Shown one piece after another: positions 1-50,394 of a DNA stretch of 50,394 nucleotides (position 1 is the first letter of the stretch; every line of letters starts with the position of its first letter). A program made the position numbers and the translations under genes. The stretch is from Clostridia bacterium (GTDB lineage: Bacteria > Bacillota > DULZ01): contig DULZ01000053.1 in assembly GCA_012840125.1 (NCBI GenBank), positions 1-50,394 on the forward strand, read 5' to 3'. The notes below the pieces were generated by a model. The model worked only from the letters and a program-made list of their open reading frames with translations. It made no database searches and had not been told where the DNA came from.

Positions 1-1190
1 GGCGCCCCGTCCCGGCAGCGGTACCCGGGCCGGGCCTGCCTGCCCCCTCTTCTCTCCTGCCGCGCCAGTTTCCCTTTGACGGCAGCTGCCAAATCCATGA
101 CCGCACCGGTGGGACAGAAGAAACGGCACCAGAGCCGGTTGAAAAACAGAGACAGGAAGAGCACCAGCCCCATCAGCAGCCACTGTCCCCCCTGGGCACG
201 GCCGCTGAAGAAAGCGGTAAAGGGTTCATAGCCGGCGACGCTGGGATTCACGCAAAGAAAGGCCACCACCAATGCCAGCCAGGTCAGGATCAAGCGAAGG
301 CGCCTGGCGTTGGCCAGGTAGCGGCGGGGCACCTGGTACCGCCAGAGACACAAAGCTTTGTGAATGCCTTCCTGCACCGCCCCAAAGGGGCAAAGCCAGG
401 CGCAATAAAAATTCCTGCCGCTTACCAGGATCAACAGCAAGGTGCCCACCACCAGCAAATACCAAAAGGGCCATTCGGCAAAGGAAGGCACATTCCCGCT
501 CATGAGGGAAGCAATATTGCCTAAATTGATGGAGGCCCCCAGCTTAAACCCCAGGTAAAACACGGAAAAAGCCATGACCGGGCCCCTAAGCTTGGTTAAA
601 TTAAATCTCACGCCGCCCAAAACCACAGCGAATAAAGCCAGCAGCAGGAACTCCTGGGCGCCCCACTCCACCGGTTCCCGCTCCACCGGGTCCAACCCGA
701 ACTCTGCCATACCTACTTGTCGCACTGCTTTCCGCACGGCGGCGGCGATTCCTTTGGCCGAAACGGTGGCCCCGCTCACCCCATCCAAATCCCGGCCCGG
801 CAGCAAGGGATCGGCAAAGGATTTCCCCCGGAAGCCGGCCAGGAAATCCTGTTCCATGACCATCTCCAGGTACAGGGGCGTTTCCCGGTGCCGGATAATC
901 TCCGTCCCGATCACGGTTCCCGCCGCATCAATCCCCACCAGTACCGCCAGCGGACCGCCGTAACCGGAAGCTTCCGCCAGCACCGCGTAGCCCACCAGCT
1001 CTTGCCGCCCGTCATAGACGCGATAAGCGGGATATTTGCCGCCGGCGGTTTGGTAGGAGGTAGCAGCCGGAAACATGCCTTGCAGCATATCCAGCGTGTT
1101 TTGCCGGCTGCCCATCCCCTGGTAGACCATTGTTGCCAGCAAAAGGCCAATAGCGGCCCAGGTGAACAACCTGGTTCTCCTGCTTTCCAT
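1..1190 (-). CDS. FMN-binding / NapH-NosR-like membrane ferredoxin, 3'-truncated by window
   Basis: The frame stays open from an ATG at 1190 to the window edge (396 codons), so the C-terminus is missing. A GGAGA ribosome site lies just upstream, and the gene starts 27 bp after the polyferredoxin gene. Residues 6-26 form a membrane anchor. An extracytoplasmic FMN-binding domain follows, with the motif VSGATVSAKGI near residue 140, where this family attaches FMN covalently to a threonine. Several membrane helices come next, with two NapH/NosR-type cysteine pairs (CAWLCPFGAVQEG and CRFFCPTGAVMDL). Known relatives pass electrons between the membrane quinone pool and exported or cytoplasmic redox partners. 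As last gene of the molybdenum reductase operon it probably supplies or regulates electron flow to that enzyme. Family assignment is firm; exact role is inferred. Confidence 0.85.
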   Translation of the reverse strand, partial: MESRRTRLFTWAAIGLLLATMVYQGMGSRQNTLDMLQGMFPAATSYQTAGGKYPAYRVYDGRQELVGYAVLAEASGYGGPLAVLVGIDAAGTVIGTEIIRHRETPLYLEMVMEQDFLAGFRGKSFADPLLPGRDLDGVSGATVSAKGIAAAVRKAVRQVGMAEFGLDPVEREPVEWGAQEFLLLALFAVVLGGVRFNLTKLRGPVMAFSVFYLGFKLGASINLGNIASLMSGNVPSFAEWPFWYLLVVGTLLLILVSGRNFYCAWLCPFGAVQEGIHKALCLWRYQVPRRYLANARRLRLILTWLALVVAFLCVNPSVAGYEPFTAFFSGRAQGGQWLLMGLVLFLSLFFNRLWCRFFCPTGAVMDLAAAVKGKLARQERRGGRQARPGYRCRDGA

Positions 1191-1217
1191 GGACGAGAAT
1201 CTCCTGGATAAATGCCC

Positions 1218-2402
1218 TTAGTAATCTTGGTAGGACCGGTAGACTTTAGCCACATCGTGCCCTAATAGATGCTTCCAAACATCCGACAGCAGTTCCGCCT
1301 CCGTCGGTTCATGACGGCACCAATAACATAAATCTTCCTGGCCGGGTAACATGTACTGGCCGCAGCGCCGGCACTGCACCACAGCTTTTTCGAGAATAAC
1401 CTGCGCGGCAAAGGGTGAAGCATTGGGCCGGCGGTCCCTGGTAATGGCCTTGGTAGGACAGAAGAGGGAGCAGATGCGGCAGTCTAAACAATGACCGGGA
1501 GTAAAAACGTGCCTGGCTTTGCCTGCCTCGTACCTGATTTGCAGGGCCTGGGTAGGGCAATTAGCGCTGCATAATCCACAATTCATACAGTTGTCATCCT
1601 TCACGATGGAAGGCCAGTAGGCCGGAGTCCCGCCTTCCCGGAACCGGGAGTTATAGCTCTGTTCTAACCTTTGCTGCCAGCTGGGCAAGCAGTTCCCCAT
1701 CCCGGCCTTGGGGGCACGCCGGTGCTGGCAGGGAACACTTTTTTCCCACACCTGCTGGGCCACTTCTTTACCCTGCTTAAACAAGAACAAGAATAAATCT
1801 CTCCGGGAAGTTACTTGCAAACCGGCGGCGGCTGCCTTCAGTTTTTTTCTTTTTTGGACGGTTTCCGCCTGGTAAATATAAGAGAATTCACAAGTATGAC
1901 CGCAAGCGGCAATCCACTCCATGGCCGTCTCGACGGCCAGCTTCATGCGCGGCAGGGATTTTCTCATGGGGCACTGGTGGCACTTCTCCAGCCGCAGCTC
2001 CACCGCTGTCAGCAAACCGATCTCATACCAGCCCCCTTTGGAAATGCTGCTCAAGCAGGTGGGAACCTGCACCGCACCTGTCGCCCGGTCCCCTTCCCTG
2101 CGGAAGGGAGTATCGTTGTACCCGCAGAAGAACTGGGTTACCCTCGCCGACTGCTTTTTGATCTCTTCGATAATGGTCTCTTCATGCCACTGGTCACTGC
2201 GAAAAACTTCCGTAGGGCAATCGGCAAAGCACAGACCGCAACCAAGACATCGTTCCTGATCCATGCCTATCCGGTGCTCTTCTACTTTGAGGGCATCGCC
2301 CGGGCAGTGGGAAACGCAGTGATTACAGCCCACGTCATGATGCAGGTAGTTCAAACACCGGGTCTCGTCCAGCTTGATAAACAGGCCGCCGGTAAACAGC
2401 AC
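1218..2402 (-). CDS. Multi-cluster 4Fe-4S polyferredoxin with C-terminal zinc-ribbon-like motif
   Basis: This 394-residue protein starts at a GTG preceded by AGGGAGGTGA. Cysteine groups near the N-terminus (CNHCVSHCPGDAL and CLGCGLCFADCPTEVF) and near residues 275-320 (CMNCGLCSANCPTQAL and CLDCRICSLFCPTKAI) give four ferredoxin-like clusters. The C-terminal CRRCGQ...CYWC pair looks like a zinc ribbon or rubredoxin-like knuckle. The middle, about residues 85-270, has scattered cysteines and no recognisable domain. It lies 31 bp after torD and 27 bp before the FMN-binding membrane protein, so it is probably a cytoplasmic electron-transfer or maturation partner of the reductase. A role in assembling the molybdenum enzyme is an alternative. 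The exact partner cannot be told from sequence. Confidence 0.75.
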   Translation of the reverse strand: MLFTGGLFIKLDETRCLNYLHHDVGCNHCVSHCPGDALKVEEHRIGMDQERCLGCGLCFADCPTEVFRSDQWHEETIIEEIKKQSARVTQFFCGYNDTPFRREGDRATGAVQVPTCLSSISKGGWYEIGLLTAVELRLEKCHQCPMRKSLPRMKLAVETAMEWIAACGHTCEFSYIYQAETVQKRKKLKAAAAGLQVTSRRDLFLFLFKQGKEVAQQVWEKSVPCQHRRAPKAGMGNCLPSWQQRLEQSYNSRFREGGTPAYWPSIVKDDNCMNCGLCSANCPTQALQIRYEAGKARHVFTPGHCLDCRICSLFCPTKAITRDRRPNASPFAAQVILEKAVVQCRRCGQYMLPGQEDLCYWCRHEPTEAELLSDVWKHLLGHDVAKVYRSYQDY

Positions 2403-2433
2403 GGGGTGTCACCTCCCTTAAAAGTTAGGACAC

Positions 2434-3123
2434 TCACAGCATTTGGCTTAAACCGCTTTTCGCTACTTTGCCTACTCCTTGATAAAACGGTACTTGAGCG
2501 TGAGTTTCCAGCAAGTCAAAAAAGGCGGGGCACCAATTGCCTAAATGCCGGTCTACAAAGGCCTTGATATGCTCTTCCAGCTGGGCCGCCTGCTCTTCAT
2601 TTCCCTCTTGTAATGCTTGTCCTTTGTTCCTGTACAGGTACATCATGAACTCCAGTTCAGCCACTAAATGATCCGCCGGCTCCCGGGACTTGTTGATTAA
2701 TCCCGCCTCCCGGTAACACCGCTCCACGTCCGCCGTGACCGGGTTGAGGAAAACATCCTTTAACTCGACCCCGCCCTTTTGCTTGCTGAGAAAAACGGAT
2801 TCGTAAATATCAATCACCGGCTGTTCCGGGTGGTTAAACAGTCTCGTGTACTCCCGGCGCAGGGCGGTTAACAAGATATTAGCATCACCCGCTTTTTCTC
2901 TTAATGGCTCGAAAGCAGCTTTTACTGCCTGCAGGTCTTGTTCCCGGCAAGCAAGTTCTGCCAGGATATTTAACCCGTCCGCCAGGTAGCTGCCGTCCAG
3001 GATAGCCCTGACCAGTTCCCCACTGGGCCACTGCAAAGAAACGGAGAGCAGTTGATAGAAATCCGAGGCGGCAAAAGCTGCCAGCGCCGCTTGGTCTAAC
3101 CCTTTTGGTTGTTTTTCCGCCAA
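2434..3123 (-). CDS. TorD/DmsD-family molybdoenzyme chaperone
   Basis: This 229-residue all-helical protein starts at a TTG eight bases after GGGAGG. It has the family pattern of an EYTRLF segment near residue 90, a Pro/Glu-rich turn, then E-rich helices and HLGNWCPAFFDLL near residues 193-205. TorD-family proteins bind the Tat signal and apo form of exported molybdoenzymes until cofactor is inserted. The Tat signal on the catalytic subunit of this operon makes that role natural. Unlike the tightly packed upstream genes, it is separated from the NrfD gene by 98 bp holding a strong hairpin, which may lower its expression relative to the structural subunits. Confidence 0.85.
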   Translation of the reverse strand: MAEKQPKGLDQAALAAFAASDFYQLLSVSLQWPSGELVRAILDGSYLADGLNILAELACREQDLQAVKAAFEPLREKAGDANILLTALRREYTRLFNHPEQPVIDIYESVFLSKQKGGVELKDVFLNPVTADVERCYREAGLINKSREPADHLVAELEFMMYLYRNKGQALQEGNEEQAAQLEEHIKAFVDRHLGNWCPAFFDLLETHAQVPFYQGVGKVAKSGLSQML

Positions 3124-3168
3124 TCCGTTAACCTCCCATACCGTAATGTACTCTTCTGCCAGAAAGGG

Positions 3169-3210
3169 CCTAACAACAGGTGAAATACTTTCCTTTCACC
3201 TGTTGTTAGG
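3169..3210 (-). repeat. Perfect 17-bp inverted repeat between NrfD and TorD genes
   Basis: CCTAACAACAGGTGAAA at 3169-3185 is the exact reverse complement of 3194-3210, around an 8-nt loop. In the minus-strand transcript it follows the NrfD stop and precedes the torD ribosome site. No U-tract follows it on that strand, so it is more likely an RNA-stabilising or processing structure, or a leaky terminator, than a full stop. Confidence 0.8.
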
Positions 3211-3221
3211 AAACCCTGTTG

Positions 3222-4388
3222 CTATCCCACCAAATTCAACTTCCGCAATCCCAAGGCGAAGAGCAGGCATCCCAGGGAGACAATCCCGAGGGATAAGCCG
3301 ATTTCTACCAGGGACGGGATGTAGGGACCGGTGATTTGGTCCATCAAGGCTAAACCGGGATAGGAAAGCACCGGGTTAAACAGCTCCGCCTGCAGGAGAT
3401 TGGCCTTCACCAGGCAGATGCCCACAAAGGCCACCAGGGCACCGGTGACAAGCCCGGTCCTGTTCTCCTTGGCCCCTTGACTGCCCAGGATGGCCATGGC
3501 CCCAATCAGAACAATGATCTCCAGCCAGAAGGCCGGGGCTCCTTTCCCGGCAACCAGCCATTTCATGGCCTCATACTCAGGCCCGGCCCCGGGGTACAGG
3601 CCGGTGAAAACCTCGCCTGCCACGATGATCAATTCAACCAGCAGCAGGGCCGCCGCCAGCTTGCCCATCCGCCCCAGCAAGGCTGCCGGCATGTTCAAGA
3701 AACCCCTCTTTTGCAGGATGGCGGCTAGAATCACCAGCACCGCCAGGGCGGCGATCAAAGCTGCCACCAGAAATGAGACGGGTTGTACCGGGTTATGCCA
3801 CAACGGCCTGGCCGGCTGGAAGCCAAAGACAAAGGAAGTAGCCGTAACCAGGATACCTGCCACGAAAGCCAGCACCGCGATCGCTTTGATCTCCTGCTCT
3901 GGCTTTTTACCTTCCCTGACCAGGATTAACTGCCTGGTAAAGATGACTGACACCACCATGTAGAACAGCAGGATGACGGAATCCCAAAACATGGGCGAGG
4001 CAAAATTGCCGCTGGTGATGAAAAACCAGATCCTTTCCGGATTGCCGATATCCACAATGATGAACAAGGATGCGGCCACAATGCTGGCTACAGCCGCAAG
4101 ATAGGCGGCAATCCTGGTAAAAGGCTTGAATTCCCCTAGGTTGAACAAGTACGGCAGGGATCCGAAAAACAAGCTGCCCGCCGCCACCCCGGTGAAAACC
4201 ATGAAACCGACGATGTACAGGCCCCACATGTTTTTATCATTCAAGTTGGTCAACTGCAGCCCCCGGCTCAACTGCAAGCCCCAGCACACTAATCCTAACA
4301 GGGCTACCAAAGCGAAGAGCACCAGCCAGGCATTTGCCGGCTTGGGCTGCCCCGGAGCAGTTTGAGTGATCCTTTCAGCTTCCATCAT
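3222..4388 (-). CDS. NrfD/PsrC-type membrane anchor subunit
   Basis: This protein of about 388 residues has at least eight hydrophobic helices and the NrfD-family character (WGLYIVGFMVFTGVAAGS near the first helices, later GNPERIWFF). PsrC/NrfD subunits carry the quinone site and link quinol oxidation to an iron-sulfur subunit. The upstream GGAGGT touches the first in-frame ATG (4394), so the ATG at 4388, with normal spacing, is preferred. It lies 12 bp after the ferredoxin subunit gene, the classical order catalytic-FeS-anchor. No heme ligand pattern stands out. Confidence 0.88.
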   Translation of the reverse strand: MMEAERITQTAPGQPKPANAWLVLFALVALLGLVCWGLQLSRGLQLTNLNDKNMWGLYIVGFMVFTGVAAGSLFFGSLPYLFNLGEFKPFTRIAAYLAAVASIVAASLFIIVDIGNPERIWFFITSGNFASPMFWDSVILLFYMVVSVIFTRQLILVREGKKPEQEIKAIAVLAFVAGILVTATSFVFGFQPARPLWHNPVQPVSFLVAALIAALAVLVILAAILQKRGFLNMPAALLGRMGKLAAALLLVELIIVAGEVFTGLYPGAGPEYEAMKWLVAGKGAPAFWLEIIVLIGAMAILGSQGAKENRTGLVTGALVAFVGICLVKANLLQAELFNPVLSYPGLALMDQITGPYIPSLVEIGLSLGIVSLGCLLFALGLRKLNLVG

Positions 4389-4400
4389 CGCCATACCTCC

Positions 4401-5021
4401 TTAGACCAAGTAAAAGATGGCAGGCTTAGTGCCTTTATCCTGCAACAACTTGAAATGGTTGCGACCTTGAAGTGCTTTATTCACATCGCTGTTAGGATCA
4501 TCCAGGTCGCCGAAAAACCGCGCGCGATTCGGGCAAACATCGATGCAGGCCGGTTTTTCTCCCCGGGCCAGGCGGTGGATGCAGAAGGTACACTTGCTCA
4601 CCGTGTTGAACTGGTGCGGCGTCACACCGGATCCTCCCATGGCCACCTCAATGGCATACTCCGGTTCTTTCCAGTTAAACTGGCGTACACCGCTGTAAGG
4701 GCAAGCCACCATGCAATAACGGCAGCCCACGCATTTATCGTAATCCTGGACCACAATGCCGTCCTCTTCCCGCTTGTAAGTGGCCCCTACCGGGCAGGCT
4801 TTGACGCAGGCCGGGTTTTCACAATGCTGGCAGTTCACCGGCAGGAACTGCATGCTGAGATTAGGAAATCTCCCCCTGGGCGTATCCATGGTTTCCCCAC
4901 CGACGGTCAGCACCCGGTTCCACCAGATTTCATTGGGCAAATTATTCTCCACTTTACAGGCGACACAACATGCTTGGCAGCCTGTACAAAGGTCTATATC
5001 TATCGCCATGGCGTACCGCAT
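4401..5021 (-). CDS. Four-cluster 4Fe-4S electron-transfer subunit (DmsB/PsrB/NrfC type)
   Basis: This 206-residue protein starts with ATG after GGGGG. Cysteine groups in order are CTGCQACCVACK, CQHCENPACVKACP, CVGCRYCMVACPYSGV and CTFCIHRLARGEKPACIDVCP, the standard four-cluster plan of DMSO/polysulfide reductase B subunits. It would wire the NrfD quinone site to the catalytic subunit. It has no Tat signal of its own, as usual for B subunits carried out as a complex with A. It lies 12 bp after the catalytic gene. Confidence 0.93.
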   Translation of the reverse strand: MRYAMAIDIDLCTGCQACCVACKVENNLPNEIWWNRVLTVGGETMDTPRGRFPNLSMQFLPVNCQHCENPACVKACPVGATYKREEDGIVVQDYDKCVGCRYCMVACPYSGVRQFNWKEPEYAIEVAMGGSGVTPHQFNTVSKCTFCIHRLARGEKPACIDVCPNRARFFGDLDDPNSDVNKALQGRNHFKLLQDKGTKPAIFYLV

Positions 5022-5033
5022 CAGTTATACCCC

Positions 5034-7493
5034 CTATCTCTTCCGGACATCCACCAGGCAATCAAAGTATGCAAAATTGACTGCCATGGGGTCCGAAGTA
5101 GTGTTAGTCAGCTCTTGGAAACACCCTTCGATAAACTGCTCCCGCTGCCAACCTTTCGGAATGACAATAACACCTTTGGGGATGGCATCGTTAACTTCCG
5201 CCTTGAGCACCGCCCGGCCCCGGTCATTGAACACTTCCACGATATCCCCGGTTTTAATCCCCCTGGCCTCGGCATCGGCACGGCTGATCTTGGCCAGGGG
5301 CTCCGGGTCCAGCTCTTTCAGCATGGGGGTGTTAAACCATTGGGTATGGGAACGGAACCGGGAGTGTTCCTGGATGAACACCAGGGGATATTTCTGGTAC
5401 AAGGGATGGTCTTTCCATGCTTCCGCCGGGGGTTTGAAATACGGCAGCCTTTCTTTTTCCACCACTCCGGTGAGATCCTGCCCGTAGTTGACTCTCGGCT
5501 GGGGATTTTCACAGTAAAGCTGTGCTCTACCCGTCGGCGTCAAGAAATACAGCTCCCCGCGGATATAGGGTTTTTCCGCACTGCCCTCCCCGCGGATGAC
5601 TTTTTCTTTTTTCAGGCGGTCGTAGGTAATATTCATCTGCCGCAGCACATCGGCATCCAGCAGCATCTCGATCCAGTCTTCATCGGTGTAATGCTCGGGG
5701 AAAAACTCCGCCAAGCCCATCTCCCGCCCGATCATGGCCATAATCTCCGCGTCGGGCTTGCTTTCGTAAAGGGGCTCGATGGCTTTCTCCTGGATGAGAA
5801 TATAGGGATTGTTGTAGGACACCCTTAGGTCGTTTACTTCAAACCAGAAAGCCGCCGGCAGGACGATATCGGCGTACCGGGCCGTATCGGTAAACTCCGT
5901 ATCGATGACCACGAAAAACTCAATATTGGGCAGGATGTCCGTAAACCAGACGTTCTGCTGGGCCCAGTTGCTCATGGAGTTGGAGCACATGGTCAAGATG
6001 GCTTTGACCGGGAAAGGCTGGCCCATAAACTCTTGCTCCTTCACCACTTGGTGGAAGTAGAGCTGGGGCAGATCGCCAAAAGCCATCTGGCCGTTGGTCA
6101 CGTAGACATTGGCGTAGTTAATGGGGATATACTGCACGTACAAGCCGGTAAAACCCGCTCCGGGCTTGGCGATCTGGCCGGTAACGCAAGCCATGATAAA
6201 GGCGGCGAAGGACCAGAGGTGCCCGTTTTGGTAATGGTCGATGCCGTAGTTGGTGTAAATGGTGGTGGGCCCGTCCACGTAGGTCCTGGCCAGGTACTCT
6301 ATTTTTTCCACCGGTATTTTGGTTAGTTCACTGGCTTTTTCCAAGGTGTACTGGGCCACGTGTTTCTTGAGGAGAGTAAAGACCGTGTCCACTTCCACGC
6401 CGTTCACCCGGAAAGTCCCCTCAATGGCTACATCCGCAGGCCCCTGCTTCAGGAGCACCGGCTGCCCGGCCGCGCTGTCCCAAACATAATAATCGTCTTC
6501 TTCCGCCGGGATCCCCGGTTCAAAATCGCTCCGGCGCAGGACCTTGCCGTTGTCCCGCCGCACCAGGAAAGGAGCAGTCGTTCTCATCTTCACAAATTCC
6601 AGATCAATTAACCCGTTGCTGACGATATAATTGAGCATAGCCAGTACCAGCATCAAATCCGTGCCGGGCACGATGGGAATGAATTCATCGGACTTGTTGG
6701 CCGTGGCGGAATAAATGGGGTCGATGGTGATCACTTTCGCACCTTTTTTCTGGGCTTTTCTCAAGATCCGCCAGTTTTGCGGCTGGGAATTAACCGGGTT
6801 GGAACCCCAAACAATGATATTCTTGGCATCCAGCATGGTCCGGGGCTCATTACCCCACAGCCAAACGCCGCCGCCGATGACCCGGTCGGAACCGTAACCG
6901 GTGGCCTGGTCATAACACACATTCAACTTGGTGCAGCCGATGGAATTGGCCAACCTGTTTACCACACCTTGGATCCCATGAACTAGGCCGTAATTACCGG
7001 AACCCGTATCCAGCACCAGGGACCTGGGCCCGTACTTGGCCTGTATCTCCTTAAACTTTCTTGCGATTTCCGTGATGGCTTCATCCCAGGAGATTCTCTC
7101 CCATTTGTTTTCTCCCCGCTCCCCCACCCGGCGCATGGGATACTTGATCCGGGTAGGGCTGTATGTTCTTTGGACCAGTGATAATCCTTTCAGGCAATCT
7201 CCGGTATAAATTTCATCCAGGTAAGGCGCCGGCGTTGTCTTGACCAGCTTGCCGTCCCTCACATGGGCATACAGCCGGCAGCACTGGAAGCAGTTGGAGC
7301 GGCATACGCTGGAGAAAAGCTGTTCTTCGCTTTCCTTGACCGGATTGTCATTAAGGGCCAGCATTTTCATGCTGCTTTCCCAGGGCTCCGCGGAGGCGAT
7401 CACCCCGGCGGCAATGGTAGCCGTGGCTGAGGCTTTCACAAAGGTCCTGCGGGACATTTTGAAACGATCTTTGTTCTCCTCGTTGTTGGCCAT
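5034..7493 (-). CDS. Tat-exported molybdopterin oxidoreductase, catalytic subunit (DMSO reductase family)
   Basis: This 819-residue protein starts at the ATG at 7493, placed eight bases after GGAGGAGG; a start at 7529 would add 12 residues without a ribosome site. The twin-arginine signal SRRTFVKASAT lies at residues 14-24. A 4Fe-4S site follows at C64, C68, C72 and C100 (C-x3-C-x3-C-x27-C). Molybdopterin-binding and C-terminal dinucleotide-binding domains follow. The metal-ligand segment NVCYDQATGYGSD does not match the usual Ser-ligand motif of DMSO reductase, and I cannot choose between its Cys and Asp as ligand. Substrate is therefore open: polysulfide, thiosulfate, DMSO-like or another oxyanion. 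It heads a six-gene operon. Confidence 0.88.
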   Translation of the reverse strand: MANNEENKDRFKMSRRTFVKASATATIAAGVIASAEPWESSMKMLALNDNPVKESEEQLFSSVCRSNCFQCCRLYAHVRDGKLVKTTPAPYLDEIYTGDCLKGLSLVQRTYSPTRIKYPMRRVGERGENKWERISWDEAITEIARKFKEIQAKYGPRSLVLDTGSGNYGLVHGIQGVVNRLANSIGCTKLNVCYDQATGYGSDRVIGGGVWLWGNEPRTMLDAKNIIVWGSNPVNSQPQNWRILRKAQKKGAKVITIDPIYSATANKSDEFIPIVPGTDLMLVLAMLNYIVSNGLIDLEFVKMRTTAPFLVRRDNGKVLRRSDFEPGIPAEEDDYYVWDSAAGQPVLLKQGPADVAIEGTFRVNGVEVDTVFTLLKKHVAQYTLEKASELTKIPVEKIEYLARTYVDGPTTIYTNYGIDHYQNGHLWSFAAFIMACVTGQIAKPGAGFTGLYVQYIPINYANVYVTNGQMAFGDLPQLYFHQVVKEQEFMGQPFPVKAILTMCSNSMSNWAQQNVWFTDILPNIEFFVVIDTEFTDTARYADIVLPAAFWFEVNDLRVSYNNPYILIQEKAIEPLYESKPDAEIMAMIGREMGLAEFFPEHYTDEDWIEMLLDADVLRQMNITYDRLKKEKVIRGEGSAEKPYIRGELYFLTPTGRAQLYCENPQPRVNYGQDLTGVVEKERLPYFKPPAEAWKDHPLYQKYPLVFIQEHSRFRSHTQWFNTPMLKELDPEPLAKISRADAEARGIKTGDIVEVFNDRGRAVLKAEVNDAIPKGVIVIPKGWQREQFIEGCFQELTNTTSDPMAVNFAYFDCLVDVRKR

Positions 7494-7642
7494 TTCCCGT
7501 ACCTCCTCCTTCAAGCAAGACTTTTTCACCGGCCGGTCTAGACGAGTCAGAATGCACTTGAGCTCACTATGATCATATTAGTTGGCCCCGTCCCTTTGCC
7601 ATAACATTCGATATTACTTTGAGCATCAAAAGATATGCCTGC

Positions 7643-7660
7643 TTGTATCATTTGATACAA
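7643..7660. promoter_or_regulatory. CRP/FNR-type operator palindrome
   Basis: TTGTATCATTTGATACAA is a perfect palindrome of two 8-bp arms around two bases, centred at 7651.5. Measured to the start site predicted from the TATAAT box at 7681-7686 (about 7693), the centre falls at -41.5, the class II activator position. It probably binds the regulator encoded immediately downstream. Confidence 0.6.
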
Positions 7661-7680
7661 ATTAGCGCAAAGCTACGTTA

Positions 7681-7686
7681 TATAAT
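7681..7686 (+). promoter_or_regulatory. -10 box (TATAAT) of the regulator gene
   Basis: This is an exact TATAAT with no matching -35 hexamer at 17 bp, as expected for an activator-dependent promoter. Predicted start is about 7693, which leaves a leader of about 143 nt before the GTG of the regulator. Confidence 0.5.
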
Positions 7687-7835
7687 AAACACACATGTAC
7701 TTTTCGGCACAATTTCGGGTCCGGGGCATGCCCAGCAGTTTTTTCCTCCGCCAGCCCATAGCCAATCCAACCGCGTAGTGATAACATGGAATCAGCTAAA
7801 GCCCCGTGGGATGACCGGGCACAGAGGTGAGTTTA

Positions 7836-8417
7836 GTGAAAAACTGCCACAACCAGAACCCCTTTTGCCGTTCACTGGATGCCGGCACCAGGGAACAGCT
7901 CTGCGAGCATGCCACCATTGTCAGCCAGGAACCAAAGCAAGTGCAGTTGAACCATGGTGCCCAGCAATTGGAGATCGTGGCGAAAGGCGTCCTAGTTACC
8001 TTCACCATCCTGGAAGACGGGTCCCAGAAATCCATTGAACTGGTACGGGAAGGGGATATTTTGGGCACTCATTTGCTGTCCAAAAACATTGATTATCCAG
8101 ACTATTACACCATGGCCCTCACCACGGTGCAAAAGTGTATTTTCCCGCTGAAAGTCATTAGACAATTGTTTGACGACAATAAGCAGTTTGCCCAGGTGCT
8201 GCTGCAGAACATTTCCAAGCGCCATGCCAAGAACAGCATTTTTTGGATGACCATGTATGCCAAGAGCAGTGAGGAAAAAGTGAGATATATTTATGAACTG
8301 CTGCAGCATGAGCAGGTGGACATGACCCGCATCACCCAGGAGGACCTGGCCCTCCTGGCCGGGGTGAGCCGCATCTCTGTAGCCCGGGCCATGAAAATCA
8401 TTGGCAAACAGGCATAA
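7836..8417 (+). CDS. CRP/FNR-family transcriptional regulator with shortened DNA-binding domain
   Basis: The GTG at 7836 is preferred over one at 7827 because GAGGTGA precedes it at the right distance (193 residues). Residues about 10-115 form a cyclic-nucleotide-binding-like barrel, followed by a dimer helix and a helix-turn-helix (TQEDLALLAGVSRISVARA). The protein ends within ten residues of the recognition helix, so the usual beta-wing is absent. Cysteines at 4, 11 and 23, plus C101 in TVQKCIFPL, recall the cluster-binding cysteines of FNR; C101 aligns by eye with the FNR central cysteine. An oxygen- or redox-sensing iron-sulfur cluster is plausible but unproven. Its divergent position suggests it controls the reductase operon and itself. 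Confidence 0.85.
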   Translation: MKNCHNQNPFCRSLDAGTREQLCEHATIVSQEPKQVQLNHGAQQLEIVAKGVLVTFTILEDGSQKSIELVREGDILGTHLLSKNIDYPDYYTMALTTVQKCIFPLKVIRQLFDDNKQFAQVLLQNISKRHAKNSIFWMTMYAKSSEEKVRYIYELLQHEQVDMTRITQEDLALLAGVSRISVARAMKIIGKQA

Positions 8418-8442
8418 GAAAAGCTGGGACTTCACCCAGCTT
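8415..8442. terminator. Bidirectional terminator between convergent genes
   Basis: AAGCTGGG (8421-8428) pairs perfectly with CCCAGCTT (8435-8442) around a 6-nt loop. On the minus strand the stem is followed by TTTTCTT. The 3' arm overlaps the stop codon of the MOSC gene. It separates the regulator from the end of the molybdenum cofactor operon. Confidence 0.75.
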
Positions 8443-8875
8443 ATTCTATGATCGATATTTCGTCTCCCGGCTTTACCCAGCCCGGGGTAATGACCTTGGC
8501 GAAAATCCCTTCCCGGGGCATGACGCAGTCGCCGGTGGTCCGCTTGATGGCACAGCCGGTATGGCATTCCTTCCCGATCTGGGTCACTTCCATCACCGTC
8601 TCACCAATCGCCAGCCTGGTGCCGATGGGCAAGTCGTAAAGAATAATTCCTTCCGTGGTGATATTCTCGGCGAAACTCCCGAACGCTAGACCGGTAAGAC
8701 CCATCGCCTTCACTTTTTCATAACTCTCAATGCCTAGCAGGCTCACCTGCCGGTGCCAGTCCCCGGCATGGGCATCTCCTTGGAGGCCGTGATCCACGGC
8801 AAAATAACCTTTTTCCACCTGCTTTTTCGGTACTCCCTTTTTCTCGCTGATATTGACGGCAAGTACTTTGCCCAA
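8441..8875 (-). CDS. MOSC-domain protein
   Basis: The preferred start is a TTG at 8875, one base after the modA stop and preceded by GGGGGAGA, giving 144 residues; a longer frame would overlap modA by 41 bp. The sequence has the MOSC core (DHGLQGDAHAGDWHRQVSLL, then FAENITTEG) and the small clostridial-type cysteine segment KECHTGCAIKRTTGDC, ending in REGIFAKV. MOSC proteins are sulfur-carrier or cofactor-binding domains related to the MoCo sulfurase C-terminus. Here it is the last gene of the cofactor operon and presumably acts on the finished or nearly finished cofactor. Confidence 0.85.
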   Translation of the reverse strand: MGKVLAVNISEKKGVPKKQVEKGYFAVDHGLQGDAHAGDWHRQVSLLGIESYEKVKAMGLTGLAFGSFAENITTEGIILYDLPIGTRLAIGETVMEVTQIGKECHTGCAIKRTTGDCVMPREGIFAKVITPGWVKPGDEISIIE

Positions 8876-8876
8876 T

Positions 8877-9704
8877 TTATTCTCCCCCTTTGGCTGGTTT
8901 AAAACCGTACTTGGCAAAAATCTCTCCCGCTTTTGGACCGTTCAAATATGCAAGGAAAGCTTGGGCCCCTTCCGGGTTGGGCGCCGCTTTGACAATGGCC
9001 GCCGGGTAAACCACCGGCTCATAGAGCTCCGCCGGCAGAACTTCCACTATTCTCACCTTAGCTGAACCCACCGCATCGGACAGGTACACAAAACCGGCAT
9101 CCGCATTGCCTGTTTCCACATAGGTAAGGATCTGCTTCACGTCTTTAGCCGAGACCATCTTATCCTGGAGGGCGTCCCAGAGCCGGAGGTTTTGCAATGC
9201 TTCCTTGGCATACTGCCCGGCCGGGACCGTTTCCGGCACTCCTACCGCCACGGTGGCAACAACCTCCTTGGTTAAATCCGCCACCCCGGTGACGGTGTCA
9301 TTGTCCTTGCCGGTAATGAGGGCCAGTTCGTTCCGCAGCAGGTCCTGCCTGGTATCCGGTAAGATCAATCCTTGCCGTTCCAGTTCATCCATCTGCTTTT
9401 GGGCTGCGGAGAGAAAAAGATCCACGGGCGCGCCTTGCTCAATCTGCCGCTGCAAGGTGCCGGAGGAACCAAAGTTGAAGATGAGCCTCACCCCCGGGTT
9501 TTCCTGCCGGTAAACCTGCTCGATTTCCTGCAGGGCTTCCTGCAGGCTGGCGGCGGCGGACACCAGCAATTCCCTCTCTTGCGAATTACTTTCCGGCACC
9601 GCCTGCTGGGGCGACTTGCCGCAACCGGCAGCCACCACCGGCAGGAATGCGAACAGTAAAACCGCTAACCACAGGCCGGCTGATTTCCGTGTCTTTATCT
9701 CCAT
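8877..9704 (-). CDS. modA: Molybdate/tungstate ABC transporter substrate-binding lipoprotein
   Basis: This 275-residue protein has a lipoprotein signal with cysteine at residue 28 (VVAAGCGK). The ModA pattern is clear: AASLQEALQEIE, FGSSGTLQRQIEQGAPVDLFLSA, then YVETGNADAGFVYLSDA. It binds oxyanion outside the membrane and delivers it to ModBC. Its position, after mobB and separated from modB and modC, is unusual, since modABC are normally adjacent. Selectivity between molybdate and tungstate cannot be read from sequence; the window encodes possible users of both. Confidence 0.93.
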   Translation of the reverse strand: MEIKTRKSAGLWLAVLLFAFLPVVAAGCGKSPQQAVPESNSQERELLVSAAASLQEALQEIEQVYRQENPGVRLIFNFGSSGTLQRQIEQGAPVDLFLSAAQKQMDELERQGLILPDTRQDLLRNELALITGKDNDTVTGVADLTKEVVATVAVGVPETVPAGQYAKEALQNLRLWDALQDKMVSAKDVKQILTYVETGNADAGFVYLSDAVGSAKVRIVEVLPAELYEPVVYPAAIVKAAPNPEGAQAFLAYLNGPKAGEIFAKYGFKPAKGGE

Positions 9705-9753
9705 GCTGTATCTCCCTTTTCCCAGGTTCCTGGATCTTTACAAGCATTACCGG

Positions 9754-10272
9754 CTAGGCCCGCAAGACTTCATGGGTGCCAAGAAACTTGGCAACGATTA
9801 AGTCCGCCACTCGGGGGTAATCCTCGAAGGAAAAGACAGGCGCCGGCGCCGTCAGATCCGGGATGTCGGTCACCACCGCCACCAGGTATTCCGGGGGAGA
9901 AATGATCTCCCGGCCCTTTTCCGCCCGGACGATCTCGATTCTCGGCTTCATGGCCATTTTATACCCCTCCACCAGGATCAAGTCCACATCCTGCATCAGC
10001 CCGGCCACTTCGTCTAAATCCTTTTTCGTTTTGGTCTCCTGTATGAAAGCAAACTTACGGGGCCCCACAATCGCCGTGGCTACGGCTCCGGCCTGGGTAA
10101 AGCGCCAGCTGTCTTTGCCCGGTTTATCGATCTCGAAACCGTGGGCATCGCTTTTCACCGCCCCCACTTTATAGCCCCGCCGCACCAATTCGGCAATTAG
10201 TTTTTCCATGAAGGTGGTCTTACCCGTCCCGGAACGGGCAGACACAATTGAGACTAGCGGTACCTGTTTCAT
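9754..10272 (-). CDS. mobB: Molybdopterin-guanine dinucleotide biosynthesis protein B
   Basis: This 172-residue GTPase-like protein has a Walker A at the N-terminus (SARSGTGKTT) and typical MobB segments: YKVGAVKSDAHGFEID, DSWRFTQAGA, and DLILVEGYK. MobB assists MobA in attaching GMP to molybdopterin to make the dinucleotide used by DMSO-reductase-family enzymes. ATG follows GGAGG. It lies between modC and modA; mobA itself is not in the window. Confidence 0.93.
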   Translation of the reverse strand: MKQVPLVSIVSARSGTGKTTFMEKLIAELVRRGYKVGAVKSDAHGFEIDKPGKDSWRFTQAGAVATAIVGPRKFAFIQETKTKKDLDEVAGLMQDVDLILVEGYKMAMKPRIEIVRAEKGREIISPPEYLVAVVTDIPDLTAPAPVFSFEDYPRVADLIVAKFLGTHEVLRA

Positions 10273-10294
10273 CCATCTGCCTCCAATTGTAGCG

Positions 10295-11371
10295 TCATTG
10301 CATCAGGAAAAGATATTCCGGCCTTAACTGGACCAACCAGGGAAAAGGCCTGGTCTTGATCCGGTCGTATTCTTCCCTGGTGAGGGATAATTGCAACGGC
10401 TGGCAACCCGGGGCTTCCGCCCCCCTTTCCTTAAACCGCAGGAAAAGGCTCACATTGAAGGGAGTCTCCATCACCCGTTCCACCCAGCAAGGAAAGGTGT
10501 TGGGCAGGTGCGGGTCATCCACCAGCCGCAGGTGGTGTTCCCTGATGCCGATGTGACCGTATGCCCCTCCTGCCCCATCCCCCGCCGGCCGGACTTCCAC
10601 TTCCAAACCCCAGTCCAGGGCGGCGACGCGCCGGGCAGCTATGGGTTTAGCCCTGGATATGTTTTTGCAGCCGGTGAGCCTGGCTCCCTCCACCGTGGGA
10701 GGATGATTAAAGACCGCATCGCGGGAGCCATAGGCCACCATTCGTCCCTGGTGGATGATCATGATCCGGTCACTGACCCGGTAGCACTCCCGCAAGTTAT
10801 GGGTCACAAACACCACCGGCCCCGGGAATTGCCGCAAGGTGGCCGCCAGTTCTTCCTCCAGGCGCTGCCGGATATGATTATCCAGGGCGGAAAAGGGCTC
10901 ATCCAACAAAAGGCAATCCGGCTCCGTCACCAGGGTTCTGGCCAAGGCGGTCCTTTGCTGTTCCCCACCGGAAATCTGGTGGGGATAGGAATGGGCCAGT
11001 TCACCAATCCCCAGCCTGGCCATGATCTCTTCCACCCGCTTTTCCCGCTCTTTTTTCGGCAGGCGGCGCAAACCGAAAGCAATATTATCTTTCACCGTCA
11101 AATTGGGAAAAAGGGCGTAGTTTTGAAACAACAACCCGACCCGCCTTTGTTGAATGGGAACATTGATTCCCTGCTGGGAATCGAACAGGGTTTTCCCGTT
11201 TAAGACAATGGTGCCTTCATCGGGGGTGACCAGCCCGGCAATGCATTTTAACGTCATGCTTTTACCGGCGCCGGAAGCCCCCAAGACCCCCAGGGTCTCC
11301 CGGTCGATCTCAAACTCCTGTTTTAAAGTGAAATCTTTTAGTTTCTTGGTGATCTTCACCCTTAACTGCAT
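10295..11371 (-). CDS. modC: Molybdate ABC transporter ATP-binding protein
   Basis: The ATG at 11371, six bases after AGGTG, is preferred over a GTG at 11380 (358 residues). Walker A GASGAGKS lies at residues 31-38. The signature ISGGEQQRTALARTL, Walker B DCLLLDEPFSALD and the switch histidine (VFVTHN) follow. About 130 further residues correspond to a MOP/TOBE-like oxyanion-sensing domain. It lies 14 bp after modB and powers the importer. Confidence 0.9.
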   Translation of the reverse strand: MQLRVKITKKLKDFTLKQEFEIDRETLGVLGASGAGKSMTLKCIAGLVTPDEGTIVLNGKTLFDSQQGINVPIQQRRVGLLFQNYALFPNLTVKDNIAFGLRRLPKKEREKRVEEIMARLGIGELAHSYPHQISGGEQQRTALARTLVTEPDCLLLDEPFSALDNHIRQRLEEELAATLRQFPGPVVFVTHNLRECYRVSDRIMIIHQGRMVAYGSRDAVFNHPPTVEGARLTGCKNISRAKPIAARRVAALDWGLEVEVRPAGDGAGGAYGHIGIREHHLRLVDDPHLPNTFPCWVERVMETPFNVSLFLRFKERGAEAPGCQPLQLSLTREEYDRIKTRPFPWLVQLRPEYLFLMQ

Positions 11372-11394
11372 CGGCAACACCTATCGCCATGGTT

Positions 11395-12087
11395 TCAGTC
11401 AACCTTAAAACGATACTGCTTCCTGGTCCAGTAATTCATCCCCAGGATGGCGCTAATGGAAATAACCAGCACAATGGCGACCCAGAAATAGGCCGCCTCC
11501 ATGCGGCCGCTCTCCACCGCCAGGAAAATGGCCAGGGGAATCGTTTGGGTTTTGCCCGGGATATTACCCGCTAACATGATAGTGGCGCCGAATTCCCCCA
11601 AAGCCCTGGCAAAAGAAAGGATGATACCGGCACCGATACTGGGCAGGGAAACCGGCAGCACCACCCGGAAGAAAGTATACCAGTCGGGCACGCCCAGCAC
11701 CCTGGCGGCATCGATGATCTCCGGCTGGATCTGCTCGAAGGCGGCCCGGGTGGTCCGGTACATGAGGGGCAGCGCCACTACCGTGGCCGTAATCACCGTG
11801 GCCGGCCAGGAAAACACAATCGTCATTCCCAATTGGTGCAAGAACCGGCCGATGACCCCGTTTTTCCCGAAGATCAGGAGCAAAATGAAGCCCAGCACCG
11901 TGGGCGGAAGCACCATGGGCAGGATCACGAGCAGGTCAATCAATGCTTTGCATCGCTCAAGGGCCTTACTGCCTGCCCGGCTGAAGACCATCCAGCTAGC
12001 CAGCGCCACACCCACCAGGATCGTAATCAAAGTGGCGGTGGTAGCTGTTCTCAAAGATATCCATAACGGGGATAAATCAAGCTCCAT
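11395..12087 (-). CDS. modB: Molybdate ABC transporter permease
   Basis: The start is the ATG at 12087 after GGGAGGG (230 residues); a longer upstream frame overlaps mogA and lacks membrane character. There are about five membrane helices, with the permease EAA-like loop around ARALGEFGATIMLAGNIPGKT, typical of ModB. It forms the membrane channel with ModC and lies 20 bp after mogA/moaB. Confidence 0.92.
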   Translation of the reverse strand: MELDLSPLWISLRTATTATLITILVGVALASWMVFSRAGSKALERCKALIDLLVILPMVLPPTVLGFILLLIFGKNGVIGRFLHQLGMTIVFSWPATVITATVVALPLMYRTTRAAFEQIQPEIIDAARVLGVPDWYTFFRVVLPVSLPSIGAGIILSFARALGEFGATIMLAGNIPGKTQTIPLAIFLAVESGRMEAAYFWVAIVLVISISAILGMNYWTRKQYRFKVD

Positions 12088-12107
12088 ATAGCCCTCCCTG
12101 CAACGGT

Positions 12108-12617
12108 CTACGACCTGTGCCGGTGAAATTGCCCGGCACACTCTCCCGTCACCCCTTGGAGTATTTCCACCCCATGGGCTAAGGCCGGCAGGATTACGGC
12201 CAGGCACTCTTTCACCGCTTTCGGGCTGCCGGGAAGATTGACAATGACGGTCTTGCCCCTGATGCCGGCGGCAGCCCTGGACAGCATGGCCATGGGCGTG
12301 ATTTTCAAGCTTTCCCAGCGCATGGCTTCCGCAATACCCGGCGCCTGCCGCTCGATGACGGCCAGGGTGGCTTCCGGGGTCACATCTCTCGGGGAAAACC
12401 CGGTGCCGCCGGTGGTAAAAATCACATCCACGCCTAATTCATCGGCATATTCAATGAGTTTGGCCTCGATCACTTTTTGTTCATCGGGAATGATGGTTGT
12501 GGCTGTCACCTGCCAGCCCTTTTCCTCCACCAATGCTTTAATGGCCGGGCCGGCTTTATCTTCCCGCTGCCCCTGGGATCCCTTGTCGCTGACGGTGATA
12601 ATCCCAACCGTAATCAT
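12108..12617 (-). CDS. mogA: Molybdopterin adenylyltransferase-type protein (MogA/MoaB)
   Basis: This 169-residue MoCF-domain protein has DKGSQGQREDKAGP near residue 12, TTGGTGFSPRDVTPEA near residue 68 and the GSPKAVKE end motif. The family adenylylates molybdopterin before MoeA inserts the metal. MogA and MoaB are close paralogues and cannot be separated with certainty here. ATG is preceded by AGGAGTG. It lies between moaC and modB. Confidence 0.88.
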   Translation of the reverse strand: MITVGIITVSDKGSQGQREDKAGPAIKALVEEKGWQVTATTIIPDEQKVIEAKLIEYADELGVDVIFTTGGTGFSPRDVTPEATLAVIERQAPGIAEAMRWESLKITPMAMLSRAAAGIRGKTVIVNLPGSPKAVKECLAVILPALAHGVEILQGVTGECAGQFHRHRS

Positions 12618-12640
12618 CTGTTCACACTCCTTAATAACCT

Positions 12641-13147
12641 CTATTCCTGCCGGGCAGGCAGCGCCCGGCGCACGTAATCGCCGCTCTTGCCCCCGGATTT
12701 TTTCACCAGGTAAATATCACCGATGATCATGTCTTTTTCCACGGCCTTGCACATGTCATAAATGGTCAGGGCCGCCACGGATACCGCCGTCAAAGCCTCC
12801 ATCTCCACCCCGGTCTGGCCGGAGTTCTTCACGGTGGCTTCAATTTCGATTTTGCTTTCCTCTTCGTTGATATGGAAAGAAATATCCACGGCGGAAAGCA
12901 TTAGAGGATGACACATGGGGATGATATCCGGGGTTCGCTTGGCACCCATAATCCCAGCTACCTGGGCCACGGCCAATACGTCCCCTTTGGCCATCTTTCC
13001 CTCTTTCACCAGGGCCAGGGTGGCAGGTTTCATCCGCACTTCCCCCCGGGCCACCGCCACCCGGGCCGTGACCTCTTTGCCGCTGACATCCACCATCCTG
13101 GCTCGGCCTTCCTCGTTGAAATGAGTGAATTCCGCCATCTCCATCAC
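12641..13147 (-). CDS. moaC: Cyclic pyranopterin monophosphate synthase
   Basis: The length is 168 residues if the GTG at 13147 is used; an ATG at 13144 overlaps the moaA stop as TGATG. MoaC hallmarks are present: [25 protein letters not shown] and [10 protein letters not shown]. It converts the MoaA product to cyclic pyranopterin monophosphate. The overlap with moaA indicates translational coupling. Confidence 0.95.
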
Positions 13148-14100
13148 CCGCCGATTTCATTCATATTTCTATGGGTCAAGCTCCCGTTGGTAGCGCTGAG
13201 ATAATGCCGGTGCGGTTTCCCCCTAATCCCTTCCGCCAGCAAACCCGGCAGTTCCTCAGGAGGGACGTTCTTGAGGTTGATTTCCTGGCTGGAATGAAGG
13301 CAGGACTTCAGTTTCCCGTCCGGGGTCACCCGCAGCCGGTTGCAGTATTGACAAAAATGATTGCTCAAGGGGCTGATCAAACCCACCTGCCCTTTCCCAT
13401 GGGGAAGTTGATACAGCCTGGCCACCGTCCCGTGGCCTTTCACCGCCAGCGGGATCAATTGCGGCACACGCCGCAGTACCTCTTCCGTGGGCAGGAAAGC
13501 GCTCCGCTCCCAATGGCCGGCTTCTCCTAAGGGCATCAGTTCGATAAACCTGACCTGGATCTCTTCCCGGAGGGTCAGGTTGACAAAGTCCTCGATCTCG
13601 TCATCATTGAGCCCCCCGACCAGCACCACATTGACCTTAATCGGTGTCAGCCCCACCGCCCGGGCGGCTTCCATACCTGCCAGGACATCCGCCAGATGGC
13701 CGCGCCGGGTGATGCGGTGGTATTTGTCCGGATCCAGAGTATCCAGACTGATATTGACCCGCTTTAAACCCGCTTCTTTTAACGGGGCTGCACAGTCTTT
13801 GAGCAAGATCCCGTTGGTGGTCATGCTCAAATCCTCAATCCCGTCAATCCGGGCCAGGCGGTCCACCAGCTCCACAATACCTTTCCGGACCAGTGGTTCG
13901 CCGCCGGTAATCCGGACCTTATCCACGCCCATTTGGGCGGCGGCCCGGACGATGTTTTCTATTTCTTCAAAAGTGAGCAGCTCACGGCGCTCCTTTTTCG
14001 TCACGCCGCCGGCAGGCATGCAGTAAATGCAGCGTAAATTGCACAGGTCGGTGACGGAAACCCGCAGATAATTAATCTTTCGGCCGTATTGGTCTAACAT
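13144..14100 (-). CDS. moaA: GTP 3',8-cyclase, radical SAM
   Basis: The ATG at 14100, just after GGCAGGTGA, gives 318 residues; a start at 14139 would overlap the previous gene. The radical-SAM cluster is C20-x3-C24-x2-C27 (CNLRCIYC). The second cluster is CQYC-x13-C near residue 235. The C-terminus ends in the conserved Gly-Gly (NEIGG) needed for catalysis. It makes the first intermediate of molybdopterin from GTP. moaD and moaE (molybdopterin synthase) are absent from this operon. Confidence 0.95.
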
Positions 14101-14105
14101 GGTTT

Positions 14106-15125
14106 TCACCTGCCAAAGTAGCAAATTGGATAGCGGCAAACCTCACAGTTCCGGCACAGACCACCTTCGCCGAGTTTGATCACATCTTCCCTGGTTATCC
14201 TGTCCCCGGCAAAAACCCGCGGGAGGAAAACGTCCAGGACCGTGGTTTTGTGATAAATGGCGGCTCCCGGCACTCCCATGAAAGCTGTCTTGCCTTTGTA
14301 GGCCAGCATAAACATGTTGCCCGGCTGGGCCGGCGTCCCGTAAGTGACCACTTCCGCACCGCTTCGCTTAATGGCCCCGGGTGTCAAGTCATCCGGGTCC
14401 ACGGACATGCCGCCGGTCATGATAATTAAATCCGCGTCCCGGCTTAAGTAGGAATTCACGGCTTGATCCAGCATCTCTACGTCATCGGGACAATAGATCC
14501 GGCCTAAGAGCTCCGTTTCGTAGCCCGCCAGCTTTTCCTGCAGCACGGGCCAGAACTTATCCTGGATCCGGCCCTTGTAGACCTCGTTGCCGGTAATGAT
14601 GATCCCCACTTTCAACTTCCGGTAAGGCTTGACATGAAACACCGGACCTTGACTGCGGCACAGCTCTTCCACCCGCTCGATCTTTTCTTCTTTGATCATC
14701 AGGGGAATCACGCGCCCCGCTGCCACCCGTTCACCCGCTTGCACCGGGAAATGATTGGGCAAGCAAGGCACGGTCACCTCCTCGATGGAATTGATCTGAA
14801 GGAGCAGCGGGCTGTTGACCTTGAAGAGCCCTTTCAGGGTGGATTTAATCGTCGTTTTTCCTTCCCTGGGACCTTCATATGTGAGATTTTCCCCCATCAC
14901 CGCCCGGGCAATCCGCACCGCCGCGTCATCTTCATGGATTTCGCCGGCCCCTTCTTCCATGACATACACATGTTCTTTACCCAAATTCAGCAGCTCCTGC
15001 ACATCCTCCGACCGGATCACATGCCCCCTGGGAAACCTGACACCTTTGAATTCCCCTGGGACGACCTTGGAAATATCATGGCAGAGAGCCAGCCCGATGG
15101 CATCCTGTACTTTGACTTTTTTCAT
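14106..15125 (-). CDS. Molybdopterin-binding (MoCF-domain) protein with C-terminal Cys cluster
   Basis: This 339-residue protein has a MoeA/CinA-like MoCF domain in its second half (GIIITGNEVYKGRIQDKF, then MTGGMSVDPDDLTPG, then GVPGAAIYHKTT). The first half resembles the MoeA-related region of clostridial molybdopterin-binding proteins. The tail has four cysteines, CRNCEVCRYPIC (C-x2-C-x2-C-x4-C), which could bind iron-sulfur or zinc. It sits between moeA (11 bp) and moaA (5 bp), so a cofactor role is safe. A second metal-insertion enzyme, perhaps for tungsten, is an inference. Confidence 0.8.
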   Translation of the reverse strand: MKKVKVQDAIGLALCHDISKVVPGEFKGVRFPRGHVIRSEDVQELLNLGKEHVYVMEEGAGEIHEDDAAVRIARAVMGENLTYEGPREGKTTIKSTLKGLFKVNSPLLLQINSIEEVTVPCLPNHFPVQAGERVAAGRVIPLMIKEEKIERVEELCRSQGPVFHVKPYRKLKVGIIITGNEVYKGRIQDKFWPVLQEKLAGYETELLGRIYCPDDVEMLDQAVNSYLSRDADLIIMTGGMSVDPDDLTPGAIKRSGAEVVTYGTPAQPGNMFMLAYKGKTAFMGVPGAAIYHKTTVLDVFLPRVFAGDRITREDVIKLGEGGLCRNCEVCRYPICYFGR

Positions 15126-15136
15126 CGTCCATCCCC

Positions 15137-16354
15137 CTACTTGAGAAGATAAGCTTTCAGCTCGGTCCCGGCAGGCACCGGGCCGCTGCCCGCCGGAATT
15201 TCAGCCAGTACGTCACAACCGATCATGGAGCGCAGGTTACTGTTGCGCTGGTTACCGGTGGACCCCATATAGATACGGCCTTGCTCGTAGACCAGTTTGC
15301 CTCTGATAAACCTCCTGCTGGGGCTTGCCTTGCCAAAACCATCTTTCAAGATCACCTGAACCTCCGGCAGCAGGTAATCGGCCCGGCCCAGCAATTTCCG
15401 GATAAAAGGTATCCCTAAGAGTTGGAAAACCACCATGGCCGAAGCCGGATTGCCCGATAAGGACAGGATCACCTTGCCGTTCTTCACGGCAGCGAGAGTG
15501 GGCGCACCCGGTTTCATATCGATCTGCCAGTACAAGATCTCGGCCCCGATGGAGATCAATGCCTCTTGGACCAGGTCATAATCCCCTACCGATACCCCTC
15601 CGGTGGTAATCACCAGGTGGGCTTGCTCCAAACCGGCTTCAATGGCGGCACCGATGTCCGCCACCCGATCCCTGGGCGTTTTTAACACTTTAGGAGCCCC
15701 GCCCAGAGCCGCACAATAGGCTGCCAGGGCATGGCTGTTGCTGTTCCGGATTTTGCCGGGGCGCAGGGGCTCATCCACCTCTAAAAGCTCATCTCCGGTG
15801 CTAATAATGGCGATCTCCGGCCGTTGATAAACCCGGACTTTTACCATCCCCAGCGCCGCTACCAGCCCCACTAAAGGCGGGTCCACCACCTGCCCTTGGT
15901 AAGCAATCACTTCACCTGCAGTCACATCTTCCCCGGCAGGAATGATATTAGTACCGGGCCGGTAACTGCCGTAAACCGCTACTTGATTGCCCTGCCGGGT
16001 GGTCGCTTCAAACTTCTCTACCACATCCGCCCCTTCCGGCACCGGCGCGCCGGTCAAGATCTTCACCGCCTGGCCTGCCTGCAGCTTGGCTTGCGGTGCG
16101 TATCCCGCCGGCACTTCTTCAATCACCTCAAGGAAAACCGGCTGCTCCGGTGTGGCCTGCACCGTATCCGCCGCCCGGAAGGCGTAACCGTCATAAGGTG
16201 AACGGGAAAAAGGAGGAACATTCTCTTGAGCGACCAGGTTTTCACTGAGAACCCGTCCCAGCGCATCATGAAAATATACTTCCTCCGTTCCCGGTGGTGC
16301 GCCATGGGCCAAAAGCAGTTGTTGGGCTTCCTCCAGGGAAACGTTTCGCTTCAT
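15137..16354 (-). CDS. moeA: Molybdopterin molybdenumtransferase
   Basis: The ATG at 16354 follows GGGGGGAG by seven bases; reading further upstream would run into the riboswitch terminator. The 405-residue length is normal for MoeA. Motifs in order are SPYDGYAF, TGAPVPEGADVVEKFE, ISTGDEL, TTGGVSVGDYD and SLSGNPASAMVVF. It inserts molybdenum or tungsten into adenylylated molybdopterin. As first gene of the operon it is preceded by a riboswitch and terminator, so all ten genes probably respond to cofactor level. Confidence 0.95.
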   Translation of the reverse strand: MKRNVSLEEAQQLLLAHGAPPGTEEVYFHDALGRVLSENLVAQENVPPFSRSPYDGYAFRAADTVQATPEQPVFLEVIEEVPAGYAPQAKLQAGQAVKILTGAPVPEGADVVEKFEATTRQGNQVAVYGSYRPGTNIIPAGEDVTAGEVIAYQGQVVDPPLVGLVAALGMVKVRVYQRPEIAIISTGDELLEVDEPLRPGKIRNSNSHALAAYCAALGGAPKVLKTPRDRVADIGAAIEAGLEQAHLVITTGGVSVGDYDLVQEALISIGAEILYWQIDMKPGAPTLAAVKNGKVILSLSGNPASAMVVFQLLGIPFIRKLLGRADYLLPEVQVILKDGFGKASPSRRFIRGKLVYEQGRIYMGSTGNQRNSNLRSMIGCDVLAEIPAGSGPVPAGTELKAYLLK

Positions 16355-16371
16355 AAGCCAACTCCCCCCAT

Positions 16372-16406
16372 AAAAAAATTCTTGTTCCCCGTTTGGAAAC
16401 AAGAAT
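16372..16406 (-). terminator. Intrinsic terminator of the moeA riboswitch
   Basis: In the transcript ATTCTTGTTTCC (16406-16395) pairs with GGGAACAAGAAT (16389-16378) around a 5-nt loop, 12 pairs with one wobble, followed directly by seven U. It lies between the aptamer and the moeA ribosome site, the classic place for a transcription-terminating riboswitch platform. Confidence 0.88.
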
Positions 16407-16426
16407 TCGTAAACAAAAGAAGATAA

Positions 16427-16534
16427 TTCTCCTTTCCAATCCGGGAGGCACCGCCGTTTCCAGCCGTACCCTGTGAGCTTATCGCTCAGGCTTATGATTC
16501 CTAGAAAACCCCGTAGAACCATAAGCTCGGAGAA
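16427..16534 (-). ncRNA. Moco-type riboswitch aptamer upstream of moeA
   Basis: The aptamer is about 108 nt on the minus strand. P1 is UUCUCC (16534-16529) with GGAGAA (16432-16427). A long helix joins 16516-16526 with 16490-16500, with one mismatch. A hairpin UGAGC-loop-GCUCA lies at 16474-16488. The 3' block GCCTCCCGG-ATTGGAAAGG resembles, from memory, the conserved 3' end of the Moco RNA motif as seen before E. coli moaA. Its location before moeA and a terminator fits cofactor sensing. Whether it senses Moco or the tungsten cofactor cannot be told. Confidence 0.75.
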
Positions 16535-16573
16535 CACGAAAGCATGTTATTCTATTAACTTATTCTTAACCCC

Positions 16574-16602
16574 ATTATACAACAAGGCCGGAAGGCACTC
16601 AA
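16574..16602 (-). promoter_or_regulatory. Sigma-A promoter of the molybdenum cofactor operon
   Basis: TTGAGT (16602-16597), a 17-bp spacer and TATAAT (16579-16574) predict a start near 16567, about 33 nt before the riboswitch P1 strand. Confidence 0.8.
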
Positions 16603-16783
16603 GTTACAAAACAATTACATCAAAGGTATAATTGTGATTTAGAACGGAGCAGGGTTTCCCGGGGCAGCGGCATCACGGAAGGAATAGACGTATCTTACTT
16701 CCACGAGTTTTTTCCCCATGATCTCACAAACCCCCGCGTTCCGTGCAAACCCGAACCTATTCCTCCGGCCTCTGGAGGACAAA

Positions 16784-18709
16784 CTAAGCAAATTTCCTAT
16801 CGTAGAGCAGGGCGGCAATGGCCACCACCAGTACGGAACCGGCGTTATGGACCAGGGCCCCGGTGGTGGGCGTCAACCAGCCCTGCAGGGACAGGTAAAT
16901 AGCCGCAAAGTTGATGACCAGGGACAGGGAAATGCCGAACTTGATGGTCTTCACCGTCTCATTGGAGAGCCGCTTCAGGTACGGGATCTTGGTGAGGTCA
17001 TCGCTCATCAAGGCGATGTCCGCCGCCTCCACGGCAATATCGCTGCCCATGGCGCCCATGGCCACCCCAACGGAAGCCGTTTTCAGGGCGGGGGCATCGT
17101 TCACCCCATCCCCAATCATGCAGACGGATTTACCCTCCTGCCGGAGCTGCTCAATCACCTGCACTTTCTCCTCCGGCAGCAGCTCCGCCCGCACGGCCGT
17201 GATCCCCACTTGCCTGGCAAAGTAATCCGCCGTGCGGCGGTTATCACCGGTCAGGAGCACCGTCCGGATATGCATCCGGCCCAGCCGGGCCACCATGTCC
17301 CGGGCAGCGGGGCGCAGCATGTCGGAAAGGCCGATGACACCGGCGCAAACCCCGTCCAGGCCCACCAACACCACCGCTTTCCCCTGATTCCGCAGGGTAT
17401 CCAGCGTCTCAAGCACTGGCGGTACCAGGCTGTGCCCGTTCTCTTCTAAATACTTTTCCTGACCGCAGAACACGCGGCGACCGCTGACCTGGGCAAAAAT
17501 ACCTTTTCCGGCTTCCATCCGGAACTCCTCGATATCCGGCAGAGCCAGGTTCTTTTCCTTCGCCCGGGCCACGATGGCTTTCCCAAGGGGGTGTTCGCTT
17601 CTGGATTCCGCGGCCGCGGCCAGGGCCAGCAGGTCATCTTGGCCCAGGGCCGGGAAAAAGGAAATAATATCGCTCACCTGCAGGACCCCAAAGGTCAGGG
17701 TACCCGTCTTATCAAAAGCGATGGTATCCACCTGTCCCATCTTCTCCAGGGCTTCCCCGGATTTAATGATGACCCCGTGTTTCGTGGCCTGTCCAATGGC
17801 CGCCACAATCGCCGTCGGGGTAGCCAGCACCAGGGCGCAGGGGCAGAACACCACCAGGATCGTTACCCCGCGGACGATGTCCTGGGTAACCAAATACGTT
17901 ACCACCGCCAAGAGCAGCGCCGCCGGCACCAGCCAGGCCGCCCACCGGTCCACAATCCGCTGGATGGGGGCCTGCTTGTCCTCGGCTTCCTTCACCAGGC
18001 GGATCAATTTCTGCAGGGAGCTGTCCTCCCCCACGCTGGTAGCTTCTATGTCAATGGCGCCAAAGCGGTTGATGGTGCCGCAAAAGACGGTATCCCCAAC
18101 CCCCTTATCCACCGGCAGGGATTCCCCGGTCATAATGGCCTGGTCCACCGAGGTGCTGCCCCGGATGATGCGCCCGTCCACGGGAATGGCTTCCCCGGGC
18201 AGCACCCGCAAGATGTCCCCTACCCGGATTTCTTCCGTGTTGATCATCTCTTCGATACCTTTGCTGATGCGGCGCCCCTGTCGCGGGGTCAGGCTGATCA
18301 GCCCCTTCAGACCTTTCTTGGAACGCTCCACCGTTTTTTCTTCCAGGATACCGCCGATGGCCATAATAAAGGCAATTTCCCCGGCGGCAAAAACGTCCCC
18401 GATGGCGATGCAAGCAATCATGGCCAGGGATACCAGCAGTTCGGAAGTGATTTTGCTGATCCCTTCACTGTGGATGATATTCCAAACGGCCATATAAGCC
18501 ATGGGCGTACCGCTGGTGATCACCGCCACCCAAGCCGGGTCCAGGGGTACTTCCATCTTCATGACAATGAGAACAAGGCTGGCCAAAAGAAAAATGCCGC
18601 TCACTATGGTCGCCGGTACCCCTGTTAATAACTCACGCAATTTCTGCAATCCCTTCAAACCCTCCCCGCTGCTTTGCCAATCGATGAATAGCAAAATCTT
18701 ACATGCCAT
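16784..18709 (-). CDS. P1B-type heavy-metal-transporting ATPase
   Basis: It has 641 residues from the first ATG. Actuator TGES is at 194-197, the membrane CPC at 289-291 (VVFCPCALVLATPTA), DKTGT at 333-337, the HP locus as SEHPLG near 379, and the hinge GDGVNDAPA. The last helix pair carries HNAGSV, recalling Zn/Mn/Cd-type CtpC-like pumps rather than copper pumps. No N-terminal metal-binding domain is present. The predicted transcript starts only about 14 nt before this ATG and no ribosome site precedes it; a TTG at 18649, after GGGGAGG, may be the true start. It stands alone with its own promoter and exports a divalent metal. Confidence 0.88.
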   Translation of the reverse strand: MACKILLFIDWQSSGEGLKGLQKLRELLTGVPATIVSGIFLLASLVLIVMKMEVPLDPAWVAVITSGTPMAYMAVWNIIHSEGISKITSELLVSLAMIACIAIGDVFAAGEIAFIMAIGGILEEKTVERSKKGLKGLISLTPRQGRRISKGIEEMINTEEIRVGDILRVLPGEAIPVDGRIIRGSTSVDQAIMTGESLPVDKGVGDTVFCGTINRFGAIDIEATSVGEDSSLQKLIRLVKEAEDKQAPIQRIVDRWAAWLVPAALLLAVVTYLVTQDIVRGVTILVVFCPCALVLATPTAIVAAIGQATKHGVIIKSGEALEKMGQVDTIAFDKTGTLTFGVLQVSDIISFFPALGQDDLLALAAAAESRSEHPLGKAIVARAKEKNLALPDIEEFRMEAGKGIFAQVSGRRVFCGQEKYLEENGHSLVPPVLETLDTLRNQGKAVVLVGLDGVCAGVIGLSDMLRPAARDMVARLGRMHIRTVLLTGDNRRTADYFARQVGITAVRAELLPEEKVQVIEQLRQEGKSVCMIGDGVNDAPALKTASVGVAMGAMGSDIAVEAADIALMSDDLTKIPYLKRLSNETVKTIKFGISLSLVINFAAIYLSLQGWLTPTTGALVHNAGSVLVVAIAALLYDRKFA

Positions 18710-18729
18710 AGGACAGGATGTTCGCTATT

Positions 18730-18758
18730 ATTATATGGATATTTATTCATATGTTCAA
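18730..18758 (-). promoter_or_regulatory. Sigma-A promoter of the metal ATPase
   Basis: TTGAAC (18758-18753), a 17-bp spacer and TATAAT (18735-18730). Predicted start is near 18723. Confidence 0.75.
18733..18752. promoter_or_regulatory. Operator-like palindrome inside the ATPase promoter
   Basis: ATATGGATATTTATTCATAT is a near-perfect palindrome: 9-bp arms with one mismatch and a two-base centre. It fills the spacer and enters the -10 box. Its AT-rich TATG/CATA form recalls ArsR/SmtB-family metal operators. No repressor gene is nearby, so the factor is encoded elsewhere. Confidence 0.5.
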
Positions 18759-18954
18759 TAGACAACCCCGGTTCCTTGGTCAATTACGGAGTATGTTAGC
18801 CGTTTCATGCGGGGAGATGATCGTGAGCTGCCGGCAATAAAAACAAAGGAGGCGATTCTTGAGGCATTCAACAGGCATCCACCTCAAATCCCCTCCGGCA
18901 CGTAAGACGAAGATACTGCCACCCCACCCCGGTACGGCAGTCACCATGTCATCG

Positions 18955-19323
18955 TTATTCATCCTTTAACAAAAACTTCACGACCTCTTTATCCGGGATC
19001 ACCAAAGGCCGGAGCCCTTTGTCTTCCCTCATGACATTTAATTCCTCTGTTATAGGAAAAACAAAACCATATTCCCGCAATCGCTCATATCCGGCCTGAA
19101 TTCTTGGGGGAACAGCTTCGTCTTCACGCTGCAGTTTGGTTTTCCGGTCCCAAAGGTCAATATGTTGAGGACACTCTAAATGACAAAGCCAGCAATTGGA
19201 ACACTGCCAAACATCAGCCTCATCCGGACCTCTTACCGGAAAAACTGCGAAAGAGCTGTAACCTAATTTGGTTAATGGACAGACCCTAAGACATTTGCCG
19301 CATCTACGACACTGCTCCGTCAA
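18955..19323 (-). CDS. HdrC-like 4Fe-4S protein
   Basis: This 122-residue protein starts at a TTG that overlaps the end of the HdrB gene by 20 bp, with GAGGAG upstream. Two clusters are visible: C5, C8, C11, C15 and C41, C44, C47, C51. The rest is a short helical tail. Size and layout match HdrC, the electron-feeding subunit of heterodisulfide-reductase-like complexes. It is last in the seventeen-gene lipoyl operon. No HdrA flavoprotein is encoded in the window, so its electron donor is unclear; the polyferredoxins upstream are candidates. Confidence 0.85.
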   Translation of the reverse strand: MTEQCRRCGKCLRVCPLTKLGYSSFAVFPVRGPDEADVWQCSNCWLCHLECPQHIDLWDRKTKLQREDEAVPPRIQAGYERLREYGFVFPITEELNVMREDKGLRPLVIPDKEVVKFLLKDE

Positions 19324-20140
19324 TTAGCAGCACACTCCTCGCCCTCTCGAGCATGACCTCCAGAGGGGATAACCCCATGGCTATACCTACCAGTTGAGTA
19401 ATAAAATACCCAGCTATCACGGGTTTATAATATTGGGACTGCAGGCGGGCCAGCAAAAGATGGCAGTTGCCACAAGCCGTAACCATTAATTCTGCCCGGG
19501 CTTCTTCCATGGCTTTTATCCTTTGTGCTCCCATTTGGAAGGCAACCTCCTGGTGGGAGAGCTGTAGCGTAGAACCGCAGCATGCATATTCTCCCGCGTA
19601 GTGAACGATTTGAAGGCCAAGTACATCTGCCAGTTCTGCCATGGACCGGGGCCGGCGGGCATCATCAAAATCCAAAATGTAGTCCGGTCGAAACACCTGG
19701 CAGGGATAAACCAGCGCCGCCCGCTTGGACAGCTTTCTGACCACTTGCGCTGCCACTTGTTTTTTATTTTCCGCTAATACTTGTAAAACATGTTTTACCT
19801 CAACCCTGTTTTCAAAGGTTAGACCAAGTTGATTCAATTTTTGATTAATAACCCTTAATAACTGCCTGTCTTGCCGGCACATATGAATAAGGCGCCGGAA
19901 GACATTAGTGCAACCACCGCACAGGGTAATTAAACCGGCTCCTTGACGCTCCGCCAGGCTTAAATTGTAAGCTGCCATCAGCTTCCAATTTTCCGTCCTG
20001 CTTTCCACAAAGCCGCCGCAACAGATTTGTCCATCCAAGCTACAGGTTTCGATGCCTAACCTGGCCAGAACCTTTTGAGCCGACAGCTCATATTCAGGGA
20101 AACGATATAAATTTAAGCAGCCGGGAAAAAGATAGTACAT
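19304..20140 (-). CDS. HdrB-like CCG-domain protein
   Basis: This 278-residue protein has two cysteine-rich CCG domains: QICCGGF followed by CGGCTN near residues 39-77, and YACCGST followed by CGNCH near residues 188-225. In HdrB these bind noncubane 4Fe-4S clusters that split disulfides. In sulfur-oxidising bacteria HdrB/HdrC-like proteins are encoded with LbpA and the LipS lipoate genes, the same neighbours as here. The substrate could be the lipoyl disulfide itself or a sulfur species bound to it (inference). Confidence 0.87.
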   Translation of the reverse strand: MYYLFPGCLNLYRFPEYELSAQKVLARLGIETCSLDGQICCGGFVESRTENWKLMAAYNLSLAERQGAGLITLCGGCTNVFRRLIHMCRQDRQLLRVINQKLNQLGLTFENRVEVKHVLQVLAENKKQVAAQVVRKLSKRAALVYPCQVFRPDYILDFDDARRPRSMAELADVLGLQIVHYAGEYACCGSTLQLSHQEVAFQMGAQRIKAMEEARAELMVTACGNCHLLLARLQSQYYKPVIAGYFITQLVGIAMGLSPLEVMLERARSVLLIDGAVS

Positions 20141-20164
20141 CCCGCTACCTTCTTTCCATCCGGT

Positions 20165-21133
20165 TTACGGCCAGGATAAACTACAACAAAGCTCGCTGAA
20201 CCAGGTGTCAAGGCCAAGTTGTTGGGCCTTTTCCACAATTGTGTCCGTAGGGTAGGCGACACCGTTTACTCCGGCCATCAGGGCCGCTTCCTGGTAGAGA
20301 TCTTTGGCAGGTCGTGGAGGCACGGCGCATCCGAACATGAGGGGAATCGTAGGATTAGCAACTCTGGCTGCCGCCACCAACTTCCCCACGGCTTCCGGAA
20401 ACGGGGGAACCACTCCCGCCATTTCCGTCCCCGGTAAAGGATTAAGGACCACGATAACCACTGCTTCCGGCCGACAGGAAGTAACGGCGGCCAGTGCATC
20501 CAGTTCCCCTTCCCAGTTGCCGAAATAAAGCCCCGCCACAATATGAGGCACCACCGGTAGACCAACCTCCCGGAGAACATATAAAGACCGCCGGTAATCC
20601 TCAGGTGTTTTCGCCAAATGATACACTTCCCGGATAGTGCGTTCATCCCCTATGACATCCAACAGTACTTGATCCACCCCGGCTTTTTTTAGACCTGCGG
20701 CTGTCTCCGGATCAATGAGGCCGGAGTGGACGATCACCTTCAATCCTATTTGTTTTAAATATTCGATCCCAGACAAAAAGTCTTTCAGGGGAACCCTTCC
20801 ATGGGAATCAGCACCCCCGCTGATGAGCACACCCTTCGTACCCACTTCCAGCAACCGCTGCCCCAAACTAATCAAATCCAGCTCGCTTTCCACCGGCAGC
20901 ATGGACTTCAGCAGGTGGCTGTTGCAATGGGCACACTTCAAAGCACAAGCTGTACCGGTAACGCTGATCTGGACAAAAGCGTCCTCTCTATTGGTATAGT
21001 ATCGTCCTTCATATCGCTTCGGACCGGGTACGGCGAAAACAACTTTTGGCTCATGGTGGCTCCGCCTCACGGTCCAAGCCTGCCTTTGAAGTTCCGGCCA
21101 CGATTGTTGATACAGCTCCTCCAATTCCCTCAT
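20165..21133 (-). CDS. lipS2: Radical SAM lipoyl synthase component LipS2-like
   Basis: This 322-residue protein has the radical-SAM cluster C63-x3-C67-x2-C70 (CALKCAHC), the downstream GVLISGGAD glycine motif and a C-terminal SELCC. It is adjacent to a second radical-SAM protein, a lipoate ligase, a LipT-like flavoprotein and a GcvH-like carrier, the gene set of the LipS1/LipS2 pathway. In that pathway, known from archaea and sulfur oxidisers, two radical-SAM proteins insert sulfur into the octanoyl chain on the carrier in place of LipA. Family naming rests on context plus my reading of sequence. Confidence 0.75.
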   Translation of the reverse strand: MRELEELYQQSWPELQRQAWTVRRSHHEPKVVFAVPGPKRYEGRYYTNREDAFVQISVTGTACALKCAHCNSHLLKSMLPVESELDLISLGQRLLEVGTKGVLISGGADSHGRVPLKDFLSGIEYLKQIGLKVIVHSGLIDPETAAGLKKAGVDQVLLDVIGDERTIREVYHLAKTPEDYRRSLYVLREVGLPVVPHIVAGLYFGNWEGELDALAAVTSCRPEAVVIVVLNPLPGTEMAGVVPPFPEAVGKLVAAARVANPTIPLMFGCAVPPRPAKDLYQEAALMAGVNGVAYPTDTIVEKAQQLGLDTWFSELCCSLSWP

Positions 21134-21158
21134 AAAGACAACACCGCCCGGCAGGATA

Positions 21159-22226
21159 TTAATACTGGTAAAGCTGTTCCCTGATTTGCACTAGATCCTC
21201 TGCTTCCGGAGGAAATGGAAAATTGCGGATAGCTTGAGAAGGACGTTCATTACCGTAGGGGCGGTTGCAGGCTACCTGACCGTCTTTCCCCGGACAGCCG
21301 GAAGTCATAAACGCCGTACCTTCCATAACAATTTGTTCCAGTTCGTCCTTTGGTACACCAAAATCAACCAATTGGCCGTGCTCATTAAAACTCATCTGGC
21401 CCTTGCTGATCCCACAATGATTAATCAAATAGCGAGCTAATTGGATGCGCCGGTATTGCCCGATGGGGGGAAGATCCCTTTCCTCCAAATAACTGCCTTC
21501 TTCGGGAAAGAAACTGAACAAATGGATTAGAGCTCCCAGGTCTTGAGCCCGTTGGATGGCCTCCACCATATCCAATTCCGTTTCGCCCAAACCGACAATC
21601 AAATGAACGCCTGCCTTACCTTTACCAAAAACCTGGCAGGCTTCCTCCACCATCTGCCAATATCGATCCCAGACATGGGGCCCGCCGATCCCGCTGCCCC
21701 TATAAGCCTGAAAAAGCTCTGGAGTGGCACAATCAATTGCCACGCCACACCTGTCCGCTCCTGCTTCCCGCATTAAATTCAGCATTCCCGGCTTCATCAG
21801 TGTAGGAGCTATCAAGACGGATATTAAAAGGGAGGTCTCCTTTTTAAACCTTTTCACCGTAGTAAGAGCATCCTGAAAAGCGTTCGGATGGGTTATCATG
21901 CCCACACATACTCTTTCCAAATCATGGTCTTCCCGGTTAACCGCAGCAATTATCTCGTCCGTTCGGTAACGAGGCCAGGCAACCCTGATGAAGGTCTTTT
22001 CCCTCGTAGGCTTCCGCCCTCGCGCCATACCACAGTATCCACAACGGGCGATACATCCACTTGCATAAGTAGTAAGGAGATTCAACCCTTTCAAGCGGGC
22101 ATCGCGGTAAAACAGCCCCGGACGAAAACCTAGGGTAATTGCCGCCGCGAGACTGGTTTGCATATACTCCGGGCTGTCAAAATCCATGCCGGCCGGAGAG
22201 AGATTTCTTGCATCACATTGACCCAC
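21159..22226 (-). CDS. lipS1: Radical SAM lipoyl synthase component LipS1-like
   Basis: This 355-residue protein starts at a GTG seven bases after AGGAGG. The radical-SAM motif is C58-x3-C62-x2-C65 (SGCIARCGYC). A C-terminal SGCPGKDGQVACNRPYGN supplies further cysteines that could bind an auxiliary cluster used as sulfur source. The fold resembles biotin-synthase-like enzymes, and it could be misannotated as BioB. Immediate neighbours LipT (3 bp) and LipS2 (25 bp) support the lipoate role. A diverged paralogue lies at 25874-26893. Confidence 0.75.
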   Translation of the reverse strand: MGQCDARNLSPAGMDFDSPEYMQTSLAAAITLGFRPGLFYRDARLKGLNLLTTYASGCIARCGYCGMARGRKPTREKTFIRVAWPRYRTDEIIAAVNREDHDLERVCVGMITHPNAFQDALTTVKRFKKETSLLISVLIAPTLMKPGMLNLMREAGADRCGVAIDCATPELFQAYRGSGIGGPHVWDRYWQMVEEACQVFGKGKAGVHLIVGLGETELDMVEAIQRAQDLGALIHLFSFFPEEGSYLEERDLPPIGQYRRIQLARYLINHCGISKGQMSFNEHGQLVDFGVPKDELEQIVMEGTAFMTSGCPGKDGQVACNRPYGNERPSQAIRNFPFPPEAEDLVQIREQLYQY

Positions 22227-22229
22227 AGT

Positions 22230-23300
22230 TTATCCTCCTATCCGCTTGTTATTTGAATACTCAGGAAAAGCAATCCATGTTTCGCGAATCAATTGACAAA
22301 ACTGTTCCTGATCCTCGGTCCAGTTTTCCAGAAGATACCGGCGATTCATGGAAGCTTTGCTTAACATGGGCAATAGCATTTCCTGCCATTCCTGCTCATA
22401 ACCATCCAACAGGCTAAGATCATTGTTTTTCACGGCTAAGGCGGCCCATGCGCCGGCCAGTTTTCCGCTGACCACAGCTGCCATAATCCCGGCCCCGGTA
22501 ATAGGATGCGTCAGCCCTGCGGCATCGCCGCAGAGAAGGTATTTCTGTCCCCACGTCTTCTTCACAGGCCCCCCTACCGGGATTAATCCCCCTGTGCGAC
22601 GTACCACATATCTCATGTCAATCCCCAGGAAAGCCAAAAACTCATTTAACAGCGTGGCAGGCCGGTTGGTGCAACCGATACCTATATTGGCAGTACGGCC
22701 TTTGGGAAAAACCCAACCATAGCCGTACTGCCATTGGGGGTGGAAATAAACTTGCAGCCTGTCCGTCATCTTATCCTTGGGTAACACTACTTCATATTGA
22801 GCCCCAATAAGGAAATTTTCATTAGAACTACCTATCAAGCGGCCTACGACAGACCGGGGACCGTCAGCTCCGATAACCACTCCAGCATTTATTTCTATTT
22901 TTTCCCCTTCAGCCTCCACCAGAACCCCTTCGCGAGAGATAGATATAACCCTGGCTCCCATCCATACCTCTGCTCCGGCTTTACGGGCAGCCATAATCAG
23001 GTCTTTGTCGAATACAGACCGCTCCAGTACAAAACCCTTGGAAGTCATAGACTTAACCTGGCCGTCAGGCAAATAGGTATCAAGAAAAGATACGCTCAGG
23101 GCAACCTGGTCAGGGACCAGGTCCACCTCATTGATTATGTGAAAGGGCACAAATTCAGCACATTGAACCGGTTGCCCCATTACTTTCTTTTTATCCAGCA
23201 GGAGTACACCGGCACCGGTCTCCGCCGCTGTTTTCGCCGCGCTGCTCCCAGCAGGACCGGCACCTATGACCAAAATATCGTAGGTTTTTTGAACTCTCAT
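22230..23300 (-). CDS. lipT: Geranylgeranyl-reductase-family flavoprotein, LipT-like
   Basis: This 356-residue FAD protein has the N-terminal dinucleotide fold (VIGAGPAGSSAA), the family second motif VVIGADGPRSVVGR and the late FAD motif LLCGDAAGLTHPITGAGI. In LipS1/LipS2 loci a flavoprotein of this family (LipT) is a regular companion thought to supply electrons to the radical-SAM enzymes. Membrane-lipid reduction is the alternative role for the wider family, but position between the ligase (9 bp) and lipS1 (3 bp) favours LipT. Confidence 0.75.
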   Translation of the reverse strand: MRVQKTYDILVIGAGPAGSSAAKTAAETGAGVLLLDKKKVMGQPVQCAEFVPFHIINEVDLVPDQVALSVSFLDTYLPDGQVKSMTSKGFVLERSVFDKDLIMAARKAGAEVWMGARVISISREGVLVEAEGEKIEINAGVVIGADGPRSVVGRLIGSSNENFLIGAQYEVVLPKDKMTDRLQVYFHPQWQYGYGWVFPKGRTANIGIGCTNRPATLLNEFLAFLGIDMRYVVRRTGGLIPVGGPVKKTWGQKYLLCGDAAGLTHPITGAGIMAAVVSGKLAGAWAALAVKNNDLSLLDGYEQEWQEMLLPMLSKASMNRRYLLENWTEDQEQFCQLIRETWIAFPEYSNNKRIGG

Positions 23301-23309
23301 AGTCTCTAT

Positions 23310-24395
23310 TCAATCCTTTGCTTCACGTGCCGCCGTAACTGCTTCCATCACTGCCAGGCTGAAATCATCAGCGGTAAGCCCTGGTATCTGAGCATTACCA
23401 CCGGAAAAACACTGCCTCACCACATCCCGAATAACCGCTGCTTCCGCCCGGCAATCCTTCAAAGCAGCCTCCAAATCCATGATGATCCGGCCGGGATAGG
23501 CAAAAAAGTCGCCGGTGATAAGCGCGGACTTGATCCGGTTACCGGGTACATCGACCACTAAGGAAGTCCTGATTAAGCCCCCCTCACCTTTGTAAATAGC
23601 ACTTACGGATTTGCGCTGGCTTTCTTTTTTATGAACCCGGTCAATCCAATCCCGGGATGCAAAATATGGTAACCGCTCCGACAGCATTTTCTCTTCCTGC
23701 TCGGTTAAACCACTCTCTTCAAACTTCACTCCCAGCACTTCGGCAAAGCCTTTAGCGATGGCATCCTTAACGGCTTCACCGGCGGGAACATACCCCAGAA
23801 GCTCTCTCAAACAGACTACCCTTTCTCTTATGGAGCTCACTTCTTTCCCTACCAGCTTTTTCACGGGTATGTTCAACGCATTGAGCATGGTATCCACGTT
23901 AAAATCTACCAATACCGTACCTTGGAAAAGGAAAGCATGTTCCAGTTCCGTTCCCCCGGTGCCTGAAATCTTGCGACCGTCCACTTCTATATCATTCCGG
24001 GGACGAAACCGGGCTTTGACACCCAAATACCCCAATCCCTTGATTACTCCCTGGCATAGATAGGAATATAGTTCCTCAACAGGGCCATGAAACAGGGGAT
24101 CGTTTTTCAGCGCAATAATTTCCCATCCAAGGGTGGTTTCATCGAAATATATCGCTCCGCCGCCGGTAATGCGACGGTTGATGTCAATTTGATGTTGACG
24201 ACAGTAGTCAACATGAATTTCTTTATCAACTTCCTGAAAAAAGCCTACTAATGCACAATGAGGACGAAATTGCAAGAAGCGCAAGGTATTGGGAATTAAA
24301 CCCTGACTGCAGGCAGTTAGAACAACTTCGTCAAGTGTCATATTCTCCGCTGCCGTTTTATGTCCGAGATCCAGCTTTCGCCAAGTAGGTTTCAT
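23310..24395 (-). CDS. lplA: Lipoate/octanoate-protein ligase (LplA type)
   Basis: The ATG at 24395 lies nine bases after GGAGAGGGAG and gives 361 residues. The ligase signature RRITGGGAIYFDE is at about 74-86, and NDIEVDGRKISGTG carries the probable catalytic lysine K142. A C-terminal accessory domain of about 110 residues is present, so this is a full-length LplA-type enzyme. It would attach octanoate or lipoate to the GcvH-like carrier encoded in the same operon. Confidence 0.88.
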   Translation of the reverse strand: MKPTWRKLDLGHKTAAENMTLDEVVLTACSQGLIPNTLRFLQFRPHCALVGFFQEVDKEIHVDYCRQHQIDINRRITGGGAIYFDETTLGWEIIALKNDPLFHGPVEELYSYLCQGVIKGLGYLGVKARFRPRNDIEVDGRKISGTGGTELEHAFLFQGTVLVDFNVDTMLNALNIPVKKLVGKEVSSIRERVVCLRELLGYVPAGEAVKDAIAKGFAEVLGVKFEESGLTEQEEKMLSERLPYFASRDWIDRVHKKESQRKSVSAIYKGEGGLIRTSLVVDVPGNRIKSALITGDFFAYPGRIIMDLEAALKDCRAEAAVIRDVVRQCFSGGNAQIPGLTADDFSLAVMEAVTAAREAKD

Positions 24396-24469
24396 CCAAC
24401 ATAACTCCCTCTCCATAATGCCTGTTTCTACTGCCGGGCTTCCACAAATCACACACGGCTCCAAACCAG

Positions 24470-25414
24470 CTAATGAACAAGACAACACCTTTCTTTTACT
24501 TTCAGATCTAACCCCAAGTCTTTCAAAAGGCTAATGGCCTCTTCGGAAGGACGGGCAATTTCATTAACTCCCGCATTAAGGGCATATTGTTCCAGCAAAG
24601 AAGCCATGGATGGGGCGTTATTAGTACCGGCAAATATTAGTTTTCTTTTCGGGTTAAGAATGCGAGCAATAGCCACCAACTTGGCACATTGCTCAAGTTG
24701 TTCACCGTTTACCGGCTTACTACCCGATGAGTTATCCAGCAGCGTCAAATGGCAATAATCCAATTGAGATAACGCCATCAGCAAATCCAGCTCCCGCTCA
24801 CACTCTCCGCTAATAACAAATACAAAAGAAACGTTTTTTGCTTGTTGGCAAATGGCTTTCAAACGGGCCATCAGACTTTCCAAATCCTCGTTTGCCTGAC
24901 TTCCGTTTCCATTGAACATTAGTTTCGCCGAGACAACGATCGTTAAATTTGATAAGCCTCCGTTCAAGGGCAAGACATGCTCCACAAAATCTAGATTATT
25001 GGTGATGATTGAGACCCGGCAATGTATGGAATTAAGATAATTCAGGGTTTCCGAATATCCACTCAAATGGCATTTTGAGTTCTCGTAGGTGATAGCAATT
25101 AGTCCTGAACATTGACCGGGGTTGAGGCGCTCTCCTACAGCTCTTAAAGCGGCTGCACTATTGACCGTTTGCGTATCGCTATTCCCGGTCTGGCAGCATG
25201 CAGTGCAATTAGCGGCGGAGCCCTTCCCGTCAGCCGTAACGACCGTAAATTGCTGAAGCTTTGTACCAGCCAAGGCCATTTCCGTCAGGAGGGGTTGGCA
25301 ACTTGAGATATGTATTTCACTTTCAAAATTCTTTTTCCGCTCCAGCCATGCACGATGAAGCAGAACACTAAGCGGGCTATTCTGTAACGTCTCAGGCTCA
25401 TTTGCCTTCCACAT
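24470..25414 (-). CDS. Degenerate LipS2 paralogue lacking the full radical-SAM motif
   Basis: The ATG at 25414 after AGGGGGAT gives 314 residues. The C-terminal 60 residues follow LipS2 closely (NPKRKLIFAGTNN and GVNEIARPSEEA against NPTIPLMFGCAVP and GVNGVAYPTDTI, then LGLDL...CC). Where LipS2 has CALKCAHC, this protein has S66-x3-C70-x2-C73 (SAANCTACC), so the first cluster cysteine is serine. Classical radical-SAM chemistry is therefore doubtful. It sits between the AhpD-like gene and the ligase. A scaffold or lipoyl-handling partner role is inference. Confidence 0.75.
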   Translation of the reverse strand: MWKANEPETLQNSPLSVLLHRAWLERKKNFESEIHISSCQPLLTEMALAGTKLQQFTVVTADGKGSAANCTACCQTGNSDTQTVNSAAALRAVGERLNPGQCSGLIAITYENSKCHLSGYSETLNYLNSIHCRVSIITNNLDFVEHVLPLNGGLSNLTIVVSAKLMFNGNGSQANEDLESLMARLKAICQQAKNVSFVFVISGECERELDLLMALSQLDYCHLTLLDNSSGSKPVNGEQLEQCAKLVAIARILNPKRKLIFAGTNNAPSMASLLEQYALNAGVNEIARPSEEAISLLKDLGLDLKVKERCCLVH

Positions 25415-25445
25415 TATCACTATCCCCCTCTCGGTCAATAATGTA

Positions 25446-25481
25446 GAGCAGGCAGGGAATCGCCCTGCTCCGACCCCTGCC
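25446..25481. repeat. Overlapping alternative hairpins in the lipoyl operon
   Basis: GAGCAGG (25446-25452) pairs with CCTGCTC (25464-25470), while the overlapping GGCAGGG (25451-25457) can pair with CCCTGCC (25475-25481). The two hairpins exclude each other. They lie in the 80-bp gap between the AhpD-like gene and the LipS2 paralogue and could form a processing or attenuation site. Confidence 0.5.
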
Positions 25482-25494
25482 CACTGTTTTCCCT

Positions 25495-25851
25495 TTAATC
25501 TACCCAGAAACTCTCCACTGCACTGGTAAGATAGGTACAAGCATAAGCAAAGGTTTTGGCACCACCGAAAGGAATTGCCACACTGGCTGCTTCGTAAATT
25601 TCTTCTTTAGTGGCTCCTTCTTTAATAGCATTGTAGGTATGGATGCAGATGCAGTATTTGCACGGAGTGCGAACACCTTGAGCCAGCATCATCAATTCCT
25701 TGGTTTTGGCATCAAAAATACCATAGTTGTTCGCTGCGTGTTTTTCCAAGTCAAGGTAAGCTTGAATGGTATTGGGCATTGCTTCCTGAGCTTTGGCTAA
25801 ACCTTCTTCAAATTCTTTTAAGACCTGTTGAGCTAACGTTAATTCTGCCAT
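25495..25851 (-). CDS. AhpD-like carboxymuconolactone-decarboxylase-family protein
   Basis: This 118-residue protein starts with ATG after AAGGAGG. The active-site motif is C64-x2-C67-x3-H71 (CKYCICIH), the peroxidatic/resolving pair and histidine of AhpD-type thiol oxidoreductases. In Mycobacterium, AhpD is reduced by a lipoylated E2 protein, so a lipoyl-dependent thiol role fits the neighbouring lipoyl carrier and lipoate synthesis genes. Aromatic lactone decarboxylation is the other activity in this family, but the cysteine pair argues against it. Confidence 0.85.
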   Translation of the reverse strand: MAELTLAQQVLKEFEEGLAKAQEAMPNTIQAYLDLEKHAANNYGIFDAKTKELMMLAQGVRTPCKYCICIHTYNAIKEGATKEEIYEAASVAIPFGGAKTFAYACTYLTSAVESFWVD

Positions 25852-25873
25852 GAATAAGCCCTCCTTAAGATGG

Positions 25874-26893
25874 TTATTTGCTTGATTTTAAGTAACGCAA
25901 ATCTTCTTCGGTGATACCAGGTATGAACCCAAGCAACTTGAAATCATAGCTGACATCGATGTCCCGGAAATCAACTCCTTCCCTTTGGCATTTCTTGGCT
26001 GCCAGTTTCCACTCTTCTTCCCAATTCACGGAGAAAAACTCTTTCTTGGCCTGTTGGGCTTCATCTGCTGCCAGGGGTTGGTGGTAATTCCTAGTTCCAC
26101 CGCAGCTGTTATCATGCCCGGGCCAGTTCTTGAGGCTGCCACCTGTTTCGTGAAAAGGTATGCCAAGCTCCAACAGCTCCATCAATTTATTGGGATGAAT
26201 GCCAAACTCAAAAACAGACCCAAACTCGTTGAACTGCATCTGCCTCATAGTAGCCAGCTGCCGGTGAATCAAATACCTGCCCATCTGTAACCGGCGATAT
26301 TTGCCGATACTACACGGCTTAATGCCTAATGCTTTATTTTCCCTGACTGAAAAAATGTTTGTTTCAGCTCCTGCATCGTCGATCATTTGCACCACTGATA
26401 AAAACTCTTCTTCTGTTTCTCCTAAACCGGCAAACAAGTTCACAGTCACCTTCCGGCCACCAAAAACAGCTACGGCTTCTTTCAAGGTTTCCCAGTAAGT
26501 CGCCCAAAGGTCACCACCGGAAGTCCGGTGATAATGCTTGAACAACTGCTTGCCGGCTATGTCCAGGGGAATAATCACCTGGGAAACACCCCTAGTTTTT
26601 GTCTCCACCAGGAAATCTCTATCCACTAACAGCGGATCCACCACCAGTACCAATCCTGCTGCGGAAAAACCCTGCAGCTTCTGAAGTCCGGCCAAAATCA
26701 CCTCCTTCGACTGTTTTTTACTTAATAGGGGAAGATAGATAGTATTGTCCTGTGACATCTTCAATTGATCAAAGTCTGTTGCCAACTCGTGTCCGGGCGG
26801 ACAGCCGCTGTCACCCTCTAACAAGTAAAGCAAGCTCGAATCTTGAATCAAGTCCTCCAAATAACCGGCAACACCGCAAGGTTCCCAAAACAA
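25874..26893 (-). CDS. Degenerate LipS1 paralogue without radical-SAM cysteines
   Basis: It starts at a TTG after AAGGAGGAAGG (339 residues). From about residue 130 on it follows LipS1: FGGRKVTVNLFAGLGETEEE against FGKGKAGVHLIVGLGETELD, then IGKYRRLQMGRYLIHR against IGQYRRIQLARYLINH. At the N-terminus, where LipS1 has SGCIARCGYC, this protein has SGCPPGHELA, keeping only the first cysteine. It also has about 60 extra C-terminal residues. It should not bind a radical-SAM cluster in the usual way. Pairing with the LipS2 paralogue suggests a duplicated, repurposed LipS1/LipS2 couple. Confidence 0.75.
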   Translation of the reverse strand: MFWEPCGVAGYLEDLIQDSSLLYLLEGDSGCPPGHELATDFDQLKMSQDNTIYLPLLSKKQSKEVILAGLQKLQGFSAAGLVLVVDPLLVDRDFLVETKTRGVSQVIIPLDIAGKQLFKHYHRTSGGDLWATYWETLKEAVAVFGGRKVTVNLFAGLGETEEEFLSVVQMIDDAGAETNIFSVRENKALGIKPCSIGKYRRLQMGRYLIHRQLATMRQMQFNEFGSVFEFGIHPNKLMELLELGIPFHETGGSLKNWPGHDNSCGGTRNYHQPLAADEAQQAKKEFFSVNWEEEWKLAAKKCQREGVDFRDIDVSYDFKLLGFIPGITEEDLRYLKSSK

Positions 26894-26938
26894 GGGCCTT
26901 CCTCCTTTGCATCAGACTTCCTGCTTCTCAACCGGAGA

Positions 26939-27379
26939 TCAGCCACCGGTCTTCTTGGCCTCCAGTTTACGCAACCTTGTCAGTTCAGGTATAAACCAAT
27001 TCCCAACCGTGTCGGCTCCCATTAAGTTATCTAATTCTGCCGGATTGTCCATCTTAAGCTTCGCCAACCACCCGGCGCCATAAGGATCTTGATTGACTAA
27101 GGTGGGATCAAATTCCAGCTCTTCATTAAACTCAATGACACTGCCGGAAACGGGTGCATAAACCCTGCCCACCCATTTCCCGGATTCTACGGACATAAAG
27201 GGTTTGTCCTGGATCGTTTTCTTGCCCGGCTCCACCGGCTCTACAAACACCAGATCTCCCGCACTCTTGACGGCATATTCGGTCATACCCACGGTGACCA
27301 CATCGCCTTCCACTTTCGCCCAAAAATGCCTTTTGTCGTACAGCAAATCATCAGGAAATAGATAACCTTCAATGATCAT
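26939..27379 (-). CDS. GcvH-like lipoyl carrier protein (LbpA type)
   Basis: This 146-residue biotinyl/lipoyl-domain protein starts with ATG after GAGGAGG. GcvH features are VGMTEYAVKSAGDLVFVE and the modification site VESGKWVGRVYAPVSG with lysine K68. The ESGKWVG form differs from the ESVKA of ordinary GcvH and, as I recall, matches LbpA-type carriers of Hdr-like sulfur oxidation. No glycine-cleavage genes (gcvT, gcvP) are nearby. It is probably the central carrier of the operon, lipoylated by the ligase and LipS proteins encoded downstream. Confidence 0.85.
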   Translation of the reverse strand: MIIEGYLFPDDLLYDKRHFWAKVEGDVVTVGMTEYAVKSAGDLVFVEPVEPGKKTIQDKPFMSVESGKWVGRVYAPVSGSVIEFNEELEFDPTLVNQDPYGAGWLAKLKMDNPAELDNLMGADTVGNWFIPELTRLRKLEAKKTGG

Positions 27380-27402
27380 GTTCTATCCTCCTCACAGCCA
27401 GA

Positions 27403-28557
27403 TTAAGGTTTGGCTGACTTTAATACCAATTCCGTTAAATCTTGCACCCTGATCCTAACTTTGTGTTTCCTGGCTGCATTCTGCAAGGTTCGTTTACACT
27501 GCTGGCAACTGGAGAGGAGTGTTTTCGCACCGGTTGCTTGTCCTTCCAGCACCCTACGTAGTCCAATCCTTTCCACCAAATCACCGTCGACAGCCTGCAA
27601 ATTGCCGCCACCGCCACAGCAGTTTGCATACTCCCTGTTCTTTGGCATTTCTACAAACTCAATACCGGGAATACTGTTGATCACTTGCCGGGGCGCGTCG
27701 TAAACACCGCTATTCCTTCCAAGATCGCAAGGATCGTGATAAGTAACTGTGTCCCGGACCTCATGGAGTTCCAGCTTTCCTTGATTGATCAGCTCCAGCA
27801 AAAACTGGCTGGCGTGCATAACGTCAAAGGGCAGCTCGTATCCCAACACTTGAGGGTAGGTGTCCTTCAGGGTGTGGTAACAAGAGGGACAAGTGGTCAC
27901 CACCCTTTTGGCCCCCAGCTTTTGAATTTTACGGACATTCCTCTGCACCATTTCCTTGCCTTGTGAAAACGCGCCGGCACCGATGAGCGGAAAACCGCAG
28001 CATTCTTCCTCTTGCCCCAACAATCCGAAGGAAACTTCCGCCAGGTCCAACAGTTGAACAAAGGACTGGGGAACGGCATAAACCGCCGGGTAGAGGGAAC
28101 TGGAACAACCGGTGAAATACAGCACCTCTGCCGGTTGCCCGACATGGGCTTTGAATTTATCGTCGAGAGAATCCAGCCACATTTCCCGGTTCCCCTGTTC
28201 ATCGCCGGTGATATTAGCATGGTCAGCAATAGTGGCAGTCAATTGTTTCATGTTATCGGGTGCCAGGCCACAGCCGGCAATATGCTGCCGTAATTCTTGC
28301 CACGCCCGTACCGTGTCAATGGAAGTAGAACAAACCTCCCGGCATTTACCGCATAAAGTACATTGAAAAACTCGTTCAACTTGCTTCTCGGAAATAGAAC
28401 CGTTTATGATTTCCCTGGCCATCACCATTTTGGCTCTGGGACTGGCAGATTCCCAACCTAATTCCTGGTAAACCGGACATTCTACTTTACAGTAACCGCA
28501 TCTGGCACAAATCAAAGCTTCCCGGGCCAGACTGTCAAAAAAACTCTCATGTTGCAC
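27403..28557 (-). CDS. HdrD/GlpC/GlcF-like iron-sulfur CCG protein
   Basis: This 384-residue protein starts at a GTG after GGGAG. N-terminal ferredoxin motifs (CARCGYCKVECP and CTLCGKCREVCS) are followed by two CCG domains: ECCGFPLIGAG with CPSCYHTL, then NCCGGGGN with CQQCKRTL. This is the HdrD/GlcF plan, combining electron wires and disulfide- or quinone-linked clusters. It pairs with the flavoprotein gene 3 bp upstream, as GlcF pairs with GlcD. In this operon it could exchange electrons with the lipoyl carrier (inference). Confidence 0.88.
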   Translation of the reverse strand: MQHESFFDSLAREALICARCGYCKVECPVYQELGWESASPRAKMVMAREIINGSISEKQVERVFQCTLCGKCREVCSTSIDTVRAWQELRQHIAGCGLAPDNMKQLTATIADHANITGDEQGNREMWLDSLDDKFKAHVGQPAEVLYFTGCSSSLYPAVYAVPQSFVQLLDLAEVSFGLLGQEEECCGFPLIGAGAFSQGKEMVQRNVRKIQKLGAKRVVTTCPSCYHTLKDTYPQVLGYELPFDVMHASQFLLELINQGKLELHEVRDTVTYHDPCDLGRNSGVYDAPRQVINSIPGIEFVEMPKNREYANCCGGGGNLQAVDGDLVERIGLRRVLEGQATGAKTLLSSCQQCKRTLQNAARKHKVRIRVQDLTELVLKSAKP

Positions 28558-28560
28558 CGG

Positions 28561-29994
28561 TCATCTCCCCCTTCCAATACCCAGGCTCCTGCTTAATCCA
28601 TTGGCCATCCCGGCACCTAGGGAGAAGACGGCCGGATGAAGCAAGGCGGGTGGCCGGTAGAACTTACCGGGATTCATAATGTTATAGGGATCAAGCTGGG
28701 TTTTTCTGTTCAGCCACCGGCTTCTTATATCTGCGCCGTAGACCCGGTGAACGTAGACCGCATTCCATAACCCTGTTCCATAGGGTCGACCACCTAAGGC
28801 TAAGGCAGCATCGTAAACCATTTTGGTCTTAGCCAGTAAAAACAGGTATTCCGGCATTTTGGTTTCATCAGCATAGTATAAGACCAGGCAGTTTATTTTG
28901 CCGTCATTCATAAAATGAGCGTAAACCGCTGTTCTTTGCCCCAATTTCTTAACCGTTTGGCTAAAGGCATCCAACTTGGCAAGGGGGAGAATGACTTCCG
29001 AAGCCAAGAGAGTTGGCCCGCCTCGTTTAATTTTTAAAGCGTAAAAACGCTGTTCCCATTCTTCATCCGCTACTTCTCGATCCAGGATCATGGCTCCGGT
29101 TTCCCGGGCGACCCGGGTTATTTCTCGTTCCCCTAATTGGACCTCATCTTCCGTGCCTTGATAGGTAACGGTCAACATTTCATAGTCAGTGCAGTGGGTA
29201 CCAAAACCTAATTCAGACTGGAGCTCAAAGAAGACACGATTGGCAAAATGCATATTATAAGGTTTGGCACTTGTCTCTTCCAGCTTCATAGCTGCTTTTG
29301 CCAAGTCATCCAGGGATTTAAATCCTAAGGCGAAATGCCTAATAACCTCAGGTTTCTGCCGGATCCGGAACTTAATCCTGGTAACCACGCCCAGTGTCCC
29401 TTCTTTACCCATGAACCACTCGAGCGGGTACTCACCTTCTCTGGTGGAATGGATCACCTTTCCCCCCGGCAACACTATTTCCGCTTCTTCCACCAAGTCA
29501 TGAAAACATCCATACTGTACACTGCCAATCCCATAACCTTCCATGGAAAACCATCCGCCGACGGTAGAGCTAAGCCCACTGGAAGGGCAAGAGCACACGG
29601 CCATACCTTCCCTGTTGAGTTCTTCCTCCACTTCAATCCAAGGGGTACCGCACCAGACTTCAACCACTTTGGTATCAGACTCCAGGCTCAAAATGCCTCG
29701 CAGGCTGTTCAAATCCAGTACTATCCCTTGATTCACCGGTACGGTATTGAGATAAGCAGTCGTGGCGGCAGCCCGAGGAGTTACCGGGGTTTTTTGGTCC
29801 TGTGCAAAACTTAATACTTCTTGGATATCTTCCACGGCCGTTGGTTTCACGATGGCATCGGGCATCGTATGAAACAGGATTTGGGTCATCACCTTGGGCA
29901 CGGGTGCCAGGTCCCGGGTATAAAATTTCCTTTCAAATTCATCCATGGTCATTTTGGCACCCAGCTTATCTGCCAGTATTTGATAATCAGCCAC
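28561..29994 (-). CDS. FAD-linked oxidase, GlcD-like, with altered phosphate loop
   Basis: This 477-residue protein starts at a GTG after GGGGGGGATGAG. It has the vanillyl-alcohol-oxidase-type fold: KPTAVEDIQEVLSFAQ, later FMGKEGTLGVVT, and the GlcD-type ending DPYNIMNPGKFY. The FAD pyrophosphate loop, normally RGGGTSLSGG, reads RAAATTAYLNT here, so flavin binding may be unusual. A sister protein at 42798-44192 keeps the normal loop. Usual substrates are 2-hydroxy acids. Confidence 0.82.
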   Translation of the reverse strand: MADYQILADKLGAKMTMDEFERKFYTRDLAPVPKVMTQILFHTMPDAIVKPTAVEDIQEVLSFAQDQKTPVTPRAAATTAYLNTVPVNQGIVLDLNSLRGILSLESDTKVVEVWCGTPWIEVEEELNREGMAVCSCPSSGLSSTVGGWFSMEGYGIGSVQYGCFHDLVEEAEIVLPGGKVIHSTREGEYPLEWFMGKEGTLGVVTRIKFRIRQKPEVIRHFALGFKSLDDLAKAAMKLEETSAKPYNMHFANRVFFELQSELGFGTHCTDYEMLTVTYQGTEDEVQLGEREITRVARETGAMILDREVADEEWEQRFYALKIKRGGPTLLASEVILPLAKLDAFSQTVKKLGQRTAVYAHFMNDGKINCLVLYYADETKMPEYLFLLAKTKMVYDAALALGGRPYGTGLWNAVYVHRVYGADIRSRWLNRKTQLDPYNIMNPGKFYRPPALLHPAVFSLGAGMANGLSRSLGIGRGR

Positions 29995-30007
29995 CTCATC
30001 CCCCCCT

Positions 30008-31300
30008 TTACGCTTTCTCCACCGCTTTGAACAGCAGAGACAGATATGGTTTCAGCAATACCGGTTTATCTACTAAGGAAATCAAAGCCTGGCTATCACA
30101 GGTAGCTTTCAAGTCTCTCAGGGAAAAGCCGCTCTTTAGCAGGTGCAACATGGGGCCAAATCCGTTGAACTTTCCGACGACCTGTATTCCTACTAACCTA
30201 TCTTCGTCAACAATTAGTCGTTTATAGGTAGCACTTTCTGTGCTTTCCACCACCCTAGCACTTTCCGGTGCCGTTTGCTCGGTTAACCCTACGGCCACTC
30301 CTTTGGTGCCGTAAATATCAATTAACAAAACACCGTAAGAACCTTCATATTCCTCCTGACCTCCGGCACAATTGAGACCGGCCAGTTTACCCTGCCGGCA
30401 GGCAGGCTGCCAAAGCATACTCAAGACCTTCCGGTGAGAAAACAGGTCCTCCGTTTCCACACAGTCGCCACAAGCGTAAATCAATTCATGGCTGGTTTGC
30501 AGGTAACGATCTACTTTAAGGCCGCCGGTAGTCCCCAGTTCCAATCCCGCTTCCTGTGCCAGCTTCACATTGGGTCTGACACCTACGGCCCAAAGGACCA
30601 AATCGCACCCGATGACCCTGTTGCTGGTTCTAACTCCGGCAACCCTTTCCGTGCCCAGGACTTCCTCAACCCTTTCACTAACGAGCACCTGAATACCCCG
30701 GTCCTCCAGCATCTTGGTCAAATATTGCGCCGGTTTCTTATCGAAGGACTTAGGCAGGATCCAGTCCATCATTTCAATGATGGTAACTTCCCGGTATCCT
30801 CTTTCCTTTAAGGCAATGGCCGTCTCGATCCCGATGGCTCCCGAACCGACGACAACTGCCGCTTGGGCCGGATAAGCCATGATCCGCTGGGCATCCAAAA
30901 GGGTCTTCAGAGTGAAATTGCCCGGCAAATGAACACCCGGCACAGGCGGGATAATCGCTTGGCTGCCGGTAGCAATAATTAACTTGTCAAAGCTGATCTT
31001 TCTCTTGCCCAAAAAAACCTTTTGCTGTTCCGGCTCAATGCGGGTCACGGGTTTGCCTAGCATGAGCTGAATATTCGCCTGCTCATAAGTTTGCTGCTTT
31101 TTAACCAGCACATCTTCTGCCGAAAGATAACCTGCCAGGTAATCAGGAAGAGCACAAGCTGAATATTCCAGAAAGGGTTCCTCAGAAATGAGGACGATCT
31201 TGGCTTCCGGCAACCTCTCCCGGACAGCAAAAGCTGCATTATTGCCTGCCACTCCGTTACCGATGACCACTACCTTCCGGGGGATATCTCTTACAGCCAT
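30008..31300 (-). CDS. FAD/NAD(P)-dependent oxidoreductase, CoA-disulfide-reductase/Nox type
   Basis: This 430-residue protein has FAD motif GNGVAG at 14-19, NAD motif GSGAIG at 152-157 and a C-terminal FAD motif (LIYACGDCVE). The single redox cysteine C49 in EYSACALPDYLAG matches the active cysteine of CoA-disulfide reductases and NADH oxidases. It lacks the CxxxxC pair of dihydrolipoamide dehydrogenase. ATG overlaps the preceding gene by 10 bp. It probably links the complex to NAD(P)H or to a thiol/persulfide. Confidence 0.85.
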   Translation of the reverse strand: MAVRDIPRKVVVIGNGVAGNNAAFAVRERLPEAKIVLISEEPFLEYSACALPDYLAGYLSAEDVLVKKQQTYEQANIQLMLGKPVTRIEPEQQKVFLGKRKISFDKLIIATGSQAIIPPVPGVHLPGNFTLKTLLDAQRIMAYPAQAAVVVGSGAIGIETAIALKERGYREVTIIEMMDWILPKSFDKKPAQYLTKMLEDRGIQVLVSERVEEVLGTERVAGVRTSNRVIGCDLVLWAVGVRPNVKLAQEAGLELGTTGGLKVDRYLQTSHELIYACGDCVETEDLFSHRKVLSMLWQPACRQGKLAGLNCAGGQEEYEGSYGVLLIDIYGTKGVAVGLTEQTAPESARVVESTESATYKRLIVDEDRLVGIQVVGKFNGFGPMLHLLKSGFSLRDLKATCDSQALISLVDKPVLLKPYLSLLFKAVEKA

Positions 31301-32517
31301 TTCTCTTCCCCCTTTTCACCGGCGGTCATTTTTGCGGTGGTGATTTGGATACCTAGTTCCTCCAGTTCAAAGCTATCCCATGGTGCTCCGGTGGCATAAG
31401 ACAACAGCTTCGCGGCAAGCTCAGCAGCCTCTTTCCGGCTAAAATGACCGGACCAGTCCAGCCCTGCTGCTTCGAGAGCTATCCAAAAAGGATCCATGAA
31501 CCCCTCCACCCTGCCGGTATATAGCGGCTGTCTCCGCATAGCCATCACCCGCCAAAAATCACCTGCAGAAAGCTCATATTCCGGCTTAATCAAGCAGGTA
31601 TTTTGAGCGATCGCTTCCATCACCCATCGCCAGGGAATACCATAAGAATTCCCGAAATGGCGCAGGCGAAGTAACTGCTTCCCCGTTAATTGCCGGGGTC
31701 TTTCCGGGGCACATTCCTCTGAAAACGGTTCTAAAACAAATTTGTGTTCTTCACCGGGAACGGGGACACACCGTGCAGTATGCCAGGGAGACAAAAAACG
31801 CCCTGTCCCACTCAGGTGAGATAAATCATCTTGACATCTTTGACAAATCTTTAAACAAAGATCCAAAAAGTGTTCCGGATGAGCCAACGCTACCTTGCCC
31901 CGGCCGTTCGCAACAATGCCCTTTAACAAGACCTTGGCAAAAAGATTGCCTAACCCCAATTCCCCGGCATCAAAATAATAATTAACAATTAGTCCTTGCC
32001 CCGGCCAGGAGACTGACCCTGGGCCAATCACGGCAACTTCGGGGTCCGGCTCATCAACCTCATGGATGATGGCATCCGTACTTTCACAAGTGGTCAATTC
32101 CCATATAGATGAGGCATCGTGCAACTTGATTTCATCATCGCTGATCATGATGTAAACTGGGTTTTTGGCCCGGCCAAGGATGATTAATTGTTCCAAACCG
32201 GCGTACCTGAGCTTCGCTCCCAAGCCACCTACGACAGGTTCAGTAACAAAACAACCGGTGAGGGGACTTAAGTAAGTAACCGACCAAGTACCGGAACCAG
32301 GCACCCCGGAGCCTGTCAAAGGCCCGGTATTAATGAAAACCACATTCTGACACTCCGCACCATGGAGCTTGCTCAAAAGTGACCGGTGGAATTCACTTGC
32401 GGACCACATCCCCGCTCCTGCCAGAAGCCTCCCTTGCTTGGAAACTTCCACTTTATTAACTTTTGTAGCACCATTATTCAAATCAACGATGCCTACCGTC
32501 ATCGCGGTTTCAATCAC
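31291..32517 (-). CDS. Shortened aldehyde:ferredoxin oxidoreductase homologue
   Basis: The start is a GTG at 32517 after GGGAGGAGG, overlapping the ferredoxin gene by 8 bp (408 residues; typical AOR about 600). Residues 1-210 follow AOR domain 1: GPLTGSGVPGSGTWSV, SPLTG, LGAKLRYAGLEQLIILGRA. The family motif AGRGGVGAVMGSKNLK reads AGELGLGNLFAKVLLK, losing the arginine-glycine pair that holds the pterin. The expected 4Fe-4S cysteines are replaced by C221, C225 and C228 in non-standard spacing, and about 200 residues of domains 2-3 are missing. It may bind no tungstopterin; a structural role is possible. Confidence 0.75.
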   Translation of the reverse strand: MIETAMTVGIVDLNNGATKVNKVEVSKQGRLLAGAGMWSASEFHRSLLSKLHGAECQNVVFINTGPLTGSGVPGSGTWSVTYLSPLTGCFVTEPVVGGLGAKLRYAGLEQLIILGRAKNPVYIMISDDEIKLHDASSIWELTTCESTDAIIHEVDEPDPEVAVIGPGSVSWPGQGLIVNYYFDAGELGLGNLFAKVLLKGIVANGRGKVALAHPEHFLDLCLKICQRCQDDLSHLSGTGRFLSPWHTARCVPVPGEEHKFVLEPFSEECAPERPRQLTGKQLLRLRHFGNSYGIPWRWVMEAIAQNTCLIKPEYELSAGDFWRVMAMRRQPLYTGRVEGFMDPFWIALEAAGLDWSGHFSRKEAAELAAKLLSYATGAPWDSFELEELGIQITTAKMTAGEKGEEKWL

Positions 32518-33001
32518 ACCGGGGGACCTCCTCCCTGCCGGCAAGCCAGCTCTGTGCTGCCCGGGCTTGTCTCTTGTCACGGCTAATTTGAGAAAGCTCT
32601 TCCCAACTGATGGCTTGCCTGGGGCAAGCTTTGAGGCATACCGGATCGCCGTCACAATAGTTGCAGGTCAAAAACACTTCCCGCTCCGGATCCAACACCG
32701 GTATATCAAAAGGACAGGCAACCATGCACGCACCGCAGCCAAGGCACTTGCTAAGGTTTCTGATCACGAGACCCGTCATTGGTTCCCTACTGATGCACTC
32801 CATCAAGCATGCGGCCTGGCAGGCAGGTTCAGCACACTGCCGGCAGGTTAGAGTAAAACCCATAAGAAACCGGCGGTGTTGCTGGACTCTGATCAGCCCT
32901 TGACTGGGTTGACAAGCGCTCTTCTGTTTAATGGAACACAGTGCCTGGCAGAGCCCGCACCCATTGCACCGCTCCTGATTGATGAACAATACCTTCGCCA
33001 T
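32510..33001 (-). CDS. 4Fe-4S polyferredoxin (AOR/formate-dehydrogenase-associated type)
   Basis: The ATG at 33001 after GAGGGTGG gives 163 residues. Cysteine groups are CNGCGLCQALCS, CRQCAEPACQAACL, CLGCGACMVACP and CNYCDGDPVCLKACP, four clusters. Its position directly before the AOR homologue mirrors the small ferredoxin partners of tungsten enzymes. The C-terminal tail is basic and lacks further motifs. Confidence 0.88.
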   Translation of the reverse strand: MAKVLFINQERCNGCGLCQALCSIKQKSACQPSQGLIRVQQHRRFLMGFTLTCRQCAEPACQAACLMECISREPMTGLVIRNLSKCLGCGACMVACPFDIPVLDPEREVFLTCNYCDGDPVCLKACPRQAISWEELSQISRDKRQARAAQSWLAGREEVPRCD

Positions 33002-33030
33002 TGATACCACCCTCTGCCTTAGAGGTACCG

Positions 33031-33561
33031 CTAATCCATCCACTGCATAACCATGGGCATTTTTCTCCTGCTGTTAGAGGCATATCTTTGACGCACGTAA
33101 GCGGAAATCTCTTCCACGGTACCTACCAGGATGGCTTCCGCCATACAGGCCTGCTGGCATGCTGTTCTCTTGCCGTCGGAAAGCCGGTGCAAGCATAGTT
33201 GACATTTCTGCATCTTGCCGTCTGCTCCGAACTGGGGAACACCAAAAGGACAAGCTATTAAACAGGACCGGCAACCGATACATTTTTTTCGATCCACGGT
33301 GACAATACCATCCTCTACCCTTTTCGTAATCGCACCGGTAGGGCAGGCTTTCTCACATGCCGGTTCGCCGCAGTGCATACAGGGTATGGGCAAGAACATC
33401 AGTGTATCCCTGTCCTTACCGCTGATTTCCGTTTCGGTGACCATGATGTATCGCGGCCCGGCCGGCAGGTCATTTTCGAGCTTGCATGCTATTTCACAAG
33501 CCCGGCAGTTCACACACCGGTTTGCATCTACATAAATGGCATATTGTTTCCTCGTCATCAC
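33031..33561 (-). CDS. Four-cluster 4Fe-4S electron-transfer subunit
   Basis: This 176-residue protein has groups CVNCRACEIACK, CMHCGEPACEKACP, CIGCRSCLIACPFGV and CQLCLHRLSDGKRTACQQACM. The plan is the same as DmsB/NrfC subunits. It lies 9 bp after the catalytic molybdopterin gene. No NrfD-like anchor follows, so the pair probably works in the cytoplasm and hands electrons to the other soluble proteins of the operon. Confidence 0.92.
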   Translation of the reverse strand: MMTRKQYAIYVDANRCVNCRACEIACKLENDLPAGPRYIMVTETEISGKDRDTLMFLPIPCMHCGEPACEKACPTGAITKRVEDGIVTVDRKKCIGCRSCLIACPFGVPQFGADGKMQKCQLCLHRLSDGKRTACQQACMAEAILVGTVEEISAYVRQRYASNSRRKMPMVMQWMD

Positions 33562-33570
33562 CGGCCCCCC

Positions 33571-35796
33571 TTATTCGGTTGCCTTTTGAATTTCAACCAG
33601 CGTATTGAAATATCCCGTGGTGTTGCCATCCAACAGGGGGTGATAAGCAGTCATGATACCATCCCCCACATCCCGTGGCCCACCGATGCTTAAGGAAGTC
33701 AAGACATTCACATTGCCGCCTAATTTAACCCAAGTACCGCTGCTCAATTCTACTACTCCCGGTGCCACTTTCACGCTGACCTTTGCCATTACATCCCGTA
33801 AAGTTCCCCGGTCATTAAAGATTATCACCCTGTCGCCGTCCTTGATGTTCCTGGCCGCTGCATCTTGTTGGCTGATATAGACCTTGGGCTCCCCTTCCAG
33901 TTCTTTAATCCACGGCAGGTTCAGATACTGGGAATGGGTCCGGAAAGCAGGATGTTGCGAAATAATCGTCAAGGGATATTTGGCGGCCAGATCAGGAGTA
34001 CCAACGAGGCTCTCCTCCGGCTCTACAAAATGAGGCAAGGGTTCAAAATCACCGGGAAACTCCTTCCCTCTTTGCACCATTCCTTGTGAGTAGAGCTCAA
34101 TCTTACCGGTAGGAGTTGTAAAATGGTAGTCACTGTATGGAACTTCCGGACACCATTTTTCGGGCAGTCGAGCAGGACCGTTCGGCGAAACCATTCTGTC
34201 CAGATCACAGTTCTCACCAATGAGGTCACGAATCCAATCCAACCCGGTCTTTTGCTTGGGGAAATACTTGGCATAACCCATACGCCTTCCTAGCTCAGCC
34301 CAAATTTCAATGTCGGGAACGGCCTCATAGTAAGGTTGGCACACCGGCACAAGAATTTGATTATAATGATGCCAATATGACGGGTGGAACCCATACTGCT
34401 CTAGATAATGGCATGCCGGTAACACCACATCTGCCCAATCAGTGTCATCAGTCATAAATTGTTCAATCGAAACAAACAGGCTTAACTGTTTCAAAGCTTC
34501 AATGGTATAAGCCACATGAGGCTGCTGGGAAATTAAACCTCCACGCCACGAAATTACTCCTTTGATCGGTGGTTCCTTGGCTGAATGTAATGCTTTGGCA
34601 AAGGTAGAAATATTAATCATCCTGGTAGGTTTGATTTTGGCTCCTTCCGGTACCGCGACTTTGGCCGTATCCATAAATCCGGAGATAGCAGGGAAACCCA
34701 TGGAATCGATGAAATTATAACTGCCGGTTCTTTTCCCGATTCGGCCACACACCGCGGCTAAACAGGCCAGTGCCCTTTGTACTTGGTGACCGTTGCTGTA
34801 TCTTTGCTGCCCGTAGCCACATTCCAAATGGGATTCATGAGTAGCAAACAACTCGGCAGCTGTTCTTAATTGCTCTACCGGAATGCCGGTAACTTCTTGG
34901 GTTTTTTCCAGGGTCCACTCTTCCACTTGAGCGGCCAATTCCTCAAAACCATGACAATACTTGGAGATGAATTCCTGGTCATGCAGCCCGTTTTGGATGA
35001 TATAGTTGATCATCCCCAAGGCCATCGCCCCGTCGGTACCGGGTCTGGGACGCAAATGTAGATGAGCCTTGGTAGCCAAGGATGTAATACAGGGGTCTAC
35101 TACGAGCAACTTTGCTCCTCGTTCTAACGCTCTATATAAAAACGGGAAAATATGAGGATTGGTAGCTGAGGCATTCCTGCCGACGATCATAATCACTTCT
35201 GCAAACTCAGACCAGATTTCCGGCGACAGGGTATGTTGAGCCCCAACGGTATGATATGATCCCGCCGCGCCGGACAATAAGCAAAAACTGCCGACAAGTT
35301 TAGTGGCGCCAAAAAGATTGAGAAAACGCGCACTAACTGCCTTAGCCATATGTTCACGATTACCTGAATACCCATACTCCACTACCGCCTCGGAACCGAA
35401 TTGTTCCTTAATCTCGTTCAGCTTTTCGACAATGTAATTCAGGGCTTCATCCCAGGACACGCGCCGGAATTTTCCTTGTCCCCGCTCCCCTACCCGCATG
35501 AGAGGGTACTTCACCCGATCCGGGCTGTTAATTTTTTGCACGTTGGCGTATCCTTTTAGACATAAGCGCCCTTTGGTAACCGGATGATCCGGATCTCCCT
35601 CCAGTTTAATTACCTTTTCATCTTTCACATAGGCCAACACGCCGCAAGTATCATAGCAATTATGAGGGCATGCCGTTTTGACCACGCGATCAGCAATGAC
35701 CTTATCCCCGCCGACCCAGACAGGAACATTAACCGCTACGGCATATTTATCAAGATCTTCAGGCAAAAGCCAATGGCTTGAACCTTTCCTAGTCAA
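33571..35796 (-). CDS. Cytoplasmic molybdopterin oxidoreductase, catalytic subunit
   Basis: This 741-residue protein starts at a TTG seven bases after GGGGGG. The 4Fe-4S site is C43-x3-C47-x3-C51-x27-C79. Typical segments follow: SPDRVKYPLMRVGERGQGKF, RRVSWDEAL, later NDRGTLRDVMAKV. No Tat signal is present, unlike the enzyme at 5034-7493. The ligand region SFCLLSGAAGSYHT contains both Cys and Ser, so the metal ligand and substrate are not assignable. It is the first gene after the sigma-54 promoter and defines the operon as a Mo- or W-dependent system. Confidence 0.87.
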   Translation of the reverse strand: MTRKGSSHWLLPEDLDKYAVAVNVPVWVGGDKVIADRVVKTACPHNCYDTCGVLAYVKDEKVIKLEGDPDHPVTKGRLCLKGYANVQKINSPDRVKYPLMRVGERGQGKFRRVSWDEALNYIVEKLNEIKEQFGSEAVVEYGYSGNREHMAKAVSARFLNLFGATKLVGSFCLLSGAAGSYHTVGAQHTLSPEIWSEFAEVIMIVGRNASATNPHIFPFLYRALERGAKLLVVDPCITSLATKAHLHLRPRPGTDGAMALGMINYIIQNGLHDQEFISKYCHGFEELAAQVEEWTLEKTQEVTGIPVEQLRTAAELFATHESHLECGYGQQRYSNGHQVQRALACLAAVCGRIGKRTGSYNFIDSMGFPAISGFMDTAKVAVPEGAKIKPTRMINISTFAKALHSAKEPPIKGVISWRGGLISQQPHVAYTIEALKQLSLFVSIEQFMTDDTDWADVVLPACHYLEQYGFHPSYWHHYNQILVPVCQPYYEAVPDIEIWAELGRRMGYAKYFPKQKTGLDWIRDLIGENCDLDRMVSPNGPARLPEKWCPEVPYSDYHFTTPTGKIELYSQGMVQRGKEFPGDFEPLPHFVEPEESLVGTPDLAAKYPLTIISQHPAFRTHSQYLNLPWIKELEGEPKVYISQQDAAARNIKDGDRVIIFNDRGTLRDVMAKVSVKVAPGVVELSSGTWVKLGGNVNVLTSLSIGGPRDVGDGIMTAYHPLLDGNTTGYFNTLVEIQKATE

Positions 35797-35856
35797 TCAA
35801 CTTCCCCCCTTTGACAAGTTCAGCAAGCTTTTTCCCGCTAGTCGTTAATTGAATTA

Positions 35857-35872
35857 AGCAATTACCATGCCA
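35857..35872 (-). promoter_or_regulatory. Sigma-54 promoter of the lipoyl/molybdenum operon
   Basis: On the minus strand: TGGCATG-GTAA-TTGCT, with the -24 GG and -12 GC twelve bases apart. It nearly matches the consensus TGGCACG-N4-TTGCW. Predicted start is near 35846, about 50 nt before the TTG of the first gene. Confidence 0.85.
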
Positions 35873-35879
35873 AAGGAAC

Positions 35880-35912
35880 AAAAAGAAAGGATTGGCCTCA
35901 GCCAACTCCTTT
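35880..35912 (-). terminator. Terminator after panB
   Basis: The stem AAAGGA-TTGGC pairs with GCCAA-TCCTTT with one bulged base (35886-35912), followed on the minus strand by CTTTTTG. It ends the regulator-panB transcript just upstream of the sigma-54 promoter. Confidence 0.7.
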
Positions 35913-36020
35913 TCTTAAAAAACCAGCCTTTTATCTACTCTCTGTCACAAAAAACTACAACCAGAGTGTTTATCCTTGTCCCAAAACCATACACATGCTG
36001 TAGCATATTGAATACCTTTT

Positions 36021-36875
36021 CTAAATCTCCTTCACCCGCTCAAGGAATTCCTGAACTGTTTCTTCTTTCATATTGTAGGTATGCTCTTTGATTACGGGGA
36101 ACGCTCCGCTCCGCACATCAGCAGCATAAGCCTTAAAGGCTTCCACCAAATGTTCTCTAATGTTTGCATACTTTTTCACAAATTTGGGAGTAAAAGCATC
36201 AAACATGCCGACCATATCGGCATAAATGACCAGCTGCCCATGAGTGTATGGCCCAGCGCCAATACCAAGAATGGGGATTTCCGCTCTATCCGTGATGACT
36301 TTTGCCACCTCAGGAGGCATCGCTTCCAACAAGATGCTGAATGCCCCGGCATTCTCTACAGCTTTAGCTTCCTCCACCAACTTCAGAGCTGCCTCCACAT
36401 TCCGGCCTTGTGCTTTATAGCCGCCCTGTTGCCCCATGGACTGAGGTGTCAATCCCAGGTGTCCCATGACCAGGATGCCGGCATCATTGATAGCCCGAAT
36501 ACGGCTGGCCATTCTTGAGCCACCTTCCAACTTAACCGCATCGCAGCCACCCTCTTTAATAAAGCGACCGGCATTTTCCACCGCTTGCTCGTCACTGGTC
36601 TGGTACGACATGTAAGGCATATCGCCAACAATAAACGTATTGGGAGCGCCTCTCCTTACTGCCTGGCAATGACGGATCATATCATCCATGGTCACCGGCA
36701 GGGTAGTCTCATAGCCTAGAGTAACCATTCCCAGCGAATCTCCTACCAGAATCATATCCACGCCGGCTTCTTCCTGCAGTTTGGCGGTAGGAAAATCATA
36801 AGCGGTAAGAAAGACAATTTTTTCGCCCTTGTCTTTCATTTGGTGGAAATCGATAACGGTTTTTTTAGTTGCCAT
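36021..36875 (-). CDS. panB: 3-methyl-2-oxobutanoate hydroxymethyltransferase
   Basis: This 284-residue TIM-barrel enzyme starts with ATG after GGGAGGAG. PanB motifs are VGDSLGMVTLGYETTLPVT, GDMPYMSY, KLEGG, GHLGLTPQS and GIGAGPYTHGQ. It transfers the hydroxymethyl group from methylene-tetrahydrofolate to 2-ketoisovalerate, reversibly, giving ketopantoate. It follows the sigma-54 activator by 49 bp without a visible terminator, and panC and panD are absent. That placement among 2-hydroxy-acid oxidation genes leaves open a catabolic role, cleaving ketopantoate. Confidence 0.95.
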   Translation of the reverse strand: MATKKTVIDFHQMKDKGEKIVFLTAYDFPTAKLQEEAGVDMILVGDSLGMVTLGYETTLPVTMDDMIRHCQAVRRGAPNTFIVGDMPYMSYQTSDEQAVENAGRFIKEGGCDAVKLEGGSRMASRIRAINDAGILVMGHLGLTPQSMGQQGGYKAQGRNVEAALKLVEEAKAVENAGAFSILLEAMPPEVAKVITDRAEIPILGIGAGPYTHGQLVIYADMVGMFDAFTPKFVKKYANIREHLVEAFKAYAADVRSGAFPVIKEHTYNMKEETVQEFLERVKEI

Positions 36876-36924
36876 GTTTTATCTCCTCCCAAATAAGTGG
36901 TTTAATCATTCTACAAAAAATTTT

Positions 36925-38922
36925 TTAATGAGAATGCATATCGCTACCAGTAAAACCTTCTATACCATATTGTTTCATCTTGCGGTAAAGAGTGCTACGG
37001 CTAATCCCCAAGCGTTTAGCGGCATCCACGATACTGTCTTCACTGGATAAGGCCTGAATAATCGCCTTCTTTTCTGTTTCCTGTAAAGATAAGGATGAAG
37101 TATCGCCGGTCCCGGTAACTATTCTGGTATTTTTCACCAGATTAGGCGGCAAATCGTCTACGTCAATCAATTGTCCTTGGGCCAGCAGAACACCTCGCTC
37201 CAACACATTCTCTAATTCTCTCACATTGCCCGGCCAATGGTAGGAACTCAGAACCTCCATGGCCGCGTGGGATACTCCTTTAACCTGTTTTCCTAGCTTT
37301 TGGCTAATCTGGGGCAAGAGCTTCGTCACAAATAACGGAAGGTCACTTATAATTTCTCGTAACGGTGGAATTTGAATAGTAATCACATTTAGCCGGAAGA
37401 AGAGATCTTCTCTAAACATTCCTTCCTTTATTCTTTCCTCCAAGTTGCGGTTGGTAGCAGCAATGACCCTCACATTGATAGGAATAGGCTTAAAGCCACC
37501 GACCCGCACCACTTCCCTTTCCTGGAGAACCCGGAGAAGAACGGCCTGCAGGTCCAAAGGCATATCCCCAATTTCGTCCAAGAAAATGGTTCCATTGTTG
37601 GCACGTTCAAATTTCCCCGGTCGACCGGTTTTGGTTGCCCCGGTAAAACTACCGGGTTCGTAACCAAACAATTCGCTTTCGATTAGGCTCCGGGGAATAG
37701 CCGAACAATTGACGGCAATAAAAGGACCTTTTCGTCTACTGGCCTGGTGGATGGCATGGGCAAACAGTTCCTTTCCTGTACCGCTTTCCCCCAATAGCAG
37801 TACGGTTGAATTGGTCAAAGCCGCCGTCTTGGCTATCTCTTTGGCCCTCATCATTTTCGGGTGATTGCCCAGAATAGCATTAAAATTAAACTCTGCCCGG
37901 TTTCCTTCGATGGAATTGACTAAATGAAAGAGCTGTTCCTGTTCTTCCAGGGTAAGAACGGCGCCTTGGTATGATCCATCCTGCGCAAAGAAACTGTTCC
38001 CACCAACACTTAGTTGTATGCGACTGCCCTTCTCCTCCAACACCACTTCCATACTTTCAATGGAACCTTTTTTTACCAACTCCAGGACGGTGCTGAATTC
38101 CGGGTGCATATCCAGAAGGGATTTTCCTGTAGCACCTTCTCCTTTGTAATTAAGTAATTCAATACCTTTTGAATTGATCTGAGTGATGTTACCAAAAGCA
38201 TCAACAGTTACAATCCCTTTCGGAACAGCTTCCAAAGTATTTTTCATCACCGTATTAGCCAGCTTGGCATTTTCCAAGGCCTTTTCGATTTTTAATTGGT
38301 TCTCAATGGCCTTAGCTGAAGCCACTACCATACCCAACGTGTGAGGGTTCACGCTTTCACTACTGGCTGACATATTAAGAACCCCTAGGAACTCACCTTC
38401 CGGACCAAAAATAGGACATCCGGAGCATGTAATTCCATGTTGAATTGCACAAAAATGCTCTCCGCCGACAACCTGCAATGGTTTTTGTTCTACAATGGCA
38501 GTTCCTACCGCATTGGTACCTGCTTCCTTTTCCGTCCAAATGGCCCTTTCCATTAAATTGATGCGACGATGAAACTCCAGTTGTTCTTGATCACCCGTCA
38601 AGATAAGAACAATCCCGTCTTTGTCGGTTAAAAAAATGACAAAGCCGCTTCCCTTTACATATCCATACAGCAAATTAATATAAGGCCGGGCAACTCGCAT
38701 CAAGTGTTCATTCCGGCTCACTACCAGCTTAAATTCCCGCTCGGTAAGTATGTGGGCAATTTGCCGCGAAAAAGGATCAACACTCATTTGGAGACAACGT
38801 TTCCATGACTCACGAATAACCGGTCGGATGCAACTATCAATCTCTCCTTGGAAAATAAACTTTTCCCAAGCTTCCACAAAGGCATGATGATCATAGTCCA
38901 TCGGCAGAGAGTTCTGAAGCAT
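36925..38922 (-). CDS. Sigma-54-dependent transcriptional activator (GAF-PAS-AAA+-Fis, AcoR-like)
   Basis: This 665-residue protein starts with ATG after CAAGGAGG. A GAF sensor covers about residues 60-210, with C158, C166 and C169 in HFCAIQHGITCSGCP. A PAS domain covers about 222-330. The AAA+ domain has Walker A GESGTGKE at 378-385 and the sigma-54 contact loop GSFTGA at 424-429. The C-terminal Fis-type helix-turn-helix (AAKRLGISRSTLYRKMKQYG) binds DNA. AcoR-type regulators respond to a small metabolite. Three sigma-54 promoters nearby are its likely targets. Confidence 0.92.
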   Translation of the reverse strand: MLQNSLPMDYDHHAFVEAWEKFIFQGEIDSCIRPVIRESWKRCLQMSVDPFSRQIAHILTEREFKLVVSRNEHLMRVARPYINLLYGYVKGSGFVIFLTDKDGIVLILTGDQEQLEFHRRINLMERAIWTEKEAGTNAVGTAIVEQKPLQVVGGEHFCAIQHGITCSGCPIFGPEGEFLGVLNMSASSESVNPHTLGMVVASAKAIENQLKIEKALENAKLANTVMKNTLEAVPKGIVTVDAFGNITQINSKGIELLNYKGEGATGKSLLDMHPEFSTVLELVKKGSIESMEVVLEEKGSRIQLSVGGNSFFAQDGSYQGAVLTLEEQEQLFHLVNSIEGNRAEFNFNAILGNHPKMMRAKEIAKTAALTNSTVLLLGESGTGKELFAHAIHQASRRKGPFIAVNCSAIPRSLIESELFGYEPGSFTGATKTGRPGKFERANNGTIFLDEIGDMPLDLQAVLLRVLQEREVVRVGGFKPIPINVRVIAATNRNLEERIKEGMFREDLFFRLNVITIQIPPLREIISDLPLFVTKLLPQISQKLGKQVKGVSHAAMEVLSSYHWPGNVRELENVLERGVLLAQGQLIDVDDLPPNLVKNTRIVTGTGDTSSLSLQETEKKAIIQALSSEDSIVDAAKRLGISRSTLYRKMKQYGIEGFTGSDMHSH

Positions 38923-38964
38923 ATTTTATTGCCTCCTTGAAAACAAGCGTTTCACGATGTTCAA

Positions 38965-38986
38965 ATTGGCATAAAACTTCGCCAAT
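38965..38986. promoter_or_regulatory. Inverted repeat upstream of the sigma-54 activator gene
   Basis: ATTGGC, ten bases, GCCAAT: perfect 6-bp arms about 43 bp before the activator start codon. It could be an autoregulatory site; no bound factor can be named. Confidence 0.35.
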
Positions 38987-39042
38987 GGATGCCCCATTTC
39001 CTGTACCTTACAATTTTTTACTCGCACAAAATATACGGCGAT

Positions 39043-39084
39043 ATTACAGACGGCCGAAAGTGGTTCGCTTTGGCCGTCTGTAAT
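39043..39084. terminator. Long hairpin between U32-like gene and activator gene
   Basis: ATTACAGACGGCC (39043-39055) pairs perfectly with 39072-39084, 13 bp, with an extendable inner AAAG/CTTT. No strong U-tract follows on either strand. It probably terminates or processes the transcript of the 39115-40071 gene. Confidence 0.6.
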
Positions 39085-39114
39085 TTACCTTTTAATCTAT
39101 ACCTGCAAACTTTC

Positions 39115-40071
39115 TCAGACTTTGACCGGGATTTTCAGGTCTGCAGGTCCTTGTTCGGAGAGAATAATACTTGGATCGTTTTCTTCCACCAGTTCTCTGA
39201 TAATCGCGGCATATTTCACTTTCTTCTTGATCATCATGATATGCTCATCATCGCTAACCCAGGGTTGATACAGGCTGCTGCCGCCACCGGCAGATAACGC
39301 CACTCCGGGCTCAATTTTGTAGTATACCGGAGCACAGCACCTGGCCACTTCCGCCGCTTCGTAGAACCTGTTCATGCCGCCGAAGGAAAGAGAAGTGTAG
39401 ATATAGAAATCCATAGGAATGTCTACCGCTTGTCTAATGCCGGCCATGATGGGCACGGTCATATCAGACGGCACGTTAAAGGAGCTTACTCCCAACTCTT
39501 CCACCATCTTGGCCCCCGCCGCGGAACTAATGGAGGCCCAAACAGACAACTTGATGGCGACGTCTTTGGGGAAATTGCCTTGTTCCTGTAGACGTCGAAT
39601 GATCCACATGACTGATTCGTCAACAATCATAAAACCGCGAATTCCACATTCATACATTCTCATCATATCAGCAATAACTTTCCGCAACTCATCAGAACCT
39701 CTCAGGTTCATACCGCATTTTTGCCCTTCGTCGGTAGCAACCTGCCTTCCGACATCCCATCCTAAACGAGGACCGGGAACCGCAATCACTTCCATTTTTT
39801 CCTCAGCCGCCATTTGAGCAAAATCTTTCAATTCCTGGCGGTCAAATAAAGTTCCTCCTTGTACAATCGAAACCAACCGGTGTACCGGGACACCGTACTT
39901 GTTTTTTTCTTTAATTAATGCCTCAAGCACCTTCGGCCCTTCGATACCACTGATCTCCATCCGGTAATGGGCTCCATCCGGAAAACGCTTGGTGCTAGAA
40001 GGCAAATCATAAGCATCACGTCCCGGAATACCGATCTGGCTTAGAAACTTGGAAACATCATCTAACTTCAT
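39115..40071 (-). CDS. U32-peptidase-like TIM-barrel protein, function unknown
   Basis: This 318-residue protein starts with ATG after AAGGAGG. It reads as an alpha/beta barrel: RMEISGIEGPKVLEALI, VIAVPGPRLGWDVGRQV, GIRGFMIVDESVMW, VDIPMDFYIYTSLSFGG, YYKIEPG. I recall similar proteins annotated as U32 family peptidase in anaerobic Firmicutes, but classical U32 catalytic motifs are not evident and I do not assign an activity. It has its own sigma-54 promoter and is followed by a strong hairpin, so it is probably a single-gene unit of the same regulon as the lipoyl operon and the TRAP operon. Confidence 0.5.
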   Translation of the reverse strand: MKLDDVSKFLSQIGIPGRDAYDLPSSTKRFPDGAHYRMEISGIEGPKVLEALIKEKNKYGVPVHRLVSIVQGGTLFDRQELKDFAQMAAEEKMEVIAVPGPRLGWDVGRQVATDEGQKCGMNLRGSDELRKVIADMMRMYECGIRGFMIVDESVMWIIRRLQEQGNFPKDVAIKLSVWASISSAAGAKMVEELGVSSFNVPSDMTVPIMAGIRQAVDIPMDFYIYTSLSFGGMNRFYEAAEVARCCAPVYYKIEPGVALSAGGGSSLYQPWVSDDEHIMMIKKKVKYAAIIRELVEENDPSIILSEQGPADLKIPVKV

Positions 40072-40127
40072 GAAAATAACCTCCTTGTAGATATAAAATC
40101 TTAATGATTGTTCTTACAAAGCTCTTG

Positions 40128-40143
40128 AGCAAATATCATGCCA
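40128..40143 (-). promoter_or_regulatory. Sigma-54 promoter of the U32-like gene
   Basis: On the minus strand: TGGCATG-ATAT-TTGCT, correct 12-base GG-GC spacing, identical to the lipoyl operon promoter outside the four variable bases. Predicted start near 40117, 46 nt before the ATG. Confidence 0.85.
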
Positions 40144-40291
40144 CCGGCTGCCCATCCCCATTTTGAGGCAAACATACCAGTGGCCATGCTTTAGCTGGAG
40201 AGACCACATGATCATCTCCGGCGAGTTCTGTATCAAAATCGTCCACTGCCTGTGCCATGTTAAAACACGAACATTCATATATCCGGAGCTT

Positions 40292-41557
40292 TCAACTTAA
40301 TGCCTTCTCCAACAGCTGTACCGGATGCATTACCTGCAAAGGCAGGTTCTCCTTTCTTAGTCCATAGCTGATTTGCATCATACATGCCGGGCAGCAGGTA
40401 ACAACCGTATCTGCTTTCGTATCTTTGATGTTTTGAATTTTTTGCGCCAGGATCTTTCCGGACAGGTTTTGATGAAAGAATTCATAAGCTCCTGCTCCAC
40501 CGCAACAACGATTGGAATCTTTCATTTCTACCAGTTCAACACCGGGTACACTGGTGATAACAGTGCGCGGCTCCTCCGTTATCTTCTGTCCCCTTACTAA
40601 ATGACAAGGCTCATGGTATGTTACCCTGCAATTAACTTGTTTTAAGGGCATGGCTTCCCACGTTTTCTGTTCCGAAACTAATAGTTTGTTTAAGTCAATC
40701 ACCATACTGCTAAATAGCCGTGCCTTTTCCGCGTAATCAGGATCGCCGGCCAGCAGTTCCCCGTATTCCAACAAGGCACTGCCGCAGGTGGCACAATCGG
40801 TGGTAACATACTTTATTTCCTGGTTCAAAAAGTAATCAATATTGAGTTTAGCCAGGCGCTTGGCCTCTTCAAAATCCCCGGCACTTTGATGAGGCCCGCC
40901 GCAGCATTGGACTTCCGGAACGACTATGCCAATGTTCAGCTTCTGCAATACCCTAACGGCCGAAGCTGCCACTTGACTGAAGAAATGATTGGTAGCACAC
41001 CCAACAAAAACTCCTACTTTATACCGAGGCTGAGGCAAATCATGCACCAGTTCATAAAGCATGTCTCGAAAACTCTTGGGAGGGATGACTGGCATTCTCT
41101 CCTCCATACCTTTCAACTGCCCCATCAAATTTAAAACTCCGGATTTATTCACCAACCACTTGATGCCACTCTTTTGATAAAAACGCATCACTTTGGTGCC
41201 CACCTTGAGATTACGTTTATTGGACAGCCCGGCACGATAAGCCAGCCTATAATAAAGAGGAAATCCTACCTGAGCGCCAGCCTGGCTGCGTGCATACATC
41301 ATGATTTTGTCTGTTTCTACGGAAGCAGGACAATTAGACACACAGGCCCGGCACAACAGGCAATTCCCGATATACTCATTGACACTTTTATCCCTACCCC
41401 AAGCAAATTTCCCTTGCTCCAGGCCTTTGACCAACCAAATTCGTCCCCTGGCCACCGTCCCTTCCCTACCATCGACTTTAAAGGTAGGACAGACCTCTTG
41501 ACAAAAACCGCATTTGTTACATTTACCTAATTCCTGCTTAATTAACTTGTAGTCCAC
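40292..41557 (-). CDS. glcF: Glycolate/lactate oxidase iron-sulfur subunit GlcF-like
   Basis: The GTG at 41557, nine bases after AGGAG, is preferred over a TTG at 41566 that touches the ribosome site (421 residues). Two N-terminal ferredoxin motifs (CNKCGFCQEVCPTF and CLLCRACVSNCPAS) precede two CCG domains (VQCCGGPHQS with CATCGSAL, NRCCGGAGAY with CPACMMQI). It carries electrons from the flavoprotein subunits to the quinone pool or another acceptor. Third and last in glcDEF order after genes at 44192 and 42785. Confidence 0.87.
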   Translation of the reverse strand: MDYKLIKQELGKCNKCGFCQEVCPTFKVDGREGTVARGRIWLVKGLEQGKFAWGRDKSVNEYIGNCLLCRACVSNCPASVETDKIMMYARSQAGAQVGFPLYYRLAYRAGLSNKRNLKVGTKVMRFYQKSGIKWLVNKSGVLNLMGQLKGMEERMPVIPPKSFRDMLYELVHDLPQPRYKVGVFVGCATNHFFSQVAASAVRVLQKLNIGIVVPEVQCCGGPHQSAGDFEEAKRLAKLNIDYFLNQEIKYVTTDCATCGSALLEYGELLAGDPDYAEKARLFSSMVIDLNKLLVSEQKTWEAMPLKQVNCRVTYHEPCHLVRGQKITEEPRTVITSVPGVELVEMKDSNRCCGGAGAYEFFHQNLSGKILAQKIQNIKDTKADTVVTCCPACMMQISYGLRKENLPLQVMHPVQLLEKALS

Positions 41558-41576
41558 TGTCTTCAACTCCTAACTC

Positions 41577-42785
41577 TCATGCTAAATACAGGAACCGGTT
41601 GTTTTTAAAGAAACAATTGTCTTTATCCATGCACTTTTTGAGCGTTGAAAAGAGCGGGTGAGGTTTATATTCGCCCCGATCCGGAGTAATAGCTCCCTCA
41701 GCTTCCTGCACCAGGTAATCAATGGTGGATTTGATCGAGCTCACGCCGGTAAAAAACAGCTGAAAACTGCCTGCTCCTAAATCAATAAACATTCCCGCTA
41801 ATTGAACGGCTGCTAACTTGGAAAACTTATCCATCACAAGCGGAAGTTGTTTTTTGCTGAAAGAACCAATCAACTGATCTAGTTGACTTACCTGCCGGTA
41901 AGCACCAGTATATTTGCACCAATATTCACTTGTTTCCATGTTTTGTAGATCGAGGCCGTGAACGCGAGCAATTTGATGCAGTTTGTTAAAAAAGTCCTCA
42001 ATTACCGGTTTGGATCCTTCCATGCTCACAGCCATGACAGCCTTTGGATACCGGCAGCCGTCACAGCCGGAGTCCTGCCCTAAACTATACAAGTGACAAG
42101 CCACTAAGGGAGCGCCTATATTTTTCACCTGGTCGAGGATCATGGCTGCTTGAGGAAGCTCTTTTAGGGAAAACAGCAAAGTACACTCTTGCAGCGGGCG
42201 GGGTTGCAGCTTGAAAGTGATTTCCGTAATAATTCCCAAGGTGCCGCGGCTGCCATTCAGCACCCGTGAAAAATCGTACCCGCTGACGTTCTTGACGGTT
42301 TTCCCGCCTGAACGAATAAGCTCACCGTCCCCATTTACAAAAGCGATCCCCAAAATATAGTCGCCAATGTTACGATAAGCATATTTAAGGTAGCTGTCCT
42401 TGTTTTCCGCCACCAGCCCTCCTAGGGTACGGTTATCATCGATGTATTTGGCGGGCAACCACAGGTTGAATTTCTTTAATGTCTCTTGCAATTGACTCAA
42501 GGACAACCCCGGCTCCACCGTAACCGTCAGGTTATTGGGGCTGATATCAAGAATCTTGTCCATCTTCGCGACAGAAATAATAACCGTATTCGGGCATTTG
42601 TCTTTAAAATGCCTGGCGAGCCTGGTACCGTTGCCGGCGGGGACGATATTATAACCGTTTCCCTTAGCCTCTTGTACCAGTTGCTCGACTTCTTGGGAAT
42701 TATACGGGTAAAAAATCCGGCTAACTCCCAGGTCTTTCCATTGGGGACATAGTTGCCCCTCTGAGTTGGTTAAATAATCGGTCAC
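41577..42785 (-). CDS. glcE: FAD-binding glycolate oxidase subunit GlcE-like
   Basis: This 402-residue protein starts at a GTG after AAGGGGGTGA. The FAD-binding half has PAGNGTRLARHF, TVTVEPGLSLSQLQETL, RTLGGLVAENKDS, GGKTVKNVSGYDFSRVLNGSRGTLGIITE, the GlcE pattern. A CDGCRYP cysteine pair near residue 230 is not usual for the family as I know it. It works with GlcD and GlcF to oxidise a 2-hydroxy acid. Confidence 0.87.
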   Translation of the reverse strand: MTDYLTNSEGQLCPQWKDLGVSRIFYPYNSQEVEQLVQEAKGNGYNIVPAGNGTRLARHFKDKCPNTVIISVAKMDKILDISPNNLTVTVEPGLSLSQLQETLKKFNLWLPAKYIDDNRTLGGLVAENKDSYLKYAYRNIGDYILGIAFVNGDGELIRSGGKTVKNVSGYDFSRVLNGSRGTLGIITEITFKLQPRPLQECTLLFSLKELPQAAMILDQVKNIGAPLVACHLYSLGQDSGCDGCRYPKAVMAVSMEGSKPVIEDFFNKLHQIARVHGLDLQNMETSEYWCKYTGAYRQVSQLDQLIGSFSKKQLPLVMDKFSKLAAVQLAGMFIDLGAGSFQLFFTGVSSIKSTIDYLVQEAEGAITPDRGEYKPHPLFSTLKKCMDKDNCFFKNNRFLYLA

Positions 42786-42797
42786 ACAATCACCCCC

Positions 42798-44192
42798 TTA
42801 AGGCTCGCTCATTTCAAAAATTTTGCCTGGGTTTAGGATCTGTTCAGGATCAAAGGTCAGTTTGAGTCGTTTCATGAAATTTAACTCAGTCGCACTAAAT
42901 TGCCATGGCATAAATCTAATCTTTTCTAACCCAATCCCATGCTCACCGGTAATGTTACCTCCCAAATCTATAGCAAGCTGCAGGATCTCGTCGCTGGCTT
43001 TCTCCGCGGCTTCGAATTGTCCGGGAACACTGTAATTGAACATGATGGCCGGGTGAAGGTTACCATCACCGGCATGAACGGTTTTGCAAATAATCAATCC
43101 GTATTTCTTGCCAATTTCAGCTGCACCGCTCATAAAACGACCGATCTTATCTACCGGAACGGACGGGTCATGAACCAGCTGGGCTTCACCCAGCAAACCG
43201 AAAATACCGTTAATGGCCGTTCTGGCCCACCATAACTGAGCCCTTTCCGCCGCTTCTGTGGCTTGCCGGTAACTGAGAGCATTGTTGGCTTCAAAAAACT
43301 TAATGATTTCCGCCATTTGGGTTTCCAATTCAATTTCGTAGCACGCTACCTCAACAATCAATACTGCTTCTCCTTCAGAGGGCAAATCTACGTTGAGATA
43401 TTTAATCAAAGACTTAACAATAACATCATCCATAATTTCCAAACTGGCAGGCAGGATTCCATGAGCGATAATCTCGGAAACCGCATTCCCGGCATCCTCA
43501 AGACTGCCAAAGACTGCCAGCAGTGTTCCTACTGCCTCCTGGCACCTGGTGAGACGCACCATGGCCTTGGTTATGACGCCTAGAGTACCCTCTGAACCGC
43601 AAAACAGGTTGGTAATATCAGGGCTTTGGTACTCCTGATCCATTTCCCCTGTATAGACCACATCGCCGTTAGCCAGGACTATTTCCAAGCCGGTAATATG
43701 GTCCCTGGTATTACCATACTTGACACAGTGCATGCCGCCGGCATTTTCAGCAATGTTACCGCCTAACATGGAGGCTCTTTGGCTGGCAGGATCAGGGGCA
43801 AAGAAATATCCATATTTTTCCAATTCATGCTGCAAGTCCAGGTTGGTAATTCCCGGTTGCACGATGGCCCTTTCATTAATCACATCCACTTCCAATACCT
43901 TATTCATTCTGGAAGTGGCGATCACAATACCACCTTGAATGGGCACCGCGCCACCGCTTAAACTGGTACCACCTCCCCTGGCTACTACGGGCACCTTGTA
44001 AGCATTGGCCAGCTTTATTATTTGTGATACTTGCTCTGTACTCTCCGGCAAAACCACCACCTGGGGTAAATGGAAATAGATCGATGAATCATAGCCGTAG
44101 GTCTCTAAATCAGCTTTTTCCGTCAGTGCGTTTTTCTTGCCGACTATTTTGCTTAATTGCCTTACTAAGCCGGGAACATCCAAGCTTACCAC
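42798..44192 (-). CDS. glcD: Glycolate/D-lactate oxidase FAD subunit GlcD-like
   Basis: This 464-residue protein has the intact FAD loop (VVARGGGTSLSGGAVP), GNIAENAGGMHCVKYG, FCGSEGTLGVIT, and the catalytic-domain motif VHAGDGNLHP with GEHGIGLEK. It ends NPGKIFEM. It oxidises a 2-hydroxy acid to the 2-oxo acid. Glycolate, D-lactate and related acids are all possible. It lies 26 bp after the LarA-like gene and heads the glcDEF set. Confidence 0.92.
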   Translation of the reverse strand: MVSLDVPGLVRQLSKIVGKKNALTEKADLETYGYDSSIYFHLPQVVVLPESTEQVSQIIKLANAYKVPVVARGGGTSLSGGAVPIQGGIVIATSRMNKVLEVDVINERAIVQPGITNLDLQHELEKYGYFFAPDPASQRASMLGGNIAENAGGMHCVKYGNTRDHITGLEIVLANGDVVYTGEMDQEYQSPDITNLFCGSEGTLGVITKAMVRLTRCQEAVGTLLAVFGSLEDAGNAVSEIIAHGILPASLEIMDDVIVKSLIKYLNVDLPSEGEAVLIVEVACYEIELETQMAEIIKFFEANNALSYRQATEAAERAQLWWARTAINGIFGLLGEAQLVHDPSVPVDKIGRFMSGAAEIGKKYGLIICKTVHAGDGNLHPAIMFNYSVPGQFEAAEKASDEILQLAIDLGGNITGEHGIGLEKIRFMPWQFSATELNFMKRLKLTFDPEQILNPGKIFEMSEP

Positions 44193-44218
44193 TCCTTCCA
44201 GAAAGCCGGATCCTTACG

Positions 44219-45520
44219 CTACAGTTGAGACGGTCTCAACAGTAAGCGACCGGCTTTATCAAATATCATTGGTTGGGATGGCCCTATTTGCTTTACATCA
44301 GGATTGGTCTTGATTTCTTCCCATAAGGGTTGTGATACCAAGATCTTTTTCAAAGATAAAGTATTTTTAATGAATACGATCCGGGCTTCAGGCACGGTGA
44401 CCCTGTAGCAGGTTTTGATGGCAACCGCCAGCGCTTCTTGCTCCGACTTCATAACCACGGGAATCCTGGCCGGATTCAGATTGGCGGCGGTAATACAATT
44501 GGCATACAAATCATTGAAATTAATTTTGTTTACCAAGTCTCTTGTGGTGACATCAGCCATTCCGATACCGCAGGCATTGCCATGAGACTTTTCCGTCAAA
44601 TCAAACACAACCAGTCTTTGATAACTGGGCCCGTCAAAACCGGGAAGACCGGATCCGTGCCGCCCCACCACATTCGGATCCATGCCGGAACCGCTGATGT
44701 CTTTTCCAATTTCCTCAACCACCAAAACATCGAAGCCCCGCGGAATGATCCTCGGCATTAAGTTCTTAGCTTCCAACAAGAGTTGGGGCTCACGCCAGGC
44801 AAAATCTTTGGCAGCAACTGCTTCAATTCTGGCTGTTTTATTCTCTGCGTTTTCTATAATGGCTACTCCAAACAATACCTTCGCTTTGGCCAAAATTACT
44901 TTCCCAATCTCCGGAATCAACCGGTGAAACCGGTCAAACCCCATCGCATGAACAGCCGTAGCGCCCCGGTGATTGCCCAAACCGATGACCAGCATTTTCA
45001 TTAAACCGCTTTCAAAAGCAGCTTTGAAATCCGTATGTGCTTTCACCCGGTTAATGATCACAATTCCATCGGCCTCAAAAGCATGTTTATCAATATAAAC
45101 AGGCACTCCTGCTTCAAAAGTACCAAGCTCCACTACTTCCATGCCTGATAGTACCGGGACGGCCATGGTGTCCTCCGAAATCCCGTATGCTTTTAATATC
45201 TCTCTTTGTCCCTCCGGATCCGCTCCGCCGTGACTACCCATGGCCGGTACGATAAAGGGGTAACCGCCTTGCCGTTTAATGTTCTCAATAACATGCCTGA
45301 CGATAGTTCGAAGGTTATCAATCCCCCGGCTGCCTACCGCAACCGCAATGCGCTGCCCGGGCTTAATTTGATCCAATATGCCCTTTTTCCCTAATTCCTC
45401 ATCAATTGTCTTTTCTATCTGCGCCAATGCCTGGCCGGCAAAATACTGCTCCACGGGAACCAGCTCCGGAAAGTCACAATCATATCCCCCGTCAATCTTG
45501 ACAGACAGCTTTTCAAACAC
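44219..45520 (-). CDS. LarA-family (DUF2088) protein, possible 2-hydroxy-acid racemase
   Basis: This 433-residue protein starts at a GTG after GAGGAGG. Family segments are VPAMGSHGGADPEGQ, INRVKAHTDFKAAFESGLMKMLVIGLGNHRGA and VVVEEIGKDISGSGMDPN-like text near 275. LarA homologues use a nickel-pincer nucleotide to racemise or epimerise 2-hydroxy acids; the cofactor genes larB, larC and larE are not in the window. Between the TRAP transporter and the glcDEF oxidase, it could convert one enantiomer of the imported acid into the oxidisable one. Confidence 0.8.
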   Translation of the reverse strand: MFEKLSVKIDGGYDCDFPELVPVEQYFAGQALAQIEKTIDEELGKKGILDQIKPGQRIAVAVGSRGIDNLRTIVRHVIENIKRQGGYPFIVPAMGSHGGADPEGQREILKAYGISEDTMAVPVLSGMEVVELGTFEAGVPVYIDKHAFEADGIVIINRVKAHTDFKAAFESGLMKMLVIGLGNHRGATAVHAMGFDRFHRLIPEIGKVILAKAKVLFGVAIIENAENKTARIEAVAAKDFAWREPQLLLEAKNLMPRIIPRGFDVLVVEEIGKDISGSGMDPNVVGRHGSGLPGFDGPSYQRLVVFDLTEKSHGNACGIGMADVTTRDLVNKINFNDLYANCITAANLNPARIPVVMKSEQEALAVAIKTCYRVTVPEARIVFIKNTLSLKKILVSQPLWEEIKTNPDVKQIGPSQPMIFDKAGRLLLRPSQL

Positions 45521-45581
45521 GGGTTTGCCTCCTCAAATTTCTCTTTACGGTAATTCCTAGGCCGGTCCCTTCGAACCACAA

Positions 45582-46871
45582 TTAAGCCATACCTAGGAGT
45601 CTGGGCAGGAACATCACTATCTCAGGAACCAGGATAAAGAGCAGCAATACAAGACAAAGTACAATAATAATCGGGACTACTTGTTTGACAATGGCCTCAA
45701 ATGATACCCCTGCTATACCTTGGGCGACAAACAAGTTTACTCCAAGAGGAGGAGTTAAGAAACCGATACACAAGTTAATGGTCATAACAACCCCAAAAAA
45801 CATGGGATCCCATCCTACATTCTTAATAATGGGAACCAGCAATGGCGCCAAGAGGACAATATTGGAAATGGTATCCATAAACATGCCGCCGATCAGGAGA
45901 ATACCCATGCAAATCAGCATAATTCCTAAAGGACTTTGGGTAACGCCTAACATCCAAGCAGTAATCATTTCTGGTATTCTTTCGATGGTTAATAAACGGC
46001 CAAAAGTATTGGCACCGCCTAAAACAATCATGACGATGGCGGATAGAATGGCCGCCTCCTCAAGACACTCGGTGAAAACTTTCCAGTTGAGATCTTTTGT
46101 CACGAACAAACCAACCAAGATAGCATAAACACAACCAACAACGGCTGATTCCGTGGGAGTGAAAAAGCCTCCGTAAATACCTCCTAAGACAATGATCGGC
46201 ATCAGCAAAGCCCATTTGGCATCCCAGCATTGTTTCAGGACCCAAAGGAAACCGCCTTCCCGCGGCATGCCCAAATAGCCTCTTTTCTTGGACACGAAAT
46301 AGTTGTAGAACATTAACGCAACTCCCATGATAATACCGGGAACAATGCCGGCAGTGAACATACCAATAACTGATACGCCAACGGTGGCCCCGTAAACGAT
46401 CATGGGTATACTGGGAGGGATGACCGGACCAATAGTACTGCCACCGGCCACTAGTGCAGCGGTATAATCGGCGCTATAGCCTCTTTTGGACATGGCAGGG
46501 ATCATGATTGCTCCAATAGCGGCCACAGTTGCCGGTCCTGAACCGGAGATAGCGGCAAAAAGCACACAAGCTACAATCGCCGCCATACCTAAACCGCCGG
46601 CTACGCTGCCGATAACAGCCTCACCAACTCTCACAAGACGGTTTGCAATATCGGTTTTACCCATCAATTCCCCGCATAACATAAAAAAAGGAATAGCCAT
46701 CAAGGAAAAGGAATCCGCTGTGATGACCATATTTTGCGACAGCATGCTAAACAAGGGACTGCCGGGATAAAAGACGATTAACGCCAAAGCACTGGATAAG
46801 GCCAACGTTACGGCAATTGGAACCGTTAATATCAACCCTGCAGCGATGGCGCCAAACAATAACGCAACCAT
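45582..46871 (-). CDS. dctM: TRAP transporter large permease DctM
   Basis: This 429-residue protein has about twelve hydrophobic helices. DctM features include VPIAVTLALSSALAL, AISGSGPATVAAIGAIMIPAMSKRGY, GGSTIGPVIPPSIPMIVYGA and GFLTPPLGVNLFVAQGIAGVSF. It is the ion-coupled channel of a TRAP importer. ATG follows AAGGAGG; 38 bp after dctQ. Confidence 0.95.
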   Translation of the reverse strand: MVALLFGAIAAGLILTVPIAVTLALSSALALIVFYPGSPLFSMLSQNMVITADSFSLMAIPFFMLCGELMGKTDIANRLVRVGEAVIGSVAGGLGMAAIVACVLFAAISGSGPATVAAIGAIMIPAMSKRGYSADYTAALVAGGSTIGPVIPPSIPMIVYGATVGVSVIGMFTAGIVPGIIMGVALMFYNYFVSKKRGYLGMPREGGFLWVLKQCWDAKWALLMPIIVLGGIYGGFFTPTESAVVGCVYAILVGLFVTKDLNWKVFTECLEEAAILSAIVMIVLGGANTFGRLLTIERIPEMITAWMLGVTQSPLGIMLICMGILLIGGMFMDTISNIVLLAPLLVPIIKNVGWDPMFFGVVMTINLCIGFLTPPLGVNLFVAQGIAGVSFEAIVKQVVPIIIVLCLVLLLFILVPEIVMFLPRLLGMA

Positions 46872-46909
46872 TCAACCTCAACCTCCTTAACTCGGACTTC
46901 TGCTTCGAA

Positions 46910-47404
46910 TTAACCCTTACTGAAAAACCACTCTTTAAGAGCAGGCAGCAGGCACACCTGAATGAAGCGAATACCCATACCTAACAATCCCAAGAAACCG
47001 GCCAAATACATGATCCAAATCGGGACCATGGGCATACCGGTGAACACTTGCCCTTTAGCCGCCACATTAACGGTCAATTCAAGCAACTTGTAAGACAAAA
47101 AAAGGCAGAACACAGCCGCAATAAGATCTCCGATGAAGAATAATACTTTCCCCTTCTTTTCCCCTAAGGCCACGGCCACAAATGAAACCCGTAAATGCTG
47201 CTTTTTCTTAGCCGCTAAACTGGCTCCAATTAAACTAATCCATACAAACATTAAACGGGCCATCTGTTCTGCCCAGGAAAAAGTAAAAGAAAACACATAT
47301 CTGGTAATCACTTGGCTGAAAACAAGAATCAAGAGTACAGTAAAGATGACAATGATCAAATTCTTCTCAAAATCATCTAAGAATAGTGCCAATCTTTTTA
47401 ACAA
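46910..47404 (-). CDS. dctQ: TRAP transporter small permease DctQ
   Basis: This 164-residue protein starts at a TTG nine bases after AAAGGAGG. Four membrane helices are visible, with the DctQ pattern VITRYVFSFTFSWAEQMARLMFVW-like core (W-E region) and a C-terminal helix. It partners DctM and DctP. Confidence 0.9.
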   Translation of the reverse strand: MLKRLALFLDDFEKNLIIVIFTVLLILVFSQVITRYVFSFTFSWAEQMARLMFVWISLIGASLAAKKKQHLRVSFVAVALGEKKGKVLFFIGDLIAAVFCLFLSYKLLELTVNVAAKGQVFTGMPMVPIWIMYLAGFLGLLGMGIRFIQVCLLPALKEWFFSKG

Positions 47405-47472
47405 TGGTCAAAACCTCCTTTGCCCATTAATTTGGCAAGCCGGGCCGCTGTCAACAGCGGCCCTTATCATCC

Positions 47473-48519
47473 CTAGAAACCTTCCTGAGCATCTAATATC
47501 CTCTGAATGTAGTCGGCGCCTATCTTGTCACGGTTCATATCATAGACAACCTGAGCCGCATCCCTAAATGCTTGTCTTTCTTCCGGGGTCAATTCGATGA
47601 TCTGGCACTTGCCGGAATCAATAATGGCTTGCTTGTATTTCCGGTCATCCTCTCTGGACATTTCTCTTTCCAAAGATGTTACTTCTTTGGCGGCTTCACG
47701 CAGTATCTGTTGCTGTTCCGGCGTAAGCTTGTCCCAGGTTATTTTGGAAATCAGCAAAGGAATGGCATCGTAAATATGTCCGGTTTCCGTGATGTACTTT
47801 TGACATTCATACAAACCATTGAGATAGATGTTTACGTAGGGGTTTTCTTGACCGTCAATGATGCCTTGCTGCAAGCTGGAGTACAGTTCAGAGAATGCCA
47901 TCGGAATAGCACTGGCTCCCAAGGCATTGAAATGCTGCATATGCCGCTCGTTTTCCATGGTTCTGAATTTAAGTCCCTTCATGTCTTCCGGTTTGCGCAC
48001 TTCTCTGTTCGAGGTTGTAATATGCCGCCATCCTTGGGTCCAATAAGCAAGACCGACTAACCCGCTTTTCTCCAAATCAGCAAACAATTCATCCCCAATT
48101 GGTCCGTCAAAAACCGCCTCCGCGGCAGCCTCGTTCTTGAAAAGATACGGCAATTCAAAAACCGCCGTCTTATCAGTAAATCCGGCAATATTAGATAAGT
48201 TTGGCAAACACATGTCTACGGAACCAAGCTGCATTCCTTCAAGCATCTGCCGGTTGTCTCCCAAAGTGGCGTTGGGGAAGACATCTACTTTAATGGTCCC
48301 ATTGCTTTTCTGTTCTACCAATTTCGCAAACTCAAGAGCTCCTCTATGCAGCGCCGTCGCTTCAGTAACGTTATGTCCTAAACGCAAAACTATTGGTTGT
48401 GCAGTCGCCTCTTTTTGTTCAGCAGGCTCCTGAGAAGGGGACGAACCACCGCCGCCACAGCCCGCCAGCAAGCTCGCCATGAAAACCACTACTAAGAAAA
48501 GAGCAACTTTCTTTTTCAT
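47473..48519 (-). CDS. dctP: TRAP transporter substrate-binding lipoprotein DctP
   Basis: The ATG at 48519 after GGAGGAAAACAC gives 348 residues; a longer frame begins upstream but lacks the signal at its start. The lipoprotein signal has its cysteine at 21 (LLAGCGGGG). DctP motifs are LRLGHNVTEATALHRGALEFA and GLKFRTMENERHMQHFNALG, whose arginine normally binds the substrate carboxylate. It delivers a carboxylic acid to DctQM. It is the first gene of a DctPQM-LarA-GlcDEF series behind a sigma-54 promoter. Confidence 0.92.
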   Translation of the reverse strand: MKKKVALFLVVVFMASLLAGCGGGGSSPSQEPAEQKEATAQPIVLRLGHNVTEATALHRGALEFAKLVEQKSNGTIKVDVFPNATLGDNRQMLEGMQLGSVDMCLPNLSNIAGFTDKTAVFELPYLFKNEAAAEAVFDGPIGDELFADLEKSGLVGLAYWTQGWRHITTSNREVRKPEDMKGLKFRTMENERHMQHFNALGASAIPMAFSELYSSLQQGIIDGQENPYVNIYLNGLYECQKYITETGHIYDAIPLLISKITWDKLTPEQQQILREAAKEVTSLEREMSREDDRKYKQAIIDSGKCQIIELTPEERQAFRDAAQVVYDMNRDKIGADYIQRILDAQEGF

Positions 48520-48720
48520 GTGTTTTCCTCCTCTGCAGTGTAAATCCTTAGTACACATAAAAGTCTTTCTCCCCATCACACTGTTACTCCTTACCCCTGT
48601 TCTGGCTGTTCTAACACTGCGTTATGCTATACCGAAATCACCTCCTGGATTCCCTCAATTCCATTTACTCTTTAAACGTTCAGAGTCAGAAAAAGCAGCT
48701 TATTTTGTGAAAATTACCAC

Positions 48721-48783
48721 ATAAATTGTCATATGCAAGATTTAGGCCAATTATATTATTGTTTATAAAAAACCACAATTTAT
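48721..48783. repeat. 9-bp inverted repeats flanking the dct sigma-54 promoter
   Basis: ATAAATTGT at 48721-48729 and ACAATTTAT at 48775-48783 are exact reverse complements, with the promoter between them. Possible paired regulator sites. Confidence 0.4.
48734..48749 (-). promoter_or_regulatory. Sigma-54 promoter of the dctPQM-larA-glcDEF operon
   Basis: On the minus strand: TGGCCTA-AATC-TTGCA, GG and GC twelve bases apart. The -12 element is consensus; the -24 element is TGGCC rather than TGGCA. Predicted start near 48723, about 204 nt before dctP. Confidence 0.75.
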
Positions 48784-48819
48784 CGTCCGCAATCCCACTT
48801 CCACGCGCAAAACCGCCCA

Positions 48820-48843
48820 GAGATCGAAATTTCTCTCGATCTC
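48820..48843. repeat. Inverted repeat about 108 bp upstream of the dct start site
   Basis: GAGATCGA and TCGATCTC form perfect 8-bp arms around eight bases. The distance suits an upstream activator site for a sigma-54 activator; it could equally be a terminator stem, but no U-tract follows. Confidence 0.4.
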
Positions 48844-48982
48844 CATGAGCTATTAAAATCCTATTGTCATTTGCTAATGTCTAATATTGATACGTTAATT
48901 GTTCTATCTTAAGACATTCCCTCATGACAGGGGGACATGGCGAAAAAATGGACTCCATTATGAGGAGGGGTGTAGAGGGATA

Positions 48983-49160
48983 ATGATAAATCAAATACTG
49001 AATAAGCTTCCCAACATGAACTTAAAAGCCATGGAAGGGGAATATCGTTGCCGGCTTTAAGTTTGGTATCAGCGGCTCCCTGTCCTTTGATGAGCGTTTG
49101 ACCATGATGGTGAAGGCCCAATGGCTGGCTAAAGCCAACAGTCGTCCCAACTTGTCCTGA
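48983..49160 (+). pseudogene. Decayed IstB-like ATPase fragment of an IS21-family element
   Basis: An ATG after GAGGGATA opens MINQILNKLPNMNLKAMEGE, which resembles the IstB N-terminus. A +1 shift near 49045-49060 then gives GSLSFDERLTMMVKAQWLAK, resembling the conserved LSFEERLALLVDAEW segment of IstB, before a premature TGA at 49158-49160. The ATPase motifs that should follow are missing. No istA or intact ends were found. The match is by memory of the family, so confidence is moderate. Confidence 0.5.
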
Positions 49161-49235
49161 ATGAATTAATCAACAATGCTAATATGATTTAGCTTAAACG
49201 GCCAAGTTTAAGGGCGACCGCTTATAAAAATGAGA

Positions 49236-49250
49236 AAGGTGGTACCACAG
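49236..49250 (+). other. T-box-like antiterminator sequence, isolated
   Basis: AAGGTGGTACCACAG resembles the conserved T-box sequence that pairs with uncharged tRNA. No specifier stem, no terminator and no synthetase or amino-acid gene follow; the core GTGGTACCAC is also a simple palindrome. It may be a relic or chance. Confidence 0.25.
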
Positions 49251-49389
49251 CTTAATTATCTATGTTACACTTCAAACAAAAATAAATTTAACAAATCGCC
49301 TTGAATAACAGATATCCTAGGCAACCATAACTATTGTTAACGCCGAGGATCAATATTTTGCTGCAGATCCCTGGGAAGGGTGTTTGAAC

Positions 49390-50067
49390 ATGAAGATACC
49401 GATCATTTATGAGGACAATCACCTGCTGGTGGTGGAAAAGCCACCGAATATGCTGTCTCAGGGGGACGAAACGAAGGATATGGACTTGCTGAGCTTGCTC
49501 AAGCAAGATTTGAAAGTGAGGTACCATAAACCGGGTAACGTGTTTTTAGGTCTCGTGCACCGGCTGGACCGGCCCGTGGGCGGGGTGATGGTTTTTGCCA
49601 AAACCTCCAAAGCCGCCTCCCGGCTGACCCAGCAGATCCGGGACAATGAATTCACCCGCATCTACCTGGCCGTGGTCCATGGAAAACCGCCGCAACAAGG
49701 GAGGCTGGTGCACTACCTGTGGAAAGACCGCGCCAGCAATATGGTTTCCGTGGTGGAGGAGGGCACGGCGGGAGCCAAACCGGCCGTTCTTGAATATGAG
49801 GTAATGGATACCGTGAACAACCTCAGCATGGTGCGGATCCAGTTATTCACCGGCCGGCCCCACCAGATCCGGGTGCAGTTTGCCGCCACCGGGCATCCCA
49901 TCTATAACGACCACAAGTACGGCCTCGGCTATCCCATCACCGGGGACGTGATTGCCCTGTGGTCCCACAAAGCCGAGTTCAACCATCCTACCCGGAAGGA
50001 AAGAATGTCCTTCACCAGCTGGCCCGAACCTCAGGTGCCCTGGACCTATTTCCCGAAGCAATACTAA
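49390..50067 (+). CDS. RluA-family RNA pseudouridine synthase
   Basis: The ATG at 49390 lies nine bases after AAGGG; a TTG at 49384 is the alternative (225 or 227 residues). The catalytic motif GLVHRLDRPVGGVMVFAKT contains the essential aspartate; TGRPHQIRVQFAATGHPIYND follows, as in RluA/RluD-type enzymes. No S4 domain is present, and the protein is short for the family. It modifies uridine in rRNA or tRNA; target unknown. It is one of only two intact plus-strand genes, and its composition is GC-rich like the left part of the window. Confidence 0.92.
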   Translation: MKIPIIYEDNHLLVVEKPPNMLSQGDETKDMDLLSLLKQDLKVRYHKPGNVFLGLVHRLDRPVGGVMVFAKTSKAASRLTQQIRDNEFTRIYLAVVHGKPPQQGRLVHYLWKDRASNMVSVVEEGTAGAKPAVLEYEVMDTVNNLSMVRIQLFTGRPHQIRVQFAATGHPIYNDHKYGLGYPITGDVIALWSHKAEFNHPTRKERMSFTSWPEPQVPWTYFPKQY

Positions 50068-50103
50068 AGCCTTCCGGCTGCGAGCGACGCAGCACGGAAG
50101 GCT
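50068..50103. terminator. Hairpin between convergent genes
   Basis: AGCCTTCCG (50068-50076) pairs with CGGAAGGCT (50095-50103), with an inner CTGC/GCAG. It begins at the stop codon of the pseudouridine synthase and precedes the activase stop on the other strand. No long U-tract is visible. Confidence 0.6.
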
Positions 50104-50109
50104 GAATTC

Positions 50110-50394
50110 TTAACCCCGGCTCAACTTTTCCGCGGCGAAAAGGGCTGCTCCTAAGGCGGCGGTGATCTGGGGATCTTCCGGAATCACCAGCTCATCTCCT
50201 AACCGCCGGCTCAAAGCCTGAGCCACCCCTTGATTTCTCGCCACCCCGCCGGTGAAGACCACCGGCCACTCCAGTCCCGTTCGTTCCGCCAGGGCCGCCA
50301 CCCGGGAGGCCACGGCATCACAGATGCCGGCCAGGATTTGTTCCTTGGGGATGCCCTGGGAAACGTGGGAGATGACCTCGGATTCGGCAAAGAC
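50110..50394 (-). CDS. BadF/BadG/HgdC-type CoA-dehydratase activase, 5' part outside window
   Basis: 94 residues of the C-terminus are present, read from the window edge. Motifs VFAESEVISHVSQGIPKEQI and VVFTGGVARNQGVAQAL are typical of the ASKHA-fold ATPase that activates 2-hydroxyacyl-CoA dehydratases and benzoyl-CoA reductases. The ATP-binding and cluster-ligand N-terminal part lies beyond the window, so the client enzyme is unknown. Confidence 0.82.
   Translation of the reverse strand, partial: VFAESEVISHVSQGIPKEQILAGICDAVASRVAALAERTGLEWPVVFTGGVARNQGVAQALSRRLGDELVIPEDPQITAALGAALFAAEKLSRG

Follow-up and report, generated by a model that had tools for sequence, protein, structure and literature searches.

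A degenerate relative of LipS2 encoded beside a lipoyl carrier and an AhpD protein in Clostridia

The operon and its lipoate-assembly genes

The window analyzed here is a stretch of 50,394 nucleotides from a Clostridia bacterium (contig DULZ01000053.1). On its reverse strand lies an operon that codes for a molybdenum enzyme of the DMSO/formate dehydrogenase family, ferredoxins, GlcD-like and GlcF/TfrB-like proteins, HdrB/HdrC-like subunits and a lipoyl carrier (Table 1). Within this operon, the gene of interest is an open, coding-like reading frame that starts with TTG, has a strong ribosome-binding site (aaaggagg) ahead of the start and matches the codon usage of its operon; its product is referred to as P0001. 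At 4 kb downstream, the same operon encodes genuine LipS2 and LipS1, and the ligase and the LipT-like oxidoreductase separate them from a second, degenerate set of LipS-like genes that includes P0001. This arrangement of ligase, LipT-like and LipS genes is reminiscent of the lpl(AB)-lipS1/lipS2-lipT assembly set described before (PMC10332631). Since the genome also encodes LipA and a second GcvH, the carrier of the operon looks like a dedicated one.

Several other features of the region were recorded. In a 454-aa protein of the operon, the match to aldehyde ferredoxin oxidoreductase (AOR) is confined to the N-terminal domain, the C-terminal AOR domain not being detected, and an equivalent of ca. 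430 aa is found at the same operon position in locus L035 (see below). A sigma-54 activator gene is located upstream of the operon, and activators of a similar kind adjoin the LbpA gene in two other loci (L024 and L034). Further along, there is a second GlcD/GlcE/GlcF-like set together with a lactate-racemase-like (Lar_N) protein and TRAP-transporter genes, which suggests hydroxy-acid oxidation.

Table 1. Coordinates of the features in the window and the evidence for their assignment
Feature	Position	Strand	Evidence
Operon (Mo enzyme to HdrC-like subunit)	18955-35796	-	
HdrC-like subunit	18955-19323	-	HdrC-like match
HdrB-like subunit	19304-20140	-	TIGR03288, E 2.5e-45
True LipS1, CALKCAHC and terminal CC intact	20165-21133	-	NF053742, E 5e-63
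True LipS2, CIARCGYC and auxiliary cysteines intact	21159-22226	-	NF053743, E 1e-68; alignment
LipT-like FAD oxidoreductase (geranylgeranyl-reductase superfamily)	22230-23300	-	TIGR02032 above cut-off; place in lpl-lipT-lipS cluster
Lipoate-protein ligase, sLpl(AB)-type	23310-24488	-	Pfam LplA-B_cat and Lip_prot_lig_C
LipS1-like degenerate paralogue	24470-25414 from ATG (mechanical ORF to 25540)	-	Weak NCBIfam LipS1 match; 10/41 LipS1-conserved columns
AhpD/CMD protein, E-x11-CxxCxxxH pattern	25495-25851	-	AhpD core domain; PDB AhpD 5dik; relatives 82-90% identical
P0001, LipS2-like putative pseudoenzyme, 339 aa	25874-26893	-	NCBIfam LipS2, E 3e-26 (below cut-off); alignments; orthologue P0012
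GcvH/LbpA-like lipoyl carrier, lipoyl-lysine motif ESGKWVG	26939-27379	-	Pfam GCV_H, E 3e-39; adjoins LipS2-like gene in 4/4 loci
Iron-sulfur subunit with two CCG domains (TfrB/GlcF-like)	27403-28557	-	Pfam CCG and Fer4; same position in L035
AOR N-domain protein	31291-32655	-	N-terminal AOR domain match
Sigma-54 activator	36925-38922		
GlcD/GlcE/GlcF-like set, Lar_N protein, TRAP transporter	40292-46871	-	

Descent from LipS2 and distribution of the family

The initial annotation took P0001 for a LipS1 paralogue with a LipS2 paralogue next door, and profile searches reverse the two names. In NCBIfam, P0001 matched the LipS2 model (NF053743, 92.5 bits, cut-off of 270 not reached) and one related radical-SAM model only, and its neighbor gave a weak match to LipS1 (NF053742, E 6e-6). 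The NF053743 cut-off alone is not decisive, because the true LipS2 of the same operon also falls short of it (231.7 bits). By BLAST, P0001 is 27% identical to this local LipS2 over 244 aa and has no significant match to LipS1; the likeness to one of the operon's LipS proteins was thus correctly seen and only its name has to be changed. P0001 is homologous to LipS2, as known from Thermococcus (TK LipS2), the bacterial sLpl(AB)-LipS1/S2 pathway and NF053743, across the C-terminal two thirds of the barrel, and its gene lies in the same operon neighborhood of lpl, lipT and lipS genes. In contrast to LipS2, it has a shorter N-terminal region and a C-terminal extension, lacks CxxxCxxC and the auxiliary ligands, and scores far under the family cut-off. 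Likewise, the radical-SAM domain of Pfam (PF04055) was matched with 22.1 bits (gathering cut-off 29.5), over the second half of the profile only. Structure models were built from five-sequence alignments and are weak. That of P0001 (mean pLDDT 69.6, pTM 0.73) has a poor N-terminal part, and its best Foldseek matches were partial ones to radical-SAM proteins (NifB, lipoyl synthase), with TM-scores by query length of ca. 0.3 to 0.42. At this alignment depth, the cluster region stayed below pLDDT 50 in both the P0001 model and a control model of true LipS2. Altogether, we are confident, on the strength of the sequence comparisons, that P0001 is a divergent and degenerate LipS2 relative that has lost its catalytic ligands.

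The conserved AhpD neighbor, used as a lead, allowed us to find L035, a contig of a Syntrophomonadaceae metagenome-assembled genome (MAG). Its operon is near-identical to that of the window, in the order Mo enzyme, two ferredoxins, AOR N-domain protein, NAD/FAD oxidoreductase, GlcD-like, CCG protein, LbpA-like, LipS2-like, AhpD, ligase and HdrB-like. The LipS2-like protein encoded there (P0012) is 39% identical to P0001 over the full length, extension included. Two further Clostridia, G261 (L024) and G402 (L034), have the order LbpA, AhpD and LipS2-like, followed by true LipS2; true lipS2/lipS1 genes adjoin the LipS2-like one. The protein is rare. Its four known members come from four distantly related bacteria, and each is encoded by a gene that adjoins those of an LbpA-like carrier and an AhpD. 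Of the 399 genomes sampled from the phylum, only two, the window genome and G261, have an AhpD of this close subfamily (E < 1e-30), and both possess a LipS2-like gene. Among the loci examined in 120 relatives of the Syntrophomonadaceae genome, the LipS2-like protein appeared in that genome only. The other LipS2-like matches in the phylum genomes and in these 120 relatives, at the loci examined, were true LipS2 with CxxxCxxC; one match without the motif, in G399, resembles the MSMEG_0568-type radical-SAM family instead, judged by eye. No match was obtained when genome contigs were searched with P0001 alone or viral contigs with the alignment. Incidentally, several genomes of the phylum (L004/L014, L006/L015, L003 and related loci) carry two types of LipS2 (CxxxCxYCGL and CxxxCxFCxQ-like), each adjoining its own LipS1.

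In the Syntrophomonadaceae MAG (completeness not stated), neither LipS1 nor LipA was detected and the search for LipS2 returned only the degenerate P0012, a negative outcome that by itself carries little weight. The P0001 family differs from LipS2 in that it occurs with LbpA and AhpD even where LipS1 and LipS2 go undetected. This bears on the idea that P0001 is a prozyme-like accessory subunit that pairs with LipS1 or LipS2, activating the lipoyl synthase or steering it to LbpA. The genuine lipS1, lipS2, lipT and lpl genes that share the operon here, and the true lipS2/lipS1 genes next to the LipS2-like gene in G261 and G402, would fit such a subunit, but we consider it unlikely because this one genome has the motif-less orthologue with no detectable LipS1, true LipS2 or LipA.

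In the phylogenetic tree, the partners of P0001 are orthologues from other genomes rather than the local LipS2, and a recent local duplication of LipS2 as its origin was rejected (AU p = 2e-7). The four LipS2-like proteins form one clade with weak support (68/28) and long branches. They also share the C-terminal extension, since none of 1,000 shuffles matched the alignment score in most cross-pairs and 2 of 1,000 did in the weakest. For the LipS1-like neighbor, a local duplication was neither supported nor rejected (AU p = 0.225, branch length 10). In this protein, two cluster cysteines out of three are still there, as is the terminal CC at the auxiliary site, but the third auxiliary cysteine and the two invariant histidines have been lost. 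No orthologue of it was found beside the other three LipS2-like genes and it has so far been seen in the window genome only, which indicates that the two degenerate genes were not passed on together; the LipS1-like gene may have been added late or be a copy in decay. The earlier proposal that a whole LipS1/LipS2 pair had been duplicated is thus not supported, given both the rejected local origin of P0001 and this absence at the other three loci.

The LipS2-like proteins are only 24 to 40% identical to each other, indicating fast evolution, whereas the AhpD proteins encoded beside them are much more conserved (Table 1), a difference that could reflect weak constraint. Such fast divergence, together with a LipS1-like neighbor that is more eroded (10 of 41 conserved columns retained) and confined to this genome, is what a decaying gene without selected function might look like. 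However, the P0001 reading frame is intact with operon-like codon usage, and a full-length orthologue in another lineage has conserved the extension and the operon position, so that decay appears quite improbable.

Lost and retained sites

We surveyed the ligands in an alignment of the LipS2-like proteins with 24 true LipS2, all of which have the three cysteines of the cluster and the four ligands of the auxiliary cluster (100% conserved). The CxxxCxxC motif, present in every true LipS2 aligned and in the relatives P0005 and P0013, is absent from P0001 and from its orthologue P0012. The initial annotation had described the loss of two out of three radical-SAM cysteines. The disappearance of the motif is borne out, but not the residue-by-residue count: C31 of P0001 falls at the first cluster cysteine in one alignment and at the third in another (the N-terminal alignment is ambiguous), and P0012 has no cysteine at the position of this residue in SGC, so the proper reading is that the motif is absent. 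The auxiliary-cluster ligands, a loss that had gone unnoticed, are also missing. At the columns of C107, H208, C311 and C320 (numbering of the local LipS2), P0001 has Y, N, G and K and P0012 has M, H, T and Y, i.e., only H208 is kept in the latter. In Thermococcus LipS2, the auxiliary [4Fe-4S] cluster is held by C85, H178, C276 and C279; a change in any of these ligands markedly lowers activity, greatly so for the Cys-to-Ala changes, and no activity is left in the triple CxxxCxxC variant (PMC9585515). Given the loss of both the auxiliary [4Fe-4S] site and the radical-SAM cluster, neither SAM cleavage by the normal route nor sulfur insertion into octanoyl-lysine would be expected, and the prediction that P0001 is inactive as a lipoyl synthase is well supported. 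The description as a pseudo-enzyme holds up: all the catalytic ligands are gone, an independent orthologue has suffered the same loss, and the place in the operon has been kept.

On the other hand, P0001 retains GLGETE (the SAM-side motif), the two tryptophans (W..W), the RxxQ.xRYLI segment and MQFNEFG. The preserved GLGETE, and the CxxxCxxC still found in two relatives, might point to continued radical-SAM activity at a non-canonical cluster site, but with the three-cysteine cluster motif missing from both P0001 and P0012 this is hardly credible. The C-terminal extension, put at about 60 residues before, is real; it comprises ca. 50 residues (about 290 to 339) beyond the end of true LipS2, and the whole-protein Pfam scan detected no domain in it. 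P0001 and P0012 also have in common WPGHDN and nearby residues, located at the loop of the LipS2 auxiliary cluster. Residues of this WPGHDN...RN type might equip the emptied barrel as a new, non-radical enzyme acting on the lipoyl arm (e.g., thioester transfer or hydrolysis), and the Mo, FAD and CCG oxidoreductases of the operon could load a carrier. However, the motif is found in two sequences only and nothing points to a cofactor or substrate, which makes a new enzyme distinctly unlikely.

The LipS2-like proteins of G261 and G402 have an intact CxxxCxxC and lack the auxiliary ligands, save that P0013 has one cysteine aligning close to the last of these positions. As these relatives have the same extension, they represent an intermediate state, and from the four members we tentatively infer an order that they suggest, in which the auxiliary cluster was lost first and the radical-SAM cluster second; four members, in a weakly supported clade with long branches, do not suffice to settle it.

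A possible partner of the lipoyl carrier and AhpD

The AhpD protein of the operon has, in alignment with the AhpD structure 5dik, residues E52, C64, C67 and H71 in its translation, which we take to be those of the active site. In mycobacteria, lipoylated proteins act as reductants of AhpD (PMC8945050), and LbpA is a lipoyl carrier essential to Hdr-like sulfur oxidation (PMC6067878). These precedents, together with the full CxxCxxxH present here, are the basis for a redox module in which the dedicated lipoyl carrier would exchange electrons with AhpD and the Hdr-like/CCG subunits. As in the LbpA system of sHdr sulfur oxidizers, a GcvH-like lipoyl carrier is encoded next to Hdr-like subunits and accompanied by a dedicated set for lipoate assembly. 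The operon of the window differs by having a TfrB/GlcF-like CCG protein, HdrB/HdrC-like subunits, a Mo enzyme of the DMSO/formate dehydrogenase family and the AOR N-domain protein, and the LbpA literature, in its available part, names no LipS2-derived partner or AhpD. The couple formed by AhpD and dihydrolipoamide succinyltransferase in Mycobacterium tuberculosis offers the other parallel, a CxxCxxxH AhpD beside a lipoylated protein. In contrast to it, AhpC was not seen among the genes of the operon, the context has the look of an anaerobic redox metabolism, and a LipS2-derived protein is interposed.

Because a ligand-less relative of LipS2 has been kept beside a lipoyl carrier and an AhpD in four bacteria, it probably serves the carrier of the operon in a new role other than making lipoate. 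The strict linkage to both genes makes a lipoyl-binding scaffold plausible and our leading hypothesis, i.e., the pseudoenzyme would be a non-catalytic partner of LbpA and AhpD, a reading to which we give an even chance. The lineage would have started from LipS2, a sulfur-inserting radical-SAM enzyme, and lost the auxiliary [4Fe-4S] site, the source of sulfur, and then the radical-SAM cluster, keeping the C-terminal two thirds of the barrel and gaining the extension. The barrel that formerly accepted octanoyl-lysine may now hold the lipoyl arm of LbpA or present it to the dithiol protein AhpD, and possibly also to the Hdr-like and the FAD/Mo redox subunits; carrier binding, AhpD docking and the direction of electron flow are what we infer for this scaffold. 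More tentatively, the pseudo-radical-SAM protein might have become a fixed subunit of the redox module formed by the lipoyl carrier and AhpD, and its living intermediates would record the sequence of losses.

If true, this would be a traceable case of a radical-SAM enzyme turned into a non-catalytic carrier-binding protein, and the gene would mark a lipoyl carrier-AhpD redox module that the available parts of the cited LbpA and AhpD literature do not describe. It would also call for caution in genome surveys, where genes of this kind should not be counted as lipoyl synthases. With its four members, the set would allow the transition from enzyme to scaffold to be put to the test on small soluble proteins.
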